Below, one piece after another: positions 1 through 64,000 of a stretch of DNA of 64,000 nt (positions within the stretch are counted from its first letter, which is position 1; every line of letters begins with the position of its first letter). The position numbers and the translations under genes are program-made. The DNA is from Clostridia bacterium (GTDB lineage Bacteria > Bacillota > Clostridia > Oscillospirales > Acutalibacteraceae), in NCBI GenBank assembly GCA_017461235.1, contig JAFTYU010000030.1:1-64000 (forward strand), read 5' to 3'. Under the pieces are notes generated by a model. It saw nothing but the letters and a program-made list of their open reading frames with translations. It searched no databases and was not told the DNA's origin.

Positions 1-636
<636 letters not shown>

Positions 637-658
637 TTTATCTTAAACCAACTGAAAC

Positions 659-689
659 AAAAGGGACTGTAAAATTACAGTCCCTTTTT
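659..689. terminator. Bidirectional hairpin terminator between gap and a convergent lipoprotein gene
   Basis: A ten-base-pair stem, GGGACTGTAA / TTACAGTCCC, is flanked by A and T runs on both sides, so it can work for gap on the plus strand and for the minus-strand gene that stops at 691. A stem with the same core sits after gatB (25552-25593). Confidence 0.85.
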
Positions 690-690
690 A

Positions 691-1449
691 TTATTTAAGA
701 GTATAGACATTATATTCCAAGGTTGCATAAACATCGCTGAAAACAAAGTGTTCTGCACGTTCTTGGGTAAACTCCGCAGAAGACAATACAAAATCCGCAG
801 TACCATCATCGAGACATTGAAACATTTCGTCAAAATCTTTAACTATAATTTCGAGACCGTAACCCAGATAATTACATACGGCTTTTGCGATTTCAATATC
901 AACGCCTTTCAGTTCGCCGTTTTCATCATAATAAACTCTGTTTTCAAAAACGGCATCACACACCATAGTTAAAGTGCCGTTCTCCCCTTTTTCAACATCA
1001 GATGCAAGGCTTTTTCCTTTTATTTGTGCATCTTTAATTTTATCTATAGTTCCGTCTATTTTCAATTCACTAAAAGCCTTATTGAAATTTTCACACAAAT
1101 TTGTATTATCAATTGAAAAGCAAGCCCGATACTGAACATCATACTCACATCTTCCTGAAAACTCAAGATTATTCCCCTGCGTTAAAGCATAACCTTCGTA
1201 TTCATCAAGTATTACATAATCTGCCTTACCGTTTATAACAGCTAAGACCGCATCCTGTGATGATTCCATCTGATGATATTCCGCACCAACCGAATTTGCA
1301 TATTCTTTTGCGGCGGCAACGGAATCCGCTTTAGCAGAACTTACTACAACAGGCTTTTTAAAATTGTCATTATCTTCTTTTTTATTACACGCTCCAAAAG
1401 AAAACACTAAAAGAATTGAAAGTACAAGACATATAAGCTTTTTCTTCAT
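691..1449 (-). CDS. Solute-binding lipoprotein with permuted lobe order (SBP_bac_3-like)
   Basis: A 252-residue secreted protein. I start it at 1449 because MKKKLICLVLSILLVFSFGAC is a clean lipoprotein signal with lipobox FGAC; the longer frame upstream runs through upp. Residues about 33-150 resemble the second lobe of amino-acid-type ABC solute-binding proteins: an AVxxGKADYVIxD-like stretch and the usual lobe-2 end ELKIDGTIDKI. Residues about 160-250 resemble the first lobe: YYDENGELKGVDIEIAKAV, then FTQERAEHFVFSDVY. In ordinary family members lobe 1 comes first, so this is either circularly permuted or the remnant of a tandem duplication that lost both outer halves. No permease or ATPase gene is adjacent. 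Substrate unknown. Confidence 0.75.
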   Translation of the reverse strand: MKKKLICLVLSILLVFSFGACNKKEDNDNFKKPVVVSSAKADSVAAAKEYANSVGAEYHQMESSQDAVLAVINGKADYVILDEYEGYALTQGNNLEFSGRCEYDVQYRACFSIDNTNLCENFNKAFSELKIDGTIDKIKDAQIKGKSLASDVEKGENGTLTMVCDAVFENRVYYDENGELKGVDIEIAKAVCNYLGYGLEIIVKDFDEMFQCLDDGTADFVLSSAEFTQERAEHFVFSDVYATLEYNVYTLK

Positions 1450-1461
1450 ACCACATACTCT

Positions 1462-1496
1462 AAAAGCCGATTTCTGCTCGTGCGGAAACCGGCTTT
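1462..1496 (-). terminator. Hairpin terminator after upp
   Basis: The arms AAAGCCG and CGGCTTT, with further TTTC/GAAA pairing inside, lie between the upp stop (1505) and the lipoprotein start (1449). Read on the minus strand the hairpin ends in TTTT. The lipoprotein may therefore be read only by read-through or from its own promoter. Confidence 0.55.
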
Positions 1497-1504
1497 CTAT
1501 AATT

Positions 1505-2167
<663 letters not shown>

Positions 2168-2171
2168 CTAT

Positions 2172-2200
2172 ATTATAGAACTCTTGTTGAATATTGTCAA
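2172..2200 (-). promoter_or_regulatory. Sigma-A type promoter of upp
   Basis: On the minus strand TTGACA (2195-2200), a 17-base spacer and TATAAT (2172-2177) match the consensus exactly. The -35 box overlaps the stop region of the preceding isomerase-like gene. Confidence 0.85.
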
Positions 2201-2988
2201 TAAATGTCGATGCTTTTCAAAACTTTGATTGCATCGGAAATCTCTCCGTTGAAATCGTCTGTTCTCGCCTCAATTGAACAGGTGTCACAACCGCTTGCCC
2301 TCAATGAAGCAAAGAATTTTTTATAAATACTTTTAATATCATCGCCGTCAAACAAAGACGGATATCTTCGTGTATCGGGTTGGGCTATATGAGCGTGACG
2401 GATTTCACCTTTAAACTGTGCAATACCTTCAATACTGTCACAATTGCCATATACGTGGTAAAGGTCCGCAAGACCTTTTACGTTATCACTTTTACTCATA
2501 CGTGCAATTTCAACACCGTCTGCAACAGTATAAATCATAGTTGATTCGCAGAAACGCAAAGGCTCAATAACAATAATACAGTCTGCCTTTTTTGCTCTTG
2601 GTGCGGCGTATTCTTTTAAAAAGAATGCTAATTGCTCTTTGGCTTTCTCCAAAGAAAAACCTTCAGGGAAGCTGCGCGCCTTACCGCTACCTAAGACCAC
2701 TTTTTTAACACCGATTTTTTCGGCACGCTCAAAACCGCGGTCTATGTATTCCTTCAAAGCAACATAGTCCACATCATCCCCTACGAGCTTCATATTACCG
2801 GGAATAAAACCGTTTGATGCAATACACGTCAGACCGCAAGCTTTCAGAGTCTCCTTGCAAGTATTGATTTTTTCATCATCAAATTCCGCAAGACAGCTAA
2901 AGCCCGTCTCCCAATAATCTACACCTGCCTGTATCGCAGCATTCATAGCATCAAAATCGTCGAGACCCCTGCAAACGCCTATTTTCAT
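2197..2988 (-). CDS. Sugar phosphate isomerase/epimerase-like TIM-barrel protein
   Basis: A 263-residue protein of the xylose-isomerase-like TIM-barrel superfamily (AP_endonuc_2 fold). The series of strand ends typical of the family is visible, including IVIEPLRFCE (metal-ligand Glu), GLADLYHVYG, IRHAHIAQPDTRRYP (metal-ligand His region) and a late SIEAR Glu. These are likely divalent-metal ligands. The exact substrate cannot be read from sequence; family members epimerise or isomerise ketoses, and others are DNA-repair endonucleases. The start codon overlaps the recN stop by four bases, so it is the last gene of the nusB-to-recN operon. Confidence 0.8.
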   Translation of the reverse strand: MKIGVCRGLDDFDAMNAAIQAGVDYWETGFSCLAEFDDEKINTCKETLKACGLTCIASNGFIPGNMKLVGDDVDYVALKEYIDRGFERAEKIGVKKVVLGSGKARSFPEGFSLEKAKEQLAFFLKEYAAPRAKKADCIIVIEPLRFCESTMIYTVADGVEIARMSKSDNVKGLADLYHVYGNCDSIEGIAQFKGEIRHAHIAQPDTRRYPSLFDGDDIKSIYKKFFASLRASGCDTCSIEARTDDFNGEISDAIKVLKSIDIY

Positions 2989-4664
2989 AATACAACACCT
3001 GCTTTTGTTATTGCCAGCATTTCTTCGGCATTTTTCAACTGAATATCTGTAATTTCGCCGCCGCTTATAACACGGGCAATTTCATTTTTTCTTCCGTCAA
3101 TATCAAGTGGGGTAACACTTGTATAAGTTTTGCCGTTCTTGGCGGCTTTTTCAATGAGATAATGATTGTCGGCATATGCCATTAACTGTGCAAGATGGGT
3201 AACGCACAGAACCTGTTTTCCTACGGAAACATCCTTAAGTTTAGATGCAACCTTAAGCGCTGCCCTACCACTGACACCCGAATCAATCTCATCAAAAATC
3301 ATTGTAGCGATTTTATCCTTATGAGCTAAAACGGTTTTAAATGCCAGCATTATTCTCGACAACTCACCGCCACTTGCAATTTTAGCAAGGGGCTTGGGTG
3401 CTTCGCCCACGTTAGCGGAAATAAGGAATTCGACTTCATCTATACCTTTTTCACAAAGTTCAATTTTCTTGAAATCGACCACGAACTCGACCTTCGGCAT
3501 ATCAAGAAACTCAAGCTCATTACATACTTTATCCGCAAAATCCAATGCGACCGTTTTGCGTACGGCTGAAAGCTCTTCGGCAAGCTTCATTGCATTTTCG
3601 TACTGTATTTCGTATAAGGACTTTAACTCTTCAAGTCTTTCATCGGAAAATGAAATAGCCTTGTATTCTGATTTGGCATTTTCGAGAAATTCTAATATTT
3701 CTTCTTCTGTTTCGCCGTATTTCTTACTGAGATTATATATTGTATTTATTCTGTTTTCCGTGTTCTCCAGTTCTTCACGTGAAAAGCCTTCGTCAGAAAC
3801 ATTCGCTCTTACAGTATCTGCAACATCTTCAAGCTCATAATAGAGATTACCGAGTTTTTCAGATAATCCTTCAACATCTTTTGAATACTGCGATATCGAC
3901 GAAAGCTCACGATATGCGGATGACACCAGCTCCACAGCACCGCGAAAACCATCATCGCCTGATAAAGCTCCGTATGCACCGTAAAGACCTTCCTGAATTT
4001 TTTCAAAATTCTGCAATTCAGACCGTCTGTTTTTTAAATTTTCCCACTCACCGGGATTTATCTCTGCTTTTTCAATTTCATTAATCTGGAAAGAAAGAAT
4101 ATCAGCTTTTCTCGCCTTTTCGGCTTTATCGCCCGAAAGTTTTTTGATTTCAGCTTTAGTTTGTGTCAATTCATCGTATATATTTTTCAAATCATCTATC
4201 AGCTCCTGTCTTGAAGACACGGTGTCGATATATGAAATGTGATTTTCGCTGTCAAGCAGCTCTCGATTATCCTGCTGTCCGTGTATGGACATCAGCTGTG
4301 CGCCTATTTCACGCAATACCGTAACATTTGTGAGTGCACCGTTGACTCTGCACACATTTCTGTCAGTACTTATAACTCTGGATATAAGCAAGGAATCATC
4401 GGGAGCTTCAGGCAGGGCTAATTCCTGAAGTTTGCTTTTAACGTTTTCACCGATACACGAAAACAACGCAGTAACCTGCGCTTCGTCTTCCCCTGTTCTG
4501 ATAAGTTCACGGGACGTACGAAAACCAAGTACTGCGTTTATAGAGTCAAGTATTATAGATTTACCTGCACCCGTTTCACCACTCAAAACATTAAATCCTT
4601 CGGAAAATTCAATTTCTGCATTTTCAATTATAGCAATGTTCTGTATTTTCAAAACGGAAAGCAT
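2985..4664 (-). CDS. recN: DNA repair protein RecN
   Basis: An SMC-like ATPase that acts early at DNA double-strand breaks. The 559 residues include the Walker A motif GETGAGKS at 29-36, a long central coiled coil (about 150-370), the ABC signature region IASGGELSRIMLAFK and the Walker B motif MIFDEIDSGVSG, then a D-loop and the CVTHLAQ switch. Length is normal. It follows argR by six bases, a pairing seen in many Firmicutes, and is translationally coupled to the isomerase-like gene. Confidence 0.97.
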   Translation of the reverse strand: MLSVLKIQNIAIIENAEIEFSEGFNVLSGETGAGKSIILDSINAVLGFRTSRELIRTGEDEAQVTALFSCIGENVKSKLQELALPEAPDDSLLISRVISTDRNVCRVNGALTNVTVLREIGAQLMSIHGQQDNRELLDSENHISYIDTVSSRQELIDDLKNIYDELTQTKAEIKKLSGDKAEKARKADILSFQINEIEKAEINPGEWENLKNRRSELQNFEKIQEGLYGAYGALSGDDGFRGAVELVSSAYRELSSISQYSKDVEGLSEKLGNLYYELEDVADTVRANVSDEGFSREELENTENRINTIYNLSKKYGETEEEILEFLENAKSEYKAISFSDERLEELKSLYEIQYENAMKLAEELSAVRKTVALDFADKVCNELEFLDMPKVEFVVDFKKIELCEKGIDEVEFLISANVGEAPKPLAKIASGGELSRIMLAFKTVLAHKDKIATMIFDEIDSGVSGRAALKVASKLKDVSVGKQVLCVTHLAQLMAYADNHYLIEKAAKNGKTYTSVTPLDIDGRKNEIARVISGGEITDIQLKNAEEMLAITKAGVVL

Positions 4665-4670
4665 ATTTTT

Positions 4671-5123
4671 TCACCTTATCATCATTCTGTTAAGTGCTTC
4701 GGCAACGCCGTGTGCTTCATCGGCGGTACGGCAAAGCATAAAAATGGTATCATCGCCTGCGATGGTTCCCACAACTTCGCTTACATTCATGGCATCAATT
4801 GTGGCACACGCGGCTCCGGCAAGACCCGGTGAACACTTTATAACACAAATATTACCGGCATAGTCAACCTTAGTCATAGCAGTCTGGAAAAGCGCCTCGA
4901 ACATATCCGTATATCCGGTATCCTTGACCTTTTCAACAGAATATTTGTAAACGCCGTTCGCACCGAGCGTCTTTAAAAGGCGTAATTCCTTAACATCACG
5001 GGAAACCGTTGCCTGTGTAACGTCGCAACCCTTCTCCTTCAACAAAACAAGGAGCTCTTCCTGTGTTCCGATGTCGTATTGTTCAATTAAATCAAGTATA
5101 AGTTTATGTCTTCTTTTTTTCAT
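4671..5123 (-). CDS. argR: Arginine repressor ArgR
   Basis: An arginine-sensing transcription factor that represses biosynthesis and activates catabolism genes as a hexamer. The 150 residues show an N-terminal winged-helix domain (about 1-70, with VTQATVSRDVKELRLLK as recognition region) and a C-terminal oligomerisation and arginine-binding domain with GTIAGDDTIFMLCRT, whose paired aspartates bind arginine in this family. It lies between nadK and recN with gaps of under ten bases, so it is transcribed with the operon. Confidence 0.96.
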   Translation of the reverse strand: MKKRRHKLILDLIEQYDIGTQEELLVLLKEKGCDVTQATVSRDVKELRLLKTLGANGVYKYSVEKVKDTGYTDMFEALFQTAMTKVDYAGNICVIKCSPGLAGAACATIDAMNVSEVVGTIAGDDTIFMLCRTADEAHGVAEALNRMMIR

Positions 5124-5131
5124 ATTTACAC

Positions 5132-5980
5132 CTAACCCGAAATCTTTTTATTTAAAATATCAATAAAAGTATCTGATTTTATCTTTATAAACGACACACA
5201 AGCATCCGAGCGTTTCACAGTAACTTTGGCGTTTTCGGGGATAAGGACAGCCTCCTGACCGTCACAGGAAAGTATGGCCTCGCCACTGTTATCGTGAATA
5301 AGTTCAAGTTGAGAGCTACCACCCAGGACAATTGAACGCGAAAAAACGCTGTGGGGACACACCGGTGTAACAAGAATACTCTCAACGGAAGGTTCTACAA
5401 CGGGACCGCCTGCAGAAAGTGAATATGCCGTAGAGCCCGTAGGTGTTGCAACTATCGCGCCATCAGCAAGAAAATCAATTAACGGCGCACCGTTACAGAA
5501 TACGGATAAATTCATTATACGGATATTACCGCTACGTGAAACAACCGCATCGTTGACACAGTTTGAATGATATAATATTTCACCGTCTTTGTCAACGACG
5601 GTTACGTAAAGCATCATTCGTTTCTCCGTAACGTATTCGCCATTTATAACATTATGTAACAAATGGAGTTCATCTGCTTCAAGGCACGCAAGATACGCAA
5701 GCTTGCCGGCATTGACACATATTAAAGGCTTGCTGTTATTAACAGCAACCTTTGCGGCATTTATAAACGTTCCGTCACCGCCAACGGCTATAACCATATC
5801 ACAGGAAGATATACCTTCCTCCACCTTTGAATATATAACCCCGTCCTTATCTCCGAAAACACTCCTGTGCTCTTCAGACAAATATGCGGTGCAATTCAAC
5901 TCCTGTATTTTATTGAGAACATCGGATGTGACCGAAAAGGTGTTTGCCCTTGTCATATTGGGTAAAACGTAAAAATTCAT
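5132..5980 (-). CDS. nadK: NAD kinase
   Basis: Phosphorylates NAD to NADP, the cell's only route to NADP. The 282 residues contain the signature GGDGT at 67-71 and the second conserved block [14 protein letters not shown] around residue 180; family work places substrate and catalytic residues in both. Length is typical. It is embedded in the minus-strand operon between tlyA (14-base gap) and argR (8-base gap). Confidence 0.96.
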
Positions 5981-5994
5981 ACAACAATCACCTG

Positions 5995-6810
5995 TTATTT
6001 ATCAAGAACACTATGTGAGCGTTCAACAAGTTTACCTGCAGTATCAATAATTTCTCTTGAATCCTGCGGTTCATTTGTTTTTTCAATATACATAAGATAC
6101 TCAATGTTACCTTCGGGACCTTTCACGGGAGAGTATTCAAGACCGAGAACGCTAAAGCACTGTGAATTTGTAAATTCTGTTACGGTTCTTATAACGTTTT
6201 CGTGTACGACAGAGTCCCTTACAACGCCTTTTTTGCCTACGTTTTCACGCCCTGCTTCAAACTGCGGTTTAATAAGACACACAGCCTGCGCACCATCTTT
6301 CAATAAGGTGTGCATAACAGGTAAAATAAGCTTCAGCGATATAAAGGAAACATCTACGGATGCAAAATCGACTTCTTCGGGAACTTGTTCATGTGTAACA
6401 TATCTGAAATTGGTTCTTTCAAGGTTCACTACCCTGTCATCGCTACGCAATTTCCAAGCCAGCTGTCCGTAACCAACGTCAATGGAATAGACCTTTTTCG
6501 CACCGTTCTGCAACATACAATCGGTGAAACCGCCCGTTGATGCACCTATATCCATACAGATTTTACCTTCAAGTGTTATAGGAAAACTCTGCATTGCCTT
6601 TTCAAGCTTAAGACCACCACGGCTGACGTACTTCAATGTACTGCCACGCACTTCAATAACATCATCAGGCTTAATATCACGACCTGCTTTTATTTCCTTT
6701 TGGTCATTAACATAAACAATACCCGACATAATCAGGGCTTTTGCTTTTTCGCGGCTTTCTGCAAAACCGCGTTCAAATAAAACTATATCGAGCCGTTTTT
6801 TATCGCTCAT
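5995..6810 (-). CDS. tlyA: TlyA-family rRNA methyltransferase / hemolysin-like protein
   Basis: A 271-residue protein with an N-terminal S4 RNA-binding domain (about 5-65, [22 protein letters not shown]) followed by an FtsJ-like Rossmann methyltransferase domain whose SAM loop reads [14 protein letters not shown] near residue 90. Characterised TlyA enzymes 2'-O-methylate cytidines in 16S and 23S rRNA; the old hemolysin name is historical. The start overlaps the dxs stop by four bases (ATGA). The operon position between dxs and nadK is widespread in Firmicutes. Confidence 0.92.
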
Positions 6811-8666
6811 AATGACTCCTTAATAGTGTTACACATACCTTCGCAATCAAGGTTATATTGTTTGAGAATGCTGTTGATTTTACCTTGTCCCACAAAGCAA
6901 TCAGGGAACGCGGTATGAACAAACTCGGGTGTCAACTTGTTTTCAAGAACAACACTGCCGAAGCTCTCACCTACTCCGCCGCTTCTGACCCCTTCTTCAA
7001 AGAAGAAAATCTTTTTGACATCCTTAAGGGCGCAAACCGCTTCTTCGGGAATGGGAACAATAATGTTAAGTTTAATTATTTTTACCTTTATTCCGTCACA
7101 CTTGAGTTCTTCATACGCTTTATATGCTTCAGCAAAAATTCTTCCGTACGTTACAATAGCAATATCAGCTTCTTCATCACCTAAAACGTCAAATGCGTTA
7201 CCGCTACAAGTATAACCTTCGGGCATATAAGGCTCTGCACCACGCGGATAACGGATAACGCTGGGTCCTTCACTGTGATACAAAGCATTGACAAAAGCGT
7301 TATTCAAATCAGTATAATATGACGGAGAATAAACCGTAATATTAGGAATACCGTTGAAAAATGCAGTGTCATAAATGCCGTTATGAGTTTCGCCGTCATC
7401 ACCTACAATACCTGCGCGGTCAACGGCAATAATCATTTTCGAGTTCTGCAGAGCACAATCGTGCATAAGCTGGTCATAACAACGTTGAAGAAACGTTGAA
7501 TAAACGACGAAAACAGGCACCATATTACCCTTTGAAAGACCTAAAGCAAAGGGAACGGCGTGTTCTTCTGCAATACCAACATCGTAAAATCTGTCAGGAT
7601 ACACGTCAGAAAAACGTTTGAGACCCGTACCCAATGACATTGCGGCGGTTATAGCGCAAATACGCTTATCTTTAGCCGCCTGATTGAATAAAAACTCACC
7701 GAATTTTTCAGAAAAATTATTTTTTGATTGTGGAAGCTCACCTTCATCAACATCAAAAGGCGGAACACCGTGGAACGCAGAAGGATTGACTTCTGCCGGA
7801 GAATAGCCTTTACCTTTGACGGTATTAACGTGAACGAGCACAGGACCGTTAATAACCTTGGCACCTTCAAGAGCATTACACAGCTGACCTATATTGTGTC
7901 CGTCGATGGGTCCCATATATGTAACTCCGAAATCTTCAAAGAAGTTACTCTGATACATAGCGTTTTTAACGCTTGTTTTAAGTTTAAAAAATTTATTGGC
8001 AAGGGGCTTGCCGATAAGGGGTACCTTTGACAACACCTTCTCTGCAAGCGCTTTTAGTTTATAATAACCTGTGCGCGAGCGCATCGCCGCAAGACGTTTT
8101 GCAAGATTACCCACATTCTTGGAAATTGACATTCCGTTATCGTTAAGTACGATTATGAGCCTTGCATCCTTCATTCGCCCTGCATTATTGATAGCTTCAT
8201 AAATAAGTCCGCCCGTGAGAGCACCGTCGCCGAGAACAGCTACGGCATAATTTTTCTTACCGTTTACTTTATTTGCGGCGGCAATACCCAAAGCAGTAGA
8301 AATAGAAACACTGCTATGACCGCTGTAAACAATATCATGCTCACTTTCATTAGGACGCGAAAAACCCGAAATACCCCCTTCTGTTCTCAGAGTACCGAAT
8401 CTCTCATATCTGCCCGTAAGAAGCTTATGGGTATAAACCTGATGACCGACGTCCCAGATAATTTTATCATTAGGCGAGTCAAAAACTTTATGCAGAGCAA
8501 TAGTCAGCTCTACCGCACCGAGATTAGACGCAAGGTGACCACCTGTTTTGGAAACGGTGGAAATAATAGTATCCCTTACTTCATCAGCGAGCGATAACGT
8601 TTGCTCATAATTAAGTTTTTTTAAATCTGCCGGTGATTTTAAATTTTCAAGGATTTTATGTTCCAT
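6807..8666 (-). CDS. dxs: 1-deoxy-D-xylulose-5-phosphate synthase
   Basis: A thiamine-diphosphate enzyme that condenses pyruvate with glyceraldehyde 3-phosphate, the first step of the MEP isoprenoid pathway. The 619 residues carry the ThDP/Mg motif GDGALTGG followed by NDNGMSISKN, and the transketolase pyrimidine-binding region DRAGIVGDDGETHNG. I place the start at the ATG at 8666; a TTG seven codons earlier would extend into ispA. The stop of ispA is one base upstream, so translation is coupled. Pairing with ispA concentrates isoprenoid supply in this operon. Confidence 0.96.
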   Translation of the reverse strand: MEHKILENLKSPADLKKLNYEQTLSLADEVRDTIISTVSKTGGHLASNLGAVELTIALHKVFDSPNDKIIWDVGHQVYTHKLLTGRYERFGTLRTEGGISGFSRPNESEHDIVYSGHSSVSISTALGIAAANKVNGKKNYAVAVLGDGALTGGLIYEAINNAGRMKDARLIIVLNDNGMSISKNVGNLAKRLAAMRSRTGYYKLKALAEKVLSKVPLIGKPLANKFFKLKTSVKNAMYQSNFFEDFGVTYMGPIDGHNIGQLCNALEGAKVINGPVLVHVNTVKGKGYSPAEVNPSAFHGVPPFDVDEGELPQSKNNFSEKFGEFLFNQAAKDKRICAITAAMSLGTGLKRFSDVYPDRFYDVGIAEEHAVPFALGLSKGNMVPVFVVYSTFLQRCYDQLMHDCALQNSKMIIAVDRAGIVGDDGETHNGIYDTAFFNGIPNITVYSPSYYTDLNNAFVNALYHSEGPSVIRYPRGAEPYMPEGYTCSGNAFDVLGDEEADIAIVTYGRIFAEAYKAYEELKCDGIKVKIIKLNIIVPIPEEAVCALKDVKKIFFFEEGVRSGGVGESFGSVVLENKLTPEFVHTAFPDCFVGQGKINSILKQYNLDCEGMCNTIKESL

Positions 8667-8667
8667 A

Positions 8668-9552
8668 TCAATTCTCTCTATCCGCAAGATATTTAGCGTA
8701 TTCTTTTAAAGCTTCGTTATTTTGGAAAGCATCAAGAGCTTTCATTGCTTCATCGGTAAGTTTATCCACAAGCTTCTGACATTCCTGAACACCGAGAAGT
8801 GTAACGTAGGTTGATTTGCCGTTCTGCTCATCGCTGCCTGCCATTTTGCCCAATTTTTCAAGAGTGCTTGTAACATCAAGGATATCATCCTTAATCTGGA
8901 ATGCAAGACCGATTTTCTGCGCAAATTCCGTAGCGGCATTGATTTTATCTTCATCTGCCTCGGCAGCAATACACCCCATAACACATGCGGCTTCAATCAA
9001 CGCGCCTGTTTTAAGACTATCCATGAGCTTAAGATTGTCAAAATCTGCATTGCTGTTATTCTCATTAAGCAAATCAATAACCTGACCGCCTATCATACCG
9101 CGACTTCCCGCAAGATGCGAAAGGGTGTAAATTGCCTTAACTGCCACATCGGCACTGTAAAGACCTGCCTTTTGCAAATCTGTAATGCGTTCAAAAGCCG
9201 CCGTCAACAAGCCGTCACCTGCAAGAAGTGCAAATGCTTCACCGTAAACTTTATGGTTTGATGGTTTACCGCGGCGGAAATCGTCATTATCCATACAAGG
9301 TAAATCATCGTGTATAAGTGAATAAGTGTGTATATATTCAACCGCATCGGCAAAAGGTAACGCTTTCTTAACATCTCCGCAGCAAGCATCGCAGAAAAGA
9401 AGTGTAAGCAAAGGACGAACCCTTTTACCGCCGTTTTCAACGCTGTAACGCATAGAATCGAATATAACCTTATATTCTTCAAGATAAGTATCGAGATACT
9501 TGTAAAGGTCTTCGTTTATAAGCTGTGCATACAATTCGATTTTATTGTGCAT
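8668..9552 (-). CDS. ispA: Polyprenyl synthetase (farnesyl/geranyl diphosphate synthase)
   Basis: Chain-elongating prenyltransferase that makes C15 (possibly C20) isoprenyl diphosphates from IPP and DMAPP. It has the first Asp-rich motif DDLPCMDNDD (about residue 80), FRRGKPSNHKVYG after it, and the second motif QIKDDILD (about residue 215). The ATG at 9552 has GGTGAG upstream; an in-frame GTG four codons earlier is possible. The start overlaps the end of xseB by 11 bases. Product chain length cannot be fixed without modelling. Confidence 0.94.
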   Translation of the reverse strand: MHNKIELYAQLINEDLYKYLDTYLEEYKVIFDSMRYSVENGGKRVRPLLTLLFCDACCGDVKKALPFADAVEYIHTYSLIHDDLPCMDNDDFRRGKPSNHKVYGEAFALLAGDGLLTAAFERITDLQKAGLYSADVAVKAIYTLSHLAGSRGMIGGQVIDLLNENNSNADFDNLKLMDSLKTGALIEAACVMGCIAAEADEDKINAATEFAQKIGLAFQIKDDILDVTSTLEKLGKMAGSDEQNGKSTYVTLLGVQECQKLVDKLTDEAMKALDAFQNNEALKEYAKYLADREN

Positions 9553-9742
9553 CTTTCTCACCACTACTTAAAAGTTTTGTTATCTTCTGCTCTGCTTCAT
9601 CAAGATATTTACTGCAGGATGAAATGAGTGCAGTTCCCTCAGAAAAAAGCTCCAATGTTTTTTCAAGAGGTTGTCCGCCTTCTTCAAGAAGGTTAACTAT
9701 TTCTTCAAGCCTTTTCAAGGATTTCTCATAATTTTGTTCCAT
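9542..9742 (-). CDS. xseB: Exodeoxyribonuclease VII small subunit
   Basis: The small helical-hairpin subunit that binds XseA to form exonuclease VII, which degrades single-stranded DNA. The 66-residue protein shows the family pattern YEKSLKRLEEIVNLLEEG, then PLEKTLELFSEG, then a C-terminal helix. I prefer the ATG at 9742 over a TTG two codons earlier because GAGG lies seven bases before it. It follows xseA directly and overlaps ispA. Confidence 0.93.
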   Translation of the reverse strand: MEQNYEKSLKRLEEIVNLLEEGGQPLEKTLELFSEGTALISSCSKYLDEAEQKITKLLSSGEKDAQ

Positions 9743-9744
9743 TT

Positions 9745-10956
9745 TCAACCCTCATTTACGTTTAAAACTTCGGCATTTATGACACCGTCAGAAACCTTCA
9801 GGGATATACTGTCCCCTGTTGATACATCATCTTTACTTGTAACTATCCTGCCGTCACTTTCTACCAAGGCATAGCCTCTTGAAATAACACCTACAGGACT
9901 TAAAGCATCAAGCTTACCTGCCAGAGCCGCAAATTTTCTTTTATTTTCATCAAGGACACCTGCTGTGAGATTTCCCAGACGTTCGGACATATACACAAGT
10001 TCACGGCGGTTCTCTGTAATTTTCGCCAAAGGATTGCACATTACATCCTTCTGCTCAATCCCTTTGATTTTTGTACGTTCATTTGTGATTCTTGTTTTAA
10101 CAATAGTCAAAAGATGCTGTTTGTAAGAAATCAGTTCAGATTTAAGTTCAAGCTTATCGGGAACTGCTATCTCCGCCGCGGCAGAAGGCGTAGGGGCTCT
10201 TAAATCCGCTACAAAATCACATATGGTATAATCTGTTTCGTGACCGACTGCAGAAATCACGGGAATATGTGACTCAAAAACCGCTCTTGCTACAACTTCT
10301 TCATTGAAAGCCCATAAATCTTCAATTGAGCCACCGCCCCTGCCGACTATGAGCACATCGGCAGCATTTAATTCATTGAAGGTTTTTATAGCTTGGGCAA
10401 TATCTTCTGCAGCTCCGTCTCCCTGCACCTTTGCAGGTCTTAAAACTACTTCTGCCAAAGGATAACGCCTTGATAAAACGTTAAATATATCCTGAACCGC
10501 GGCACCCGTTGCGGATGTGATAACACCGACTCTTTCAGGAAATTCAGGAATCGGCTTTTTATACCGTGGTGAGAACAAGCCCTCAGCTTCAAGCTTCTTT
10601 TTCAACTGCTCATATGCGATATTCAACGCACCGATACCGTCGGGTTGCATATCGCTGATATATAATTGGTACGAACCGTCACGGGGAAAAAGTGAAACTG
10701 TGCCGAAAGCAAGTACTTTCATACCATTTTCAGGTCTGAATCGCAGTTTCGATGCATTGCCTGCAAACATAACTGCTTTTACGGTAGCCTTTTCGTCCTT
10801 TAAAGTCATATATAAATGACCGCTGTAATGTGCCTTATAGTTCGAAATTTCACCCGTAACGAAAATATATTTCAAATTGTCGTCATTATCTAAAATCTGT
10901 TTAACGTAAGTGTTGAGTTCATTAACGCTATAAACAGTAGGTGTGGGTGTAATCAT
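9745..10956 (-). CDS. xseA: Exodeoxyribonuclease VII large subunit
   Basis: Catalytic subunit of exonuclease VII. The 403 residues comprise an N-terminal OB-fold ssDNA-binding domain (about 1-100), the catalytic domain containing GVITSATGAAVQDI, VGRGGGSIEDLWAFNEE and AVGHETDYTICDFVADLRAPTPSAAAE, and a C-terminal helical part ending in a beta tail with SRGYALV. Length is a little under that of E. coli XseA. It lies immediately upstream of xseB as usual. Confidence 0.96.
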   Translation of the reverse strand: MITPTPTVYSVNELNTYVKQILDNDDNLKYIFVTGEISNYKAHYSGHLYMTLKDEKATVKAVMFAGNASKLRFRPENGMKVLAFGTVSLFPRDGSYQLYISDMQPDGIGALNIAYEQLKKKLEAEGLFSPRYKKPIPEFPERVGVITSATGAAVQDIFNVLSRRYPLAEVVLRPAKVQGDGAAEDIAQAIKTFNELNAADVLIVGRGGGSIEDLWAFNEEVVARAVFESHIPVISAVGHETDYTICDFVADLRAPTPSAAAEIAVPDKLELKSELISYKQHLLTIVKTRITNERTKIKGIEQKDVMCNPLAKITENRRELVYMSERLGNLTAGVLDENKRKFAALAGKLDALSPVGVISRGYALVESDGRIVTSKDDVSTGDSISLKVSDGVINAEVLNVNEG

Positions 10957-10960
10957 TAAT

Positions 10961-11884
10961 TCACCTCATATAAAGATGGCTGAGATATGCCACGCCTGCG
11001 GCATTATCGCAAGAAAATTCAGGCTCCGCAAAGAAAGCCTCATAACGGGAAGTAATTATATCTTTTATTATTTTATCCGACATCACTCCACCTGCATATA
11101 TTACAGGTAACTCGCCGTATTTTTTAAAAGCGTGCAAAGTCATTTCACACACGGCATCGGCTATATATGTGAGTAAGAATTTTGCTGTATCTTCGGGACT
11201 TTCTCCATTATCGAGCATTCTGATACATTTATTCTCAAGACCCGAAAGAGAACAAAATCCGTCCTGAAGCTTGATTTTATTTTTGAAATTCTTTTGAGAT
11301 TTCAAGGCAAGCTTCTCAACACCCGAGCCCGACGGAAAAGGTATGCCCATTTTCACACCGATACGGTCAACCGCCTGCCCCGCTTTTAAATCAGAAGACG
11401 AAGCAACGGGGTGTGTTGTAAAAATCCCTTTATCATCAGGTCTGCACAAAACCAGGTCAGTAGTACCGCCGGAAACGTGAAAAGCCAGAAATTCCTTGTT
11501 TAATAAATCCCTTTTGCCTGCAGAATAAAGAGCGGCAGCAATATGACCCTGTTGATGCGAAAACTTGTGTAACGGAACACCCAGAGCGGCACTGACAGAG
11601 CGCGCTGCACTCTCGCCGACTAAAAAACAAGGCATATAAGAGCCTGTCCGTGTTGTAGGTGTAACGGAAACACCCACTGAATGAATATCATTACCTGTTT
11701 TAAGCAACAAATTCTCCAACAGCTCGGGATAGGCTTTGGAATGGTGGAAAACAGCATCGCTCTGACGAATACCTTTTTCGCCTTCTTTTACAGGTAAAAG
11801 TCTTTTATTCTGAACAAACTCAACACCGTTAAAAAAGGCAACGGAGGTTGTATAGTTGCTCGTATCGAAACCGAGAGAGTTCAT
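10961..11884 (-). CDS. TsaD/Kae1-family paralogue (M22 'glycoprotease-like' protein)
   Basis: A 307-residue member of the ASKHA-fold TsaD/Kae1 family, distinct from the canonical tsaD at 60338-61348. It keeps FDTSNYTTSVA at the N-terminus, the HxxxH metal motif in SHQQGHIAA and nucleotide-loop glycines in HVSGGTTDL, and ends with YAGGVMSDK. It lacks the strict TsaD wording (HHLRGH, GGHTHI). The start at 11884 directly follows the nusB stop at 11886; the longer frame would overlap nusB. Clostridia commonly have such a gene beside nusB/xseA, usually annotated O-sialoglycoprotein endopeptidase. Its role in t6A synthesis or anything else is unknown. Confidence 0.8.
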   Translation of the reverse strand: MNSLGFDTSNYTTSVAFFNGVEFVQNKRLLPVKEGEKGIRQSDAVFHHSKAYPELLENLLLKTGNDIHSVGVSVTPTTRTGSYMPCFLVGESAARSVSAALGVPLHKFSHQQGHIAAALYSAGKRDLLNKEFLAFHVSGGTTDLVLCRPDDKGIFTTHPVASSSDLKAGQAVDRIGVKMGIPFPSGSGVEKLALKSQKNFKNKIKLQDGFCSLSGLENKCIRMLDNGESPEDTAKFLLTYIADAVCEMTLHAFKKYGELPVIYAGGVMSDKIIKDIITSRYEAFFAEPEFSCDNAAGVAYLSHLYMR

Positions 11885-11885
11885 A

Positions 11886-12281
11886 TTACAGACCTTTAAC
11901 AATTGCACCGAGAACACCGTTAACGTAAGATGCATCATCGGTAGTTCCGTATTTTTTCATAAGCTCAACCGCTTCATTAACTGTAACACCTGCAGGAACT
12001 TCATCAACGTATTTGATTTCGCTGACAGCAAGGCGCAAAACCGCAAGAGAGACTTTGGGCAGACGCTGAATAGACCAACCACGCAGATTGTCGGCAATAA
12101 TTGTGTCTATCTCATCACCGTTACTTCCTGCTTTTTCAAGAAGCACCGAGGCAAAGTTATTAATTTTTATTAAACCTGCCTCCTGTGCGTTGCCGACGAT
12201 TTCTTCGATAGTTTCGTCTTCGCAAAAAATCTTTTCAAAAAGAACAAAGAATGCTTGTTCTCTCGCTTCGCTCCTTGTCAT
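11886..12281 (-). CDS. nusB: Transcription antitermination factor NusB
   Basis: An RNA-binding protein that with NusE/S10 promotes antitermination on rRNA operons. The 131-residue all-helical protein begins with the family's MTRSEAREQAFFVLFE and contains LRLAVSEIKY followed by VPAGVTVNEAVELMKKYGTTDDASYVNGVLGAI, a hallmark of the C-terminal half. The ribosome site GAGGAG lies seven bases upstream. It is the first gene of the long minus-strand operon that runs to about 2200. Confidence 0.96.
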   Translation of the reverse strand: MTRSEAREQAFFVLFEKIFCEDETIEEIVGNAQEAGLIKINNFASVLLEKAGSNGDEIDTIIADNLRGWSIQRLPKVSLAVLRLAVSEIKYVDEVPAGVTVNEAVELMKKYGTTDDASYVNGVLGAIVKGL

Positions 12282-12341
12282 AAAAATCTCCTCACATCCA
12301 TAAATGAATTCTGAATAGTATTATCCACTATAAATCAACTA

Positions 12342-12370
12342 ATTATATCATACTACTATATAATTATCAA
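12342..12370 (-). promoter_or_regulatory. Promoter of the nusB-xseAB-dxs-recN operon
   Basis: Minus-strand TTGATA (12365-12370), a 17-base spacer and TATAAT (12342-12347), 60 bases before the nusB start. With gaps of fewer than 15 bases, or overlaps, between all later genes, it may drive the whole 10-kb operon. Confidence 0.7.
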
Positions 12371-12380
12371 GTTATAAAAA

Positions 12381-12414
12381 ACAGGAAGAACAAGTTTTTA
12401 CCTGTTCTTCCTGT
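12381..12414 (-). terminator. Terminator of the Thr/Pro-repeat protein gene
   Basis: A 12-bp perfect stem, ACAGGAAGAACA / TGTTCTTCCTGT, followed on the minus strand by a T run. It lies between the stop at 12435 and the nusB promoter and isolates the operon. Confidence 0.88.
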
Positions 12415-12434
12415 AATTTTTTTGTTTCAGGGAA

Positions 12435-13499
12435 TCAATATGCGAAGTTGTAATATTCGGAAACTTCTTTAACGACTGCTGATACAGGGAGATAACCATC
12501 CATGAAGTCTGCAACGTAAGAAGATGTCTGTTTCAATGAAACGATTTCACCTGTTGCGGGATTGTAGATAAGTTCAACAGTGCAATCTGTATAAGTAAGG
12601 CTGATTTCTTCAACCTCGCCGTTATCGAGAATATCTCTGAAATCTTCAGCGGTGACTACAGGGAACATTGCACTTGTGAAACTTTCAGACTGTCTTGCAT
12701 TATCTTTGATGGGAGTGGGATTGGACTCATCATTAAGAACGATTGTAAGCTTGATTGTGCCGTCAGCGAGTTTTTCTTTAGAAGCAGATTTAACCGCTTC
12801 AGCTACTGCATCGGCATTTTCATCATCAAGAATACTTGCGTAGCTTTTATTAGGAATACAGAGTTCCTTTGTAACTTTGTCCGCAGGAACAACTGTGGGA
12901 GCTGCTTTTGCATCGCCTTCGGAAACAAAGTAATCAGGGTTGTTGGAAGCAACGTCACCAAAACCAAAGAACCAATCCTCCCAGAAATCCCAGGAAACTG
13001 TTCTGTATGTAGCTTTAGTAAACGATGGACGTACACCGGCAAGCTTAGCTTTGTTTACAACATCGTTGTAGTTTTTGAGAATTGACTGATTCTGTTTAAG
13101 AAGTTCAGCAGAACTTGTGGTTGACTCTGTTTCCGGAGCCTTTGTTGTATCAGGTGCCTTTGTTGTATCGGGCGCCTTTGTTGTGTCAGGAGCCTTTGTT
13201 GTGTCAGGAGCCTTTGTTGTATCAGGTGCCTTTGTAGGTGCCTGTGTAGCAGGAGCCTGAACAGGTGCCTGTGTAACGGGAGCCTGTGTAGGTGTCTGAA
13301 CAACAGGATTGTTATTTACAAGCTGATCAAGCTTCTCCCCTACAACAGGAATATTTTTCAAGCTGTCTTTAAAAAGATATGTAGCAGAGGCAAGTTTAAT
13401 GGCAGAACTTGTTAAAAGCCCTATAACAACGCAAGTAGCAAGAATCATAGCCACAACGCCCGAAAGTCTGCTTCTGGATTTTTTATCTGTATTTTTCAT
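12435..13499 (-). CDS. Membrane-anchored extracellular protein with Thr-Lys-Ala-Pro-Asp repeat linker
   Basis: A 354-residue protein of unknown function. The start at 13499 (MKNTDKKSRSR) follows AGGGGG and gives a positively charged N-terminus and a transmembrane segment (about 13-35: VVAMILATCVVIGLL). Next comes a disordered linker (about 65-125) of TQAP-type and five-fold TTKAPD repeats, ending in a Ser/Thr-rich stretch, then a soluble domain of about 220 residues with LLKQNQSILKNYNDVVNKAK, a WEDWFFGFGD motif and a C-terminal beta-rich part. The topology suggests a surface-exposed domain on a flexible stalk. It has its own promoter and terminator and is divergent from the ceramidase-like gene. 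Confidence 0.75.
   Translation of the reverse strand: MKNTDKKSRSRLSGVVAMILATCVVIGLLTSSAIKLASATYLFKDSLKNIPVVGEKLDQLVNNNPVVQTPTQAPVTQAPVQAPATQAPTKAPDTTKAPDTTKAPDTTKAPDTTKAPDTTKAPETESTTSSAELLKQNQSILKNYNDVVNKAKLAGVRPSFTKATYRTVSWDFWEDWFFGFGDVASNNPDYFVSEGDAKAAPTVVPADKVTKELCIPNKSYASILDDENADAVAEAVKSASKEKLADGTIKLTIVLNDESNPTPIKDNARQSESFTSAMFPVVTAEDFRDILDNGEVEEISLTYTDCTVELIYNPATGEIVSLKQTSSYVADFMDGYLPVSAVVKEVSEYYNFAY
13141..13230 (-). repeat. Five 18-bp tandem repeats encoding the TTKAPD linker
   Basis: Five 18-base units, differing only at synonymous positions, encode the repeated TTKAPD hexapeptide. Copy number could vary by slippage, changing stalk length. Confidence 0.85.
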
Positions 13500-13536
13500 C
13501 AGAGTATCCCCCTTGATACCATATAACTTCCATAAC

Positions 13537-13565
13537 ATTCTACACAAAACTTGCGAAAATGTCAA
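13537..13565 (-). promoter_or_regulatory. Promoter of the Thr/Pro-repeat protein gene
   Basis: Minus-strand TTGACA (13560-13565), 17 bases, TAGAAT (13537-13542), about 38 bases before the start codon. Confidence 0.75.
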
Positions 13566-13659
13566 TACAAAAAGTTGTGATACTTCATTTGTTTTTCAAT
13601 AATGCACTTTTTTGTGCAAAACACTAAAGTAATGGTGTAGAATTTAGCAATAATGATAG

Positions 13660-13688
13660 TTGAATTTTCTGTAAATATATTGTAAAAT
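13660..13688 (+). promoter_or_regulatory. Promoter of the ceramidase-like gene
   Basis: TTGAAT (13660-13665), 17 bases, TAAAAT (13683-13688), upstream of the ribosome site AAGGAG and the ATG at 13744. It points away from the promoter at 13537-13565. Confidence 0.65.
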
Positions 13689-13743
13689 ATGTTATCAAAT
13701 AATGTTGTCACAAAATGACAATATAAAAGGAGACAGAACTACT

Positions 13744-16086
13744 ATGAAAAAGAGCAGGTTCACAAAACTCATTGCTGTTACTCTCGCCCTCATTTTAGCC
13801 TTCTCGGCTTTCAGCTCAGTAACAGTAGGAGCCACAAGTGCTTACCCTATTACCGAAAGTGAAAATCCCATTGGTGTTATCTTCTCGGATATCATTGATA
13901 CACTTTTGAGATTCATCCTTGATATGTTTGCCGGTTTATTCGGTGACGGGCCCGGATTCGTAACAAAAGAAGAAGCCCAGGTGATGGCTTCGGATAACTA
14001 TTACGAAGGTATCGGTAAAGAATTTGTCAGCGAAGCCGAAGAAGATGCTAAATGGCATCTCGGTTACGCAAACGAAAGCCTTATCCCCGCTGACTATGAC
14101 AACGGTTCATACTACATCGGCGGTTATATCGCTCCCGAAAACGGCTTTACAAACGTTGTTGAAGGTATAGCTCAGATTCCCGGTCTCGGCCAGGACGATA
14201 TGAAAGTAAGATGTATCGCTATCAACGACGGCACCGATAAAGGCACTGTCCTTTTCGCAACTGTTGACTGTATCGGTATCACAAACGCTGATATTAAAGA
14301 CATCCGTGCTTTGCTTGCAGACTTTGCAGAAGCTAACAACATTGTTTCTATCAACGTTGCTTCCACACATACACACAGCTGTATCGACACAGAAGGTCTC
14401 TGGACAAAGAATATCGCTAAAATCGTTTCTAACGGTATTGTCAGCGCTACAGAAGCAGACGAAGAGCTTCAGCAGGGTACAAATCCCGAGTATATGGCTT
14501 TCCTTAAAGAAACTGTTGCTGATTCTCTTAAAGCTGCATATCTCAATATGGAACCCGGTGTTCTTACATATTCAACTAAAGACATCGGTCAGGATTATTT
14601 CCAGAACAAGAACCGTCCTTCCGCAGGTCAGATGATTTACGAAACAAATGAATCAGGTGAAAAAGTTTTCACAGGTGAAACAGAAATCGCTATGACCGAT
14701 ATCACAAGATTCGTATTCAGACCCGATGATGAATCTGTTAAATCAACAATGATTCTTAACATCGCTGCCCATCCCGACGTTGCAGGTCTTCCCACACAGA
14801 GCAACTCCGGTAGAGAAATCAGTGGTGACTACGTATTCTACTGTGGTCAGTTCCTTGAAAAATACGGTTACAACTTTATGTTCTTCCAGGGTGCTATTGC
14901 AGGTATCTACATGGCACGTGGCGAAACCGGTGACGGTGTTGAAACTCAGCAGAGAGTTGAAGAATCACAGAGATACGGTTATGAACTTGCAAGAATCCTT
15001 CTTTCAATGAATCTTACAGAAGAAGAAATCCTTGCTGACGAAAGACTTGCAAACACTGCAGAAGTTGAAAAACATACCGAATTAGTTTCAATCTACGACG
15101 AAGACGGTAACCTTAACAGCAAATTCAATGATTATGGTTTCAGCTTTGCAGATTACGCAACTACAACTATTTCATCCGCGGACGGCACTCTCGACATCCA
15201 CAGAATCAATACTCCCTTCTCAATTGTTGCAGACGAAGAAGCTAATTCAATCGCTATCAAGAGCGGTGAATATACAGTTTCAAAGACTGTATATGAAGAA
15301 GGTTACACAGTTGGTTCAATGCCTGCACAGGGTCTTTACGCTGTAACTAACGAAGACGGCGATATCGTTGAATTGTTCGTTGATGAAACAATCTCAAAAG
15401 TAGAAATCAACTCAACCGATAAAGTTGTCAAAATCCTTTTCGGTGCCGCAACAGTTATTGAATTTGACTTAGACGGCAAAACCTGCAAAACAACTTATAA
15501 CAAATTTGTTCTTGACAGATACGGCAAAGCTTACGAAGATGGCAAAATGCCCATCAACCCTGATTACACTATCTGGTATGAAAATTGGGAACCCGTTGAA
15601 GAAGTTGAAGTTGAACCCTTCCTTAACCTTTATCTCAAACAGGTAGAGATTCCGATTTCAAACGCTCTCATTGAAGCAGTCGGCAAACTCAATATGGCTA
15701 ACTACGTTGTTATTGCCAACGAAGACGGTTCATACGCAACAATCACAGAAATCGGTTATATGGAAATCGGCAACAACTTCAAAACCGTATTCCTTCCCGG
15801 TGAAATTTGTCAGGACCTTGTTGCTCCCGATGGTATCTCACTTATCGGTGAAAATGCTATCACAGGTAAGAATTACTCAAGCGTTCCTGCTTGCACCGTA
15901 TTCGGCGATGACATACAGTGCTTCGGTCTTATGAATGACGCTATCGGTTATGTAGTTCCCGATAATGACTTTACAATGGGTGACCCTGCAAACCACTACC
16001 ATGAACTTATTTCTCTCGGTGGCGGCGTTGCTTCCGCACTCACAGACGGTCTTGTAGAACTCGAAAGCGAAATCGTTCGCGTATAA
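13744..16086 (+). CDS. Secreted neutral/alkaline ceramidase-like hydrolase
   Basis: A 780-residue exported protein. MKKSRFTKL then ALILAFSAFSSVTVGA (about 10-30) is a signal peptide; there is no C-terminal anchor. Residues about 115-260 resemble the N-terminal catalytic part of the neutral/alkaline non-lysosomal ceramidase family: GGYIAPENGF, CIAINDG, FATVDCIGI and the metal-binding STHTHS motif with two histidines. A second conserved block is ILNIAAHPD (about residue 340), followed by GDYVFY and FFQGAIAG. The C-terminal half is beta-rich and diverged, so the substrate could be another N-acyl lipid or peptide. The start is fixed by AAGGAG and the signal peptide. Gene family call moderate; ceramide as substrate is only inference. 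Confidence 0.65.
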   Translation: MKKSRFTKLIAVTLALILAFSAFSSVTVGATSAYPITESENPIGVIFSDIIDTLLRFILDMFAGLFGDGPGFVTKEEAQVMASDNYYEGIGKEFVSEAEEDAKWHLGYANESLIPADYDNGSYYIGGYIAPENGFTNVVEGIAQIPGLGQDDMKVRCIAINDGTDKGTVLFATVDCIGITNADIKDIRALLADFAEANNIVSINVASTHTHSCIDTEGLWTKNIAKIVSNGIVSATEADEELQQGTNPEYMAFLKETVADSLKAAYLNMEPGVLTYSTKDIGQDYFQNKNRPSAGQMIYETNESGEKVFTGETEIAMTDITRFVFRPDDESVKSTMILNIAAHPDVAGLPTQSNSGREISGDYVFYCGQFLEKYGYNFMFFQGAIAGIYMARGETGDGVETQQRVEESQRYGYELARILLSMNLTEEEILADERLANTAEVEKHTELVSIYDEDGNLNSKFNDYGFSFADYATTTISSADGTLDIHRINTPFSIVADEEANSIAIKSGEYTVSKTVYEEGYTVGSMPAQGLYAVTNEDGDIVELFVDETISKVEINSTDKVVKILFGAATVIEFDLDGKTCKTTYNKFVLDRYGKAYEDGKMPINPDYTIWYENWEPVEEVEVEPFLNLYLKQVEIPISNALIEAVGKLNMANYVVIANEDGSYATITEIGYMEIGNNFKTVFLPGEICQDLVAPDGISLIGENAITGKNYSSVPACTVFGDDIQCFGLMNDAIGYVVPDNDFTMGDPANHYHELISLGGGVASALTDGLVELESEIVRV

Positions 16087-16098
16087 GCTCACTCTCTC

Positions 16099-16131
16099 AT
16101 TCCCCGCTTGTTATAAGCGGGGAATTTTTTT
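16099..16131 (+). terminator. Terminator after the ceramidase-like gene
   Basis: Stem TTCCCCGCTT / AAGCGGGGAA with a five-base loop, followed by seven T residues. Confidence 0.92.
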
Positions 16132-16226
16132 ATATACTATTATATAATATGCATTTACAGTCTTGTTTTTTTGACACAATGTGATAAAATTAAGTTGTTT
16201 TAAAAAACAACTTTTCGGAGGTCATT

Positions 16227-17171
16227 ATGTTAAAAATTGCTCTTGTAGGTGTTGGCGGTATCAGCGGCGCGCACATCCCCGCATGGGATGAAATGGAAAA
16301 CGCAGAACTCGTTGCTCTGTGCGACATCCGTCCGGAACGTATGGAAAAATACGAAAACAAACGTCATTACACAGATTTTGAAGAAATGCTGAACAGTGAA
16401 GAAATCGATATTCTCGATATTTGTCTTCCTACATATTTACACGCTGACTACGCCGTAAAGGCAATGGAGCGCGGGATTCACGTTATTTGTGAAAAGCCTG
16501 TTTCTTTGAAGGCCGAAGATATTGACAGAGTTTATGAAACAGCGAAAAAGAATAATGTCAAGTTTATGGTTGCTCAGGTTTTAAGATTCTGGCCCGAATA
16601 TGAGCTTCTCAAAGAAATTTACGAAACAAAAAAATACGGTAAGCTCCTTTCCGGTACTATGACAAGATTAGGCTGTTATCCACGCTGGAGCTGGGACGGT
16701 TGGATGATGGACGAAAAACGCAGCGGTCTTGTTCCCTTCGATTTACACATCCACGACCTTGATTATATGGTATATGCTTTCGGTATGCCTGAAGTCGTTT
16801 ATAAGTTCCGTTCAAAGCAAGCCGATCAGGATTTTATTTCCATCAATTATAACTTCGGAGATTTTACAATAAACACAGAAGCATCCTGGTATGCTACAAG
16901 TTATCCCTTTACCGCTCAATTCCGTTTCCAGTTCGAAGATGCCCTTGTTGCTAATGAAAACGGCAAAATGATAATTTATCTGAGAGATGATGAGAAAATT
17001 GACCTTTCAGAAGAAGCTGAAGGCGATACAGGTGATATCAATCTTCCCAAAAGCGATGCCTACGCAAATGAAATCAAATATTTCTTTGACTGTGTTGTTA
17101 ATGATAAACCTGTTGAAAAAATAGAGCCCAAAGAACTGCATTGTGTTCTTAACATACTCAACAGCCTTTAA
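16227..17171 (+). CDS. Gfo/Idh/MocA-family NAD(P)-dependent oxidoreductase
   Basis: A 314-residue cytosolic dehydrogenase-type protein. The N-terminal Rossmann fold shows GVGGISGAH (residues about 7-15), and the family's ICEKPVSLKAEDID motif with the catalytic-region Lys is near residue 90. The C-terminal GFO_IDH_MocA_C domain includes DLHIHDLDYMVYAFG, where a His/Asp pair usually contributes to catalysis. Family members oxidise or reduce sugars, inositols and amino sugars; the substrate cannot be assigned. GGAGG precedes the ATG. It stands alone between two terminators. Confidence 0.88.
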   Translation: MLKIALVGVGGISGAHIPAWDEMENAELVALCDIRPERMEKYENKRHYTDFEEMLNSEEIDILDICLPTYLHADYAVKAMERGIHVICEKPVSLKAEDIDRVYETAKKNNVKFMVAQVLRFWPEYELLKEIYETKKYGKLLSGTMTRLGCYPRWSWDGWMMDEKRSGLVPFDLHIHDLDYMVYAFGMPEVVYKFRSKQADQDFISINYNFGDFTINTEASWYATSYPFTAQFRFQFEDALVANENGKMIIYLRDDEKIDLSEEAEGDTGDINLPKSDAYANEIKYFFDCVVNDKPVEKIEPKELHCVLNILNSL

Positions 17172-17183
17172 TCACAATATAAG

Positions 17184-17220
17184 ACCGAAAGGAGCGTAGT
17201 TTAAAACTCCTTTCGGTTTT
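17184..17220 (+). terminator. Terminator after the Gfo/Idh/MocA gene
   Basis: Stem ACCGAAAGGAG / CTCCTTTCGGT with a T-rich tail. Confidence 0.88.
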
Positions 17221-17273
17221 AGTCTTGTATATGATAATACTTTAGTATAAAATAGTATAAAGGCGGTGGATTT

Positions 17274-18035
17274 ATGGAGCGAAACAACAATATTTCTTCA
17301 ACAGAATTTTTAAACAAGCTGGATAATTTGTTACAGAAAAATGACTATGAAAAAGCAAAACAACACGCCTTATATTGGCTGTCGGAATACAGAAGTACCG
17401 GTGACTTAAGAAATGAACTTCTTACAAACAATGAGCTTATAGGTCTTTGTCGCAAGCTCGGAGATGAAGCTGAAACAATAAGCCACGTTAAATCTGCCCT
17501 TGATTTAATAAAAAAAATGAAAATCGAAAACAATACCGGTGCTGCCACAACATATATTAATTGCGCCACAGCATATAAAGCCTTTGGAAAAGCCGATAAG
17601 TCTCTCCCCCTTTTTGAACGCGCAAAAGAAATTTACGAAAACAATCTTTCTCCTGACGATTACAGATTCGGCGGACTTTTTAATAATATGGCTCTTGCAC
17701 TTGTTGATTTACAGCGTTATCAAGATGCTGATGAATTATACAACAAAGCTCTGCATGTTGTAGGTAAAATAAAAAACAATGAACCCGAACAAGCAATAAC
17801 TCACCTTAATATGGCTACGGCTGCCGAAACTCAATACGGCATAGAAGATGCGCACACTATTATTGAAAATCACTTAAAAAAGGCCATGGAGTTGCTGGAT
17901 ACAGGCAAAGAAAGAACGGACGGAAATTATGCATTTGTCTGCGAAAAATGTGCACCGTCTTTTGGATATTACGGTTATTTTTATTACGAAAACGAATTAA
18001 ACGAACGTGCAAGGAGGATTTATGAAAGGGCTTGA
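17274..18035 (+). CDS. TPR-repeat protein paired with a DUF4037 protein
   Basis: A 253-residue helical protein with tetratricopeptide-type repeats between about residues 20 and 200, for example FGKADKSLPLFERAKEIYE and ALVDLQRYQDADELYNKAL, spaced about 40 residues. There is no signal peptide or membrane segment. The last 14 bases overlap the next gene, whose ribosome site AAGGAGG lies inside this reading frame, so the two are translationally coupled and probably act together. The TPR scaffold suggests protein-protein contact with the DUF4037 partner; function is otherwise unknown. Confidence 0.8.
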   Translation: MERNNNISSTEFLNKLDNLLQKNDYEKAKQHALYWLSEYRSTGDLRNELLTNNELIGLCRKLGDEAETISHVKSALDLIKKMKIENNTGAATTYINCATAYKAFGKADKSLPLFERAKEIYENNLSPDDYRFGGLFNNMALALVDLQRYQDADELYNKALHVVGKIKNNEPEQAITHLNMATAAETQYGIEDAHTIIENHLKKAMELLDTGKERTDGNYAFVCEKCAPSFGYYGYFYYENELNERARRIYERA

Positions 18036-18966
18036 ATTATCCGAAAAATTCTATAAAGAATATGGCGAACCCATGTTACAGGAGAATTTCAGCGATATCC
18101 TTCCGTATATTGCAGTAGGGCTTGCAGGAAGCGGCTCGGAATGTTACGGCTATGATGATGAAATATCCTGTGACCACGATTTTGAACCCGGTTTTTGTAT
18201 TTTTATTCCGGAAGAAATATTTGTCGACAGTAAACGTGCTTTTGAATTGGAAAAAGCATACGCAAGACTACCGAGAGAATTTATGGGCGTCAAAAGAAAT
18301 TCGTATTCCGCGGTTGGCGGAAACAGACACGGTGTTATTAAAACAGGGGATTTTTTTGAAAGTAAAACCGGCTCAAGGACCGGTGAGCTCACTGTTGGTC
18401 AATGGCTCACTTTACCTGAATACTCATTAGCAGAAGCCGTAAACGGCAAAGTATTTTGTGACAATTTCGGCGAATTCTCCGAAACCAGAAAAAAATTACA
18501 CCATTATCCTGCGGATATACGATTGAAAAAGCTTGCAGGAAATCTGCTCCTTATGGGTCAGTCGGGACAATATAATTACAATCGTTGTATTGCCCGTGGC
18601 GAAACTGCCGCAGCACAATTAGCGATTTTTGAATTTGTAAAAAGCACCATTAACGTTTTATTTCTATTAAACAATAAGTATATGCCGTATTATAAATGGA
18701 GTTTTCGTGCGTTGAAAGAATTAGGTGCTGAATATAAAACCACAGCAGAAACACTCGAATATTTAATTTCAAGTGACAATAACACCGAAACGGCACAACA
18801 AAAATCAAAGATAATTGAAGAGATTTGTTGTAATATTACGGCACAATTATACAATCAAAAGCTATCCGACTCCCCTTCTTGTGAAACGGAGCATCAAGCC
18901 TATATAGTAAACAACACCATAAAGGATAACAACATACGCAATATGCACATTTTGAGCGGAGTTTAA
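18022..18966 (+). CDS. DUF4037 (putative nucleotidyltransferase-fold) protein
   Basis: A 314-residue protein started at 18022 because AAGGAGG precedes it. The N-terminal half carries AGSGSECYGYDDEISCDHDFEP (around residue 35; split here as AGSGSECYG, DDEISCDHDF), matching the DUF4037 pattern and the GSxS...DxD logic of nucleotidyltransferases, where the acidic residues would bind metal. A helical C-terminal part follows, with YNRCIARGETAAAQLAI. The partner TPR gene overlaps upstream. Related pairs occur in other Clostridia, but no substrate is known. No toxin or antitoxin signature is visible. Confidence 0.78.
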   Translation: MKGLELSEKFYKEYGEPMLQENFSDILPYIAVGLAGSGSECYGYDDEISCDHDFEPGFCIFIPEEIFVDSKRAFELEKAYARLPREFMGVKRNSYSAVGGNRHGVIKTGDFFESKTGSRTGELTVGQWLTLPEYSLAEAVNGKVFCDNFGEFSETRKKLHHYPADIRLKKLAGNLLLMGQSGQYNYNRCIARGETAAAQLAIFEFVKSTINVLFLLNNKYMPYYKWSFRALKELGAEYKTTAETLEYLISSDNNTETAQQKSKIIEEICCNITAQLYNQKLSDSPSCETEHQAYIVNNTIKDNNIRNMHILSGV

Positions 18967-18996
18967 AAAATTCTGATTCGGTTAACTGCCAAAGCA

Positions 18997-19024
18997 TTGA
19001 AAAATTACAGCTTTATGTTATAAT
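18997..19024 (+). promoter_or_regulatory. Promoter of the MFS transporter
   Basis: TTGAAA (18997-19002), 16 bases, TATAAT (19019-19024), 33 bases before the start codon. Confidence 0.7.
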
Positions 19025-19057
19025 TCATTTTAAGTTTTTATAAAGGAAGTACATACA

Positions 19058-20281
19058 ATGTCAACAAAATCAAATCTTAACAAACGTTGGCCCTACCTTG
19101 CGGTCGGCGTGTTTGCAATGTTATTTTCAGGAGTTTTATACGCCTGGTCAATTTTAAAAATTCCCTTTAAAGATAGTTTCGGATGGAGCGATAAAGCCTT
19201 AGCGCTTAACTTCACGTTAACAATGTGTTTCTTCTGCTTGGGTGCATTTTTCGGTAGCCTGATATGTAAAAAAGCAGGTCCTAAGCTAACGCTCATTATC
19301 GCAGGTTTACTGGTTGGCGCAGGCTTTATATCAACAGGACTTTTAGCTGCTGATAAACTCATACAATTATATATAAGCTATGCTTTTCTTGCAGGTAGCG
19401 GTATCGGTATTTCATATAACGTTGTTGTTTCAACCGTTAACTCATGGTTTCCCGATAAAAAAGGCTTTTGCTCAGGTTGCCTTATGATGGGCTTTGGTAT
19501 CAGTACACTTTTACTCGGTAATGCTGTGAGCGCCTTGTTTGAAAATGAAAGCATAGGTTGGAGCAAAACATACATAATTTTAGGTGCAGTAGTCGGAGCT
19601 GTGCTGATTGTTGCAGGCATTATTCTCAAAAAGCCATCGGCAGACGTGGCTTTTCCTGAGCCTAAAGCAAAAAAGCAAGCAAAAAAAGAGAACTTTCAGG
19701 TGCGTGATTTCACAACAAAAGAAATGCTCAGAAGCTTCACCTTCTGGCGTGCTTTTGTATTTATGATACTTATTACCGCAGTAGGAAACTCCGTTATAAG
19801 CTTCGCCAGAGATTTAGTTCTCTCTGTTGATGCCGCACCTGCCCTTGCCACAACACTTGTAGGTGTGCTTGCGATATTTAACGGCATAGGACGTATTGTT
19901 ACAGGGGCACTCTACGATTCTCTCGGCAGAAAAATGACTATGCTAATTTCAAACGTTCTCACAATTTTTGCCGCAGGTCTTACCCTTATTGCAGTATCCG
20001 TAAGCTCCTTACCCCTTTGTATTGTGGGTCTTTGCCTTACAGGTCTTTCCTACGGCTCCTGTCCCACTATTACATCGGCTTTCACCGCATCCTTCTACGG
20101 CACAAAATATTTTTCCACAAACTACAGTATTATAAATTTCAATTTAATTGTGGCTTCCTTTGTAGCTACGTTCAGTAGTTCTCTACTCACGTCAACAGGA
20201 AGTTACACCGCCCCCTTTGTTATGTTGCTCTCATTAGCCGTTGTTGCTTTGGGGCTTAATTTCACAATACGTAAGCCTTAA
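19058..20281 (+). CDS. MFS transporter of the oxalate/formate antiporter (OFA) family
   Basis: A 407-residue inner-membrane protein with about 12 hydrophobic segments in two groups of six, separated by a charged loop (about 200-220, PKAKKQAKKENFQ). Family-like features include LYAWSILKIPFKDSFGWS near the N-terminus, GSGIGISYNVVVSTVNSWFPDKKGF and GRIVTGALYDSLGRK (the MFS motif between helices 8 and 9). OFA members exchange organic acids such as oxalate, formate, lactate or pyruvate; the substrate here is not determinable. The ribosome site AAAGGAAG precedes the ATG. Confidence 0.88.
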   Translation: MSTKSNLNKRWPYLAVGVFAMLFSGVLYAWSILKIPFKDSFGWSDKALALNFTLTMCFFCLGAFFGSLICKKAGPKLTLIIAGLLVGAGFISTGLLAADKLIQLYISYAFLAGSGIGISYNVVVSTVNSWFPDKKGFCSGCLMMGFGISTLLLGNAVSALFENESIGWSKTYIILGAVVGAVLIVAGIILKKPSADVAFPEPKAKKQAKKENFQVRDFTTKEMLRSFTFWRAFVFMILITAVGNSVISFARDLVLSVDAAPALATTLVGVLAIFNGIGRIVTGALYDSLGRKMTMLISNVLTIFAAGLTLIAVSVSSLPLCIVGLCLTGLSYGSCPTITSAFTASFYGTKYFSTNYSIINFNLIVASFVATFSSSLLTSTGSYTAPFVMLLSLAVVALGLNFTIRKP

Positions 20282-20567
20282 TAATATTATAAAAATTTGT
20301 ATTTGTAGTTTTATCAAATTCTATATAATCCAACATCATATCCTCGCCAAACAAAACCTGGTTAACCAGTGAAAAATCAGTTGTATCATAAACTGATATA
20401 TCACACTTAAAAGATGCTATCAGGAGCATTAACCCCGTAAGAAAATTATTTATATCCAAAACAAATCAACCACGATTTATTTCATTTTAACACATCAAAC
20501 CACAAATATAAATTCACACGTTATAAATTACAATCCATCATACTATAATAAATAGTAGAAAAAAATC
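20282..20567. other. AT-rich intergenic stretch without a supported gene
   Basis: Only a 65-codon minus-strand frame with a TTG start and no ribosome site is present. I see no hairpin with a T tail here for the MFS gene, and no repeat. Confidence 0.5.
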
Positions 20568-20595
20568 TTGACAAAAAACGTAATTTGAGTATAAT
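20568..20595 (+). promoter_or_regulatory. Promoter of the T-box/aspS-gatC operon
   Basis: Consensus TTGACA (20568-20573), 16 bases, TATAAT (20590-20595), a few bases before the T-box stem I. Confidence 0.88.
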
Positions 20596-20602
20596 ACTGT
20601 GT

Positions 20603-20820
20603 GTAGAGACTCGGCTTTTGTGGAAAGTCTGTCAGGGAGAACGCGTCGGCGACTGAAAGCGCGTTTGAGATGAGTAGTAAGCTCGGGAACACTCTATTGG
20701 CTACATTAAACTCAATATTAAAAGAGGATGTATTTATACATCAATGCGGGTGGCACCGCGGGTTGACTTTTAGTTTACTCGTCCCGGGAATATGAAAATA
20801 TTCCCGGGCGTTTTTATTTT
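20603..20820 (+). promoter_or_regulatory. T-box riboswitch, predicted asparagine specifier (AAC)
   Basis: A transcription-attenuating leader that senses uncharged tRNA. The T-box core GGGTGGCACCGCGGG is at about 20748-20762 and its partner CGTCCC at about 20780-20785; the alternative terminator is the stem CCCGGGAATAT / ATATTCCCGGG (20783-20808) followed by T runs. Stem I closes with AGAG (20605-20608) and CTCT (20692-20695). Directly before the closing helix, the 3' strand of the specifier loop reads GGGAACA; the codon AAC (20688-20690) followed by the customary purine points to tRNA-Asn. This fits the downstream genes, which make Asn-tRNA(Asn) by amidation. The family identification is strong; the specifier is inferred by hand folding. 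Confidence 0.92.
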
Positions 20821-20843
20821 TTAGGATATTAGGAGGTTTTATT

Positions 20844-22919
20844 ATGTATAGAACGTTATTCTGTAATGATATTCGTGACGAACATATCGGCAACACCGTA
20901 TCCCTTGCAGGTTGGGTTGACGTTATTCGTGACCACGGCGGCGTTATGTTTGTGGACTTGCGCGACTACACCGGTGTAACTCAGGTCGTTATTCACAATG
21001 AGGAGTTACTTAAAAACGTGAACCGCGAAACTGTTATCTCTGTAACCGGTATTGTTAAAAAGCGTGACGAAGAAACCGTCAACAGCAAAATTGATACGGG
21101 TCGTGTTGAGCTTGTTGTTGATACCTTGACCGTGCTCGGCAAGAGCCATAATATGCTGCCTTTCGACGTGCGCTCATCAAGAACAAGCAAGGATGAACTC
21201 CGTCTTAAATACCGCTATCTTGACCTTCGTAATCCTAAAAATCACGATAATCTTGTAATGAGATCAAAGATAATACGTCACTTGCGCAACAAGATGGAAG
21301 AAAAGAACTTCCTTGATATGCAGACCCCTATTCTTACTGCATCATCACCCGAAGGTGCCCGTGACTTCCTTGTTCCCAGCCGTAAACATCCCGGCAAGTT
21401 CTATGCTCTGCCACAGGCTCCACAGCAGTTTAAACAGCTGTTGATGGTTTCAGGCTTTGACAGATATTTCCAGGTTGCTCCCTGCTTCCGTGATGAAGAC
21501 GCTCGTGCAGACCGTTCACCCGGTGAATTCTATCAGCTTGACTTCGAAATGGCGTTTGCAACACAGGAAGAAGTGCTTGAAGTTTGCGAAGACGTTATTT
21601 ATGATACCTTCAAAACATTCTCTGATAAAAAGGTAACCGAAAAACCCTTCCGTCGCATTACTTATGCAGATGCTATGATGAAATACGGTTCAGATAAACC
21701 TGACCTTCGCAACCCCCTTGTGATTTGCGACCTTACCGATTTCTTTGCTGACGTTGACTTTCCTGCATTCAAAGGAAGACCCGTTCGCGGTATTGTTGCT
21801 GATTGTTACGGTAAATCCAATAAATTCTTTGAGGATTCATTAAAATTCGCAACAAGCGCAGAAGTAGGACTGGGCGGTCTTGGTTATATCACTCTTAAAG
21901 ACGGCGTTTTTGTCGGTCCTATTGCAAAGTTCCTTTCCGACGAAAAGAAAGCAGAAATCATCTCTATTACAGGCGTTAAAGAGAGAGAAACACTTTTCTT
22001 CATCTGCGACGACAAAAAGAGCGATACAGAGAAAAAAGCAGGACGTATCCGTTCATGGTTAGCTGACAAAAATCAACTTGATCTTATTCGTGACGATGCC
22101 TTTGAATTCTGTTTCATCGTTGACTTCCCCATGTATGAAAATGACGAAGAAACCGGTGATGTAATATTTACTCACAACCCCTTCTCCATGCCCCAGGGCG
22201 GTATGGATGCACTTCTTGGTGATGACCCCACAGAAGTTCTTGCATATCAGTACGACCTTGTTTGTAACGGCATTGAGCTCGCATCGGGTGCTGTGCGTAA
22301 CCACGATATTGACATAATGAAAAAAGCATTTGAAATCGCAGGTTATTCCGAAGATGAACTCAAAACACGCTTCAATGCTTTATATACTGCATTCCAGTAC
22401 GGTGCTCCACCCCACGCAGGTATGGCGCCCGGTATCGACCGTATGGTAATGTTACTTACTGATGAAGAAAAAATTCTTGAAGTAATCGCATTCCCGCTTA
22501 ACGGTAATGCACAGGATCTTTTACTTGGTGCACCCGGTGAAGTTTCCAACCAACAGCTTGAGGATGTACACCTTCTCGGCAATAACAGTGCTCTCGCCGC
22601 TCGTGCTGCGGCAACAGGCGGTGCTAAAAAGCACGGTGAAAAACGTTCAACCTTCTCAAATGCCCAACAGCTCAACCAGCTCTCTCTTACTGATGATGAA
22701 GAAGCCGTTGTTCAAAACATCTTCAAGGCTATGAGTGAGAGCGAGGCACTTCTTAAAACCGTTGATACCGAAAACACAGAAGAAATGATTTACGTTATGC
22801 CTATGACCAACGTACTGCGCGAAGATGAGCGCAAACAGAACTTCTCAAGAGATAAACTTCTTGAAGGTGCTCCCGAACGCAATGATGACAGTTGGCAGGT
22901 ACCAAGACTTGTAAAGTGA
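20844..22919 (+). CDS. aspS: Aspartyl-tRNA synthetase fused to GatC (bifunctional)
   Basis: A 691-residue protein, about 100 residues longer than a normal bacterial AspRS. Residues 1-590 are AspRS: an N-terminal OB anticodon domain (WVDVIRDHGGVMFVDLRD), class II motif 2 as FRDEDARADRSPGEFYQLDF, the bacterial insertion domain and motif 3 as PPHAGMAPGIDRMVM. Residues about 605-691 match GatC: LTDDEEAVVQNIFKAM, a short linker, then VMPMTNVLREDERKQ and RDKLLEGAPERNDDSWQVPRL. The fusion therefore supplies both the Asp-charging enzyme and the small amidotransferase subunit. gatA-like and gatB follow within 10 bases. Together with the Asn T-box this indicates a non-discriminating AspRS feeding Asp-tRNA(Asn) to the amidotransferase; the RDHGG His is compatible. 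I recall a CDD model for such fusions (PRK12820), so the architecture is not unique. Confidence 0.93.
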   Translation: MYRTLFCNDIRDEHIGNTVSLAGWVDVIRDHGGVMFVDLRDYTGVTQVVIHNEELLKNVNRETVISVTGIVKKRDEETVNSKIDTGRVELVVDTLTVLGKSHNMLPFDVRSSRTSKDELRLKYRYLDLRNPKNHDNLVMRSKIIRHLRNKMEEKNFLDMQTPILTASSPEGARDFLVPSRKHPGKFYALPQAPQQFKQLLMVSGFDRYFQVAPCFRDEDARADRSPGEFYQLDFEMAFATQEEVLEVCEDVIYDTFKTFSDKKVTEKPFRRITYADAMMKYGSDKPDLRNPLVICDLTDFFADVDFPAFKGRPVRGIVADCYGKSNKFFEDSLKFATSAEVGLGGLGYITLKDGVFVGPIAKFLSDEKKAEIISITGVKERETLFFICDDKKSDTEKKAGRIRSWLADKNQLDLIRDDAFEFCFIVDFPMYENDEETGDVIFTHNPFSMPQGGMDALLGDDPTEVLAYQYDLVCNGIELASGAVRNHDIDIMKKAFEIAGYSEDELKTRFNALYTAFQYGAPPHAGMAPGIDRMVMLLTDEEKILEVIAFPLNGNAQDLLLGAPGEVSNQQLEDVHLLGNNSALAARAAATGGAKKHGEKRSTFSNAQQLNQLSLTDDEEAVVQNIFKAMSESEALLKTVDTENTEEMIYVMPMTNVLREDERKQNFSRDKLLEGAPERNDDSWQVPRLVK

Positions 22920-22929
22920 GGTGCGACAA

Positions 22930-24114
22930 ATGAAATATTATACAACACAAATATCCGAAAAAGGAAACATCGCAATTGATGATACTATTCTTGTAAAAGA
23001 CGTACCAACCACTGCAGGTTCCCGTATATTAGAAGGCTTCAAGCCCCTTTTCAGTGCAGAAGCCGTAACACGACTGGAAAACAAAGGCTACGGTATTTCA
23101 GGCAAAACTAACGTAGGCGAATTCGGTCTTGACCTTTGCGGTGAATTCTCTTACTATTCTGAAAAAGAAGCTGAGCTTTACGGTGCTGCCGCACAACTTG
23201 TGGCTGACGGTGACGTACACGGAGCACTCGGCGTTGATATGAACGGATCTCCCCGTCGTGCAGCTGCTTTATCAAAGGTTTGTTTCCTTAAGCCCACCTA
23301 CGGCACAGTTTCACGTTACGGTATTGTTTCCTGTGCGGCTTCAGGCGAACAGCTTGGCGTTTATGCAAAAAATGTTAATGCAGTTTCTGAAATTATGGCA
23401 GTAATTGCAGGTCACGATGAAAAAGACGGCACAAGCCTTAAAAACGAGAGCTACGATTACGCTACCGATGCTCCCGTATCAGGAAAAAGTGTCTGCATCG
23501 TAAAAGAACTTCTTGAAAAAGCCGACGAAGAAACACGTGCAAAAATCGTTGCTTTCGCAGAAAAGCTTCGCGCCCAAGGTGTAAAGGTTGATGAAATTTC
23601 AGTTGATTTCTTTGATATCGCAAACACCGCATGGCAGATTCTTATGACTGCTGAAACCTGTAACAACGTTTCACGTTATGACGGTGTAAAATACGGTTTC
23701 CGCGCAAAAGAATACAGAAACATTGACGAGCTTTATATAAACACACGTACTGAAGGTTTCAATTTCCTTACAAAAGCGGTTATACTTTACGGTTCTGACG
23801 TTTTATCTAAAAACCGTTATGACGACTGTTACGGAAAATCTCTTAAAGTACGCCGTGTGATTTCTGAAAAATTCAAGGAGCTCACAGAAAAATATGATGC
23901 CGTTCTTACTCCCGTTTGCAGTAAAACAGCATATGAAGCCTACGATATACACGAAGCCTTTGAAAAGGTTTTCAAGGAAAGCGTATTCACAGCAGTTGCA
24001 AACCTTATAGGAACTCCCGCACTCGTTAGCGGCGGCGTTCAGCTTCTCGGTAAACACTTTGGCGAAAGCACTCTATTGAGTCTTGCAGGCGCTGTTGAAA
24101 GGATGGGTGAATAA
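22930..24114 (+). CDS. gatA: Short, divergent GatA-like amidotransferase subunit
   Basis: A 394-residue protein (ordinary GatA is about 485), started at 22930 after GAGGTG. The amidase fold is recognisable: ILVKDV holds the catalytic Lys, SGKTNVGEF follows, NGSPRRAAA aligns with the nucleophile segment GGSIRQPAS, and CFLKPTYGTVSRYGIVSCAA is nearly standard. The first 60-70 residues of GatA are missing, and the glycine/serine loop GGSSGGS that carries the bridging cis-Ser is replaced by LYGAAAQLVAD. The C-terminal substrate region is also shortened. It may be a specialised partner of the AspRS-GatC fusion, or an inactive paralogue while a full GatCAB exists elsewhere. It starts 11 bases after aspS-gatC and stops one base before the gatB start codon. 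Confidence 0.8.
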   Translation: MKYYTTQISEKGNIAIDDTILVKDVPTTAGSRILEGFKPLFSAEAVTRLENKGYGISGKTNVGEFGLDLCGEFSYYSEKEAELYGAAAQLVADGDVHGALGVDMNGSPRRAAALSKVCFLKPTYGTVSRYGIVSCAASGEQLGVYAKNVNAVSEIMAVIAGHDEKDGTSLKNESYDYATDAPVSGKSVCIVKELLEKADEETRAKIVAFAEKLRAQGVKVDEISVDFFDIANTAWQILMTAETCNNVSRYDGVKYGFRAKEYRNIDELYINTRTEGFNFLTKAVILYGSDVLSKNRYDDCYGKSLKVRRVISEKFKELTEKYDAVLTPVCSKTAYEAYDIHEAFEKVFKESVFTAVANLIGTPALVSGGVQLLGKHFGESTLLSLAGAVERMGE

Positions 24115-24115
24115 T

Positions 24116-25540
24116 ATGAACTACGAAATTGTTATAGGTCTTGAAACTCACGTGGAGCTCGACACCCAATCAAAAATCTTTTGTTCCTGTGGCGGTCATT
24201 CTTCACCCAAAGAGCCTAATGACTGTGTCTGCCCTGCTTGCAGCGGTATGCCGGGTATGCTCCCCGTTATGAACAAACACGTTGTTGAGCTCGCAGTTAC
24301 TGCAGGTCTTATGCTCAACTGTGAAATCAGCCGATACACTACATTCGATAAGAAAAACTACTATTATCCCGATTTGCCTTGCGCATATCAGATAACACAG
24401 CTCAACCATCCCATATGCACAAACGGTTGCGTATCACTTCAGACTTCTCAAGGTAACCGCGATATCCGCATAAAGCAGATTCATATGGAAGAAGATGCGG
24501 GTAAACTCGTTCACGAAGGAAAACATTCTTACGTTGACTTTAACCGTACCAGTGTTCCCCTTATAGAAATTGTTACACAACCCGATTTCCACAGTGCAGA
24601 AGAAGTTCTTCTTTATCTCAATAAACTCAAATCAATGTTCCGTTCAGGCGGTATCTCAGAATGTGAAGAAGGCGCAATGCGTTGCGACGTCAACATTTCC
24701 GTCCGTCCCGAAGGCAGTGAAGAATTCGGCGTTCGTACCGAAATCAAGAATATGAGTTCATTTGATGCAATCGAACGCGCTATCCGTTATGAATCACAAC
24801 GCCATATGGATGCTCTTGAATTCGGAACTGAAGAGCTTGTTCAGGAAACACGCCGTTTTGACGATGTCAGCGGTAAAACCTTTGCAATGCGTAATAAGGA
24901 AACCGAGGCGGATTACCGCTATTTCCCCGATGCAAATATTATGCCCATCATAATTGATGATGAATGGCTTGAACAGATTAAGGCTACAAAACCCGTTGCA
25001 GTTGACGAAAAAGCAGACGCTTACCGCGAAGCAGGTATTTCTGAAAAAGAAATCGAAATGCTCATCCACAACAACAAGTTGAGCAAGCTTCTTGACGACG
25101 TTATTGCTCTCGGTTGTGGTGCGAAGGATGCGGCTACCTGGATTCTCACAGACTGCGCAGGCGTATTGCGTAAAGACGGCAAGAGCCTTTCTAACCTTTC
25201 TATTAATGCAGAAAAGCTTGCGGCAATAATCAAACTCGTTGACAGTGGTTCAATCAACAGAAACGCAGGTAAAAAGATTCTTATTGCCGTTGTTGAAAAA
25301 GACGTTGACCCTGTTACTTACTGCAAGGAAAACGGTCTTGACAGAAAAGTTGATGCATCAGCTATTGAAAGCATTATTGATAAGGTTATCAATGAAAATC
25401 CCCGTGCGCTTGAAGACTATAAAAACGGTAAAGAAAAAGCAAAACAGGCTTTGTTCGGTGCTTGTATGAAGGAGCTTAAAGGTGCAGGAAACCCTGCAGT
25501 TATTAAAGAGCTTCTTGAGAGCAAGTTAAATAACGCCTGA
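24116..25540 (+). CDS. gatB: Asp-tRNA(Asn)/Glu-tRNA(Gln) amidotransferase subunit B
   Basis: The tRNA-binding kinase-like subunit that activates the Asp or Glu on mischarged tRNA. The 474 residues begin with EIVIGLETHVELDTQSKIFC; the Zn-type cysteines CSCGG and CPACSGMPG are present, then KKNYYYPDLPCAYQITQ and RTSVPLIEIVTQPD. A helical and tail domain occupies about 295-474 (GatB/YqeY). Length and motifs are normal, in contrast to its GatA-like neighbour. I use the ATG at 24116 immediately after the gatA stop; the longer frame would overlap gatA. Confidence 0.95.
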   Translation: MNYEIVIGLETHVELDTQSKIFCSCGGHSSPKEPNDCVCPACSGMPGMLPVMNKHVVELAVTAGLMLNCEISRYTTFDKKNYYYPDLPCAYQITQLNHPICTNGCVSLQTSQGNRDIRIKQIHMEEDAGKLVHEGKHSYVDFNRTSVPLIEIVTQPDFHSAEEVLLYLNKLKSMFRSGGISECEEGAMRCDVNISVRPEGSEEFGVRTEIKNMSSFDAIERAIRYESQRHMDALEFGTEELVQETRRFDDVSGKTFAMRNKETEADYRYFPDANIMPIIIDDEWLEQIKATKPVAVDEKADAYREAGISEKEIEMLIHNNKLSKLLDDVIALGCGAKDAATWILTDCAGVLRKDGKSLSNLSINAEKLAAIIKLVDSGSINRNAGKKILIAVVEKDVDPVTYCKENGLDRKVDASAIESIIDKVINENPRALEDYKNGKEKAKQALFGACMKELKGAGNPAVIKELLESKLNNA

Positions 25541-25551
25541 TTTAAAACACA

Positions 25552-25593
25552 AACAGGGACTGTAAAAAACGAAAGTTTTTTACAGTCCCTGTT
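25552..25593. terminator. Bidirectional terminator after gatB
   Basis: A 19-bp stem formed by 25552-25570 and 25575-25593 around a GAAA loop. It contains the same GGGACTGTAA core as the terminator after gap. It also lies beyond the stop of the convergent minus-strand gene at 25621. Confidence 0.9.
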
Positions 25594-25620
25594 ATTATAA
25601 TTTCCTGCTATATTTTACCA

Positions 25621-26304
25621 TTATTCCGCGGAGGTTCTGAAATGAAGCTCCTTCATACCTTCAACCTCATCGCAAATCACTTTAAGATTGCAGGTATCAC
25701 AGTCAAATTTCAGGTTATTCATAATATGATTCAGCGCTTCGGTAATTGAATAAGCTTTTTCGGCAAGCTTTTCTATTGAAGAATAATCCGCTTCGGGTGC
25801 CGTTATAAATATCATCCTGACGCCTTTAACGGCAGGATTTTCTTTATATTTTTCAATCATTAGTGAACCGATTTTTTGAAAATCAACTCCGTCTTTAACG
25901 GCTTTTTTTGAAACACGAACAGCTTCCTTGTGTGAGCGGGATGTGCTTCGCATCATATACCCTTCCGGAAAAGTGTGATATTTAACATAATCAATCTTTT
26001 TTATAAGATTATATGCTTTCTGCTCATCTTCAACATCATCAATCTGAACAACCGCAATTCTTGCAAATCTACGGTCATCGCGAATAGCGTCCAGGTCATC
26101 ACCTATAACAACAATTTCATCGGCTGTGTTATATGCAGTTATAAGATTAAAGCCTGTTCCTTCAAGCTCAAAAGCGGTGTCACGCCGCATAATCACCTGA
26201 TTCTGACCATCATCATGCCATATATTGCTTTTTGGAAAAGTTTTTTTCTGAAGGGCTGATATCACCCCATCTGTTTCCGAAATTAACGAGTCAAAAAATT
26301 TCAT
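25621..26304 (-). CDS. Conserved-looking protein of unknown function with C-terminal CxxCx5C motif
   Basis: A 227-residue cytosolic protein that I do not recognise with confidence. It has an alternating alpha/beta pattern (for example EIVVIGDDLDAIRDD, RIAVVQIDDVED, MIFITAPEADYSS) and ends with FDCDTCNLKVICDEVEGMKEL, where three cysteines (CxxCx5C) could hold a metal or iron-sulfur centre. The wording CDEVEGMKEL faintly recalls acetyl-CoA synthase/CO dehydrogenase-associated proteins, but I cannot verify that. It is the last gene of the dehydratase operon, coupled to the small membrane protein by a TAATG junction, so a role in that redox system is likely. Confidence 0.7.
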   Translation of the reverse strand: MKFFDSLISETDGVISALQKKTFPKSNIWHDDGQNQVIMRRDTAFELEGTGFNLITAYNTADEIVVIGDDLDAIRDDRRFARIAVVQIDDVEDEQKAYNLIKKIDYVKYHTFPEGYMMRSTSRSHKEAVRVSKKAVKDGVDFQKIGSLMIEKYKENPAVKGVRMIFITAPEADYSSIEKLAEKAYSITEALNHIMNNLKFDCDTCNLKVICDEVEGMKELHFRTSAE

Positions 26305-26459
26305 TACAGTTTTTTATCCCTTTTCATGGTGTCATAATGCTTTCCGAGAAAATCGTAAACCTTGCGGACAAGCTTCATATCAATATTAAAGAAATAGATT
26401 ATGAAGGTTACGACAAACAGTGCAACAAGAACACCGAGAATTATTAAGAAAACTTCCAT
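26304..26459 (-). CDS. Small single-pass membrane protein (51 aa)
   Basis: A 51-residue protein with one strong transmembrane helix (residues 3-25, VFLIILGVLVALFVVTFIIYF) and a basic tail (KLVRKVYDFLGKHYDTMKRDKKL). The start at 26459 has AAGGAG at the right distance; the longer upstream frame lies within the activator gene. It is coupled downstream by TAATG and lies four bases after the activator stop, so it is part of the operon. It may tether the dehydratase components to the membrane; this is inference. Confidence 0.72.
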   Translation of the reverse strand: MEVFLIILGVLVALFVVTFIIYFFNIDMKLVRKVYDFLGKHYDTMKRDKKL

Positions 26460-26463
26460 ATTA

Positions 26464-27261
26464 TTACTCCTTCGCAAGTCCTTTCTGGCGTGCATATTCA
26501 GCCGCACCGAGCGCACCCATAAGCTGTGGGTCTGTTGAAAGCTCAACAACCTTGATTTTAAGCACCTTTTCGATTGCTTTTTTTAGTCCGTCGTTCTTCG
26601 CACAACCACCTGTAAGAGTGATGCTGTCGGAAGCGCCTGCTTTTTTCGCCATAACAAAGCATCTTTTTGCTACGGCAAGCTGTATGCCCGCGGCAATTTC
26701 ATCCATAGGCTTACCTTCGCCAACAAGTGAGATAACTTCACTTTCCGCAAAAACCGTGCACTGTGCCGTAATGGGAATTGTATTTTTAGCACCCAATGAA
26801 AGCTTTGAAAATTCAGGAAGTGTCATTTCAAAAGCATTTGCCATAGCTTCATAAAATCTGCCTGTACCTGCGGCGCATTTGTCGTTCATAGCAAAGTTTT
26901 TAACCGTACCGTCAGTATCGATTGAAATACCCTTAACGTCCTGTCCGCCGATATCAATTATTGCCTTAACTTCGGGATTGGTGACGTGAACGCCCATAGC
27001 GTGACAGCTGATTTCCGAAATATTTTCATCTGCAAAGGGCACCTTGTTTCTTCCGTAGCCCGTACCGATAAGATAACTGAGTTCTTCTGCCGAATTAAGT
27101 CCGTCAACCTGTGCTATTGCATCGCCAAGAGCGATTTCTGCACTCGCAACGGGATTTATTTTACTTCTGTTTGTAACGTTGGCAACCATTTTGCCGTTTT
27201 CATCAAGGATGACACATTTTGTATAGGTTGAACCCACGTCACATCCGCCGAAATATTTCAT
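26464..27261 (-). CDS. 2-hydroxyacyl-CoA dehydratase activator (BadF/BcrA/HgdC-type ATPase)
   Basis: A 265-residue ASKHA-fold ATPase. In this family a homodimer with one bridging [4Fe-4S] cluster uses ATP to inject a low-potential electron into its dehydratase or reductase partner. Visible motifs are GGCDVGSTYTKCVI (phosphate 1), AIIDIGGQDVKGIS, NDKCAAGTGRF and TAQCTVFAESEVIS (the two cluster cysteines), and GGCAKNDGLKKA (phosphate 2). The start at 27261 is set by AAAGGAG. The dehydratase subunits lie directly upstream. Confidence 0.93.
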   Translation of the reverse strand: MKYFGGCDVGSTYTKCVILDENGKMVANVTNRSKINPVASAEIALGDAIAQVDGLNSAEELSYLIGTGYGRNKVPFADENISEISCHAMGVHVTNPEVKAIIDIGGQDVKGISIDTDGTVKNFAMNDKCAAGTGRFYEAMANAFEMTLPEFSKLSLGAKNTIPITAQCTVFAESEVISLVGEGKPMDEIAAGIQLAVAKRCFVMAKKAGASDSITLTGGCAKNDGLKKAIEKVLKIKVVELSTDPQLMGALGAAEYARQKGLAKE

Positions 27262-27317
27262 ATAATTTTCTCCTTTAGTAATCGCCGAATATATTGGATT
27301 ACGATTATCTTTTTTAT

Positions 27318-28850
27318 TTACCAAGCCAGATCGTCTTCAAAATCAACAAGAGTCGGATCAAGCGGCTCTTCCTGAAGAACTGTCTGCATATATTTATTGA
27401 CCTGCTCACGCATATCTCTTCTTGAAATAGTTCTGGGGTCCATCAAATCCTGCTTGACCCAGATGAAATTTATATTACGCTCTCTTGCCTGGTCATCAAA
27501 AATACCTGCGAGACCATCCATACCCTTGCACGAAATCTGGTCATACATAATAACCGTATCGGCATTGTATTCTTCAACAATTCTCCAAAGCTCGTCAACA
27601 ACGTTTCTGTATCCGCCCTTTGTATGCTTACGCATAATTGAACGCTGATACGTTTTGGCAAGGTCCTTGAGTGCCTGTTCCTTATCTTCTGTATCAAATT
27701 TAAGATAGGAAATCATAGTTTCCATATCCATAACAACATTCATACCCCAGCAGTTTTCAAGCCAGTTTGCAAAGCTTGTGTAGTAGTTTGCAGGACAGCT
27801 CCAAACAACCGCACGGTGGCGCATTTCTTTTGAAACAGGTGTTTTCTTTTCGTATGCTTTCATCATAATTTTATTTACTTTTTTATCAACCTTAAGGAAA
27901 CGCTCATCAACACCGCCCGAAAGATTGAAATAATAAATTCTGTAAAGCCAGAACGCTGCACCCGTCATCTGCGGATATGGAGTTTTATTAATATCCCATT
28001 TTTCAAGTTCATATTCAAGCTGCTTGTTTGTATTTTTAAGTGCTTTGAAAAATACGTCCCAGTCAAACTTTTCGCCGGTCTGTTCTTCAATAAATTTAAT
28101 AAGCTCTTTTACTTCCTCAACAGCATATTCCTGAACGTCTTCATCGTTATAGCGTAAAGGAATATTGAAAAGATGAACAGGAAGATTAAGTCGTCTGTCA
28201 AGGAAGGTTGAATTCATAACAGAGCCGTCACATGGCATATTTGTTGCAACCATACAACATCCCATTTTCGGATAATCATCTTCAATGGCTACGCCTGCTT
28301 CTGCACTCGGAAGCGGACAAACGTCTGCAGGAACACCGAAGCTTTCCGTAACCTCAAGATAAGGCGGAGTTATCTGCTGATCAACCATTGACGAAAGGAA
28401 AATCGGTATGGTCTGCAACGGAATAACCGTAAGATTAGGAAATCCGGAAAAAATTTCATTGGGAATAATCTCATCGGTGAGAACAATTTTCTTGGAAAGC
28501 TTATTTTTAGGATTGATTTTTTCATCTGCCACGAAGGAAGTATGAATAAGTCCCGTTGCGTGCTTTACAATCATATTGTAATGAAGGTGGGCAATGCGAA
28601 GATGCGCGCCTCTTAAACCTGCAACGTGGCGGTCAACAAACGACGGGGCGGATAGATACGATGCCATCCAACGGTATTTCCACAAGCCTTTAAGTGTTGA
28701 TATGGGTGCTTTAAGCACCATAACTATCATATCTTTCCACGTTACAAGCCAACGGTAATAGTCATACATTGTGTCCTTGAAGCCACGCCATTCTCTGTGT
28801 TTTAAAAGAGCCTTGCGGTCATCTGAATAAAGTTTTCCGAGATCAGCCAT
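27318..28850 (-). CDS. 2-hydroxyacyl-CoA dehydratase-family (HgdB/FldC/BcrC-like) subunit
   Basis: A 510-residue protein of the dehydratase D-component superfamily. Cysteines at CPLPSAEAG, MGCCMVATNMPCDG, WSCPANYY and DQISCKGMDG are candidates for cluster or active-site positions. It overlaps the 28843-30048 gene by eight bases; the start at 28850 (MADLGKLYSD) removes a basic N-terminal extension that lies inside that gene. The protein is longer than classical HgdB (about 380 residues), with an N-terminal helical extension of about 130 residues. It could be a dehydratase, a benzoyl-CoA-type reductase or a double-cubane-cluster reductase; the sequence alone does not decide. Confidence 0.85.
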   Translation of the reverse strand: MADLGKLYSDDRKALLKHREWRGFKDTMYDYYRWLVTWKDMIVMVLKAPISTLKGLWKYRWMASYLSAPSFVDRHVAGLRGAHLRIAHLHYNMIVKHATGLIHTSFVADEKINPKNKLSKKIVLTDEIIPNEIFSGFPNLTVIPLQTIPIFLSSMVDQQITPPYLEVTESFGVPADVCPLPSAEAGVAIEDDYPKMGCCMVATNMPCDGSVMNSTFLDRRLNLPVHLFNIPLRYNDEDVQEYAVEEVKELIKFIEEQTGEKFDWDVFFKALKNTNKQLEYELEKWDINKTPYPQMTGAAFWLYRIYYFNLSGGVDERFLKVDKKVNKIMMKAYEKKTPVSKEMRHRAVVWSCPANYYTSFANWLENCWGMNVVMDMETMISYLKFDTEDKEQALKDLAKTYQRSIMRKHTKGGYRNVVDELWRIVEEYNADTVIMYDQISCKGMDGLAGIFDDQARERNINFIWVKQDLMDPRTISRRDMREQVNKYMQTVLQEEPLDPTLVDFEDDLAW

Positions 28851-30048
28851 TCTTCTTCGCCTCCCTTTCTTTCTGAATTTTTTTGATTTCAAGACTTTCA
28901 ACAAAAGCCTGAACACGGGTGCGAAGCTGGCCCGAAGCAGATGCGGTATATTGCCTGTCAACCGCGGCAGTCGGCACACCGTAATCTTCACTCATAACAT
29001 AGGATGCAAGAGCTCTTTCATAGCCCCAGTATTCGCAGAACTTAAGCTGCTCATACATAACGCCGTCCGCGTGGTATTCATCAACAAGCCGCTTGACATA
29101 ATCCCTTCGTTCCTGAACTTTTTCGTGGCTCATATATCGGGGACACTGACTCGTTTTAAGGTAATGCAGACAAATCTGTGTCAACACATCTTCATCGGGA
29201 TTGATTTTGATTTCTTCCCTGCCGGGCATTGCGCCGAAGCAATATCTGTCAGCAACAACAAGCGCACCGCTGTCTTCAATAAGTGATGTGAAGTCGGGGT
29301 CGTCCATTTCAGACCCGACCACAACAATTTTTGCCCTGAAATTTTTCTTTGCATCAGGCTCACGTGTTTTGAGCTCCTGCGCAGTTTCACGAAGCTTAGG
29401 AAGGATAAGAGACTTAGGACAACAATATGTAACAAGATTGAGAATATGATATTCATAGCCGGTTATACGGGGATTATCTTCCTTGCGGTACTCCCCTATC
29501 TCGGTTATAAGACGGCACACCTCATTGTGCTCCTCAACCGCTTTCAGAAGTGCGGCATCAGATGTATCAACACCGTAAATCTCTGTCATTTTATTGAGAA
29601 TTTTATTTCTTGTCTGTGTGACGTAATGCCTTACGGTATGGTCAGCAATTTTGAAAGGCATATCAAGGAACGTCAGGAAAAACTTATCGTTTTCGACCAG
29701 CTTAAGCAATTCAAAATGCTCCGCCGTTCTGTTCATTTCAGAGCAGGTTTCAGAAGCAAGAAGTGCATTGAGAAAGTTATAACCGCCTTCAATGGCACGT
29801 TCAAGAATCGCCTTTGAATATCCGCAAAGGAAATTGCTCATATAGTAAGTTGCGATATCCAAAGAGCCGGTTCTGGGCGCACGAAGTCTTACAGAAAAAC
29901 AATTTCCGCAATTAAGAAGAACTTCGGGGATATGGTAACAGGTGTAGCCCAGCGCTATTCCGCCGTCAGCCTTCGCCTGCTGAACAAGCTCATTGTTTGC
30001 TTCCTGAAGTAAATTTTCAAATTCATAAAGATATTTTAAATCTCTCAC
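28843..30048 (-). CDS. 2-hydroxyacyl-CoA dehydratase-family (HgdA-like) subunit
   Basis: A 401-residue paralogue of the next subunit, expected to form a heterodimer with it. Family-type features are GIALGYTCYHIPEVLLNCG near the N-terminus, ETCSEMNRTAEHFE around residue 100 (probable cluster Cys), YCCPKSLILPKLRE around residue 215, VVGSEMDDPDFTSLIEDSGA, the DRYCFGAMPG segment, and MYEQLKFCEYWGYE near the C-terminus. Both D-component halves plus the activator make a complete low-potential reductase set. The GTG/ATG junction with the CooC-like gene overlaps by four bases. Confidence 0.86.
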   Translation of the reverse strand: MRDLKYLYEFENLLQEANNELVQQAKADGGIALGYTCYHIPEVLLNCGNCFSVRLRAPRTGSLDIATYYMSNFLCGYSKAILERAIEGGYNFLNALLASETCSEMNRTAEHFELLKLVENDKFFLTFLDMPFKIADHTVRHYVTQTRNKILNKMTEIYGVDTSDAALLKAVEEHNEVCRLITEIGEYRKEDNPRITGYEYHILNLVTYCCPKSLILPKLRETAQELKTREPDAKKNFRAKIVVVGSEMDDPDFTSLIEDSGALVVADRYCFGAMPGREEIKINPDEDVLTQICLHYLKTSQCPRYMSHEKVQERRDYVKRLVDEYHADGVMYEQLKFCEYWGYERALASYVMSEDYGVPTAAVDRQYTASASGQLRTRVQAFVESLEIKKIQKEREAKKNG

Positions 30049-30812
30049 TTTAAAATCTCCATTTCAATAAGAGCTTTTTTTGCCCCTTCGACAACGTTTG
30101 AGTCGTCGGGCAATTTTGTTATGTTTTTACCTTCAATATCATAAATCGCAAGGTTTGAATCAGTAGGTATATACGCTAAAACAGGAATACCGTTTGTATT
30201 TATATGCTCAATAACGCTTTCGTCAGGAATCCTGTTGACAATCGCGCCGATATTTTTGTACATCACAAGTTCGTCTGCGACACTTTTGATAGTTGAAATA
30301 ACCTGAGTGCCCTTTTTGCTGGCATCAGTAATAAGAAGAAGGTGCGACACCTTTTCCATAACCCGACGATTTATCTGCTCAATACCCGCTTCACCGTCAA
30401 TAACAACGTAATCAAACTCGTTTGAAAGAATACTGATTACTTCTTTGAGATAGGTGTTTATTTTACAGTAACAGCCTGCACTCTCAGGTCTGCCGACTGC
30501 AATAAAAGCGAAGCCGTCAGTTTCAACAAGAGCATCGAAAATCTTAAATCTTGCATCACCCAGAAGTTCAATGGCAGCCCTTGTCTGACCGTCTTCCACA
30601 GTTTCAACAATCTCCTTGCGGATATCATCAATGGTCATTTTAACGTCTATGCCCAAAGCCGTTGAAAGTCCCACGGCAGGGTCGGCATCAATTGCAAGAA
30701 TTTTTTTATCAGGAAAATTCTGAACCAGAAGTTTTACTATTGCGGCGGAAATTGATGTTTTTCCTACCCCGCCTTTTCCGGAAAGTGCAATGATAGTTGC
30801 ATTTTTATCCAT
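30045..30812 (-). CDS. CooC/MinD-type P-loop ATPase
   Basis: A 255-residue deviant-Walker ATPase with GKGGVGKTS at residues 12-20, AIDADPAVGLSTALG (switch I) and VVIDGEAGIEQINRR (Walker B region). The stretch GRPESAGCYCKIN closely resembles the CysXCys segment of CooC, the nickel-insertion ATPase of CO dehydrogenase, where the cysteines bind metal. As first gene of the operon it may mature a metal centre in the dehydratase-type proteins or deliver electrons; neither role is documented here. No CO dehydrogenase catalytic gene is in the window. Confidence 0.88.
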   Translation of the reverse strand: MDKNATIIALSGKGGVGKTSISAAIVKLLVQNFPDKKILAIDADPAVGLSTALGIDVKMTIDDIRKEIVETVEDGQTRAAIELLGDARFKIFDALVETDGFAFIAVGRPESAGCYCKINTYLKEVISILSNEFDYVVIDGEAGIEQINRRVMEKVSHLLLITDASKKGTQVISTIKSVADELVMYKNIGAIVNRIPDESVIEHINTNGIPVLAYIPTDSNLAIYDIEGKNITKLPDDSNVVEGAKKALIEMEILK

Positions 30813-30844
30813 AACTCAACACTCCAACGAAATCATATACCTTA

Positions 30845-30873
30845 ATTATATCAAATACATAATAGCAATGCAA
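30845..30873 (-). promoter_or_regulatory. Promoter of the CooC-like/dehydratase operon
   Basis: Minus-strand TTGCAT (30868-30873), 17 bases, TATAAT (30845-30850), 33 bases before the start codon. Confidence 0.65.
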
Positions 30874-31026
30874 TTAAAAAAGTAATTTTTACATCATAAA
30901 TACACTCTGTTTTTATAACGGATCAGCCTATTGTGCAGAGCAACAATTTAACTTCCTGCAATAAAGATCTCATTTTCTTCAGAAAGTGTCAAAAGCAAAT
31001 CATAAAATCCCGTACCAATCAACAAC

Positions 31027-31065
31027 GTAACGTTTTGTTACATAATCGCCGTAACAAAAAGTTAC
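31027..31065 (+). promoter_or_regulatory. Paired GTAAC palindromes, probable operator of the XRE regulator
   Basis: Two 15-base inverted repeats, GTAACGTTTTGTTAC (31027-31041) and GTAACAAAAAGTTAC (31051-31065), share GTAAC...GTTAC arms. Their centres are 24 bases apart, close to two DNA turns, immediately upstream of the XRE gene. That layout suits a dimeric helix-turn-helix repressor acting on its own promoter. Confidence 0.6.
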
Positions 31066-31094
31066 AATAATTATAGGATTAGCGTGGTGATTTT

Positions 31095-31298
31095 GTGATT
31101 GGATTAAAAGAAATAAGAAAACAGAAAAAACTGAATCAGCAAAAGGTTGCAATGGATTTGAATATTTCAAGAGAGAGTCTCTCCTATTATGAAAACGGAA
31201 AAAGAGAACCGTCTCTTGCTTTATTGGTACAGATGTCGGATTACTTTAATGTGTCCATAAATTATTTAATCACCGGTGAAGAATTCAAAAAACGATAA
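31095..31298 (+). CDS. XRE-family helix-turn-helix regulator
   Basis: A 67-residue Cro/C1-type DNA-binding protein consisting of the HTH domain alone. LKEIRKQKKLNQQKVAMDL and ISRESLSYYENGKREPSLALL are the classic HTH_3 pattern, followed by YFNVSINYLITGEE. The start is GTG at 31095 with a GTGGTGA ribosome-site candidate. Paired palindromes upstream suggest autoregulation. It may also control the acyltransferase that begins 61 bases downstream or the divergent dehydratase operon. Confidence 0.88.
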   Translation: MIGLKEIRKQKKLNQQKVAMDLNISRESLSYYENGKREPSLALLVQMSDYFNVSINYLITGEEFKKR

Positions 31299-31359
31299 AC
31301 ACGGCAGTATTACGGAATTTATTTCAATTGTATGAGATTTACTTTTTGAGGTGTATAAT

Positions 31360-32343
31360 ATGGGCTCAGCTTTTGTTACGGTAAATCCTGTAAAAAAAGA
31401 CAATTCTATACAGATTCTGCGTGGGTTGGCAATAATTGCAGTTGTTATTATCCATTCCTGTCCCGGTGGACTTTACGGTGTTTTTTTAAGGCCGTTTGTA
31501 AATTACGCAGCTGCTATGTTTCTTTTTCTTTCGGGATATCTTACCAAAAAAGAAATTAACAATAAAAAAAGTTTTATTTTCAAACGCTTGAAAAAGGTTA
31601 TTATTCCTTACTGCATATGGTCTGTAATTTATATGATACCTGAAGGTTTCGAAAACTTTATTATCAAATTTATAACAGGGCGTTGCTCCGTCGTTTTCTA
31701 TTACATCTTTGTTTATATACAGTTTGTTATTCTTACCCCGTTAATAACAAAGCTCATTAAATCAAAATACAAGATGCTGGGGTGGTTCATTACACCCTTA
31801 TGTACTGTTATTTTCAGGTACATATTCACTTTGTCGGGGGTTGATATCCTCAGTTCAAATTACCACTATCTGTTTCTTGCCTGGTTCATTTACTATTATC
31901 TGGGATTATATCTGGGAAATGATATAAAAACACTCACCCCTCCTAAATGGATATATGCCGTTTTGTTTGCCGCAACTGTCACTGTCTCCGTTGCCGAAGG
32001 TCTTGTGTGGTATTACTTTAACAATTATGATATGGCAACAACCCAATTAAGATTGACATCAATAGGCACATCGCTTGCCTGCATTGCTATCGCTTATCAC
32101 TTCATAAAAACCAAAAAGGAGTTTTCCTTTAAACCTGTTAACAAAGCTCTTATTCTGCTGGGCAACGCTTCTTTTGGTATTTATCTTTCTCATATGCTTA
32201 TAAAAACACTGTTGTCAATGTTACCGATATGGAAATATTTTGTTTTCCCGTTGAGCACAATTGTTATTTTGGTTTTATCTGTTATTTGTGTAGTTATAGG
32301 GAAAAAGATTTTATCTGAATTCTCCTGGGTTTTAGGATTATAG
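31360..32343 (+). CDS. Acyltransferase 3 family membrane protein (OafA/WecH-like)
   Basis: A 327-residue integral membrane protein with about ten hydrophobic helices. The N-terminal IQILRGLAIIAVVIIHSCPGG carries the family's conserved Arg and His, and the late YLSHMLIKT stretch is typical. Such enzymes O-acetylate or O-succinylate surface polysaccharides or lipids; the acceptor is unknown. The ATG at 31360 follows GAGGTG by six bases. It lies alone downstream of the XRE gene and is closed by a hairpin. Confidence 0.86.
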   Translation: MGSAFVTVNPVKKDNSIQILRGLAIIAVVIIHSCPGGLYGVFLRPFVNYAAAMFLFLSGYLTKKEINNKKSFIFKRLKKVIIPYCIWSVIYMIPEGFENFIIKFITGRCSVVFYYIFVYIQFVILTPLITKLIKSKYKMLGWFITPLCTVIFRYIFTLSGVDILSSNYHYLFLAWFIYYYLGLYLGNDIKTLTPPKWIYAVLFAATVTVSVAEGLVWYYFNNYDMATTQLRLTSIGTSLACIAIAYHFIKTKKEFSFKPVNKALILLGNASFGIYLSHMLIKTLLSMLPIWKYFVFPLSTIVILVLSVICVVIGKKILSEFSWVLGL

Positions 32344-32378
32344 AATTCCGGATTCTTAAAAATTAACAGAAAAATATA

Positions 32379-32425
32379 AAGAGATTCTTACAGATATCAC
32401 TTCTGCAAGAATCTCTTGCTTTATG
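32379..32425 (+). terminator. Probable terminator after the acyltransferase
   Basis: Stem AAGAGATTCTT / AAGAATCTCTT with a 17-base loop that can pair further; the T tail is weak. Confidence 0.65.
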
Positions 32426-32471
32426 CGCTCCGGATTTTTCATTTTCCCTTATTATTTAGTTTAAAAGCTAC

Positions 32472-32500
32472 TTGACATATTCGATATTGTAAAATAAAAT
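32472..32500 (+). promoter_or_regulatory. Promoter of the PiT phosphate transport operon
   Basis: TTGACA (32472-32477), 17 bases, TAAAAT (32495-32500), 51 bases before the start codon. I see no pho-box-like direct repeat. Confidence 0.8.
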
Positions 32501-32551
32501 ACAGTTGACCGCATTTTTTTGTAAAACAATCGATTTTAAAGGGGAATACTT

Positions 32552-33613
32552 ATGAATTCGATATTAGAGTTTTGGAGCCAGATGACGGCTAATCCGCTGC
32601 TTTTTATTGCAGTGGCACTTACCCTTGGCGTTATTCTGGTTAACGGTTGGACCGATGCACCTAACGCTATTGCTACTTGTGTTGTAACAAGATGTATGCC
32701 GCCGAAGGCAGCAATACTGATGGCGGCGGTCTGTAACTTTCTCGGCGTTTTTTTGATGACGCTGATTAACGCCACAGTTGCTGAAACCATTACTAAAATG
32801 GTTGACTTCGGTAGTGACCCCGATAAAGCGATTATTGCTTTAAGCGCGGCGCTTTTTGCTATTGTTCTTTGGGCTATGCTTGCATGGGTTTTTGGCATAC
32901 CTACAAGCGAAAGCCACGCTTTGATTGCAGGTCTTACAGGTAGTGCAATTGCACTTCACGGCAGTCTTGCAGGCGTTAACGGCAGTGAATGGGTAAAGGT
33001 TGTTTACGGTATTTTCATTTCAGTTATTCTTGGCTTCGGTCTTGGTTGGATTGTTTGTAAGCTCGTTACAAAAATCTTCTACAACGCCGACAGACCTAAA
33101 ACCGAACCCTTCTTCAGAGGTGCACAGATTGTCGGTGCGGCATCAATGGCTTTTATGCATGGTGCGCAGGACGGACAGAAATTTATGGGCGTTGTGCTTC
33201 TTTGTGTATATATGTCACAGGGTCAGGGCTTGCCGAAGGACATTAATATTGCAAGGGACTATCTCTGGCTTATGGTTGTGTGTTCGGTCGTTATGGCTGC
33301 AGGCACGGCAATGGGCGGTAAAAAGATTATTAAATCCGTTGGTATGGATATGGTTAAGCTGGAAAAATATCAGGGCTTTTCCGCCGATATCGCAGCGGCT
33401 CTTTCCCTTCTTATTTGTTCGGTATTCAGTCTTCCTGTATCGACAACTCACGCAAAAACTACATCCATTATGGGTGTGGGTGCAGTAAAGCGAGTTTCCG
33501 CAATTAACTTTGGTGTAGTTAAAGAAATGGTACTCACATGGGTACTGACCTTCCCCGGTTGCGGACTTGTGGGCTTTTTAATGACAAAATTATTTATGTT
33601 TATATTCACCTGA
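32552..33613 (+). CDS. pit: Inorganic phosphate transporter, PiT family
   Basis: A 353-residue inner-membrane symporter for phosphate (or metal phosphate). It shows two copies of the PiT signature: NGWTDAPNAIATCVVTR near residue 30 and GFSADIAAALSLL with PVSTTHAKTTSIMGVG near residue 290, plus GIPTSESHALIAGLTGS. About nine to ten transmembrane segments are evident. The ribosome site AAAGGGG precedes the ATG. It forms a two-gene operon with the DUF47 protein 18 bases downstream, a standard PiT arrangement. Confidence 0.95.
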   Translation: MNSILEFWSQMTANPLLFIAVALTLGVILVNGWTDAPNAIATCVVTRCMPPKAAILMAAVCNFLGVFLMTLINATVAETITKMVDFGSDPDKAIIALSAALFAIVLWAMLAWVFGIPTSESHALIAGLTGSAIALHGSLAGVNGSEWVKVVYGIFISVILGFGLGWIVCKLVTKIFYNADRPKTEPFFRGAQIVGAASMAFMHGAQDGQKFMGVVLLCVYMSQGQGLPKDINIARDYLWLMVVCSVVMAAGTAMGGKKIIKSVGMDMVKLEKYQGFSADIAAALSLLICSVFSLPVSTTHAKTTSIMGVGAVKRVSAINFGVVKEMVLTWVLTFPGCGLVGFLMTKLFMFIFT

Positions 33614-33631
33614 CGGAAAGGATGTTAAAAA

Positions 33632-34252
33632 ATGGCTAAAGGCGATAAATTTTATTTTGAAAACTTTGCAGCAAGTACTGCACTCTCTAAAAAGGCAGCG
33701 TTATACCTTGTAGAATGCCTTGAAAATTACAATCCCGAAAACATCGAAGTAATGCTTAAGGAAATGCACGAAATCGAGCATAGTGCCGACAAGAAAAAAC
33801 ACGAGATGAATAAAGCACTTGCCAAGGCATTTGTTACACCTGTTGACCGTGAAGATTTAGATATGTTGAGTCACAATCTTGACCAGGTAACCGACAAAAT
33901 AGAAGAAATTTTGCAAAAATTCTACATTTATAACATTCAGGCAGTTGAACCATCTGTCATCGACTTTGCAAAAAAAATCGTAAAATCCTGCGAGCTCCTT
34001 TGCGAGCTTATGGGCGAATTTGAAAACTTCAAGCGTTCAAAGAAAATTCACTCTCTCATTGTTGCTCTTAACGACGTTGAAGAAGAATGCGACAGTCTTT
34101 ATCTCACATCAATCCGAGCCCTTACAAAAGAGCAGAGCGATGTTATTAAAGTAGTTTCATTCGGAAAAATATATGACTGCTTCGAATCATGCGCTGATGC
34201 CTGCGAGCATGTCAGCGAATGTGTAGGCGCAGTTATTATGAAAAACACGTAA
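33632..34252 (+). CDS. DUF47/PhoU-like PiT accessory protein
   Basis: A 206-residue all-helical cytosolic protein of the DUF47 family, distantly related to PhoU, thought to regulate the adjacent PiT transporter. Typical features are the IEHSADKKKHEMNKALAKAFVTPVDREDL stretch (cited in parts: IEHSADKKKHE, FVTPVDREDL), the HNLDQVTDKIEE helix with metal-ligand candidates, and CDSLYLTSI. Length is normal. It is coupled to pit. Confidence 0.93.
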   Translation: MAKGDKFYFENFAASTALSKKAALYLVECLENYNPENIEVMLKEMHEIEHSADKKKHEMNKALAKAFVTPVDREDLDMLSHNLDQVTDKIEEILQKFYIYNIQAVEPSVIDFAKKIVKSCELLCELMGEFENFKRSKKIHSLIVALNDVEEECDSLYLTSIRALTKEQSDVIKVVSFGKIYDCFESCADACEHVSECVGAVIMKNT

Positions 34253-34350
34253 TTTCAAAAAAGCAATTAATGAATAAAAAGCTTTAAAGATACCGAAATG
34301 TTATCACAATAAACAAAGGTTTTTTTGAATAAACGAAAGTAATAGAACCA

Positions 34351-34381
34351 AAAGCAGCAGGGTGAATCACCCTGCTGCTTT
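34351..34381. terminator. Bidirectional terminator between the PiT operon and the LRR gene
   Basis: A 14-bp stem, AAAGCAGCAGGGTG / CACCCTGCTGCTTT, with a three-base loop, flanked by T-rich sequence on the plus side. Confidence 0.8.
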
Positions 34382-34414
34382 ATAATTTGTGGTTTTGTTA
34401 TTTCAGAGCTTAAT

Positions 34415-37400
34415 TTAAGCCTCTAACGCTTTGTTTACAATGGATTGATAATCGTTAGCATCAACAACATCGTCTCCGTTACTGTTGGCTGCTAAATTGT
34501 AGGCACCGGTAAGAGTAGTGTTACCGTTTGAAGTACGTTCAACAAGAGCACAATCAAGAACATCACACACGCTGTCACCATCGGTGTCACCATCAACAAT
34601 CAATACAAAATCACCAATATACGTATCACCTTCATAAACGCTGATAACAGTACCTGTGCCCAGTACTTCAACTCCATCATTTTGTGAACCGTAATCAACA
34701 ACTATACGTGATGAAGAAGCCACAGACAAAAGCTCTGTAATATCGCTGCAATTTTCGACGCTTGTTTTTATTGTTAAGCCATCATAATCAATGAATGAAT
34801 TACCAGTCGCAAAAATATTGACAAGCTCATAATCATAGCCTTTTTTAACAGCAAAACTATGCGCCGTACTGTTTTCAGCGCAATAAATTGTACCCGTAAA
34901 TCCATTGAAAGCAGTTTCATTTATGGATGTCACGCTATCCGGAATTGAAACCGTTTCCAAGCTTGTGCAATCACCGAAAGCATAACCCGATATACTCGTT
35001 ACACTATTCGGAATTGCAACTGTTTTCAGACTTGTGCATCCTGAGAAAGCATAACCATATATGCCCGTTACACCAGTCGGAATTGCTATCGTTTTCAGAC
35101 TTGAACAACCGGAAAATACATAACTATATATACCTGCTATATTATCAGGAAGTGCAACAGCTTCAAGATTTATGCAATTTTTGAAAGCATTATTATATAT
35201 AACCGTTACACTATCAGGGATAGAAATAGATTTAAGACTTTCACAATTTTCAAAAGCATTGTAACCTATACTCTTTAATTTATTACCGAGCACTACCGAT
35301 TGAATACCTGCACAATTACCAAAGGCATAAATACCTATGGTTTCAACACCATCCCCTATTATTACCGACTCAATACCGGTACATTTGTAAAAGGCATAAT
35401 TATCAATATATATTACACTGTCCGGAATTTCAACAGAACGAAGAGAGGTACAACCGTAAAATGTATTAGTTGAGATAATGGTCAACCCCTCGCCAAACAT
35501 TATTGACGCAAGACCGCTACACGCACTAAAAGCAGAACTCCCTATACTTTTCACGTTTTTGAGATTTGAGATTGACAAAAGACCGTCACAACCGGCAAAC
35601 GATGACTCCCCTATACTTTCAACAGTGCTACTGATAGTTACAGATGCAAGGGGGTCACAGTTATAGAAAGCATAATCACCTATGCTTGTTACACCGTCCG
35701 GGATCACAATATCCGTTACCAATTCACCATTTATATACAGTTTCTTAGCATAATAAAGCGGATTAGAATTACTGTTTTTGAAAACAATATTACACCAGGC
35801 TTTAAGATTTGTTATATAAACGCCGGTAAGCGATGTGCAATTATCAAAAACAGCAGATGCTATATTTTTTATACTGTCGGGCATTGTGAATGTTTCAAGA
35901 GCCTTACAGTTTCTGAAAGCACGATAACCAATACTTTCCACATTTTTGCCGATTGTAAGATTTTTCAGATTACTGCAATCTGCAAAAGCATACCCGCTTA
36001 TCTCCAACAAGCTATCGCTCAGGATTGCTGTTTCAAGCTTCTCGCAACCGTTAAATGCAGAATAACCAAGGTGCATCAGTCCATCACCGATTGTTACGGT
36101 TTTCAAATCCGTGCATTTAGAGAATGCAGAATCGCCCATATGCGTTACACTATCAGGAATTACGATTGTTTTGAAACCCGCACAAGAGTAGAAAGCCCTG
36201 TCCGCAATTGTTACCGTGCCTTGTATTATCTCACAAGTACCGGTTGTATTATCAAGATAACTACTATTACCTTTTATCAAATGCTTACCTATATAAAGCG
36301 CACCGTTTATCCAGTTATTTACATTATCCAAATAACCTGTTCTATCGAAGGCATCACAACTAATTTTCGTTACATTATCTGATAATGTAATTGATACAAG
36401 ATTGGTGCAATCCGAAAAAGCCCTTGTTTTTATTGTCGTAACAGTAGAAGGAATGGTTATTGACATCAAGCTTGCACAGTTGAAAAAAGTTTCATATCCT
36501 ATTTCTGATATTCCTTCACTCATTTTAACTTCAGACAGGTTTACACAATCCTTAAAGGCCTGGTAGGTTATCTCCTTCACGCTCCCGGGAATCGTAATAC
36601 TTGTCAGGCTTGTGCAATTCTCAAAAGCGTAATTATCTATTTCAGTCACGCCCGCAGGAATTACAATATCAGTAAGACTTGTACAATTAATAAAAGCAAT
36701 TCCCGGAATACTTGTTATGCAATCAGGAAGATCTATTGATACAAGACTTGTACAGTTATTGAACGCCCACTCATCTGTAATTTTGCTATTGTCAGAAAAA
36801 GAAATTGATTTCAGATTAACACAAGATGAAAAAGCCCCTTGAGCTATTTTCGTGACATAATCCGGAACAACGAACGTTTCAGAGGTTTTACCCACCGGAT
36901 ATTGAAGTATAGTAGTCCTGTTTTTGTCAAACATAATTCCGTCAACGGAAGAATAAGACGGATTATTTTCGCCAACATCTATGGAAGTGAGAGCAATGCA
37001 ACCTTGAAATACGGGGGTATTTATGCTTGTAACACTATCCGGAATCGTAATCGAAGTCAATTTTTCGCAATATGAAAAAGCGCTGCTACCAATACTCTCA
37101 ACGCTGTCAGGGATTGTAACGGAAGACAAAACTTTGCATTTCGAAAACGCATAGGATTCTATGCTTGTTACACTACTTGGAATTGAAATTGAAATCAGGC
37201 TACTACAATTCTGAAATGCATAAGTACCGATGGCGGTTACGGTGGAAGGAATTACTACAGAAGTCAAATTTGTGCATCCTGAGCAAACATAATCGGGAAT
37301 TCGGGTTATTCCACTCGAAAAACTGATTGATGTTAAACTTTTACAATCCTGAAAAACATATTTACCAAGGCTTGTTACACTATCAGGAATTACAACAGAG

Positions 37401-38047
37401 GACAGACTCTCGCAATATCGAAAAGCATAGTTACCGATACTCGTTACACTATCAGGAATTGTGATTTCAGTCAAACTTTCACAAGAAAAAAATGTATATT
37501 GACCGATACTTTTTATACCACCGGGTATTACTACCTTTGTCATATTATAGCAACCAGAAAAAGCATAATCGCCTATATAACTCACACTATCCGGAATCTC
37601 GACAGACTTAAGTTGATAGCAACCGTTGAAAGACTCTTCACCTATGCTTGTTACACTATCCGGAATCACAACACCTGTTAATTCCGAACAGTAATAGAAA
37701 GCAAATGCACCAACAGTTGTTACACTATCCGGAATTACAACTGATTTCAGACTTAAACACATTTCGAAAGCATAGTCACCAATAGCGGTTACCGGAAGTC
37801 CGTTATACTTCGAAGGAATAACTAAAGCCACCGTATCAGAGTTGTCTAAACCTCCTGTATGACCGGAAACATAATAACTTTTACCATCAGAATTCAGCTT
37901 ATAAACAACGGAAAAAGTTTCTTCTGAGTACGCTTTGGCTATAAAAAGAGAGCTGAAGTCAAGTTCACCGACCCCGACAATGACTGAACCGAAAATGATA
38001 GTTAAAGTCAAAAGACTTGACAAACATTTTTTTAATGGTTTTCTCAT
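34415..38047 (-). CDS. Giant secreted BspA-type leucine-rich-repeat protein with dockerin-like C-terminus
   Basis: A 1210-residue exported protein. The N-terminus MRKPLKKCLSSLLTLTIIFG is a signal sequence with a run to about residue 38. About 45 copies of the 23-residue LRR_5 (BspA/Treponema) unit follow, of the form SVxSIGxYAFSxCxSLxSVxIPD, interrupted by irregular segments near residues 360 and 590. After residue about 1040 comes a beta domain, and the end (about 1150-1210) is a type-I dockerin-like pair: DTDGDSVCDVLDCALVER and NSNGDDVVDANDYQSIVNKAL, with Ca-binding-loop Asp/Asn residues. LRR_5 proteins mediate adhesion or binding at the cell surface; the dockerin suggests attachment to a cohesin scaffold. 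Substrate unknown. Confidence 0.87.
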   Translation of the reverse strand: MRKPLKKCLSSLLTLTIIFGSVIVGVGELDFSSLFIAKAYSEETFSVVYKLNSDGKSYYVSGHTGGLDNSDTVALVIPSKYNGLPVTAIGDYAFEMCLSLKSVVIPDSVTTVGAFAFYYCSELTGVVIPDSVTSIGEESFNGCYQLKSVEIPDSVSYIGDYAFSGCYNMTKVVIPGGIKSIGQYTFFSCESLTEITIPDSVTSIGNYAFRYCESLSSVVIPDSVTSLGKYVFQDCKSLTSISFSSGITRIPDYVCSGCTNLTSVVIPSTVTAIGTYAFQNCSSLISISIPSSVTSIESYAFSKCKVLSSVTIPDSVESIGSSAFSYCEKLTSITIPDSVTSINTPVFQGCIALTSIDVGENNPSYSSVDGIMFDKNRTTILQYPVGKTSETFVVPDYVTKIAQGAFSSCVNLKSISFSDNSKITDEWAFNNCTSLVSIDLPDCITSIPGIAFINCTSLTDIVIPAGVTEIDNYAFENCTSLTSITIPGSVKEITYQAFKDCVNLSEVKMSEGISEIGYETFFNCASLMSITIPSTVTTIKTRAFSDCTNLVSITLSDNVTKISCDAFDRTGYLDNVNNWINGALYIGKHLIKGNSSYLDNTTGTCEIIQGTVTIADRAFYSCAGFKTIVIPDSVTHMGDSAFSKCTDLKTVTIGDGLMHLGYSAFNGCEKLETAILSDSLLEISGYAFADCSNLKNLTIGKNVESIGYRAFRNCKALETFTMPDSIKNIASAVFDNCTSLTGVYITNLKAWCNIVFKNSNSNPLYYAKKLYINGELVTDIVIPDGVTSIGDYAFYNCDPLASVTISSTVESIGESSFAGCDGLLSISNLKNVKSIGSSAFSACSGLASIMFGEGLTIISTNTFYGCTSLRSVEIPDSVIYIDNYAFYKCTGIESVIIGDGVETIGIYAFGNCAGIQSVVLGNKLKSIGYNAFENCESLKSISIPDSVTVIYNNAFKNCINLEAVALPDNIAGIYSYVFSGCSSLKTIAIPTGVTGIYGYAFSGCTSLKTVAIPNSVTSISGYAFGDCTSLETVSIPDSVTSINETAFNGFTGTIYCAENSTAHSFAVKKGYDYELVNIFATGNSFIDYDGLTIKTSVENCSDITELLSVASSSRIVVDYGSQNDGVEVLGTGTVISVYEGDTYIGDFVLIVDGDTDGDSVCDVLDCALVERTSNGNTTLTGAYNLAANSNGDDVVDANDYQSIVNKALEA

Positions 38048-38125
38048 ATTTCTTCCTCCCTATACTGAAATTGCGTTAAACACAATAACAAAAACAATCG
38101 ACTTCGATTATTTTTTAACAATCCC

Positions 38126-38154
38126 ATTATAACTCTCACAAAAATAATTGTCAA
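38126..38154 (-). promoter_or_regulatory. Promoter of the dockerin-LRR gene
   Basis: Consensus minus-strand TTGACA (38149-38154), 17 bases, TATAAT (38126-38131), followed by a 78-base leader to the start codon. Confidence 0.85.
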
Positions 38155-38187
38155 CACGTCAAAAAAACATTAATATTGCACAACTTT

Positions 38188-39330
38188 TTACTTAATAAAT
38201 GCATCATTAACTGCTTTTTCGAAATTACGTGCAGATTCATTGGCTGCTCCACCGTCAAAAAGAGAGTTTTTCATATACACGGCGGCAATATCATTAATAG
38301 GGTCAATCCAAAAATGTGTACCGTAAGCTCCGCTCCAACCGAAAGCTCCCACAGGCAAAGTCCCGTAATCTTCGCTGACTATTACCCTGACACCCAGTCC
38401 CCATCTTTCACTTCCGGGCATTATATCTTCGGAAACAAAAGGCGTATGCAACAACCTGAACGTATCTTCGCGGATAATCTGTTTTGTTGGTGTTTTCCCT
38501 TTGTTCAAAAGCATTTGTGCAAATTTTGAATAGTCGGCAAGCGTTGATACCAATCCCGCTCCACCCAGATAATGTGTACACGGAACGACGGAAAAAACAC
38601 AGTTTTCAATCATTTTCTCGATGCAATTCACGCCATCAACTCTGTTATGCATGGCAATCATTTTTTGCCATTGCTCCTGCGTCAGAATAAAAGCAGTATT
38701 CGTCATACCGCAAGGCTCAAAAATTTCTCGGGTTAAAAACTCCTGATAATCGGTTTGTGTCACCTTCTCGATGATTTTTACCAACACATCAAAAGCACCC
38801 ATTCCGCTATATTGTTGCTTTGTTCCGGGTTCAAAATCCAACCCCATTCGTGAATAAAATTCAACTGTGGCGTCAAGACTTCTTCTCTCTTCGGCTGTAA
38901 ATTCAGCTTCCTTCAAGGGTTCACTGCCGATTCCGGAAGTATGTGTAAGAAGATTGCAGACAGTAATTTCATTTTGCGCTTTACCTGAATCTATAATACT
39001 ACCTGATTGCGTAATTTGTGTAATATGAATATCTTTGAATTCAGGCAAAAATCCGGACACTTTATCGGACAAAGAAAGCAAGCCCTTTTCTATAAGAATC
39101 AGGGTTGCCACCGCCGTAACAGGTTTCGTCATAGAAGCAAGACGAAATATCGTGTTTTCAGTAACGGGTTCTGTATTATCAACAGACATAGTTCCGAAAC
39201 ATTTTTTATAAATCTCATCTTTACCTTGGATAACACAATACGCCGAACCAAAAACCTTATTACTGTCAAAATCATACTGTGCCGCTTTTTCTATATTCAC
39301 TTTCAGTAATTCTTTATCTAATACATTCAA
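38188..39330 (-). CDS. Serine beta-lactamase-like hydrolase (class C/EstB family)
   Basis: A 380-residue protein of the Beta-lactamase (PF00144) family. The nucleophile motif SxxK is SMTKPV (about residue 68), the second motif YxN/YSG is QQYSGMGAF (about residue 168), and LLTHTSGIG precedes it. There is no signal peptide, so it is probably a cytosolic esterase or D-aminopeptidase-like enzyme rather than a resistance enzyme. The start is a TTG at 39330 with AGAGGTGA upstream; an out-of-frame ATG nearby is rejected. Confidence 0.86.
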   Translation of the reverse strand: MNVLDKELLKVNIEKAAQYDFDSNKVFGSAYCVIQGKDEIYKKCFGTMSVDNTEPVTENTIFRLASMTKPVTAVATLILIEKGLLSLSDKVSGFLPEFKDIHITQITQSGSIIDSGKAQNEITVCNLLTHTSGIGSEPLKEAEFTAEERRSLDATVEFYSRMGLDFEPGTKQQYSGMGAFDVLVKIIEKVTQTDYQEFLTREIFEPCGMTNTAFILTQEQWQKMIAMHNRVDGVNCIEKMIENCVFSVVPCTHYLGGAGLVSTLADYSKFAQMLLNKGKTPTKQIIREDTFRLLHTPFVSEDIMPGSERWGLGVRVIVSEDYGTLPVGAFGWSGAYGTHFWIDPINDIAAVYMKNSLFDGGAANESARNFEKAVNDAFIK

Positions 39331-39494
39331 TCATATCACCTCTCATAAATATCCTGTAATATTTTATCATCTTCGCTATGAAAAGTAAATTCTTACAATA
39401 AAAACATCCTTAAATTTAAAAAACATATTACAACCGTTAGAAATGTTATATATGCAGGTGCAGTGATTATATTTTTTCTTATTAAAAGCTCTGA

Positions 39495-39523
39495 TTGACT
39501 TTAGGGTTTATTTATAATATAAT
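39495..39523 (+). promoter_or_regulatory. Promoter of the anion permease
   Basis: TTGACT (39495-39500), 17 bases, TATAAT (39518-39523), 36 bases before the probable TTG start. Confidence 0.75.
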
Positions 39524-39559
39524 TAGCGGGTTGTGAATCCGGAATTATGTGGTGATAGT

Positions 39560-40672
39560 TTGAAAGTAATAAGATTTCTTAAGAAAAATATCGTATTTTT
39601 CATTGCTGCCCTGGCTGCAATTGTTTCTTGTTTTTTTGTTCCGCCCGATAAAGAATATTTAGATTATTTTGATTGGAAAACACTTTCCTGTCTTTTTATA
39701 ACACTAGCCGTTATTTGTGCATTGCGAAATATCAAGTTCTTCACCATTGTTGCGCGAAAGCTTGTTATTATGACCGGTAATCTGCGCACTTTGTTTGTTC
39801 TTCTTATTGTCATTACCTTTATAGGTTCAATGATTATCGCAAATGATATGGCTCTTATAACCTTTTTACCCCTTGGATATTTTGCACTTTCGGTAGCAAA
39901 GCAGGAAAAGTATATGGCATATCTGTTTGTGTTGCAGAATATATCCGCAAACTTAGGCGGTATGCTGACCCCCTTCGGGAATCCGCAAAACCTTTATTTA
40001 TATTCATATTTCAATATACCGACAGGTGAATTCTGCCTTATAATGCTTCCTGCATTTTTACTTGCAGTAACCCTTTTGTTAGTTTCTTGTATTCCTGTAA
40101 AATCAATTAAATTCACCTTAAACGAAAAATTCCCCGAAAAACTGAACATACCAAAAACCATTCTTTATATAGCTTTATTTCTCATTTCTATTCTTATAGT
40201 TTTCAGAATAGTTCCGTTTATTGCAGGACTAATACTTATACCTTTGGTACTTTTCTTCGTTGACCGTGATTCACTAAAAATGGTTGACTACGGTTTACTG
40301 GGCACTTTTTTCTTTTTCTTTATATTTGCAGGCAATTTAGCAAGAATAGATGCGGTAAATGCACTCATATCTTCATTACTCGAAAAAGACACTCTTATTG
40401 TATCAATACTCTCGTGTCAGGTTATAAGTAACGTTCCGTCGGCTATTTTACTTTCGAAATTCACAAGCGATTACCCTGCCCTGCTGCTCGGTGTAAACAT
40501 AGGTGGTACAGGAACGCTTATAGCTTCCCTTGCCAGCCTTATAACCTTCAATGAATTCAGAATTCTGTATCCTAAGCAAACAAAAAAATACATACTCATT
40601 TTCACTGTTTTGAATGTTGCTTTTGTAGTTATTCTAACCGTCGCAATGAAATTACTTTCCCGGATAATATAA
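39560..40672 (+). CDS. SLC13/ArsB-type anion permease
   Basis: A 370-residue membrane protein of the ion-transporter (IT) superfamily with about ten transmembrane helices. Hallmarks are NDMALITFLPLG and NLGGMLTPFGNPQNLYLY in the first half, and the matching NVPSAILLS with GGTGTLIASLASLI in the second, typical of hairpin-loop anion sites. Likely substrates are dicarboxylates, sulfate or arsenite; I cannot choose. I prefer the TTG at 39560, behind GGTGATAG, over the GTG nine codons earlier. It is a single-gene unit. Confidence 0.8.
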   Translation: MKVIRFLKKNIVFFIAALAAIVSCFFVPPDKEYLDYFDWKTLSCLFITLAVICALRNIKFFTIVARKLVIMTGNLRTLFVLLIVITFIGSMIIANDMALITFLPLGYFALSVAKQEKYMAYLFVLQNISANLGGMLTPFGNPQNLYLYSYFNIPTGEFCLIMLPAFLLAVTLLLVSCIPVKSIKFTLNEKFPEKLNIPKTILYIALFLISILIVFRIVPFIAGLILIPLVLFFVDRDSLKMVDYGLLGTFFFFFIFAGNLARIDAVNALISSLLEKDTLIVSILSCQVISNVPSAILLSKFTSDYPALLLGVNIGGTGTLIASLASLITFNEFRILYPKQTKKYILIFTVLNVAFVVILTVAMKLLSRII

Positions 40673-40836
40673 ATTGCCGCGAATTGATTAGCTTATAAGA
40701 AATTCTTTTATTACAAATAACAAAAAGGTTATCCGAGTTAACAAAAAGGCGCTTTAAATCTTATAACCATCGGTTTTTCATACGATTTTCAAGAAAATTT
40801 TTTGACAGAAAACAGAATATTTCAACTGACACACAG

Positions 40837-40863
40837 AAAAGCGAGGTGGTTTCACCTCGCTTT
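40837..40863. terminator. GCGAGGTG hairpin (terminator-like, recurring in the array)
   Basis: Stem AAAGCGAGGTG / CACCTCGCTTT. The same stem, followed by ATGTCCC and TTTTATC boxes, recurs at 52003-52031; related stems are at 45608-45634 and 46817-46847. It marks the left limit of the unusual 41-54 kb region. Confidence 0.7.
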
Positions 40864-40952
40864 ACATGTCCCGGTTTTATCCCATTGTTGTAATTATAAT
40901 AAAACTATGGTACAGTATCCATAATCAAAAACAAGTGGTAAGGAGAAAAAGT

Positions 40953-41474
40953 ATGTCTAATAATACGAATAAGAAAAAAATCACAGAAGAATCCTCGCTT
41001 TCTGAAATTCAGAATCATATCCAAATCAGTAAGTTGTCCAAGGAATGGAGCGATTATTGCGACGCCGCCCTGAATTATGAACAAATGACAGAAGAAGAAC
41101 GAGCAGAGACCAGAAAAACCGTATTTGATTCGGTGAAATTTGAAAAACTTATATCAGATACATATGATGCGTTTGCCCCACACGCTTTTGATAGTCGGGT
41201 TCCTAAATATGTATTAGATTTATATGTAACGATTCGTTCTTTTTCAGAAATATCTTTTTTCAAAAAAGCACATGACGGAATATATCAATTCCGCACAGCA
41301 ATCGCCACTTCTCTCTGCCATCTTTTAGACGAAAGAACAGAGCTATCCGAAGAAAACAGAATGATTATTTTTTACTTAGATGAAACCCAATCCAAATTTA
41401 ACGTAGGATATTACATCTACGATTTTGACATATCCTGTTATAAATATATCGGAGAAGAAAATCCGTTTGCATAA
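40953..41474 (+). CDS. Hypothetical protein (173 aa)
   Basis: A 173-residue hydrophilic protein with no recognisable domain, signal or membrane segment. The N-terminus is Lys/Ser rich (MSNNTNKKKITEESSLSE); the middle is predicted helical (WSDYCDAALNYEQMTEEERAETRK cited in part: WSDYCDAALNYEQM), and a beta-rich C-terminus contains FYLDETQSKFNVGYYIYDFD. The start at 40953 is set by AAGGAG; the longer frame runs through the upstream hairpin region. It is preceded by the GCGAGGTG hairpin and ends 26 bases before the first SpoVT-leader copy, so it may be cargo of the array. Confidence 0.65.
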   Translation: MSNNTNKKKITEESSLSEIQNHIQISKLSKEWSDYCDAALNYEQMTEEERAETRKTVFDSVKFEKLISDTYDAFAPHAFDSRVPKYVLDLYVTIRSFSEISFFKKAHDGIYQFRTAIATSLCHLLDERTELSEENRMIIFYLDETQSKFNVGYYIYDFDISCYKYIGEENPFA

Positions 41475-41500
41475 CAAAAATCCAATATAGTAGATTCCGG

Positions 41501-41722
41501 CAGTATAAATCCCCTTGTTTTACAGATACTAACAGTACAAATTTGTAAAGCAAGGAGATTGTTATATATTATGAAAGCAACTGAAATAGTTCGTAGAATA
41601 GATGTTCGCAGTATAATAATACAAAAGCCTTGAAAGCCGCATAAACACCAGGGTTTTCGCCGGTTTGTCCCATTCAACGTATTGGTGTCAAAACAGGGTT
41701 TTTCGGCGATTTTAGAAAGGAG
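41501..41722 (+). repeat. SpoVT-leader scar, copy A (leader, 20-codon stub, CGCATAAA element)
   Basis: Bases 41501-41570 are a near-identical copy of the leader of the intact SpoVT-like gene at 53609 (about six differences in 100 bases through the twelfth codon). The inverted repeat 41510-41524 / 41544-41558 covers the ribosome site AAGGAG. The stub 41571-41633 reads MKATEIVRRIDVRSIIIQKP and stops. Bases 41634-41722 hold the second conserved element, CGCATAAA...GGGTTTT...TTGGTGTCAAAA...GGGTTTTT, also found in copy D, and end with AAAGGAG but no following start codon. The stub is unlikely to encode a functional protein. Confidence 0.8.
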
Positions 41723-41798
41723 AAGAATTACATTCTAAATTTGCGTCAGAAATCCATTGACCTGAGCAGCTAAAACTAAATATTCAAGCTGTCACAAA

Positions 41799-41826
41799 GT
41801 CGGATGAGTTTTATGCCTCGTCCGGC
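41799..41826. terminator. Possible hairpin terminator downstream of copy A
   Basis: Imperfect ten-base stem GTCGGATGAG / CTCGTCCGGC with an eight-base loop and only a short T run. Apart from copy A, this hairpin and the TetR promoter, I see nothing in 41723-41958. Confidence 0.4.
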
Positions 41827-41864
41827 ATTTCTATGTATAAATATAAAGAATTTTCAAAAACGTA

Positions 41865-41893
41865 TTGCATTTTCGTAGTATGCATACTATAAT
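41865..41893 (+). promoter_or_regulatory. Promoter with embedded 14-bp palindrome upstream of tetR-like gene
   Basis: TTGCAT (41865-41870), 17 bases, TATAAT (41888-41893). The spacer and the first two bases of the -10 box form the perfect palindrome TAGTATGCATACTA (41876-41889), a good candidate operator for the TetR-family product. Confidence 0.7.
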
Positions 41894-41958
41894 AGTAACA
41901 TAAACTTTCGAGATAACGGATTTTTAACGTACATAAGATGACAGGAGGTAATATAAGC

Positions 41959-42669
41959 GTGATACGAGTAGATAGAAAAGAACTTACCCGCAGTGAGATT
42001 GTTCGGGTTGCGGCGAACTGTTTTTTGAATGACGGTTATACCAAAACGACAGTAAACTCTATGTGCAAGAAATTAAATATGAGTCCCGGCAATATGACCT
42101 TTCACTTTCCTACGAAGGAGCATATGCTTGCAGAGCTTGTGGATATGCTCTGCAAGTATCAGTGGAAGCTGATGGAGGACGAAGCCAAGGACGGCTACAG
42201 TTCTATTATGGCGATCTGTCTGGAACTGCTGACCATTGCTTCTGCCTGTGAGCAGGATGAGGTAGCAAAGGATTTCTTCATATCGTCCTATCGAAGCGAA
42301 ATGTGTATGGAGCATATTCGGAAGAACGATACAGAGCGAGCCAAAGAGGTATTTAAGGAATACTGCCCCGACTGGACAGATGAATATTTCTCGGAAGCAG
42401 AAACCTTGGTATCGGGTATTGAGTATGCTGTATTTTTCACCACTTCCGACTCTGCACCGTTAGACATTCGTGTGGCGGGAGCACTCAGAACGATACTATC
42501 GATCTATAACGTTCCTAAAGAGATTCGAGACGAGAAGATTAAAAAGGTGCTTTCAATGAATTATCAAAAGCTCGGTCTTGATACCTTAAGGAAGTTCCGA
42601 GAGTACGTGGACGAAACCACCGAGCAAGCTCTTTTTGATTTGCTGAAACGAAAACAAATCGCACAATAA
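41959..42669 (+). CDS. TetR/AcrR-family transcriptional regulator
   Basis: A 236-residue regulator. The HTH domain spans about residues 8-55: RSEIVRVAANCFLNDGYTKTTVNSMCKKLNMSPGNMTFHF cited in parts, with TKTTVNSMCKKLNMSPG as recognition region and FPTKEHML after it. The C-terminal ligand domain is all helical and not assignable. I start at the GTG at 41959 behind AGGAGG; the ATG at 41938 would overlap that ribosome site. The gene is 61 bases upstream of the surface-protein gene, which it may control. Richer use of CTG/GTG codons than flanking housekeeping genes hints at transfer. Confidence 0.87.
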   Translation: MIRVDRKELTRSEIVRVAANCFLNDGYTKTTVNSMCKKLNMSPGNMTFHFPTKEHMLAELVDMLCKYQWKLMEDEAKDGYSSIMAICLELLTIASACEQDEVAKDFFISSYRSEMCMEHIRKNDTERAKEVFKEYCPDWTDEYFSEAETLVSGIEYAVFFTTSDSAPLDIRVAGALRTILSIYNVPKEIRDEKIKKVLSMNYQKLGLDTLRKFREYVDETTEQALFDLLKRKQIAQ

Positions 42670-42730
42670 TATAACTATTGAAATACACGTCGAGAGCCGA
42701 CTTCTATAATCCCTATATGGAGGAAACGAT

Positions 42731-45145
42731 ATGAAAAAGAAAAATCTATTAACAAATCGCATACTCATCATTGCGTTGGTGCTGGTGATGGTAGCAGGTA
42801 TGCTGCCTGTGACTGCCTTGGCGGCAGAGGAAGAGGTGAAGTACGCTGTCTGGATTGGCGGTGAAGAGTTTACCTCAGAAAAGCTCATCATACAAGGAGA
42901 TACCGGCACAGCAACATACGATCCGAACACAAAAACGCTGACTCTGGATAATTACACCTATACCGGTGATGGGCTGGATGAGGATTGGCTTAGTGTGCTT
43001 ATTTGCGCTTATGACGATTTGAACATCGTGCTGAAGGGCGAAAACAAGCTGATCAGCACCTGTGACTGTCATAGCTACTGTTACGGAATTTATAACGGAA
43101 ACGGATTTACCACCATCATCGGCGAGGACGCACAAAGCGACTCTCTGCTGGTGCAATCCAAAGGCGAACGGCAAAGCGTGGGAATCTTCACGTTTTCAAA
43201 GGGAATCCGCGTGGAAACTTGCACACTTACTGTCAAAAGCGCAGTGGAAGGCGACTCAAATATTGCAATGTATCATAGAGGCGAAACCTTCTTCCGCAAC
43301 TGCACGGTCGATGTTTTCTGTGCAAATGCCGAGGGAGTGTCATATGGTATCTTTGTAACAAACGATATCAATATGGAGGAAAGTACCGTTACGGTTTCGG
43401 CTGCAGGCAGCGAGGCAATCATCGGTAAAATCAATCTAATCTATCCCGGCGGTTATGCGTGGAAGGTCAGCCGTGATGTTGAATTCACCACAGAACCATT
43501 TGCTTATAATCAAGAGAGTTATGTTGCAATCAAGCCGGAAGCCTTTATGGCAACCTGGACCGACGGAGAAGGTGCTTCTTATGAAAAAACATTCCGATAC
43601 GGCGAAGTGATCCCCCTTCCTACCAGCACCTTTTTTGAAGAGACCTTCCGCAGAGGCGGCTACACCCTGACAGAGTGGCAGGGCTATACCGAGGGTATGA
43701 CAATGCCCATGGGTAGTGTGACCTTTACCGCGGTGTATACGCCCAATCAATACACCGTCACGTTTGATCCCAACGGCGCAGAAGCCATCGACCCGCTTAC
43801 CGTCATTTACGGAGAGAAATACGGCACTTTGCCTTCTTCGGCAATTACCGGTCTGTCTGGTGGCAACAAAAACTGGTATCTTGTGGATGCCGATGGGAAT
43901 GTTACTGACACAAACATCAAAAACCTGAGTAAGGTAACAGTAGCAAGGGATCACAACCTATTTATAAAACGCAATGTGCTTGCTCCGACTGTCAACATTG
44001 CGCTCAGTGTACCGGGCGGTCTTTCCGATAGCTATCAGTATTACATCTCCGGTGCATCACAGCGAGTGTTAACTGCCACCGTGGGCAATCAGAATGCCGA
44101 TATTTTAGATTACACCTATCAGTGGTACAAGGACGGCATGCTTATAGAAGGCGCAACCTCCAATGTGCTTACCCTTGACGGTAATGTGTCTGACAGCGGC
44201 ACCTACAAGGTGGAGGTCACTGCAACGCTGAAGGATGGTACGGGCATCGTGGTAACGAATTCTTCAGCCACCGGCTCTAAGGAGCAGAAAGTCAAGATCC
44301 TGCACGCCACCAATACATTAAGCTACGATGCCAACGGCGGAGAGGGCGGTCCAACCGCAAATTATACGGGTGGAACAACAGCGACAGTATCGGAGGATAC
44401 ACCTACCCGTGAGAATTATATTTTCCAAGGCTGGAACACGAAGGCAGACGGCAGTGGAGAAAGCTATGAAGGCGGAGATACCTACACCTTCCGAAACGAT
44501 AACGGCAATGGTGGCTGCACTGTGACGCTCTATGCACAGTGGAAGGGTGAAAACAGGACCGTTACCTACATGATTGACGGTGAGATATTCAAAACCGATA
44601 CCGTTGAATATGCCAAGGATGCTGTATTACCTGAGATTCCTCAAAAGGACGGTTATACCGGTATATGGAATCACGATGGCAAGAATATCACCGTTGACAC
44701 AGTGATTAGTGCGGTTTATACCATCAACGAGTACACCATTACCTTTATGGACGAAAACGGTGTTTACAAGACCTTAACCGTAAAGCACGGTGAGCCGGTT
44801 ACAATGCCCGATGTTCCTATAAAAGATGGTTATACGGTTACTTGGGAAACCACCATTGACAAAGCAACCGGTGATGCTATTGTTAATGCGGTATATACCG
44901 AAATCCCGAAAACCGACACACCAAACTCTACGAACCCTGACACACCAAGTTCTACGAAACCCAACACAGAAAGCTCTATAGAAACCAACACAGAAAGCTC
45001 TATAGAAACCAACACACCAGGTTCTCCGAAAACCGGAGATAACAGCAATATGATGCTGTGGTTCGCTCTCCTTCTTGCAAGTGTCACAGGTTTTTTCGGC
45101 ATCACTCTATATGACCGCAAAAGAAAAATAGAGAATAAAAGATAA
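42731..45145 (+). CDS. Wall-anchored surface protein with InlB-type B repeats and an Ig-like domain
   Basis: An 804-residue exported protein. Residues 1-32 are a signal peptide (ILIIALVLVMVAGMLPVTALA). A beta-helix-like region follows (about 40-270), then InlB B-repeat (Flg_new) units near residues 285-345, 530-590 and 600-705 (VTFDPNGAEAI, LSYDANGGEGGP, YTITFMDENG, each ending in AVYT or YAQW), with an Ig-like domain between (about 415-520, YTYQWYKDGMLIEGATS and SDSGTYKVEV). The C-terminus has a Thr/Ser/Pro linker, the sorting motif SPKTGD, a hydrophobic helix and a basic tail, so a sortase should anchor it. Codon use is more CTG/GTG-rich than its surroundings. Confidence 0.87.
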   Translation: MKKKNLLTNRILIIALVLVMVAGMLPVTALAAEEEVKYAVWIGGEEFTSEKLIIQGDTGTATYDPNTKTLTLDNYTYTGDGLDEDWLSVLICAYDDLNIVLKGENKLISTCDCHSYCYGIYNGNGFTTIIGEDAQSDSLLVQSKGERQSVGIFTFSKGIRVETCTLTVKSAVEGDSNIAMYHRGETFFRNCTVDVFCANAEGVSYGIFVTNDINMEESTVTVSAAGSEAIIGKINLIYPGGYAWKVSRDVEFTTEPFAYNQESYVAIKPEAFMATWTDGEGASYEKTFRYGEVIPLPTSTFFEETFRRGGYTLTEWQGYTEGMTMPMGSVTFTAVYTPNQYTVTFDPNGAEAIDPLTVIYGEKYGTLPSSAITGLSGGNKNWYLVDADGNVTDTNIKNLSKVTVARDHNLFIKRNVLAPTVNIALSVPGGLSDSYQYYISGASQRVLTATVGNQNADILDYTYQWYKDGMLIEGATSNVLTLDGNVSDSGTYKVEVTATLKDGTGIVVTNSSATGSKEQKVKILHATNTLSYDANGGEGGPTANYTGGTTATVSEDTPTRENYIFQGWNTKADGSGESYEGGDTYTFRNDNGNGGCTVTLYAQWKGENRTVTYMIDGEIFKTDTVEYAKDAVLPEIPQKDGYTGIWNHDGKNITVDTVISAVYTINEYTITFMDENGVYKTLTVKHGEPVTMPDVPIKDGYTVTWETTIDKATGDAIVNAVYTEIPKTDTPNSTNPDTPSSTKPNTESSIETNTESSIETNTPGSPKTGDNSNMMLWFALLLASVTGFFGITLYDRKRKIENKR

Positions 45146-45160
45146 ATAGATACAACCTTT

Positions 45161-45194
45161 AAAGGGTGATGACAAATTAAGTCATCGCCCTTTT
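45161..45194 (+). terminator. Terminator of the tetR/surface-protein operon
   Basis: Stem AAAGGGTGATGAC / GTCATCGCCCTTT, with one mismatch (A-C), followed by a T run. Confidence 0.85.
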
Positions 45195-45361
45195 CACATC
45201 TCGATTTGACACTTTAAAAAACAATCGGAAATTCTACTCATAATTTCTACAAAAAGTGTGGTGCTACAAAGAACAAAAAAGCACAACTCGTCCCATATGA
45301 GGACATTGGTAGTGTCGTACTTTTTGGATGGAACGAGATTTGATTTGAGCAAAACGAAAAA

Positions 45362-45530
45362 AACCGGAAAACCGCATAAATACTGGGTTTTGGGCACATT
45401 TTTAGAGTAGAGAAAAGGAGTAAAATATATGAAAGCAACTGGAATAGTTCGTAGAATGGAGGATTTAGGCAGGGTTGTTATTCCTAAAGAGATCAGAAGG
45501 AAATTAAGAATCCGTGAAGGTGACCCTTAG
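45362..45530 (+). pseudogene. SpoVT-leader scar, copy B (CGCATAAA element then truncated spoVT 5' end)
   Basis: Here the order is reversed. The element ACCGCATAAATACTGGGTTTTGGGC (starts near 45371; cited only for its key parts CGCATAAA and GGGTTTT) comes first, then AAAAGGAG, then a 33-codon start of the SpoVT-like gene (45429-45530). It reads MKATGIVRRMEDLGRVVIPK, continues as in the intact gene to EGDP, and stops at TAG where the intact gene has TTG. The remainder of the gene is absent. The stretch 45195-45361 holds no supported gene. Confidence 0.82.
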
Positions 45531-45607
45531 GATACAACATTGACACATTTCGACAAGTTTTGCTTTTCTATACATAGTGTTGTAAAAAGATATAAGGTAT
45601 AAAAAAG

Positions 45608-45634
45608 AAAGCGGAGTGAAATTCACTCCGCTTT
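45608..45634. terminator. GCGGAGTG hairpin overlapping the end of a minus-strand gene
   Basis: Stem AAAGCGGAGTGAA / TTCACTCCGCTTT. The stop codon (TGA, 45623-45625) and last codons of the adjacent minus-strand gene lie inside the stem. Related to the GCGAGGTG stems nearby. Confidence 0.7.
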
Positions 45635-46564
45635 ACCTTTGGGCTCCATTACGATAGTATAGATTGTTTCGGTATAGTCATCCCCTGACAAATATGTTAT
45701 ATTGATATTTCCTTTTCTGTTAAAACCACCACTAACTACAAAATCTGCTACAACAGGTGAAACATTTTCCAACCTATATTCTCTATAGTATTGGTCTTTA
45801 TCAAAAATATCCTCTACTATTATAAAGTGTTCGCCATCTCTATAATCAGCATAAACAACACAATCATCCTCTACATCAATAACATAATAAAATATTTTTG
45901 AAATTTCGCCGGTTTCCAAATCATAAAACTTCGCATAATTTGTTGACAATCCAGTCCCCATTTGAACAGATATACCGACAACATCGGTATCTACACAGAG
46001 TCTTTCAGGCCGTGGTCTTAAATTGTTTTCATAATCCAGAATTTTACCTTTATAGTCAGTAATTTCGTATGAATATGTTTTATCTTTTTCTTGAGTAATC
46101 ATTGAATGGGTAATCAAATATGAATTCCATAATTCATATCGGTTTATACTCTTAATGGAGCCACAATACTGACCAAGATGACCACAATCATCCTTATCAA
46201 AAATGCCCTCAACAATAACATACTCACCATTATACTGTGTAAGCTCCTCAAAAAAGCCTGTGTTTTCGCCCAGTTCAATCCAAATGGAATTACCTATACT
46301 ATATTTTAAATCTTCTTTGCTGAGAGTTATACAACACTTTTCAAAGCCATAACTGCTTACACCAATTACTCTGACAAATTCACCATCGTATTTTTCAGGA
46401 GTAGTAATAAGTTGCAACATAGTTGCATCTTTGGCATTTTGGTTGTCAGAACCGGACTTTCCTTTGTTATTATAACTTTTAATACCAAAGAACACTACAA
46501 AAACAATTGCTACCACGATAAAAACAGAAAGAGAAATAGTTAATATTCGTTTTTTGTTTTTCAC
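45623..46564 (-). CDS. Membrane-anchored protein with OB-like domain, function unknown
   Basis: A 313-residue protein started at a GTG with GGCGGTG upstream. A basic N-terminus and one transmembrane or signal-anchor segment (about residues 7-29, LTISLSVFIVVAIVFVVFFG) are followed by an extracellular part. Residues about 48-135 (ITTPEKYDGEFVRVIGVSS, GEYVIVEGIFDKDDCGH) have the strand pattern of an OB-fold nucleic-acid- or ligand-binding domain. The C-terminal 150 residues are beta-rich, with YDLETGEISKIFYYV-type strands. No enzyme motif is visible. It lies between scars B and C. Confidence 0.62.
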   Translation of the reverse strand: MKNKKRILTISLSVFIVVAIVFVVFFGIKSYNNKGKSGSDNQNAKDATMLQLITTPEKYDGEFVRVIGVSSYGFEKCCITLSKEDLKYSIGNSIWIELGENTGFFEELTQYNGEYVIVEGIFDKDDCGHLGQYCGSIKSINRYELWNSYLITHSMITQEKDKTYSYEITDYKGKILDYENNLRPRPERLCVDTDVVGISVQMGTGLSTNYAKFYDLETGEISKIFYYVIDVEDDCVVYADYRDGEHFIIVEDIFDKDQYYREYRLENVSPVVADFVVSGGFNRKGNINITYLSGDDYTETIYTIVMEPKGKAE

Positions 46565-46604
46565 AAAATCACCGCCTTTAATTTATCATATCATATTTAA
46601 TTTC

Positions 46605-46800
46605 AAAAGTAAATTCACACAGTATGAATTCCCTTTAATCACAAATACTAACAACATAATTTGACTTTAAGGAGAAAGATATATATGAAAGCAACAGGTA
46701 TTGTACGTCGCATAGAGGCTGGTGTTATAATAACACCAAAGCCAGAAAGACCGCATAAACACTAGAGTCTTGGTTGGATTTTATCCGGCTCAACTTACGA
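46605..46800 (+). repeat. SpoVT-leader scar, copy C
   Basis: The leader 46605-46684 shares AAAAGTAAATTC...CAGTAT with copy D and the loop AATACTAACAACA; its arms pair imperfectly around AAGGAG (46668-46674 region). The stub 46685-46765 reads MKATGIVRRIEAGVIITPKP and ends PHKH before TAG. The CGCATAAACAC element start lies inside the stub's end (46752-46764). The part after the element has decayed compared with A and D. Bases 46565-46918 otherwise hold only the hairpin at 46817. Confidence 0.75.
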
Positions 46801-46816
46801 AAAAGAAAATTTATAG

Positions 46817-46847
46817 CAACAGCGAGGTGAATTTCACCTCGCTGTTG
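46817..46847. repeat. CAGCGAGGTG hairpin of the array
   Basis: Stem CAACAGCGAGGTGA / TCACCTCGCTGTTG with a three-base loop. There is no clear T run on either strand, so termination is uncertain. It lies 71 bases beyond the stop of the TIR-LRR gene. Confidence 0.65.
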
Positions 46848-46918
46848 TGGCATGTTATAGTGTTTATTTATGGCATACAAGGGAAAGGGGTTAAAGATAA
46901 AGATGTAAACATGGCATT

Positions 46919-49900
46919 TTATAGCCAATGAATCGTCACCTGCGACAAGTCAACCCCGCTGAAAATACGCTCAAGATCATCCTCAAACCGACGAGAAATG
47001 GTGATCTCTTTGAGTCCCGTGCAACCGCCAAAAGCATCATTGCCGATGGTTTTGACCGAAGCGGGAATGGTGACCGATGCCAAAGATGAGCAACCATCAA
47101 AGACCCACCGTCCGATTGTTGTCACCCCATCAGGGATGGTGACCGACACCAAAGATGTGCAACCCTCAAAAGCACTCTCTTCAACGGTCGTCACACCGAC
47201 AGGAATCGTGATCGCCATCAAGCTATTACAATCTTTAAAAGCGCTATCCTTGATCACCTGACAACGCTTGGATATGGTGATCGAAGTAAGAGAGGTGCAA
47301 CTCTTAAAGGCGCTCATACCGATTTCCCTCACATTGTCGGGGATGGTAACCGATGCCAGAGAGATGCAACTCTTAAAGGCGCTCATACCGATTTCCCTCA
47401 CATTGTCGGGGATGGTAACCAATGTCAGAGAGGTGCATTCCGTAAAAGCACCTCCTTTGATTGTTGTCACACTGTTGGGGATGGTGATCGATGTGAGAGA
47501 GGCGCAACCCTCAAAGGCGCACCGTTCGATTTTTGTCACACCGCCGGGAATAATGATTGATTCCAAAGAGGGACAACCACAGAATGCCTTCTCCCCGATT
47601 GTCCTTACACCGTCAGGGATGGTGATTGAACTCAGAGAGGTGCAACCCTCAAAGGCGCTTTCTTCGATGGTCGTCACACTGGCGGGAATCGCGACTGATG
47701 TCAGAGAGGTGCATTCCATAAAAGCACCTCCTTTGATTGTTGTCACACTGTTGGGGATGGTGATCGAACTCAAAGAGGGACAATCCCTGAAGACCCACCG
47801 CTTAATTTCTATCACACCGTCGGGGATAATAGCCGACGTCAGAGAGGTGCAGCCGTGAAAGGCCCATTCTCCGATTATTGTCACACCGTCAGGAATGGCG
47901 ATTGATATCAGAGAGGCGCATCTCGAAAAGGCATTCCCACCGATTATTGTCACGCTATCAGGCAGAGTAACCGATGACAGAGCAGTGCAACGTTCAAAAG
48001 CGCTTGAATCAATTGTCGTCACGCCATCGGGGATAGTAATTGATTGCAAAGAGATACAATCTTGGAAGGCCCCCCATCCTATTTTTTTCACATCGTCGGG
48101 AAAGGCGATCTGTTCCACAAGCTTACGCCTGTTTTCGGGAAGCGTATCCTTTGTAACCGTCACCGTCCCGGGCGGTACGGCGAAAACTTTGTCTTCTCCT
48201 CTCACGTCGGCATATTGCACAACTGCCTCGGGCACCCCTAGATAGGTGGCAGAATATCCCGGTGGACAATTGATAATGCGGTACAAAAGCCGACAATCGG
48301 AAAATACGCCTTCTCCGATTTCCGTCACATCGTTAGGGAGGGTAACCGATACTAGCGATGTGCAACTTTCAAAGGCACTTCGTCCGATTGTTATCACGCC
48401 GTTTGGAATCGTGACCGATGTCAAAGAGGTGCAACCCTCAAAGGCACTCACTTCAATTATCCTCACACTATCGGGGATGTTGACTGATGTCAGAGATATA
48501 CAGTCCTTAAACGCTCTCAATCTAATGATCTTCACACTATCGGGAAAGACAATCTGTTCCACGAGCTTACGTCTGTTTTCAGGAAGCATATCCTTTGTAA
48601 CCGTCACCGTCCCGGGCGGTACAACGAACACTTTCTCCTCCTCTTTCACATCGGCATATTGCACGACCTCCTCTGGCGCCCCCAGATAGGAAGCGGAATA
48701 TATCAGTGGGCAGTTAATGATGCGGCGCAAAAGCCAACAATCTGCAAACGCGCTCTCTCCGATTTCCGTTACACCGTCTGGGATGATAACCGACACCAGC
48801 GAAGTGCAACTTTTAAAAGCACATCGTCCGATTGTTATCACACCGTTTGGAATCGTGACCGATGCCAAAGAGGTGCACCCCTCAAAGGCACTCGCTTCAA
48901 TTACCCTCACACTATCGGGAATGTTGACCGATGTCAGAGAGATACAACCCCGAAAAACACTTGCTCCGATTTCTGTCACACCGTTGGGAATCGTAATCGA
49001 TACCAAAGAGATGCAATCCTTAAAGGCCCATTCTCCGATTTTCGTCACACCATCGGGAATCGTAATCGATGCCAAAGAGGCACAATCAGCAAAAGCCATC
49101 CAATCAATTGTTGTCATACCATCAGGGATGGTAACTGATATCAGCGAGGTGCAACCCCAAAAAACACTCTCTTCGATTTTCGTCACACCGTTAGGGATGA
49201 TGACAGACGTCAAAGAGGTACAACCCCAAAAGGCTCCCCTCTCTATTATTGTCGCACTATCTGGAATGGTGACCGTTGTTAGAGAAGAGCATTCCATAAA
49301 GGCTCTCTCTCCGATTGTTGTCACACTGTTGGGAATGATAACCGATGCCAACGCAGTACAACCCCGGAAGGCCTTCTCTCCGATTGTCATCAAACCATGA
49401 GGAATCGTGACCGATATCAAAGAGGTGCAACCCCGAAAAGCATCCATTCCTATTGTTGTCACATTATCGGAAATGGTGACCGCTGTCAGAGAAGTACAAT
49501 CGACAAAAGTCCTCTTTTCGATTGTCGTCACGCTGTCTGGCAAACAAATGGTGCTGTGAAAATACAAAAATGCCCTTTTGGTAACAAACAACCCATTCTC
49601 CCGCTTCCATCGTTCATCGACTGTTGCGAAATTTTCAGGAATATATACACATCGCACATGACGATCGTTGATAGCAAGCGGTTCGATGTCTTTTTTATCC
49701 GTCGGCGAGAAAAACAATCCGCACATTTTCTTGCAGGATTTTTGCGGCAGGACGGTTTCCAGTCGTTCTTTATCATACGGAGCGGCGACAACGCCAGTAT
49801 ATTCACCGCCGAGTTCGCTGAACATCTCGTGGGAATACAGCCCGAGTTCATCCTCAAACGCCGTCGGCATACGTCCAAACACACCTTGACCACATTCTTT

Positions 49901-51667
49901 CCACGACTTCGCCTCGGCTATGTTAAAGCAACGGGGATAGATATCTTCGCTGTCGGTTGCCATTGTATCGCCCGTGAAGAACAATTCGCAGAGTCCGCGG
50001 CGCACGCCGACAAGATCGGCACTCACAAACAGCGCTTCGCCGTTCACGCGATCGGTAATCTCGGCAGCGGTATTGAAACGTCCGAAGATCCAGCACACAT
50101 CGCGCGTAAGAGCAAGCGCTTTGGCAAAGTATGGCTTGTCTTTTATGGTGTCTAGTGTCAACAATAAAGGCTCATAGAGTTCATATTCCGGCACATACCA
50201 GAACAACGGCCCATACGGCGGATAGGTACCATCAGTGGATTTTTGTATAATATCCCGCAATAGAGCGCACTGCGCCTGTTCCTTGTGTTCCGACATCTCT
50301 TTGCACGCTTCGAAAAAGAGCGTATACTCGTAAATACCCTGGTTCATCAGTAAATTATATAATTGTGTGATGACATCCTCTGTCAGACGATCATCCACAT
50401 ATATAAGAAATGCTTTAAGCGTTTCTGTGAAATACTCATCAGCATAATGCGAAAACAACTCAAGTAGTTTCTTTTTGGATTTTATCGTTCCTCTTTTTGA
50501 GAAAATCCGCTTGAAATAGTGCTCAGCCAGCCGCTTGCTCCACTTTTGAACAGAATCAACATCGCGCGCCACGCCGACGCCGTCTTTATGCATACGGATC
50601 AGTTTTTCCATTGCCTCAGCAAGATCCTCTTCGGCGGCAGTTTCAATCAATTCAACTGCTCGTTCGCGATCCACTTCCATATCGATACCTTCGAGATATG
50701 CAAGACCGATCAAAAACGCATGTTCAGGAGTATCAACGACATCGTATTTGATTTTTTTAATCGCTGCCATCAATCGCTCGTGAAATTTCACATCATCATA
50801 ACGGATATACTCGTCTGCTTCTAACCGTGACGGTGCATCTTTGCCGGCATCTTCCATTTCGACGGCAAAGATTTGTGTCCCTTTTTCAGAACGTTTTCTT
50901 TTGGCTTCGGGTAATTCGTTAGAAATGACAAAATTGTCTACTTCTTTGCCTTTTTCGTCAAGTCTCTTTTTAAAGAGCTGTTTTGTAACAAGCAAGGTGA
51001 ACAGTTTGCAGTCGTCCAACGCTTTTTCAATATTTGCTTTGAAGCTTTCGCCCGGTGTCAGGAATTCGTCAAACCAGATTGCGAAGTCACGGCAATCGGG
51101 AATGCTGTGAATTAGGCGCATCAGTGTATTGGCGTAGGCGCGGTCTACTTTTCGATAACTCAAAAAGATATAGGCACAAAACGCATGTCGAATGCGATCT
51201 GCCAACTCTTTGCTGATCAGCACCGATTCCAGATACTTTTTGAGTTTTTCTTCATAGGGAATTTCGGTTTGATCATTGCTGAGCGGATTCAGATATTGCA
51301 ACTCACCGAATCTTGCAGAATACAACTCATCATCCACCGCTTCCCTCAAGATCGGCAACACAGGAATATGCTTATCCAATGCATACGGAATATCCTCGTC
51401 CATCGCGCGGTTGGGTGTTGTCAGTAGTTTTTTTGTGATAGGAATCACGAACAAGTTACTTCTCCCGAGGTCGAGATCTTTTTGATTGCCTACAATTTTC
51501 TCGGACATATCTTCGGTATAATAAATAGCACAATCATGTGTCTTGAAAATATCTCTGCAAACAATTTCAAAGCATGCATCAAAATCATCGGGATGGCAAG
51601 TAAACCATACACGAGGTTTTTTGTCCACATCTTCATTATTTTTTGGCTTTATGTTAATTGTTACCAT
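46919..51667 (-). CDS. TIR-like/Sel1/leucine-rich-repeat giant protein
   Basis: A 1582-residue protein with no signal or membrane segment, so probably cytosolic. Residues about 18-150 are a TIR-like domain (RVWFTCHPDD, then PYALDKHIPVLPIL). Residues about 162-300 are a second, clearer TIR domain: AYIFLSYRKVDRAYANTL, WFDEFLTPGESFKANIEKAL, LFTLLVTKQLF, and SNELPEAKR, where the Glu is placed like the NADase catalytic Glu. About 310-390 is a Sel1-type repeat (AFLIGLAYLEGIDM, EAMEKLIRMHKDGVGVARD). A unique region runs to about 700. Some 36 BspA-type 23-residue LRR units fill about 707-1560, interrupted by two copies of an INCP...YSA linker. TIR plus repeats suggests a sensor/effector, perhaps in phage defence; this is inference. 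GAGGAG precedes the ATG. Confidence 0.83.
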   Translation of the reverse strand: MVTINIKPKNNEDVDKKPRVWFTCHPDDFDACFEIVCRDIFKTHDCAIYYTEDMSEKIVGNQKDLDLGRSNLFVIPITKKLLTTPNRAMDEDIPYALDKHIPVLPILREAVDDELYSARFGELQYLNPLSNDQTEIPYEEKLKKYLESVLISKELADRIRHAFCAYIFLSYRKVDRAYANTLMRLIHSIPDCRDFAIWFDEFLTPGESFKANIEKALDDCKLFTLLVTKQLFKKRLDEKGKEVDNFVISNELPEAKRKRSEKGTQIFAVEMEDAGKDAPSRLEADEYIRYDDVKFHERLMAAIKKIKYDVVDTPEHAFLIGLAYLEGIDMEVDRERAVELIETAAEEDLAEAMEKLIRMHKDGVGVARDVDSVQKWSKRLAEHYFKRIFSKRGTIKSKKKLLELFSHYADEYFTETLKAFLIYVDDRLTEDVITQLYNLLMNQGIYEYTLFFEACKEMSEHKEQAQCALLRDIIQKSTDGTYPPYGPLFWYVPEYELYEPLLLTLDTIKDKPYFAKALALTRDVCWIFGRFNTAAEITDRVNGEALFVSADLVGVRRGLCELFFTGDTMATDSEDIYPRCFNIAEAKSWKECGQGVFGRMPTAFEDELGLYSHEMFSELGGEYTGVVAAPYDKERLETVLPQKSCKKMCGLFFSPTDKKDIEPLAINDRHVRCVYIPENFATVDERWKRENGLFVTKRAFLYFHSTICLPDSVTTIEKRTFVDCTSLTAVTISDNVTTIGMDAFRGCTSLISVTIPHGLMTIGEKAFRGCTALASVIIPNSVTTIGERAFMECSSLTTVTIPDSATIIERGAFWGCTSLTSVIIPNGVTKIEESVFWGCTSLISVTIPDGMTTIDWMAFADCASLASITIPDGVTKIGEWAFKDCISLVSITIPNGVTEIGASVFRGCISLTSVNIPDSVRVIEASAFEGCTSLASVTIPNGVITIGRCAFKSCTSLVSVIIPDGVTEIGESAFADCWLLRRIINCPLIYSASYLGAPEEVVQYADVKEEEKVFVVPPGTVTVTKDMLPENRRKLVEQIVFPDSVKIIRLRAFKDCISLTSVNIPDSVRIIEVSAFEGCTSLTSVTIPNGVITIGRSAFESCTSLVSVTLPNDVTEIGEGVFSDCRLLYRIINCPPGYSATYLGVPEAVVQYADVRGEDKVFAVPPGTVTVTKDTLPENRRKLVEQIAFPDDVKKIGWGAFQDCISLQSITIPDGVTTIDSSAFERCTALSSVTLPDSVTIIGGNAFSRCASLISIAIPDGVTIIGEWAFHGCTSLTSAIIPDGVIEIKRWVFRDCPSLSSITIPNSVTTIKGGAFMECTSLTSVAIPASVTTIEESAFEGCTSLSSITIPDGVRTIGEKAFCGCPSLESIIIPGGVTKIERCAFEGCASLTSITIPNSVTTIKGGAFTECTSLTLVTIPDNVREIGMSAFKSCISLASVTIPDNVREIGMSAFKSCTSLTSITISKRCQVIKDSAFKDCNSLMAITIPVGVTTVEESAFEGCTSLVSVTIPDGVTTIGRWVFDGCSSLASVTIPASVKTIGNDAFGGCTGLKEITISRRFEDDLERIFSGVDLSQVTIHWL
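47296..47433 (-). repeat. 69-bp tandem duplication of one LRR unit
   Basis: Two adjacent 69-base units (one 23-residue LRR) share a 56-base stretch without a difference, in contrast to the more diverged neighbouring units, so this is a recent duplication inside the TIR-LRR gene. Confidence 0.85.
48100..48700 (-). repeat. Duplicated linker-LRR segment, 444-bp period
   Basis: The linker beginning TCTGTTCCAC at 48109 recurs at 48553. Both copies encode an INCP-YSA-YLG-PE-VVQYADV linker followed by VPPGTVTVTKD and ENRRKLVEQI. The offset of 444 bases (148 codons) keeps frame. Confidence 0.8.
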
Positions 51668-51770
51668 AACTTTGACTCCTCATGTATATCAATTATAGTT
51701 ATATTATTTTAGCGGTTATCAAGACATATATAGTTCAATATTTTTTGTTTATTATATCACAACCAAACTG

Positions 51771-52001
51771 AAAAGTAAATTCGTGCAGTATAAATCTCCT
51801 CCAATTACAAATACTAACAACACAATTTGTAATTTAAGGAGAAATGTATATATGAAAGCAACTGGGATTGTTAGAAGAATAGAGGAATGCGTTATAATAG
51901 GGCAAACCGTTGAAATGCGCATAAATACAAGGGTTTTACTGGTTTGCATCACTGAACGCATTGGTGTCAAAATCGGGTTTTTGGGCAGTTTTTATACATA
52001 G
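51771..52001 (+). repeat. SpoVT-leader scar, copy D
   Basis: The leader 51771-51851 again carries CAGTATAAATCTCCT, the loop AATACTAACAACAC and AAGGAGA. Its arms (51795-51810 / 51826-51841) differ from copies A and the intact gene but still pair, for example AATTACAAA with TTTGTAATT. The stub 51852-52001 begins MKATGIVRRIEE and then reads through the CGCATAAATAC element and the TTGGTGTCAAAA...GGGTTTTT part for 49 codons. Bases 51668-51770, upstream of the TIR-LRR start, hold only that gene's ribosome site and AT-rich sequence. Confidence 0.8.
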
Positions 52002-52002
52002 T

Positions 52003-52031
52003 AAAAGCGAGGTGAAATCCACCTCGCTTTT
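52003..52031. terminator. GCGAGGTG hairpin with ATGTCCC box
   Basis: Stem AAAAGCGAGGTG / CACCTCGCTTTT directly after scar D. It is followed by AATGTCCC and TTTTATC, matching the sequence after the hairpin at 40837. The next gene starts 75 bases later. Confidence 0.72.
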
Positions 52032-52106
52032 AATGTCCCATTTTTATCTCATATATCAGTTTATAATTTAAGAGCAACTATAAAACTGATGAAAAGAGGT
52101 TTGAAT

Positions 52107-53528
52107 ATGGGGTCTTGTGATTATATTATTGAAAACGGTATCCTTAAGAAATATGTCGGTGCCGGCGGTAACATTGTTATACCGGACGGGATCAGGAAAA
52201 TTGGCGAGCGTGCATTTATGGACCATACTAAAATCACCGGTATTATCTTTCCAAAGGGCCTGACAGAGATTGGCGATTGGGCGTTTTCCGGTTGCACCGG
52301 GATTACCGATATTGTGTTACCCGAAGGTGTAGCGGCCATCGGAGGTCGCGCTTTCGACAATTGCCGGAATCTGAAAACAATTGCATTTCCTGCCAGCATC
52401 TCTCTTTTGGGTAGCGGCCTTTTTACAAGGTGTAGGAGTATTAACCGCCTTTCCTTTTCCCAAGACAATCCGCAATTTTGCTCCGACGGGAATTGTATCA
52501 TTGACAAGGAAACAAACACCCTACTTATGGGATGTTCTTCCTCCACAATTCCAAACTATGTGAAAAAGATTGCAAGTTTTGCTTTTGATAGCTGTGAAGA
52601 GGTTATGAAGATCAACATTCCGCAGAGCGTTGAGAAAATTGATGCCAAGGCCTTTATCGACTGCACCGGCCTTACAAGTATAACAATCCCGTCCAGTATC
52701 AGGGAAATTGGATTTTGCGCCTTTATGGATTGCTCCGGACTTGAACAAATCTCTGTTGCAGAAAACAATCCGCGCTATCATTCCAATGGTAATTGTTTGA
52801 TTGAATCGGCAACAAGCACCGTGCTGGTAGGATGTAAAAACTCCATAATACCGGACTATATTTCCTGTATTGGATGCAGGGCTTTTGAAAACTGCGAAGA
52901 GCTTACGAACATATCAATTCCCGATAGCGTTACAAACATCGAATTTGAAGCGTTTAGAAATTGCAAAAAACTTAATAATGTAATACTTCCTGATAAACTG
53001 AAAAGCATTGGCAACTGTGCATTTATGAATTGCGTGGAACTTTCAGAAATAACGATTCCTGCTAGTGTTACGAGTCTTGGCAATTTTGCCTTCGCTTTTT
53101 GCACAAAATTAAAAACCGTTACCATTCTGGATGGTTTATCAAGCATAAGCTATCACGCGTTTGGCGGATGCACGGAGTTGGAACGCATTACCATTCCGGA
53201 TAGTGTCACACATATCAGAAGATATGCCTTTATCGACTGCAAAGCGCTCGCAAGTATTACCATCCCCAGTAACATTACGAATATTGAAACCAAATCGTTT
53301 GATGGGGAGGAGACATCAAAAAGTTACCCTTACATCCCTTCCAATGCGCCCAGCATTGAATCGCATGCCTTTAAGGGCTGCCCAAAACTCAATACAATAA
53401 TAATTTCGAAAAATGTTGCCCATATCGATAAGAAATCATTCGGAAAAAGGCGTACCATTCACACACCGGCAGGAAGCTATGCCGCACAATATGCAAAGGA
53501 AAATAACATACCGTTTGTAGCAGAATAA
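52107..53528 (+). CDS. BspA-type leucine-rich-repeat protein without signal peptide
   Basis: A 473-residue protein made almost wholly of LRR_5 units of about 23 residues (IGERAFMDHTKITGIIFPKG, VTNIEFEAFRNCKKLNNVI and so on). Two longer units contain the insert NPxxxSxGNCLI / VLVGC (residues about 120 and 230), a variation seen in intracellular and surface BspA relatives. There is no signal peptide, anchor or effector domain, unlike its two LRR neighbours. The ATG at 52107 has AAAAGAGG upstream; an ATG six codons earlier is possible. It lies exactly between scar D and the intact SpoVT leader. Confidence 0.8.
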   Translation: MGSCDYIIENGILKKYVGAGGNIVIPDGIRKIGERAFMDHTKITGIIFPKGLTEIGDWAFSGCTGITDIVLPEGVAAIGGRAFDNCRNLKTIAFPASISLLGSGLFTRCRSINRLSFSQDNPQFCSDGNCIIDKETNTLLMGCSSSTIPNYVKKIASFAFDSCEEVMKINIPQSVEKIDAKAFIDCTGLTSITIPSSIREIGFCAFMDCSGLEQISVAENNPRYHSNGNCLIESATSTVLVGCKNSIIPDYISCIGCRAFENCEELTNISIPDSVTNIEFEAFRNCKKLNNVILPDKLKSIGNCAFMNCVELSEITIPASVTSLGNFAFAFCTKLKTVTILDGLSSISYHAFGGCTELERITIPDSVTHIRRYAFIDCKALASITIPSNITNIETKSFDGEETSKSYPYIPSNAPSIESHAFKGCPKLNTIIISKNVAHIDKKSFGKRRTIHTPAGSYAAQYAKENNIPFVAE

Positions 53529-53539
53529 AATTTAATACA

Positions 53540-53608
53540 CAGTATAAATCTCCTTGTTTTACAGATACTAACAGTACAAATTTGTAAAGCAAGGAGATTT
53601 TATATATT
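53540..53608 (+). promoter_or_regulatory. Leader of the SpoVT-like gene with inverted repeat over the ribosome site
   Basis: AATCTCCTTGTTTTACA and TGTAAAGCAAGGAGATT form a 17-base inverted repeat (one G-T pair) around a loop with ATACTAACA. The 3' arm contains the ribosome site AAGGAG. TATAAA at 53543-53548 could be a -10 box; if so the transcript would start within the 5' arm and the inverted repeat might act as a DNA operator instead. The arms covary with copies C and D. Confidence 0.65.
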
Positions 53609-54148
53609 ATGAAAGCAACAGGAATTGTTCGTAGAATAGATGATTTAGGAAGGGTTGTTATTCCTAAAGAAATCAGAAGAACTTTAAGAATTCGTGAAGG
53701 TGACCCGTTGGAGATTTTTACGGCGAGTGACGGGGAAGTTATTTTTAAAAAATACTCGCCAATGGGTGAATTGTCGGAGTTTTCTGGTCAATACTCGGAC
53801 ATTTTAAGCCGAACGGCGGATTTGCCCGTTATTATAACCGACCGCGACCATGTTATTTCTGTTTCGGGGCTTCCTAAAAAAGATTATCTTGAACGCCACA
53901 TTTCAAAAGAGCTTGAAGAAATTATGGAAAACAGGGATAAATATATCAAAACCCGTGATAACGACCGCCTTTACCCTATCGACAACTGCGATTTAGAGGC
54001 GCTCACGGCATTCCCCATAATTTCTGCCGGTGATATCGGCGGTGCGGTTATGTTTATAGACAACGGCGACTACACAAAACTCACCGACACGGAGGTTAAG
54101 CTTGCTCAGGTTGCGGCAACCTTCCTTGGCAAACAGATGGAAGAATAA
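53609..54148 (+). CDS. spoVT: SpoVT/AbrB-family transcriptional regulator (intact copy)
   Basis: A 179-residue regulator. Residues 1-50 are the AbrB/SpoVT swapped-hairpin DNA-binding domain: MKATGIVRRIDDLGRVVIPK, then EIRRTLRIREGDPLEIFT. Residues about 55-178 are a GAF-like domain as in Bacillus SpoVT (LPVIITDRDHVISVSG, FPIISAGDIGGAVMFID). Length matches SpoVT. SpoVT controls forespore genes in spore formers; whether this is the orthologue or an accessory paralogue cannot be told here. It is the only complete copy among five 5' ends in the window and terminates the array. Confidence 0.88.
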   Translation: MKATGIVRRIDDLGRVVIPKEIRRTLRIREGDPLEIFTASDGEVIFKKYSPMGELSEFSGQYSDILSRTADLPVIITDRDHVISVSGLPKKDYLERHISKELEEIMENRDKYIKTRDNDRLYPIDNCDLEALTAFPIISAGDIGGAVMFIDNGDYTKLTDTEVKLAQVAATFLGKQMEE

Positions 54149-54199
54149 ATAACCAATTATTACATCATTTATTTGGTAATATCGTTCCTAAATTTTATA

Positions 54200-54228
54200 T
54201 TGAAGAAAGCTTCTCCTTATGGTAAAAT
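54200..54228 (+). promoter_or_regulatory. Promoter of the methyltransferase/FAD-protein operon
   Basis: TTGAAG (54200-54205), 17 bases, TAAAAT (54223-54228), 42 bases before the ATG. Confidence 0.6.
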
Positions 54229-54270
54229 GAATATGTATGGATTATTTCATTTTATCACAAGGAGTTTTTT

Positions 54271-55026
54271 ATGGCATCACGTGACGAACGCACCGAAGAC
54301 CTTGCTAAAAATTTAAAAATATATGTGAGCGATGCGCATATTTTCACATCCGACGCCATTATTTTAGCCGACTTTTGCGCCCCACGCCACAAGGATAAGT
54401 GTTGCGACCTGGGAACAGGCAACGGTATTATTCCCCTTCTGTGGCTAAGAGATTTTCAACCGAAAGAGATCGTCGGCGTTGAGTTGAGCGAAAGTGCTGT
54501 TAAACTGATGCACAAAACCATTGAGCTCAACTCCCTTGAAGGTGCTTTCACACCTATCCACTGTGATTTAAGAGATTTAAAAGGCGTTTTGCCCAACGAA
54601 TATTATGATGTGGTGAGTATCAATCCGCCGTATAAAAAAATCGGTACGGGCATAGTCAACGAAGGTGAAGATTACAAAAACGCTCGGCACGAATTCACCT
54701 GCACGCTTGATGATGCCGCTTGCGCCGCCGCCAGACTTTTAAAATTCGGCGGAAAATTCTGTATCTGCCAACGACCTGAAAGGCTACCCGATATTTTCGC
54801 GGCTATGCGAAAGTTTAAAATTGAGCCTAAATCAATGCGCGAAGTCATTCAGCGCCTTGGCAAGGAGCCGAGCCTTGTACTCGTGGAAGGCAAAAAGGGC
54901 TCTGCCCCGGGGTTCAGAATACAGCCGCCGCTTATTCTTGAGAATACAAACGGCAGCTACACCCCGGAAGCAGAACAATTATTTCATTCATATAAATACA
55001 AGGAGTTGTTACATAATGAAGTATGA
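54271..55026 (+). CDS. tRNA1(Val) (adenine37-N6)-methyltransferase-like protein
   Basis: A 251-residue SAM-dependent methyltransferase of the TrmN6/YabB type. The SAM loop is DLGTGNGIIPLLWL (about residues 45-58), the acidic motif EIVGVELSESAV follows, and the N6-adenine signature SINPPYKK (NPPY) is at about residue 127. Ends with a substrate-binding region. In E. coli the homologue methylates A37 of tRNA-Val; other Firmicutes members are less studied. AAGGAG precedes the ATG. The last 11 bases overlap the FAD-protein gene. Confidence 0.87.
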   Translation: MASRDERTEDLAKNLKIYVSDAHIFTSDAIILADFCAPRHKDKCCDLGTGNGIIPLLWLRDFQPKEIVGVELSESAVKLMHKTIELNSLEGAFTPIHCDLRDLKGVLPNEYYDVVSINPPYKKIGTGIVNEGEDYKNARHEFTCTLDDAACAAARLLKFGGKFCICQRPERLPDIFAAMRKFKIEPKSMREVIQRLGKEPSLVLVEGKKGSAPGFRIQPPLILENTNGSYTPEAEQLFHSYKYKELLHNEV

Positions 55027-56410
55027 TGTTGTTATAGTAGGCGCAGGTCCTGCAGGTATTTTTACCGCCCTCGAAATGCGCAGAAACGGTTGCAACAAAT
55101 CAATTCTTATAATCGAAAAAGGTCAACCTGTTGAAAAGCGTAGCTGTCCTAAATCAAAAACAAAGCAATGCGTTAACTGCAAGCCCTACTGCCACATTAC
55201 AACGGGTTTTTCGGGTGCAGGCGCATTCTCTGACGGTAAGCTTTCATTAAGCTACGAGGTTGGCGGTGATTTACCGACATTAATAGGCGAAGATTTCGCA
55301 CAGGAGCTCATTAATTACACCGATAAAATCTATCTTGAATTCGGTGCTGATGAACACATTGAAGGTATCAGCAACGATGACGAGGTTAAGGAAATCCGCA
55401 AAAACGCCATTCAGGCAGGTCTTAAGCTTGTTGACTGCCCTATCCGCCATCTGGGTACGGAAAAGGCTCAGACGCTTTACCTTGAAATAGAAAATCACCT
55501 TCGCGATAACAACGTTGATATGATGTTCGGCTATGAATGTAACGATATAATTATTGAAAACGGTGTTTGCAAAGGCGTATTTATAAGCAAAGGCGATGAC
55601 CACCAACAGATTGATGCAGAAAAAATCGTTGTTGCAACAGGCAGGCGCGGTGCAGACTGGCTTGAAAAGCTCTGCAACGAACACGGCATTGAACATCAGG
55701 CAGGCACGGTTGACATAGGTGTGCGTGTTGAAGTACGTAACGAGGTTATGGAAAAGGTTAACCGTGTTCTTTACGAATCAAAGCTCATCGGCTATCCGAA
55801 GCCCTTTAAAAACAAGGTGCGTACTTTCTGTCAGAATCCCGGTGGTTTTGTAAGTCAGGAAAACTATGACAACGACCTTGCCGTTGTTAACGGTCACTCT
55901 TATAAAGAGAAAAAGTCCAACAACACAAACGTTGCCATCCTTTGCTCTCACAACTTTAACTATCCCTTTAACCAGCCCATTGAATATGCCCAGAAGGTTG
56001 GCGAGCTTACAAATATGCTGGGTGCAGGTCACATTCTCGTTCAGCGTTACGGCGATATTCTTGACGGCAAACGCACATGGCAGAAGGAGCTTGCTCAATC
56101 AAACCTTCGCCCGTCGTTACCCGACGCGGTTGCAGGTGATATAACCGCCGCAATGCCTTACAGAGCTATGACAAACATTATCAACTTTATTCAGGCGGTT
56201 GACAAGGTCGTACCCGGCTTTGCATCTACTGAAACACTCCTTTACTCCCCCGAGCTCAAGTTCTACAGCAACAAAATCAAAATGGATGAGCAGCTTAACA
56301 CAAGTGTTAAGGGGCTTCATTGTCTTGGTGACTCATCGGGTTGGACACGCGGTCTTATGATGGCATCGGTAATGGGTGTGCTTATGGGCAGATATATCGC
56401 AAACGAATAA
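55016..56410 (+). CDS. FAD-dependent dehydrogenase-like protein (COG2509 type)
   Basis: A 464-residue flavoprotein. The N-terminal dinucleotide loop is VVIVGAGPAGIFTALEMRR (residues 4-22) with EKG at the end of the second strand. A cysteine-rich segment (CPKSKTKQCVNCKPYC, about 50-65) and GFSGAGAFSDGKLSLS follow. The late IVVATGRRGADWLE and LHCLGDSSGWTRGLMMASVMG are typical of this uncharacterised family. AAGGAG precedes the ATG at 55016 within the end of the methyltransferase. Function unknown; the cysteines might coordinate a metal or form disulfides. Confidence 0.85.
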   Translation: MKYDVVIVGAGPAGIFTALEMRRNGCNKSILIIEKGQPVEKRSCPKSKTKQCVNCKPYCHITTGFSGAGAFSDGKLSLSYEVGGDLPTLIGEDFAQELINYTDKIYLEFGADEHIEGISNDDEVKEIRKNAIQAGLKLVDCPIRHLGTEKAQTLYLEIENHLRDNNVDMMFGYECNDIIIENGVCKGVFISKGDDHQQIDAEKIVVATGRRGADWLEKLCNEHGIEHQAGTVDIGVRVEVRNEVMEKVNRVLYESKLIGYPKPFKNKVRTFCQNPGGFVSQENYDNDLAVVNGHSYKEKKSNNTNVAILCSHNFNYPFNQPIEYAQKVGELTNMLGAGHILVQRYGDILDGKRTWQKELAQSNLRPSLPDAVAGDITAAMPYRAMTNIINFIQAVDKVVPGFASTETLLYSPELKFYSNKIKMDEQLNTSVKGLHCLGDSSGWTRGLMMASVMGVLMGRYIANE

Positions 56411-56415
56411 ATCAA

Positions 56416-56449
56416 AAGCAGAGTGAATTTTTAAGTTCACTCTGTTTTA
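56416..56449 (+). terminator. Terminator after the FAD-protein gene
   Basis: Stem CAGAGTGAA / TTCACTCTG with an eight-base loop and TTTTATTTT tail. Confidence 0.85.
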
Positions 56450-56491
56450 TTTTGCATTGATGTAACATAAAATAATGCAGAGGTGCATTAT

Positions 56492-56968
56492 ATGGTTATG
56501 AAACTTGATATCAAAAAATTAATTAAAAATCTTGCTGTTCCCATTGCTATCGGTGCTATTTCAGGCTTTCTGACAAAAGGTGGTGTTGAAGATTTTAACA
56601 CTAACGCGCAAAAGCCGGCGTTTTCTCCGCCTGACATACTTTTCCCTATTGTGTGGACAATTCTTTATATCCTTATGGGAATTGTAGCGTATATCATTGA
56701 TACTTCCGGGTATTCGGACAATAAAAAACGCGCGCTGACTTTATATTACGTGCAACTCGGCTTTAATTTCCTGTGGAGCTTTATTTTCTTTAATATGGCA
56801 AATTATCTGCTTGCTTTTATATGGATAGTAATTTTACTGGGACTAATAATTGCCACAACTGTTGCATTTTATAAAATCAATCCTAAAGCCGCCTACCTTA
56901 TGATTCCGTATATTTTGTGGGTTTCATTTGCAACAGTTCTTAATTTCAGTATATTTTTATTGAACTAA
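56492..56968 (+). CDS. tspO: TspO/MBR-family membrane protein
   Basis: A 158-residue protein with five transmembrane helices, the TspO fold. Signature segments are QKPAFSPPDILFPIVWTILY (helix 2 entry), QLGFNFLWSFIFF (helix 3/4) and the final PYILWVSFATVLNFSIF. Family members bind porphyrins and other hydrophobic ligands. The ATG at 56492 follows AGAGGTG; an ATG two codons on is also possible. It is a single-gene unit closed by a hairpin. Confidence 0.92.
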   Translation: MVMKLDIKKLIKNLAVPIAIGAISGFLTKGGVEDFNTNAQKPAFSPPDILFPIVWTILYILMGIVAYIIDTSGYSDNKKRALTLYYVQLGFNFLWSFIFFNMANYLLAFIWIVILLGLIIATTVAFYKINPKAAYLMIPYILWVSFATVLNFSIFLLN

Positions 56969-56974
56969 ATAAAC

Positions 56975-57012
56975 AGCACATTTCCCGGATATACTTCAGG
57001 AAATGTGCTTTT
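56975..57012. terminator. Terminator between tspO and the convergent gene
   Basis: Stem AGCACATTTCC / GGAAATGTGCT, 13-base loop, TTTT after it. Confidence 0.82.
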
Positions 57013-57021
57013 AACTTTATT

Positions 57022-58068
57022 TCAGTTTTCGGTTGATTCGGTTTCTGTTGCGTAGGATGCTGCGCCGTTTATACTGAACAGAGCCTGCTCTTTGTCATAA
57101 TCGGATGTCCAGACGGATACTGCATAATCGCTGAAGACATCATTGACCGTTAAATCGGAGTCATTCACTTCATCACACACAGTAACCATTGAGTAGGTAT
57201 CAAATTTACAACGCACCATATTAAGGCTGTCGTATTCGGTAACTATGAAATCACGTTTGACTTTAACACCGTTACAATCGAATCCGAAGCTCACAAAGTT
57301 TGTGATAAAATCGTTATTTAACTGCGTGTAAGCGTTCACATCGTCAAAATATATGTCAAGCCATATAAACTCATCAGTTTTAGTCAGCTCGGCTTTTTTG
57401 ACGCCCTGAGCCTTGTTTATAAGGTCAAGGTTGCAATCGGGCTGGATAGCACCATCGTTTTTTGTATGTGTGCCCATAATCGTTGAGCCCAAATCACCGC
57501 TTGATTTTGACTGCAAACAAATGTCAAAGGGTAAATCAAGAATATTGTCATACGTTACGGTTATCTCATCGGTAAGGGCAACTGCATTAGCGAAGTCATT
57601 TATAACAGAAAGGGTGTAAACAGCGGTATTGTTATTTGTATTAAGCTTTAATTCGCCGGGACAATTAAGCTGCGTGCCATCGGAAGCATAAAAACAGAAA
57701 ACGGGAATTGAATCCGCATTGTTTGCATCGTCGGCATTGTGTGTGGTCAAAAGACTCTGTTTATCAGCAAACTCGGCAATAACAGAAACATTGTTCTCTG
57801 TTTTTTCAAGCTTGTATGACACGATGTTTTTTGAGTATAAATTTACTTTTTTCACAGGTTCGGGTTGTACAGTCTCCGAAACCGCGGCTTGCGTAGTAGT
57901 TTCCGGAAGTGTTGTAGTTTCGGTTTTCAAATCCATTTTCTCTTTTATGGCGGCGGTTATATTAACCACGCCAAAAAGTGCAACCGCTAAAGCAACGATT
58001 ATAAAAACTAATAATACAGGGTTCTTCTGCAGCTTGTAACTAAGACTTTTTTTGTTTGTATCAGCCAT
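57022..58068 (-). CDS. Membrane-anchored extracellular protein, function unknown
   Basis: A 348-residue protein started at 58068 (MADTNKKSLSY); the preceding codons belong to the ligase gene. A transmembrane helix (about 18-38, VLLVFIIVALAVALFGVVN) is followed by a Thr-rich linker (TTTLPETTTQAAVSETV) and a beta-rich extracellular domain of about 270 residues with YKLEKTENNVSVIAEF-type strands. No catalytic motif seen. It overlaps the upstream AMP-ligase gene by eight bases and is therefore coupled to it. Confidence 0.7.
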   Translation of the reverse strand: MADTNKKSLSYKLQKNPVLLVFIIVALAVALFGVVNITAAIKEKMDLKTETTTLPETTTQAAVSETVQPEPVKKVNLYSKNIVSYKLEKTENNVSVIAEFADKQSLLTTHNADDANNADSIPVFCFYASDGTQLNCPGELKLNTNNNTAVYTLSVINDFANAVALTDEITVTYDNILDLPFDICLQSKSSGDLGSTIMGTHTKNDGAIQPDCNLDLINKAQGVKKAELTKTDEFIWLDIYFDDVNAYTQLNNDFITNFVSFGFDCNGVKVKRDFIVTEYDSLNMVRCKFDTYSMVTVCDEVNDSDLTVNDVFSDYAVSVWTSDYDKEQALFSINGAASYATETESTEN

Positions 58069-60124
58069 CGTTTTCTTCCTCCGCCACATCATTGTTTTCG
58101 GAAACATTTTCACCGTTCTTATTTTCTTTGCGTATTTTCTTTTCTTCGGCTTTGCGGTCTTTTTTCTCCGCTTTTTCTATAGCCTTTTTGTCCTTTTCGG
58201 CGGCTTTTTCTTCAGCTTTATGCTCCTTCTTTTCCGCCTTTTCGGTGGCTTTCACGGCTTTTTCGGCAGCCTTTTTGTCCTTTTCAACAGCTTTTTCTTC
58301 GGCTTTATGTTCCTTCTTTTCCGCCTTTTCGGTGGCTTTTCCGGCTTTTTCGATAGCCTTTTTATCCTTTTCAACAGCTTTTTCTTCGGCTTTACGCTCT
58401 TCTTTTTCAAGACGTTCTGCTTCCCTGCCTGCTTTATTTGCTGCTTTTTCAATTTCGCGCTTTGCTTTACGCTCTTCGCGAACCTCCTTTTTACTGGGTT
58501 CGGGTGCAGGTGGTGTATCGGTAAGCTTCATAAAGTCGATTTTTGCCATCTTTGTTCTGGGAAGTGCATCAAGAATGGTAACACGGCTGGGTCGTGAAAA
58601 TCTTTCAAGCTTACTGTCGCAATATTCCTTAATACATTTGCAGACCTCATCGGGATTATCCGTGGGCATATTAAGGGATACGAATAATTTTATAATCGGT
58701 TTACTGCCGACATAACCCTGAACTGCACAGGCTTCATTGATATAATCAAGCTTAAGAACTTCATTTTCAATATCATTAGGATACACGTTGTAGCCTGAAA
58801 TGATAATCATACGTTTCTTTCTGCCGGTGAAGAAAACGAAACCGTCTTCATCAATATAACCAAGGTCGCCTGAGCATACCCAACGTTTGCCGCTTTCGTC
58901 AACATAAACACCGCTGTCATCACTATCGTAATAACCGTCCATAACAGTTGAACCTGAAATAACGATTTCGCCGATAGTGTTTGGTGGCAGTTTATTTTTA
59001 TTATCATCCCATATTTCAACAGTCATACCGTCAAGGGCTTTACCGATTGAATTGGGTTTGTATGAACCGAAAATATTAGCAGTACAAACAGAGCTCACCT
59101 CTGTCAGACCGTAGCCCCTGTAAAGTCTTCCCTTGGCACGCCACTTTTCAAGATAAGAGTTAAAGGACTTTATAAAGGTTTCGCTGACAAAGTCGCCGCC
59201 CGCCCACAAAAGACGAAGCTTTGAAAGATGCTCACCGTCAAAGCCTGATGCATCGTGCATCTTTTTGAACATCGCAGGAACGCCGACGATATATGTTACA
59301 TTGTATTTTTTAAGAAGCTTTATAGCCTTGTCGGCATCGAAGTTCGTCATAGGAATACAGGTGAAGCCTGCGCACATACTGAAGTGCATGACAACGCCAA
59401 GGCCGAAGGCATGGAACAACGGCAGAACAACCAGTGAGCATTCCGCACCGGGTGCGTGCGGTGAATCGAAGAAGCTTAATTTATACGCCAACTCGTTAAG
59501 GTTGGTGCTCGTGAGTTTAATTGTTTTACTTTTACCTGTTGTGCCGCCGCCGTGAAGATACACGGCAATATCACTACCGTTACCCGTAACCGCAGGAGCA
59601 CGAAGATTAAGGTGGCAAACAGTATGGTATGCCGCCGTTTCAGATGAAGGGGTCTTTGATTTAACCTTAACCTTTTCAAAAATCTTAAAGGCAGGGCGCT
59701 TGATTGTTGAAACGTAATCAGACGGAGAACACACGATAACCAATCTGTTACGTCGTCTTAACATACTCACATATTTTTCCATAAGTATATCGAGTATAAA
59801 TACAGCCTTTGAATGTGTGTTTTTTAATATATCTTCAAGCACGTCGGGCGGTGTCAAAGGGTGAACAATATTAGCAATGGCACCGATTCTGTTAATAGCG
59901 TAGAATGCCGCGAAGCTCTGCACGGTATTGGGAAGGAATACTGTGACAACATCTCCCCTTTTAATATTTTTACTGTTAAGATAACCTGCAATCGACTCAA
60001 CGTCATTGACAAACTTTTTGCGACTGATAAGATTGCCGAAGCTTTCGGCAACATCATATATGCCGAAATCCTTTGTACATTCATAAAAAAACTCGTAGCA
60101 ATTTCTATTTTCAGGTTTTATCAT
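58061..60124 (-). CDS. AMP-dependent acyl-CoA synthetase-like ligase with charged coiled-coil tail
   Basis: A 687-residue protein. Residues 1-525 are an ANL-superfamily adenylating enzyme: the P-loop-like HGGGTTGKSKTIKLT (about residue 195), GYGLTEVSSV (A5), CSGDLGYIDEDGF (A7), GRKKRMIIISGYNVYP (A8) and the final PRTKMAKIDF with the catalytic Lys. Residues about 530-687 are a highly charged Lys/Glu/Ala tail with repeats of KAEEKAVEKDKKA and KATEKAEKKEH, predicted helical or coiled coil. The tail is not part of the family and adds about 150 residues. Substrate unknown (fatty or aryl acid). The ribosome site AAAGGAA lies before the ATG. Confidence 0.87.
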   Translation of the reverse strand: MIKPENRNCYEFFYECTKDFGIYDVAESFGNLISRKKFVNDVESIAGYLNSKNIKRGDVVTVFLPNTVQSFAAFYAINRIGAIANIVHPLTPPDVLEDILKNTHSKAVFILDILMEKYVSMLRRRNRLVIVCSPSDYVSTIKRPAFKIFEKVKVKSKTPSSETAAYHTVCHLNLRAPAVTGNGSDIAVYLHGGGTTGKSKTIKLTSTNLNELAYKLSFFDSPHAPGAECSLVVLPLFHAFGLGVVMHFSMCAGFTCIPMTNFDADKAIKLLKKYNVTYIVGVPAMFKKMHDASGFDGEHLSKLRLLWAGGDFVSETFIKSFNSYLEKWRAKGRLYRGYGLTEVSSVCTANIFGSYKPNSIGKALDGMTVEIWDDNKNKLPPNTIGEIVISGSTVMDGYYDSDDSGVYVDESGKRWVCSGDLGYIDEDGFVFFTGRKKRMIIISGYNVYPNDIENEVLKLDYINEACAVQGYVGSKPIIKLFVSLNMPTDNPDEVCKCIKEYCDSKLERFSRPSRVTILDALPRTKMAKIDFMKLTDTPPAPEPSKKEVREERKAKREIEKAANKAGREAERLEKEERKAEEKAVEKDKKAIEKAGKATEKAEKKEHKAEEKAVEKDKKAAEKAVKATEKAEKKEHKAEEKAAEKDKKAIEKAEKKDRKAEEKKIRKENKNGENVSENNDVAEEENDG
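58130..58440 (-). repeat. In-frame repeats encoding the Lys/Glu/Ala tail
   Basis: Repeated GCCGAAGAAAAAGCTGTT- and AAGGCTATAGAAAAAG-like units (minus strand) encode KAEEKAVEKDKKA copies with few differences. The opposite strand consequently has long Phe/Ser frames, which are shadows. Confidence 0.75.
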
Positions 60125-60174
60125 AAAACTTATTCCTTTCGAAATAATGTAACTTTACACACATAGTCCATTAT

Positions 60175-60203
60175 ATTTTATATTTTTCCACACTTATTGT
60201 CAA
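60175..60203 (-). promoter_or_regulatory. Promoter of the AMP-ligase operon
   Basis: Minus-strand TTGACA (60198-60203), 17 bases, TAAAAT (60175-60180), 50 bases before the start codon. Confidence 0.72.
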
Positions 60204-60236
60204 GTTCATTGTTTTATTTGTTAAATCAGTAAAAAA

Positions 60237-60272
60237 CTACCGCAGATACTTAAGTAAGTATCTGCGGTAGTA
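60237..60272. terminator. Perfect palindromic terminator after tsaD
   Basis: A 36-base perfect palindrome (each arm ACTACCGCAGATACTTA with a two-base centre), followed by T runs on the minus strand. It closes the polA-rimI-tsaD operon. Confidence 0.88.
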
Positions 60273-60337
60273 AAAATAAGTTATGTTTTTTCAATCACAT
60301 TTTATTCAAATGGTTTAAACTCGGTCTCCACGGTTAA

Positions 60338-61348
60338 TTACGCATTATCAATGGGCATTGATGCCACGGCGTTGAGTGTAAGGTCGGCATGCTTGCCGTC
60401 CAAAAACTCATAATACCCTTGCGATGCAATCATAGCGGCATTATCACCGCAATATTTCAACTCGGGCATATAGAGTTTTATATTTTTCTTATCACAGGCT
60501 TCTTGCATAACTCTGCGAAGGCGTGAGTTTGCTGAAACACCACCCGCAAGAACAAGAGTTTTTGCCCCTGTTTCATCTGCCGCCGCCATGGTGTGAGAAA
60601 CCAGTAAATCAGTAACGGCTTTTATAAAGGATGCACCTAAATCTTCAGCTCTTACTGTTTCGCCCTTTTGTGATGCATTATGTACAAGGTTCACCGCAAA
60701 GGTTTTAAGTCCTGAAAAGCTGAAATCATATTTTGAGTCAGAAATTTTAGGCACGGGGAATTTATATTTATTTTCGTCACCGTCTTTGGAGATTTTATCA
60801 AGATTCACCCCACCGGGATACGGAAGACCCACGGTTCTTGCGGCTTTATCCATAGCTTCGCCTGCCGCATCGTCACGGGTTCTGCCGATAACTTCAAACT
60901 CTGTATAAGACTTAACATTGATTATATGTGTATGGCCACCCGAAACAACAAGGGACAGAAACGGCGGCTTTATATTTTCATCAGAGATATAGTTTGCGGC
61001 TATATGACCCCTTAAGTGATGTACGGGCACAAGGGGCAGACCCGTAGAAAGCGACACGCCTTTTGCATAGTTGACACCTACGAGCAATGCTCCGATAAGA
61101 CCGGGAGCGTAGGTTACCGCAACGGCATCTATGTCCTCAAGGGTGCAACCTGCATCTGACAAGGCTTTTTCCACAACGCCGCAGATAGCTTCCGTATGGC
61201 GCCTTGACGCTATTTCGGGAACTACGCCGCCATATATTTTATGCTCTTCCACTTGGGAAGCTATAACGTTTGAAAGCACCTTTCTTCCGTCTTCCACAAC
61301 GGAAGCGGCAGTTTCATCACAAGAGCTTTCTATACCGAGAATTTTCAT
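60338..61348 (-). CDS. tsaD: tRNA N6-threonylcarbamoyladenosine (t6A) transferase subunit TsaD
   Basis: With TsaB and TsaE it transfers the threonylcarbamoyl group to A37 of ANN-decoding tRNAs. The 336 residues contain GIESSCDETAASVVE at the N-terminus, the metal motif HHLRGHIAANY, VSGGHTHIINV, and LAGGVSANSRLRR, all canonical, with CGDNAAMIA near the end. Length is normal. It overlaps rimI by four bases; the rimI-tsaD pairing is typical of Firmicutes. The paralogue at 10961-11884 is much more divergent. Confidence 0.97.
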   Translation of the reverse strand: MKILGIESSCDETAASVVEDGRKVLSNVIASQVEEHKIYGGVVPEIASRRHTEAICGVVEKALSDAGCTLEDIDAVAVTYAPGLIGALLVGVNYAKGVSLSTGLPLVPVHHLRGHIAANYISDENIKPPFLSLVVSGGHTHIINVKSYTEFEVIGRTRDDAAGEAMDKAARTVGLPYPGGVNLDKISKDGDENKYKFPVPKISDSKYDFSFSGLKTFAVNLVHNASQKGETVRAEDLGASFIKAVTDLLVSHTMAAADETGAKTLVLAGGVSANSRLRRVMQEACDKKNIKLYMPELKYCGDNAAMIASQGYYEFLDGKHADLTLNAVASMPIDNA

Positions 61349-61794
61349 ATTTCACCTCTGAAAGTCATCAACAATGCGTCTTCGCGCGGATTTTCATAGA
61401 AGTTTTTACGTAAACCGACTTCCTTGAAGCCCGTTTTGGTATATAGACTGATAGCCGCATCGTTTGATTTACGCACTTCAAGCGTTATGAAGTCCGCATT
61501 TTCATTTAAACTTAAATCCACAAGCGATTTGATAAGTTTTTCCGCCACACCCTGCCGCCTGTAACGGGGTAACACCGCAACGTTGGTAATATAAACTTCA
61601 CCTAACACGTTGTGAGCACCGATATAACCCGCGGTTTTGCCGTCAATTAGCGCAACCAGAAACCGTGCAAACCCGTTTTCCAGCTCATTACGGAGTGCAG
61701 TCTCGCTCCAGGGAGACGAAAAGCATTCTTTTTCGACACGGGCTATTGCACCGATGTGTGACTCGTTCATTTTTTCAATTGTAATATCCATCAT
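61345..61794 (-). CDS. rimI: Ribosomal-protein-alanine N-acetyltransferase
   Basis: A GNAT-fold acetyltransferase that, in characterised members, acetylates the N-terminus of ribosomal protein S18. The 149 residues include EKECFSSPWSETALRNEL, the acetyl-CoA pyrophosphate loop RYRRQGVAEKLI, LEVRKSNDAAISLYTKTGFKEVG, and the tail YENPREDALLM. I start at 61794, where ATGA overlaps the polA stop; a second ATG one codon on is equally possible. It overlaps tsaD by four bases. Confidence 0.92.
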   Translation of the reverse strand: MMDITIEKMNESHIGAIARVEKECFSSPWSETALRNELENGFARFLVALIDGKTAGYIGAHNVLGEVYITNVAVLPRYRRQGVAEKLIKSLVDLSLNENADFITLEVRKSNDAAISLYTKTGFKEVGLRKNFYENPREDALLMTFRGEI

Positions 61795-64000
61795 TTTGTA
61801 TCGTACCACGTTTTACCGCAAGCAACTTCCACGGTTAAAGGTACCGCAAGCTCGCAGGCATTCTCCATAGTTTCCTTAAGGAGAGCGGCAACATTTTCTG
61901 CATCATTTTCAGGTGCTTCAATTATAAGCTCATCGTGAACCTGCATAATGAGCTTTGCCTGCGGATACTCTTCCTTAAGGCGTTCAAATACCCTTATCAT
62001 TGCAATTTTAATGATGTCCGCCGCTGTTCCCTGAATGGGCATATTCATAGCAACACGCTCGCCGAAACCGCGCCTTATGGCATTTGACTCCGCGAGCTCG
62101 GGAAGATAACGACGTCTGCCGAAATACGTTTGCGCATAGCCGTTGTCCTTCGCGCTCTGTTTTGCGCGCTCCATAAACCTTGCAACGCCCGAATAATTGG
62201 CAAGATAGCCTTTGATGTATCTGTCCGCTTCGACCACACTTGTGCCGATGTCGTTTGAAAGCGAGAAGGCACCTATTCCGTAAACGATACCGAAGTTTAC
62301 GGCTTTAGCCTTACGGCGGTCATTGGGTGTAACCTCATCAAGCGGAACACCTAAAACCTGTGAAGCTGTTATAGAGTGAATATCCGCACCGCTGATAAAG
62401 GCATTTATCATATTCTCATCATCCGCAAGAGCCGCAAGAACCCGCAGTTCAATCTGTGAATAGTCCGCATCCACCAACAGATATCCGTCCTTGGCATTAA
62501 AGAAACGGCGCAATTCTCTGCCGAGCTCCGTTCTTACGGGAATATTCTGAAGGTTCGGCTCCGCAGATGAAATTCTTCCCGTACGTGTTTCCGTCTGGTT
62601 GAGTGTCGAATGAATTCTGCCATCATTATCAATAACCTTAAGAAGCCCTTCACAATAAGTGGATTTCAGCTTCTGTAATGCTCGATATTCGAGAATTTCG
62701 TTTATTATAGGGTGTTTATCCCTTAAGGAGTCGAGAACGTCCGCATTTGTGGAATAACCGCTTTTTGTCTTTTTACCATGGGGAAGATTCAGTTTATCTT
62801 CGGAAAAAAGCACGTCACTTAACTGCTTGGGTGAATTAAGATTGAACTCGCAGCCTGCAAGCTCATAAACCTTGCGAAGACTGCTTTCAAGACTTGCGCC
62901 TATTTTATCGCTGTAACTTTCCAGCCCTTCCCTGTCGACGGAAAAGCCTTCCCTTTCCATACTTGCCAAAACTCTCGCAAGGGGCAGTTCAATATCTCTG
63001 AGAAGTGCGCCCTGACAGTTTTCTTTAACCGCCGCCGAAAGCTTAACACAGAGCGCTTCAAGCGCAGCACAGGAATCTACCGCACCCTTCTCCGTTTCAT
63101 AAAAGTCGTTCAAATCACCTGAATCAATCTTAATATTGTTAAGAGAATATGCGCCTGCAAGAGCTTCTACGGTATAATCGCTTGAATTGGGGTTGAGCAA
63201 ATATGCCGCCAAAGACGTATCAAGCACAATGTTACGCACTTCAATTCCGCAGGAGTCACAAAAGCTGTACAGTCTTTTGGAATCATCGGTATATTTCTCA
63301 ATATTTTCATCGGCGAATATATCCGTAACGAAGCTTATAAACATAAAGTCATTATTGACCGCAAGGCATACGCCGTCAGCAGTTTTAAAAAGGATATATT
63401 CTATACCGCAATCATTATATTTCACGGTAAAATACGCTTTACCGTTAGTTTTTAACGTATCGTAAAAAGCATCATAATCATCAATCGCGGAAAGCTTAAC
63501 TGTTTTAGTGTCTGTCTCTTCCGTAACAGCTTCGCCACGAAGATCAAGTCGTTTTAAAATCTTGAACATTTCAAGGGATGCAAGAAGGTTTGCAGCTTTC
63601 GCAGAATCAGGTTGCCCGATAATATAAGATTCTAAATTTGTGTCAACGGGCGCGTTAAGGCATATCGTGCCGAGTTTTTTGCTTAAGAAGGCATTATCTC
63701 TTGATGCTTCAAGCTTAACCTTCATACCTGCTTTTATATCAAGGTCAGAGAGATTTTCGTAAATATACTCAATTGAGCCGAATTGCTGAATAAGTTGTGC
63801 GGCGCCCTTCTCCCCTATACCTGCAACACCGGGGATATTGTCAGAAGTGTCACCCTGAATTGCCTTTATATCAATAAGCTGCTCGGGTGTGACACCGTAA
63901 ATCTCCTTGATTTTTTCCACATCATATCTGACTGTTTCGGATTTACCCATTTTAGTAGTGGCAAGAAGCACGTTGACGTTATCACGTACAAGCTGCAGAC
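61791..64000 (-). CDS. polA: DNA polymerase I (5' end outside window)
   Basis: Family A polymerase for Okazaki-fragment maturation and repair. The frame is open to the window edge, so the first part of the 5'-nuclease domain is missing; 735 complete codons are visible. The nuclease H3TH region is IQGDTSDNIPGVAGIGEKGA. The middle 3'-5' exonuclease domain lacks the usual DxE-type metal residues (VLDTSLAAYLLNPNSSDY), as in other Gram-positive enzymes. Polymerase motifs A (DADYSQIELRVLA), B (RRKAKAVNFGIVYG) and C (QVHDELIIEAP) are intact. First of the polA-rimI-tsaD set. Confidence 0.96.
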   Translation of the reverse strand, partial: LQLVRDNVNVLLATTKMGKSETVRYDVEKIKEIYGVTPEQLIDIKAIQGDTSDNIPGVAGIGEKGAAQLIQQFGSIEYIYENLSDLDIKAGMKVKLEASRDNAFLSKKLGTICLNAPVDTNLESYIIGQPDSAKAANLLASLEMFKILKRLDLRGEAVTEETDTKTVKLSAIDDYDAFYDTLKTNGKAYFTVKYNDCGIEYILFKTADGVCLAVNNDFMFISFVTDIFADENIEKYTDDSKRLYSFCDSCGIEVRNIVLDTSLAAYLLNPNSSDYTVEALAGAYSLNNIKIDSGDLNDFYETEKGAVDSCAALEALCVKLSAAVKENCQGALLRDIELPLARVLASMEREGFSVDREGLESYSDKIGASLESSLRKVYELAGCEFNLNSPKQLSDVLFSEDKLNLPHGKKTKSGYSTNADVLDSLRDKHPIINEILEYRALQKLKSTYCEGLLKVIDNDGRIHSTLNQTETRTGRISSAEPNLQNIPVRTELGRELRRFFNAKDGYLLVDADYSQIELRVLAALADDENMINAFISGADIHSITASQVLGVPLDEVTPNDRRKAKAVNFGIVYGIGAFSLSNDIGTSVVEADRYIKGYLANYSGVARFMERAKQSAKDNGYAQTYFGRRRYLPELAESNAIRRGFGERVAMNMPIQGTAADIIKIAMIRVFERLKEEYPQAKLIMQVHDELIIEAPENDAENVAALLKETMENACELAVPLTVEVACGKTWYDTK

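What the first reader, a model, noticed from the sequence alone, without database searches (positions are those of the whole stretch)
41501..54148. Array of truncated SpoVT-gene 5' ends separating accessory genes, ending at one intact copy
Seen directly: five plus-strand copies of the same 5' end (starts 41571, 45429, 46685, 51852, 53609), each beginning MKATxIVRR; only the last continues into a full SpoVT/AbrB-like regulator. Between them lie unrelated genes: tetR plus a sortase-anchored protein, an anchored OB-like protein, a TIR/Sel1/LRR giant, and an LRR protein. Copies in the same orientation with the intact gene at one end are what repeated site-specific insertion at the 5' end of one gene would leave, each event regenerating the target start. 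It resembles a cassette array using a regulator gene as attachment site. No recombinase is in the window, so tandem duplication with decay is the main alternative.
Basis: partly seen in the sequence, partly recalled or inferred. Interest (0 to 1): 0.82.

Follow-up and report, generated by a model that had tools for sequence, protein, structure and literature searches.

The report
Cassette island at a sporulation gene
The repeated gene stubs look like scars where conjugative elements cut into the start of the spore regulator gene spoVT, and the foreign genes stacked between the scars appear to be swapped between gut bacteria, making one spore gene a widespread gene-exchange point.

Summary
Observation confirmed: four truncated spoVT 5' ends (41571, 45429, 46685, 51852) precede one intact spoVT (53609), all on the + strand, separated by unrelated genes. 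Such arrays are common in the window's family and in other Clostridia MAGs. Of 147 loci holding copies, 122 have a true stub and 53 have stub(s) plus an intact gene (47 distinct); the intact gene is last in all 53.

What the stubs are: most (type A) look like left attachment-site (attL) scars. Two conjugative elements with three tandem large serine recombinases, one an IMG/VR record and one in the window's own GTDB family, split spoVT at codon 11 (GA core). Their left arm is homologous to the sequence following the stubs. No such recombinase was found in the window genome or in 157 loci scanned.

Cassettes (102; median 1.7 kb) move singly: one is 99.3% identical in two hosts whose adjoining spoVT is about 80% identical. 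Two resolved right-hand breakpoints lie at the start codon, not at GA, so present shuffling looks like homologous exchange between repeated modules. Many cassettes end in a sigma-G-like promoter plus start, keeping spoVT readable. How spoVT was first restored is not shown.

The parts
41501..41602 (+). stub 1 (type A): promoter-like leader (inverted repeat, SD) plus spoVT codons 1-11, ending in the GA core
   Evidence: 95% identical to the intact gene's leader and start over 104 nt
41603..41720 (+). element-derived left arm (P' arm) after stub 1, with CGCATAAACACCAGGGTTTT at 41638-41657; right limit approximate
   Evidence: homology of type A arms to the ICE arm
41938..45145 (+). cassette 1: TetR regulator (41938-42669) and 804-aa surface-type protein with Flg_new repeats (42731-45145)
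   Evidence: related cassette in L183, 88-90% identical in parts
45373..45527 (+). stub 2 (type B, with type C leader): CGCATAAATACTGGGTTTT leader without the sigma-G-like motif, then spoVT codons 1-33
45528..45634 (+). type B arm and terminator-like hairpin (45608-45634)
45623..46564 (-). cassette 2: 313-aa protein, no Pfam hit
   Evidence: related cassette in L220, 74% identical, behind a type A arm
46617..46716 (+). stub 3 (type A): leader plus codons 1-11
46717..46847 (+). type A arm (CGCATAAACACTAGAGTCTT at 46752-46771) and hairpin 46817-46847
46919..51667 (-). cassette 3: 1582-aa TIR_2 / LRR_5 protein
51786..51883 (+). stub 4 (type A): leader plus codons 1-11, GA core at 51882-51883
51884..52032 (+). 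type A arm (GGAATGCGTTATAATAGGGCAAACC..., CGCATAAATACAAGGGTTTT at 51918-51937) and hairpin 52002-52032
   Evidence: matched in many family genomes
52089..53528 (+). cassette 4: 479-aa LRR_5 protein
53540..53608 (+). leader of the intact gene: GTATA -17 nt- GATACTA (sigma-G-like), inverted repeat, SD
   Evidence: consensus in PMC3416734 passage
53609..54148 (+). intact spoVT (179 aa), last unit of the array and attachment target
54271..55026 (+). methyltransferase-like gene (named by eye), conserved downstream flank
   Evidence: 14 of 15 same-genus loci

Best explanation
The region is an accretion island at spoVT. Shown by sequence: conjugative elements carrying three tandem large serine recombinases sit in spoVT at codon 11 across a GA dinucleotide, leaving [spoVT promoter, start, codons 1-11] joined to the element's left arm. 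Type A stubs have this junction. Shown: the islands hold short cassettes without serine recombinases, and single cassettes pass between species. Inferred: most stubs are attL scars of past insertions by this element family. The rest of each element and its right junction were lost when homologous recombination with incoming DNA restored a complete spoVT and left a cassette between the old stub and the new promoter-start. Since then the repeated modules (promoter-leader-start and arm-hairpin) have acted as homology arms through which cassettes are swapped. Type B stubs (codon 33) are read as scars of a second element family at the same gene; no such element was found.
For: Two insertions with both junctions. 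IMG/VR record 2897530398_000009 reads ...CGCATCGA|CGATTAGGTTATAATAGG... at its left end and ...TACTTGACATAAAGGGA|CGATCTGGGACGG... plus the spoVT body at its right end, after three serine recombinases. G075, in the window's family, reads AATCGA|CTAATGCGTTATAATAGG followed by VirB4-like genes (by eye) on one contig. On another it has three recombinases, then TACTTGACACGTTCAGA|TGATTTGGGAAGG. In both elements and in window stub 4 the GA is followed by 8 nt and TTATAATAGG. 108 of 148 type A arms align to the ICE arm better than any of 2960 mononucleotide shuffles (max 20; observed median 24.5; reversed arms at most 14.5), and intact genes score at most 13. The arm at L245:123 matches the ICE arm exactly for its first 69 nt. 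Island behaviour: intact gene last in 53 of 53; variable upstream, fixed downstream flank; cassette order differs in close relatives L041/L044. Cassettes shared across species: L225/L278 99.3%, identity ending after ATGAAAGCAACGGG; L171/L181 94.5%, ending after ATGAAAGCAACAGG; L053/L242 98.3%, ending before the right leader. One cassette sits behind a type A arm in one genome and a type B arm in another, homology starting at ATACATAG or its variant (L169/L192, L172/L192). sigma-G-like motif in 56 of 69 intact leaders, against 18 of 228 stretches further upstream.
Against: No right junction read in the islands carries the P half of the site, so a plain attL-cassette-attR unit was not seen. G075's attL and attR lie on different contigs. 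Only two such elements were found; of 30 recombinase loci fetched, one borders spoVT. 40 of 148 type A arms do not exceed the shuffled maximum; type A is a class by exclusion and 14 of its 149 members lack both arm motifs I looked for, so scars of other elements may be among them. GA at the junction (141 of 149) is also the host's own codon 11, so it is not independent evidence. The motif CGCATAAACACTGGGTTTTT also occurs once away from spoVT in the window genome (C21:1042). A DNA-uptake route in these mostly uncultured bacteria is unknown. Only two right-hand breakpoints were resolved at base level. The link between leader type and codons 3-10 is weak.
Confidence: 0.68

Rival explanations
1. 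Site-specific cassette system: cassettes circulate as circles carrying spoVT promoter-start plus arm, and serine recombinases supplied in trans by a visiting element insert them at GA, as cassettes enter an integron or SCC elements enter rlmH.
For: Element and attachment site exist; copies in each locus point one way and the intact gene is last in 53 of 53; cassettes are small and no serine recombinase was found in 157 loci.
Against: In the two transfers with resolved right junctions, identity stops at codon 5, with 5 and 4 mismatches in the next 17 nt before GA. The reaction needed would be attL x attB, not attP x attB. The window genome has no large serine recombinase hit.
Confidence: 0.2
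2. Stubs are kept by selection as portable forespore (sigma-G) promoters that bring the cassettes into the sporulation programme.
For: GNATA-17-[ACG]ATAMTA motif in 79 of 149 type A and 13 of 18 type B leaders.
Against: The largest ORF points away from the stub promoter in 69 of 102 cassettes. Terminator-like hairpins follow three of the four window stubs. Motif retention is lower in type A stubs than in intact genes (56 of 69).
Confidence: 0.1
3. Tandem duplication of the spoVT 5' end followed by decay and chance gene gain.
For: Direct repeats in one orientation.
Against: Unrelated genes between copies; arms homologous to a mobile element; same structure with different cargo in many genera; near-identical cassettes in different species.
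Confidence: 0.02

Closest known systems
CIMEs and ICE/IME accretion islands of streptococci (PMC7563491, passages read)
   Same: Recombinase-free cargo units of similar size (1.2-13 kb there; 0.66-7.7 kb here), stacked beside one target gene that complete ICEs also use; recombination between elements proposed there too.
   Different: Here up to five stubs in one locus, mostly one gene per unit, a 5' target split inside the coding region, no right half-site seen, and a promoter-start module at many units' ends.
ICEs with a triplet of serine integrases (PMC4701971, passages read)
   Same: Three serine recombinase genes with Resolvase and Recombinase domains on an ICE.
   Different: Streptococcal triplets insert in hsdM, traG or mutT; the two elements here insert in spoVT.
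SCC elements at rlmH with Ccr serine recombinases (search listing only; otherwise recalled)
   Same: Serine recombinases, one chromosomal target gene, direct repeats between stacked units, units lacking recombinase.
   Different: SCC uses the 3' end of rlmH and leaves the gene whole; here the target is the 5' coding region.
Integron cassette arrays (recalled; PMC8876359 seen as search listing)
   Same: One-way array of short accessory gene cassettes with shared sites beside a fixed gene.
   Different: No integrase found between copies, attC-like folding not tested, and breakpoints that do not fall at one site.

Membership tests
CIME (decayed ICE/IME) | No recombination or conjugation genes of its own | tested here: inconclusive
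   No large serine recombinase hit in 157 loci; two tyrosine recombinase hits: L057 about 7 kb downstream of an intact gene, and L273 about 5.5 kb downstream of a lone stub, where it could lie inside an array. Conjugation genes were not systematically searched.
CIME (decayed ICE/IME) | Retains both flanking att sites of the parent element | tested here: not met
   Left junction like attL; right junctions read carry a spoVT start, not the P half seen in the ICEs. No separate search for P halves was made.
Triplet-serine ICE | Three tandem serine recombinases plus conjugation genes, site-specific target | tested here: met
   For the two spoVT-inserted elements, not for the window: Pfam on the three recombinases of the IMG/VR record (the first given as its first 466 aa), homology and position for G075; conjugation genes judged by eye.
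Integron | Tyrosine integrase IntI next to the array | tested here: not met
   HMM from 19 tyrosine recombinases: 2 hits in 157 loci, none shown to lie between two copies; own genome has two Phage_integrase genes, on other contigs.
SCC-type cassette | ccr-type large serine recombinase in the genome or island | tested here: not met
   PF07508 gives 0 hits in the window genome, which is 94% complete.

The most novel reading that the evidence does not exclude
Spore-forming gut Clostridia run an integron-like exchange island at spoVT: each cassette carries its own sigma-G promoter, ribosome site and start, so new genes can be stacked or swapped directly in front of an important sporulation regulator without harming it, seeded by serine-recombinase ICEs that target the gene.
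Probability: 0.35. Interest if true: 0.8.

Novelty: new variant of a known kind. Interest (0 to 1): 0.62.

Why it matters
It names a recurrent hotspot of gene exchange (defence, surface, regulatory and metabolic genes) in mostly uncultured animal-gut Clostridia and gives a sequence signature to find it. It ties the hotspot to an identifiable recombinase triplet, and it makes testable how an insertion inside a developmental gene can be tolerated. I found no paper on it: six searches with spoVT, integron-like cassettes or CIME accretion showed none in the rows listed (lists were cut at 10), in open-licence papers only.

Tried and rejected
Tyrosine recombinase: the 288-aa and 319-aa integrases of the own genome lie on contigs with no stub or arm-motif hit. 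The palindrome-like CGCATAAACAC core suggested a tyrosine site, but the linked elements use serine recombinases.

Crossover placing by correlation along the leader was uninformative: the gene body is saturated and there were only 8 close pairs.

A common repeat at both cassette ends (ATACATAG against ATATATG) gave about p=0.04 and was dropped.

Searches that found nothing: LSR3 relatives in genome contigs and in viral contigs beyond the source record; two arm patterns in viral contigs. One search found only the same record again. These scans use short exact words and are insensitive.

RNA-family search, structure prediction and covariation of the leader were not done.
Full report
OBSERVATION. 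The five starts are confirmed and are far beyond chance. The window is contig 12 of a 2.15-Mb, 43-contig genome, and the five copies are its only matches to the intact leader-plus-start at E<=1e-5. Stubs 41571, 46685 and 51852 keep a roughly 65-nt leader and codons 1-11, then enter a common arm. Stub 45429 keeps codons 1-33 and enters another arm; upstream it has a different leader. Hairpins follow stubs 2-4.

DISTRIBUTION. In 60 relatives, 42 match the leader-plus-start (this includes intact genes). Stub 4 matches 142 of 398 family genomes and 69 of 135 genera. Many of those rows are intact-gene leaders; reading the listed rows by hand, at least 40 genomes have matches running past the codon-11 junction, and the list was cut. 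A pattern of the arm found 76 stretches in GTDB genomes, all titled as MAGs (Oscillospiraceae, Clostridia, Lachnospiraceae and similar); 47 of the 76 titles name a ruminant gut (goat, sheep, cattle, buffalo, yak, deer; my count). 71 of the 78 arm sites in them follow a recognisable spoVT start; the other 7 have a damaged one. spoVT itself is found in 321 of 398 family genomes (E<=1e-30).

ARCHITECTURE. 147 loci with copies were examined. Leaving out 5 copies cut by a locus end and one unrelated AbrB gene (L073), 122 loci have a stub. 53 have stub(s) plus an intact gene, 47 of them distinct by sequence; the intact gene is last in all 53, and no locus has copies on both strands. 102 distinct stub-to-next-copy cassettes measure 659-7727 nt, median 1730. 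60 of 102 have exactly one ORF of 90 aa or more, and in 69 the largest ORF points away from spoVT. 101 of their proteins (one per cassette, under 1300 aa, so the window's TIR-LRR giant was left out) hit 90 Pfam families at E<=1e-5, the commonest in only 7 proteins. PADLOC hits include type I, II and IIG restriction-modification proteins. In the same genus, 14 of 15 loci with an intact gene keep the methyltransferase downstream, while the nearest upstream ORFs (70 aa or more, mechanical) of 13 loci with at least 0.5 kb upstream fall into 13 different clusters. L039 (63 nt upstream) and L043 (290 nt) were left out of the second count; L043 shares L041's cassette end. Close relatives L041 and L044 carry the TauE-like and ribokinase-like cassettes (named by eye) in different order.

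WHAT THE STUBS ARE. A scan of IMG/VR for the spoVT start gave 46 loci. 45 have ORFs of 81 aa or more, read as AbrB/SpoVT-type genes, and one was a 12-codon stub. It opens a conjugative element with a coupling-protein-like gene (by eye), and at the far end stand three tandem large serine recombinases, then the rest of spoVT from codon 12. A later search with the third recombinase found homologues in 44 of 398 family genomes (E<=1e-60). Of 30 loci fetched, one, the best hit (44% identity), borders spoVT: G075, which has three recombinases and then the gene from codon 12, and a stub followed by VirB4-like genes (by eye) on another contig. In both elements the common dinucleotide is GA of codon 11; 8 nt later comes TTATAATAGG, as in window stub 4. 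108 of 148 type A arms score above every shuffle against the ICE arm; 40 do not. Type A is a class by exclusion; 14 of its 149 members lack both arm motifs. I therefore read most type A stubs as attL scars. Type B stubs (18 copies) break at codon 33; no element was found for them.

HOW CASSETTES MOVE NOW. L225 and L278 share a cassette at 99.3%. Identity runs to the right through the next leader to ATGAAAGCAACGGG and then falls to about 80%. To the left it starts at the hairpin, with the arm itself about 78% alike. L171/L181 (94.5%) behaves the same way. L053/L242 (98.3%) starts mid-arm and ends before the right leader. In L169/L192 and L172/L192 the same cassette stands behind different arm types, homology starting at ATACATAG or its variant. 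Window cassette 2 matches L220 from the hairpin on, and cassette 1 matches L183 in parts. Breakpoints thus fall in several conserved modules, which fits homologous recombination; a GA-centred insertion would have carried codons 5-11 along. This rests on two resolved right junctions.

WHY SPOVT SURVIVES. 32 intact-gene leaders, picked by eye from 51 because they resemble each other, show GTATA (GAATA in L050), 17 nt without gaps, then [GA]ATAMTA. This matches the published sigma-G form (-35 GNATA, -10 CAWAMTA; dacF GTATA/AATAATA; Table 4 passage of PMC3416734). Over all copies the motif GNATA-17-[ACG]ATAMTA is in 56 of 69 intact leaders, 79 of 149 type A and 13 of 18 type B, and in 18 of 228 control stretches. 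A cassette ending in this leader brings spoVT a promoter, SD and start. A second leader (type C, as at window 45429), without the motif, occurs in 9 copies, none of them an intact gene (one search listed 11, two of which were false matches).

OPEN. How the right half of the ICE was lost and spoVT restored is inferred, not seen. The two elements leave the gene split; excision during sporulation, as in skin-like elements (recalled), is possible and untested.

Noticed in passing
window 45373-45428; L064, L072, L179, L236, L237, L246, L257, L259: Type C leader (CGCATAAATACTGGGTTTT, then GGCACATTTT.AGAGTA.AGAAAAGGAG before ATG) in 9 copies, none before an intact spoVT; its flank is about 90% alike in window and L246. 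Possibly another element's right end.
   Followed up: partly
L233, L241, L274, L275: GC-rich repeat-like sequence ending ...GGGCACC inserted near spoVT codon 3 of stubs, removing the start codon at similar positions in four genomes.
   Followed up: no
window 53546-53600 and 51795-51842: The spoVT leader is an inverted repeat whose right arm holds the Shine-Dalgarno sequence; possible translational control or operator.
   Followed up: no
L080:1042-1064 (window genome, contig 21): The motif CCCGCATAAACACTGGGTTTTT also stands alone near a contig end, next to GTGACAACGTTTTGACAACA repeats, away from spoVT.
   Followed up: no
L209-L210 (record positions 17934-21827): Three adjacent tyrosine recombinases, resembling a Tn554-type unit (recalled), nested inside the spoVT-inserted conjugative element.
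   Followed up: no
L057 about 7550-8663; L273 up to 847: Tyrosine recombinases: 371 aa about 7 kb downstream of an intact spoVT, and 282 aa about 5.5 kb downstream of a lone stub.
   Followed up: no
L245:1-123: Contig of MAG SIG467 ends inside an arm identical to the ICE arm for its first 69 nt, suggesting a related element broke the assembly there.
   Followed up: partly
window 34415-38047: 1210-aa minus-strand protein with many BspA-like leucine-rich repeats (judged by eye) near the island, similar in kind to cassettes 3 and 4.
   Followed up: no
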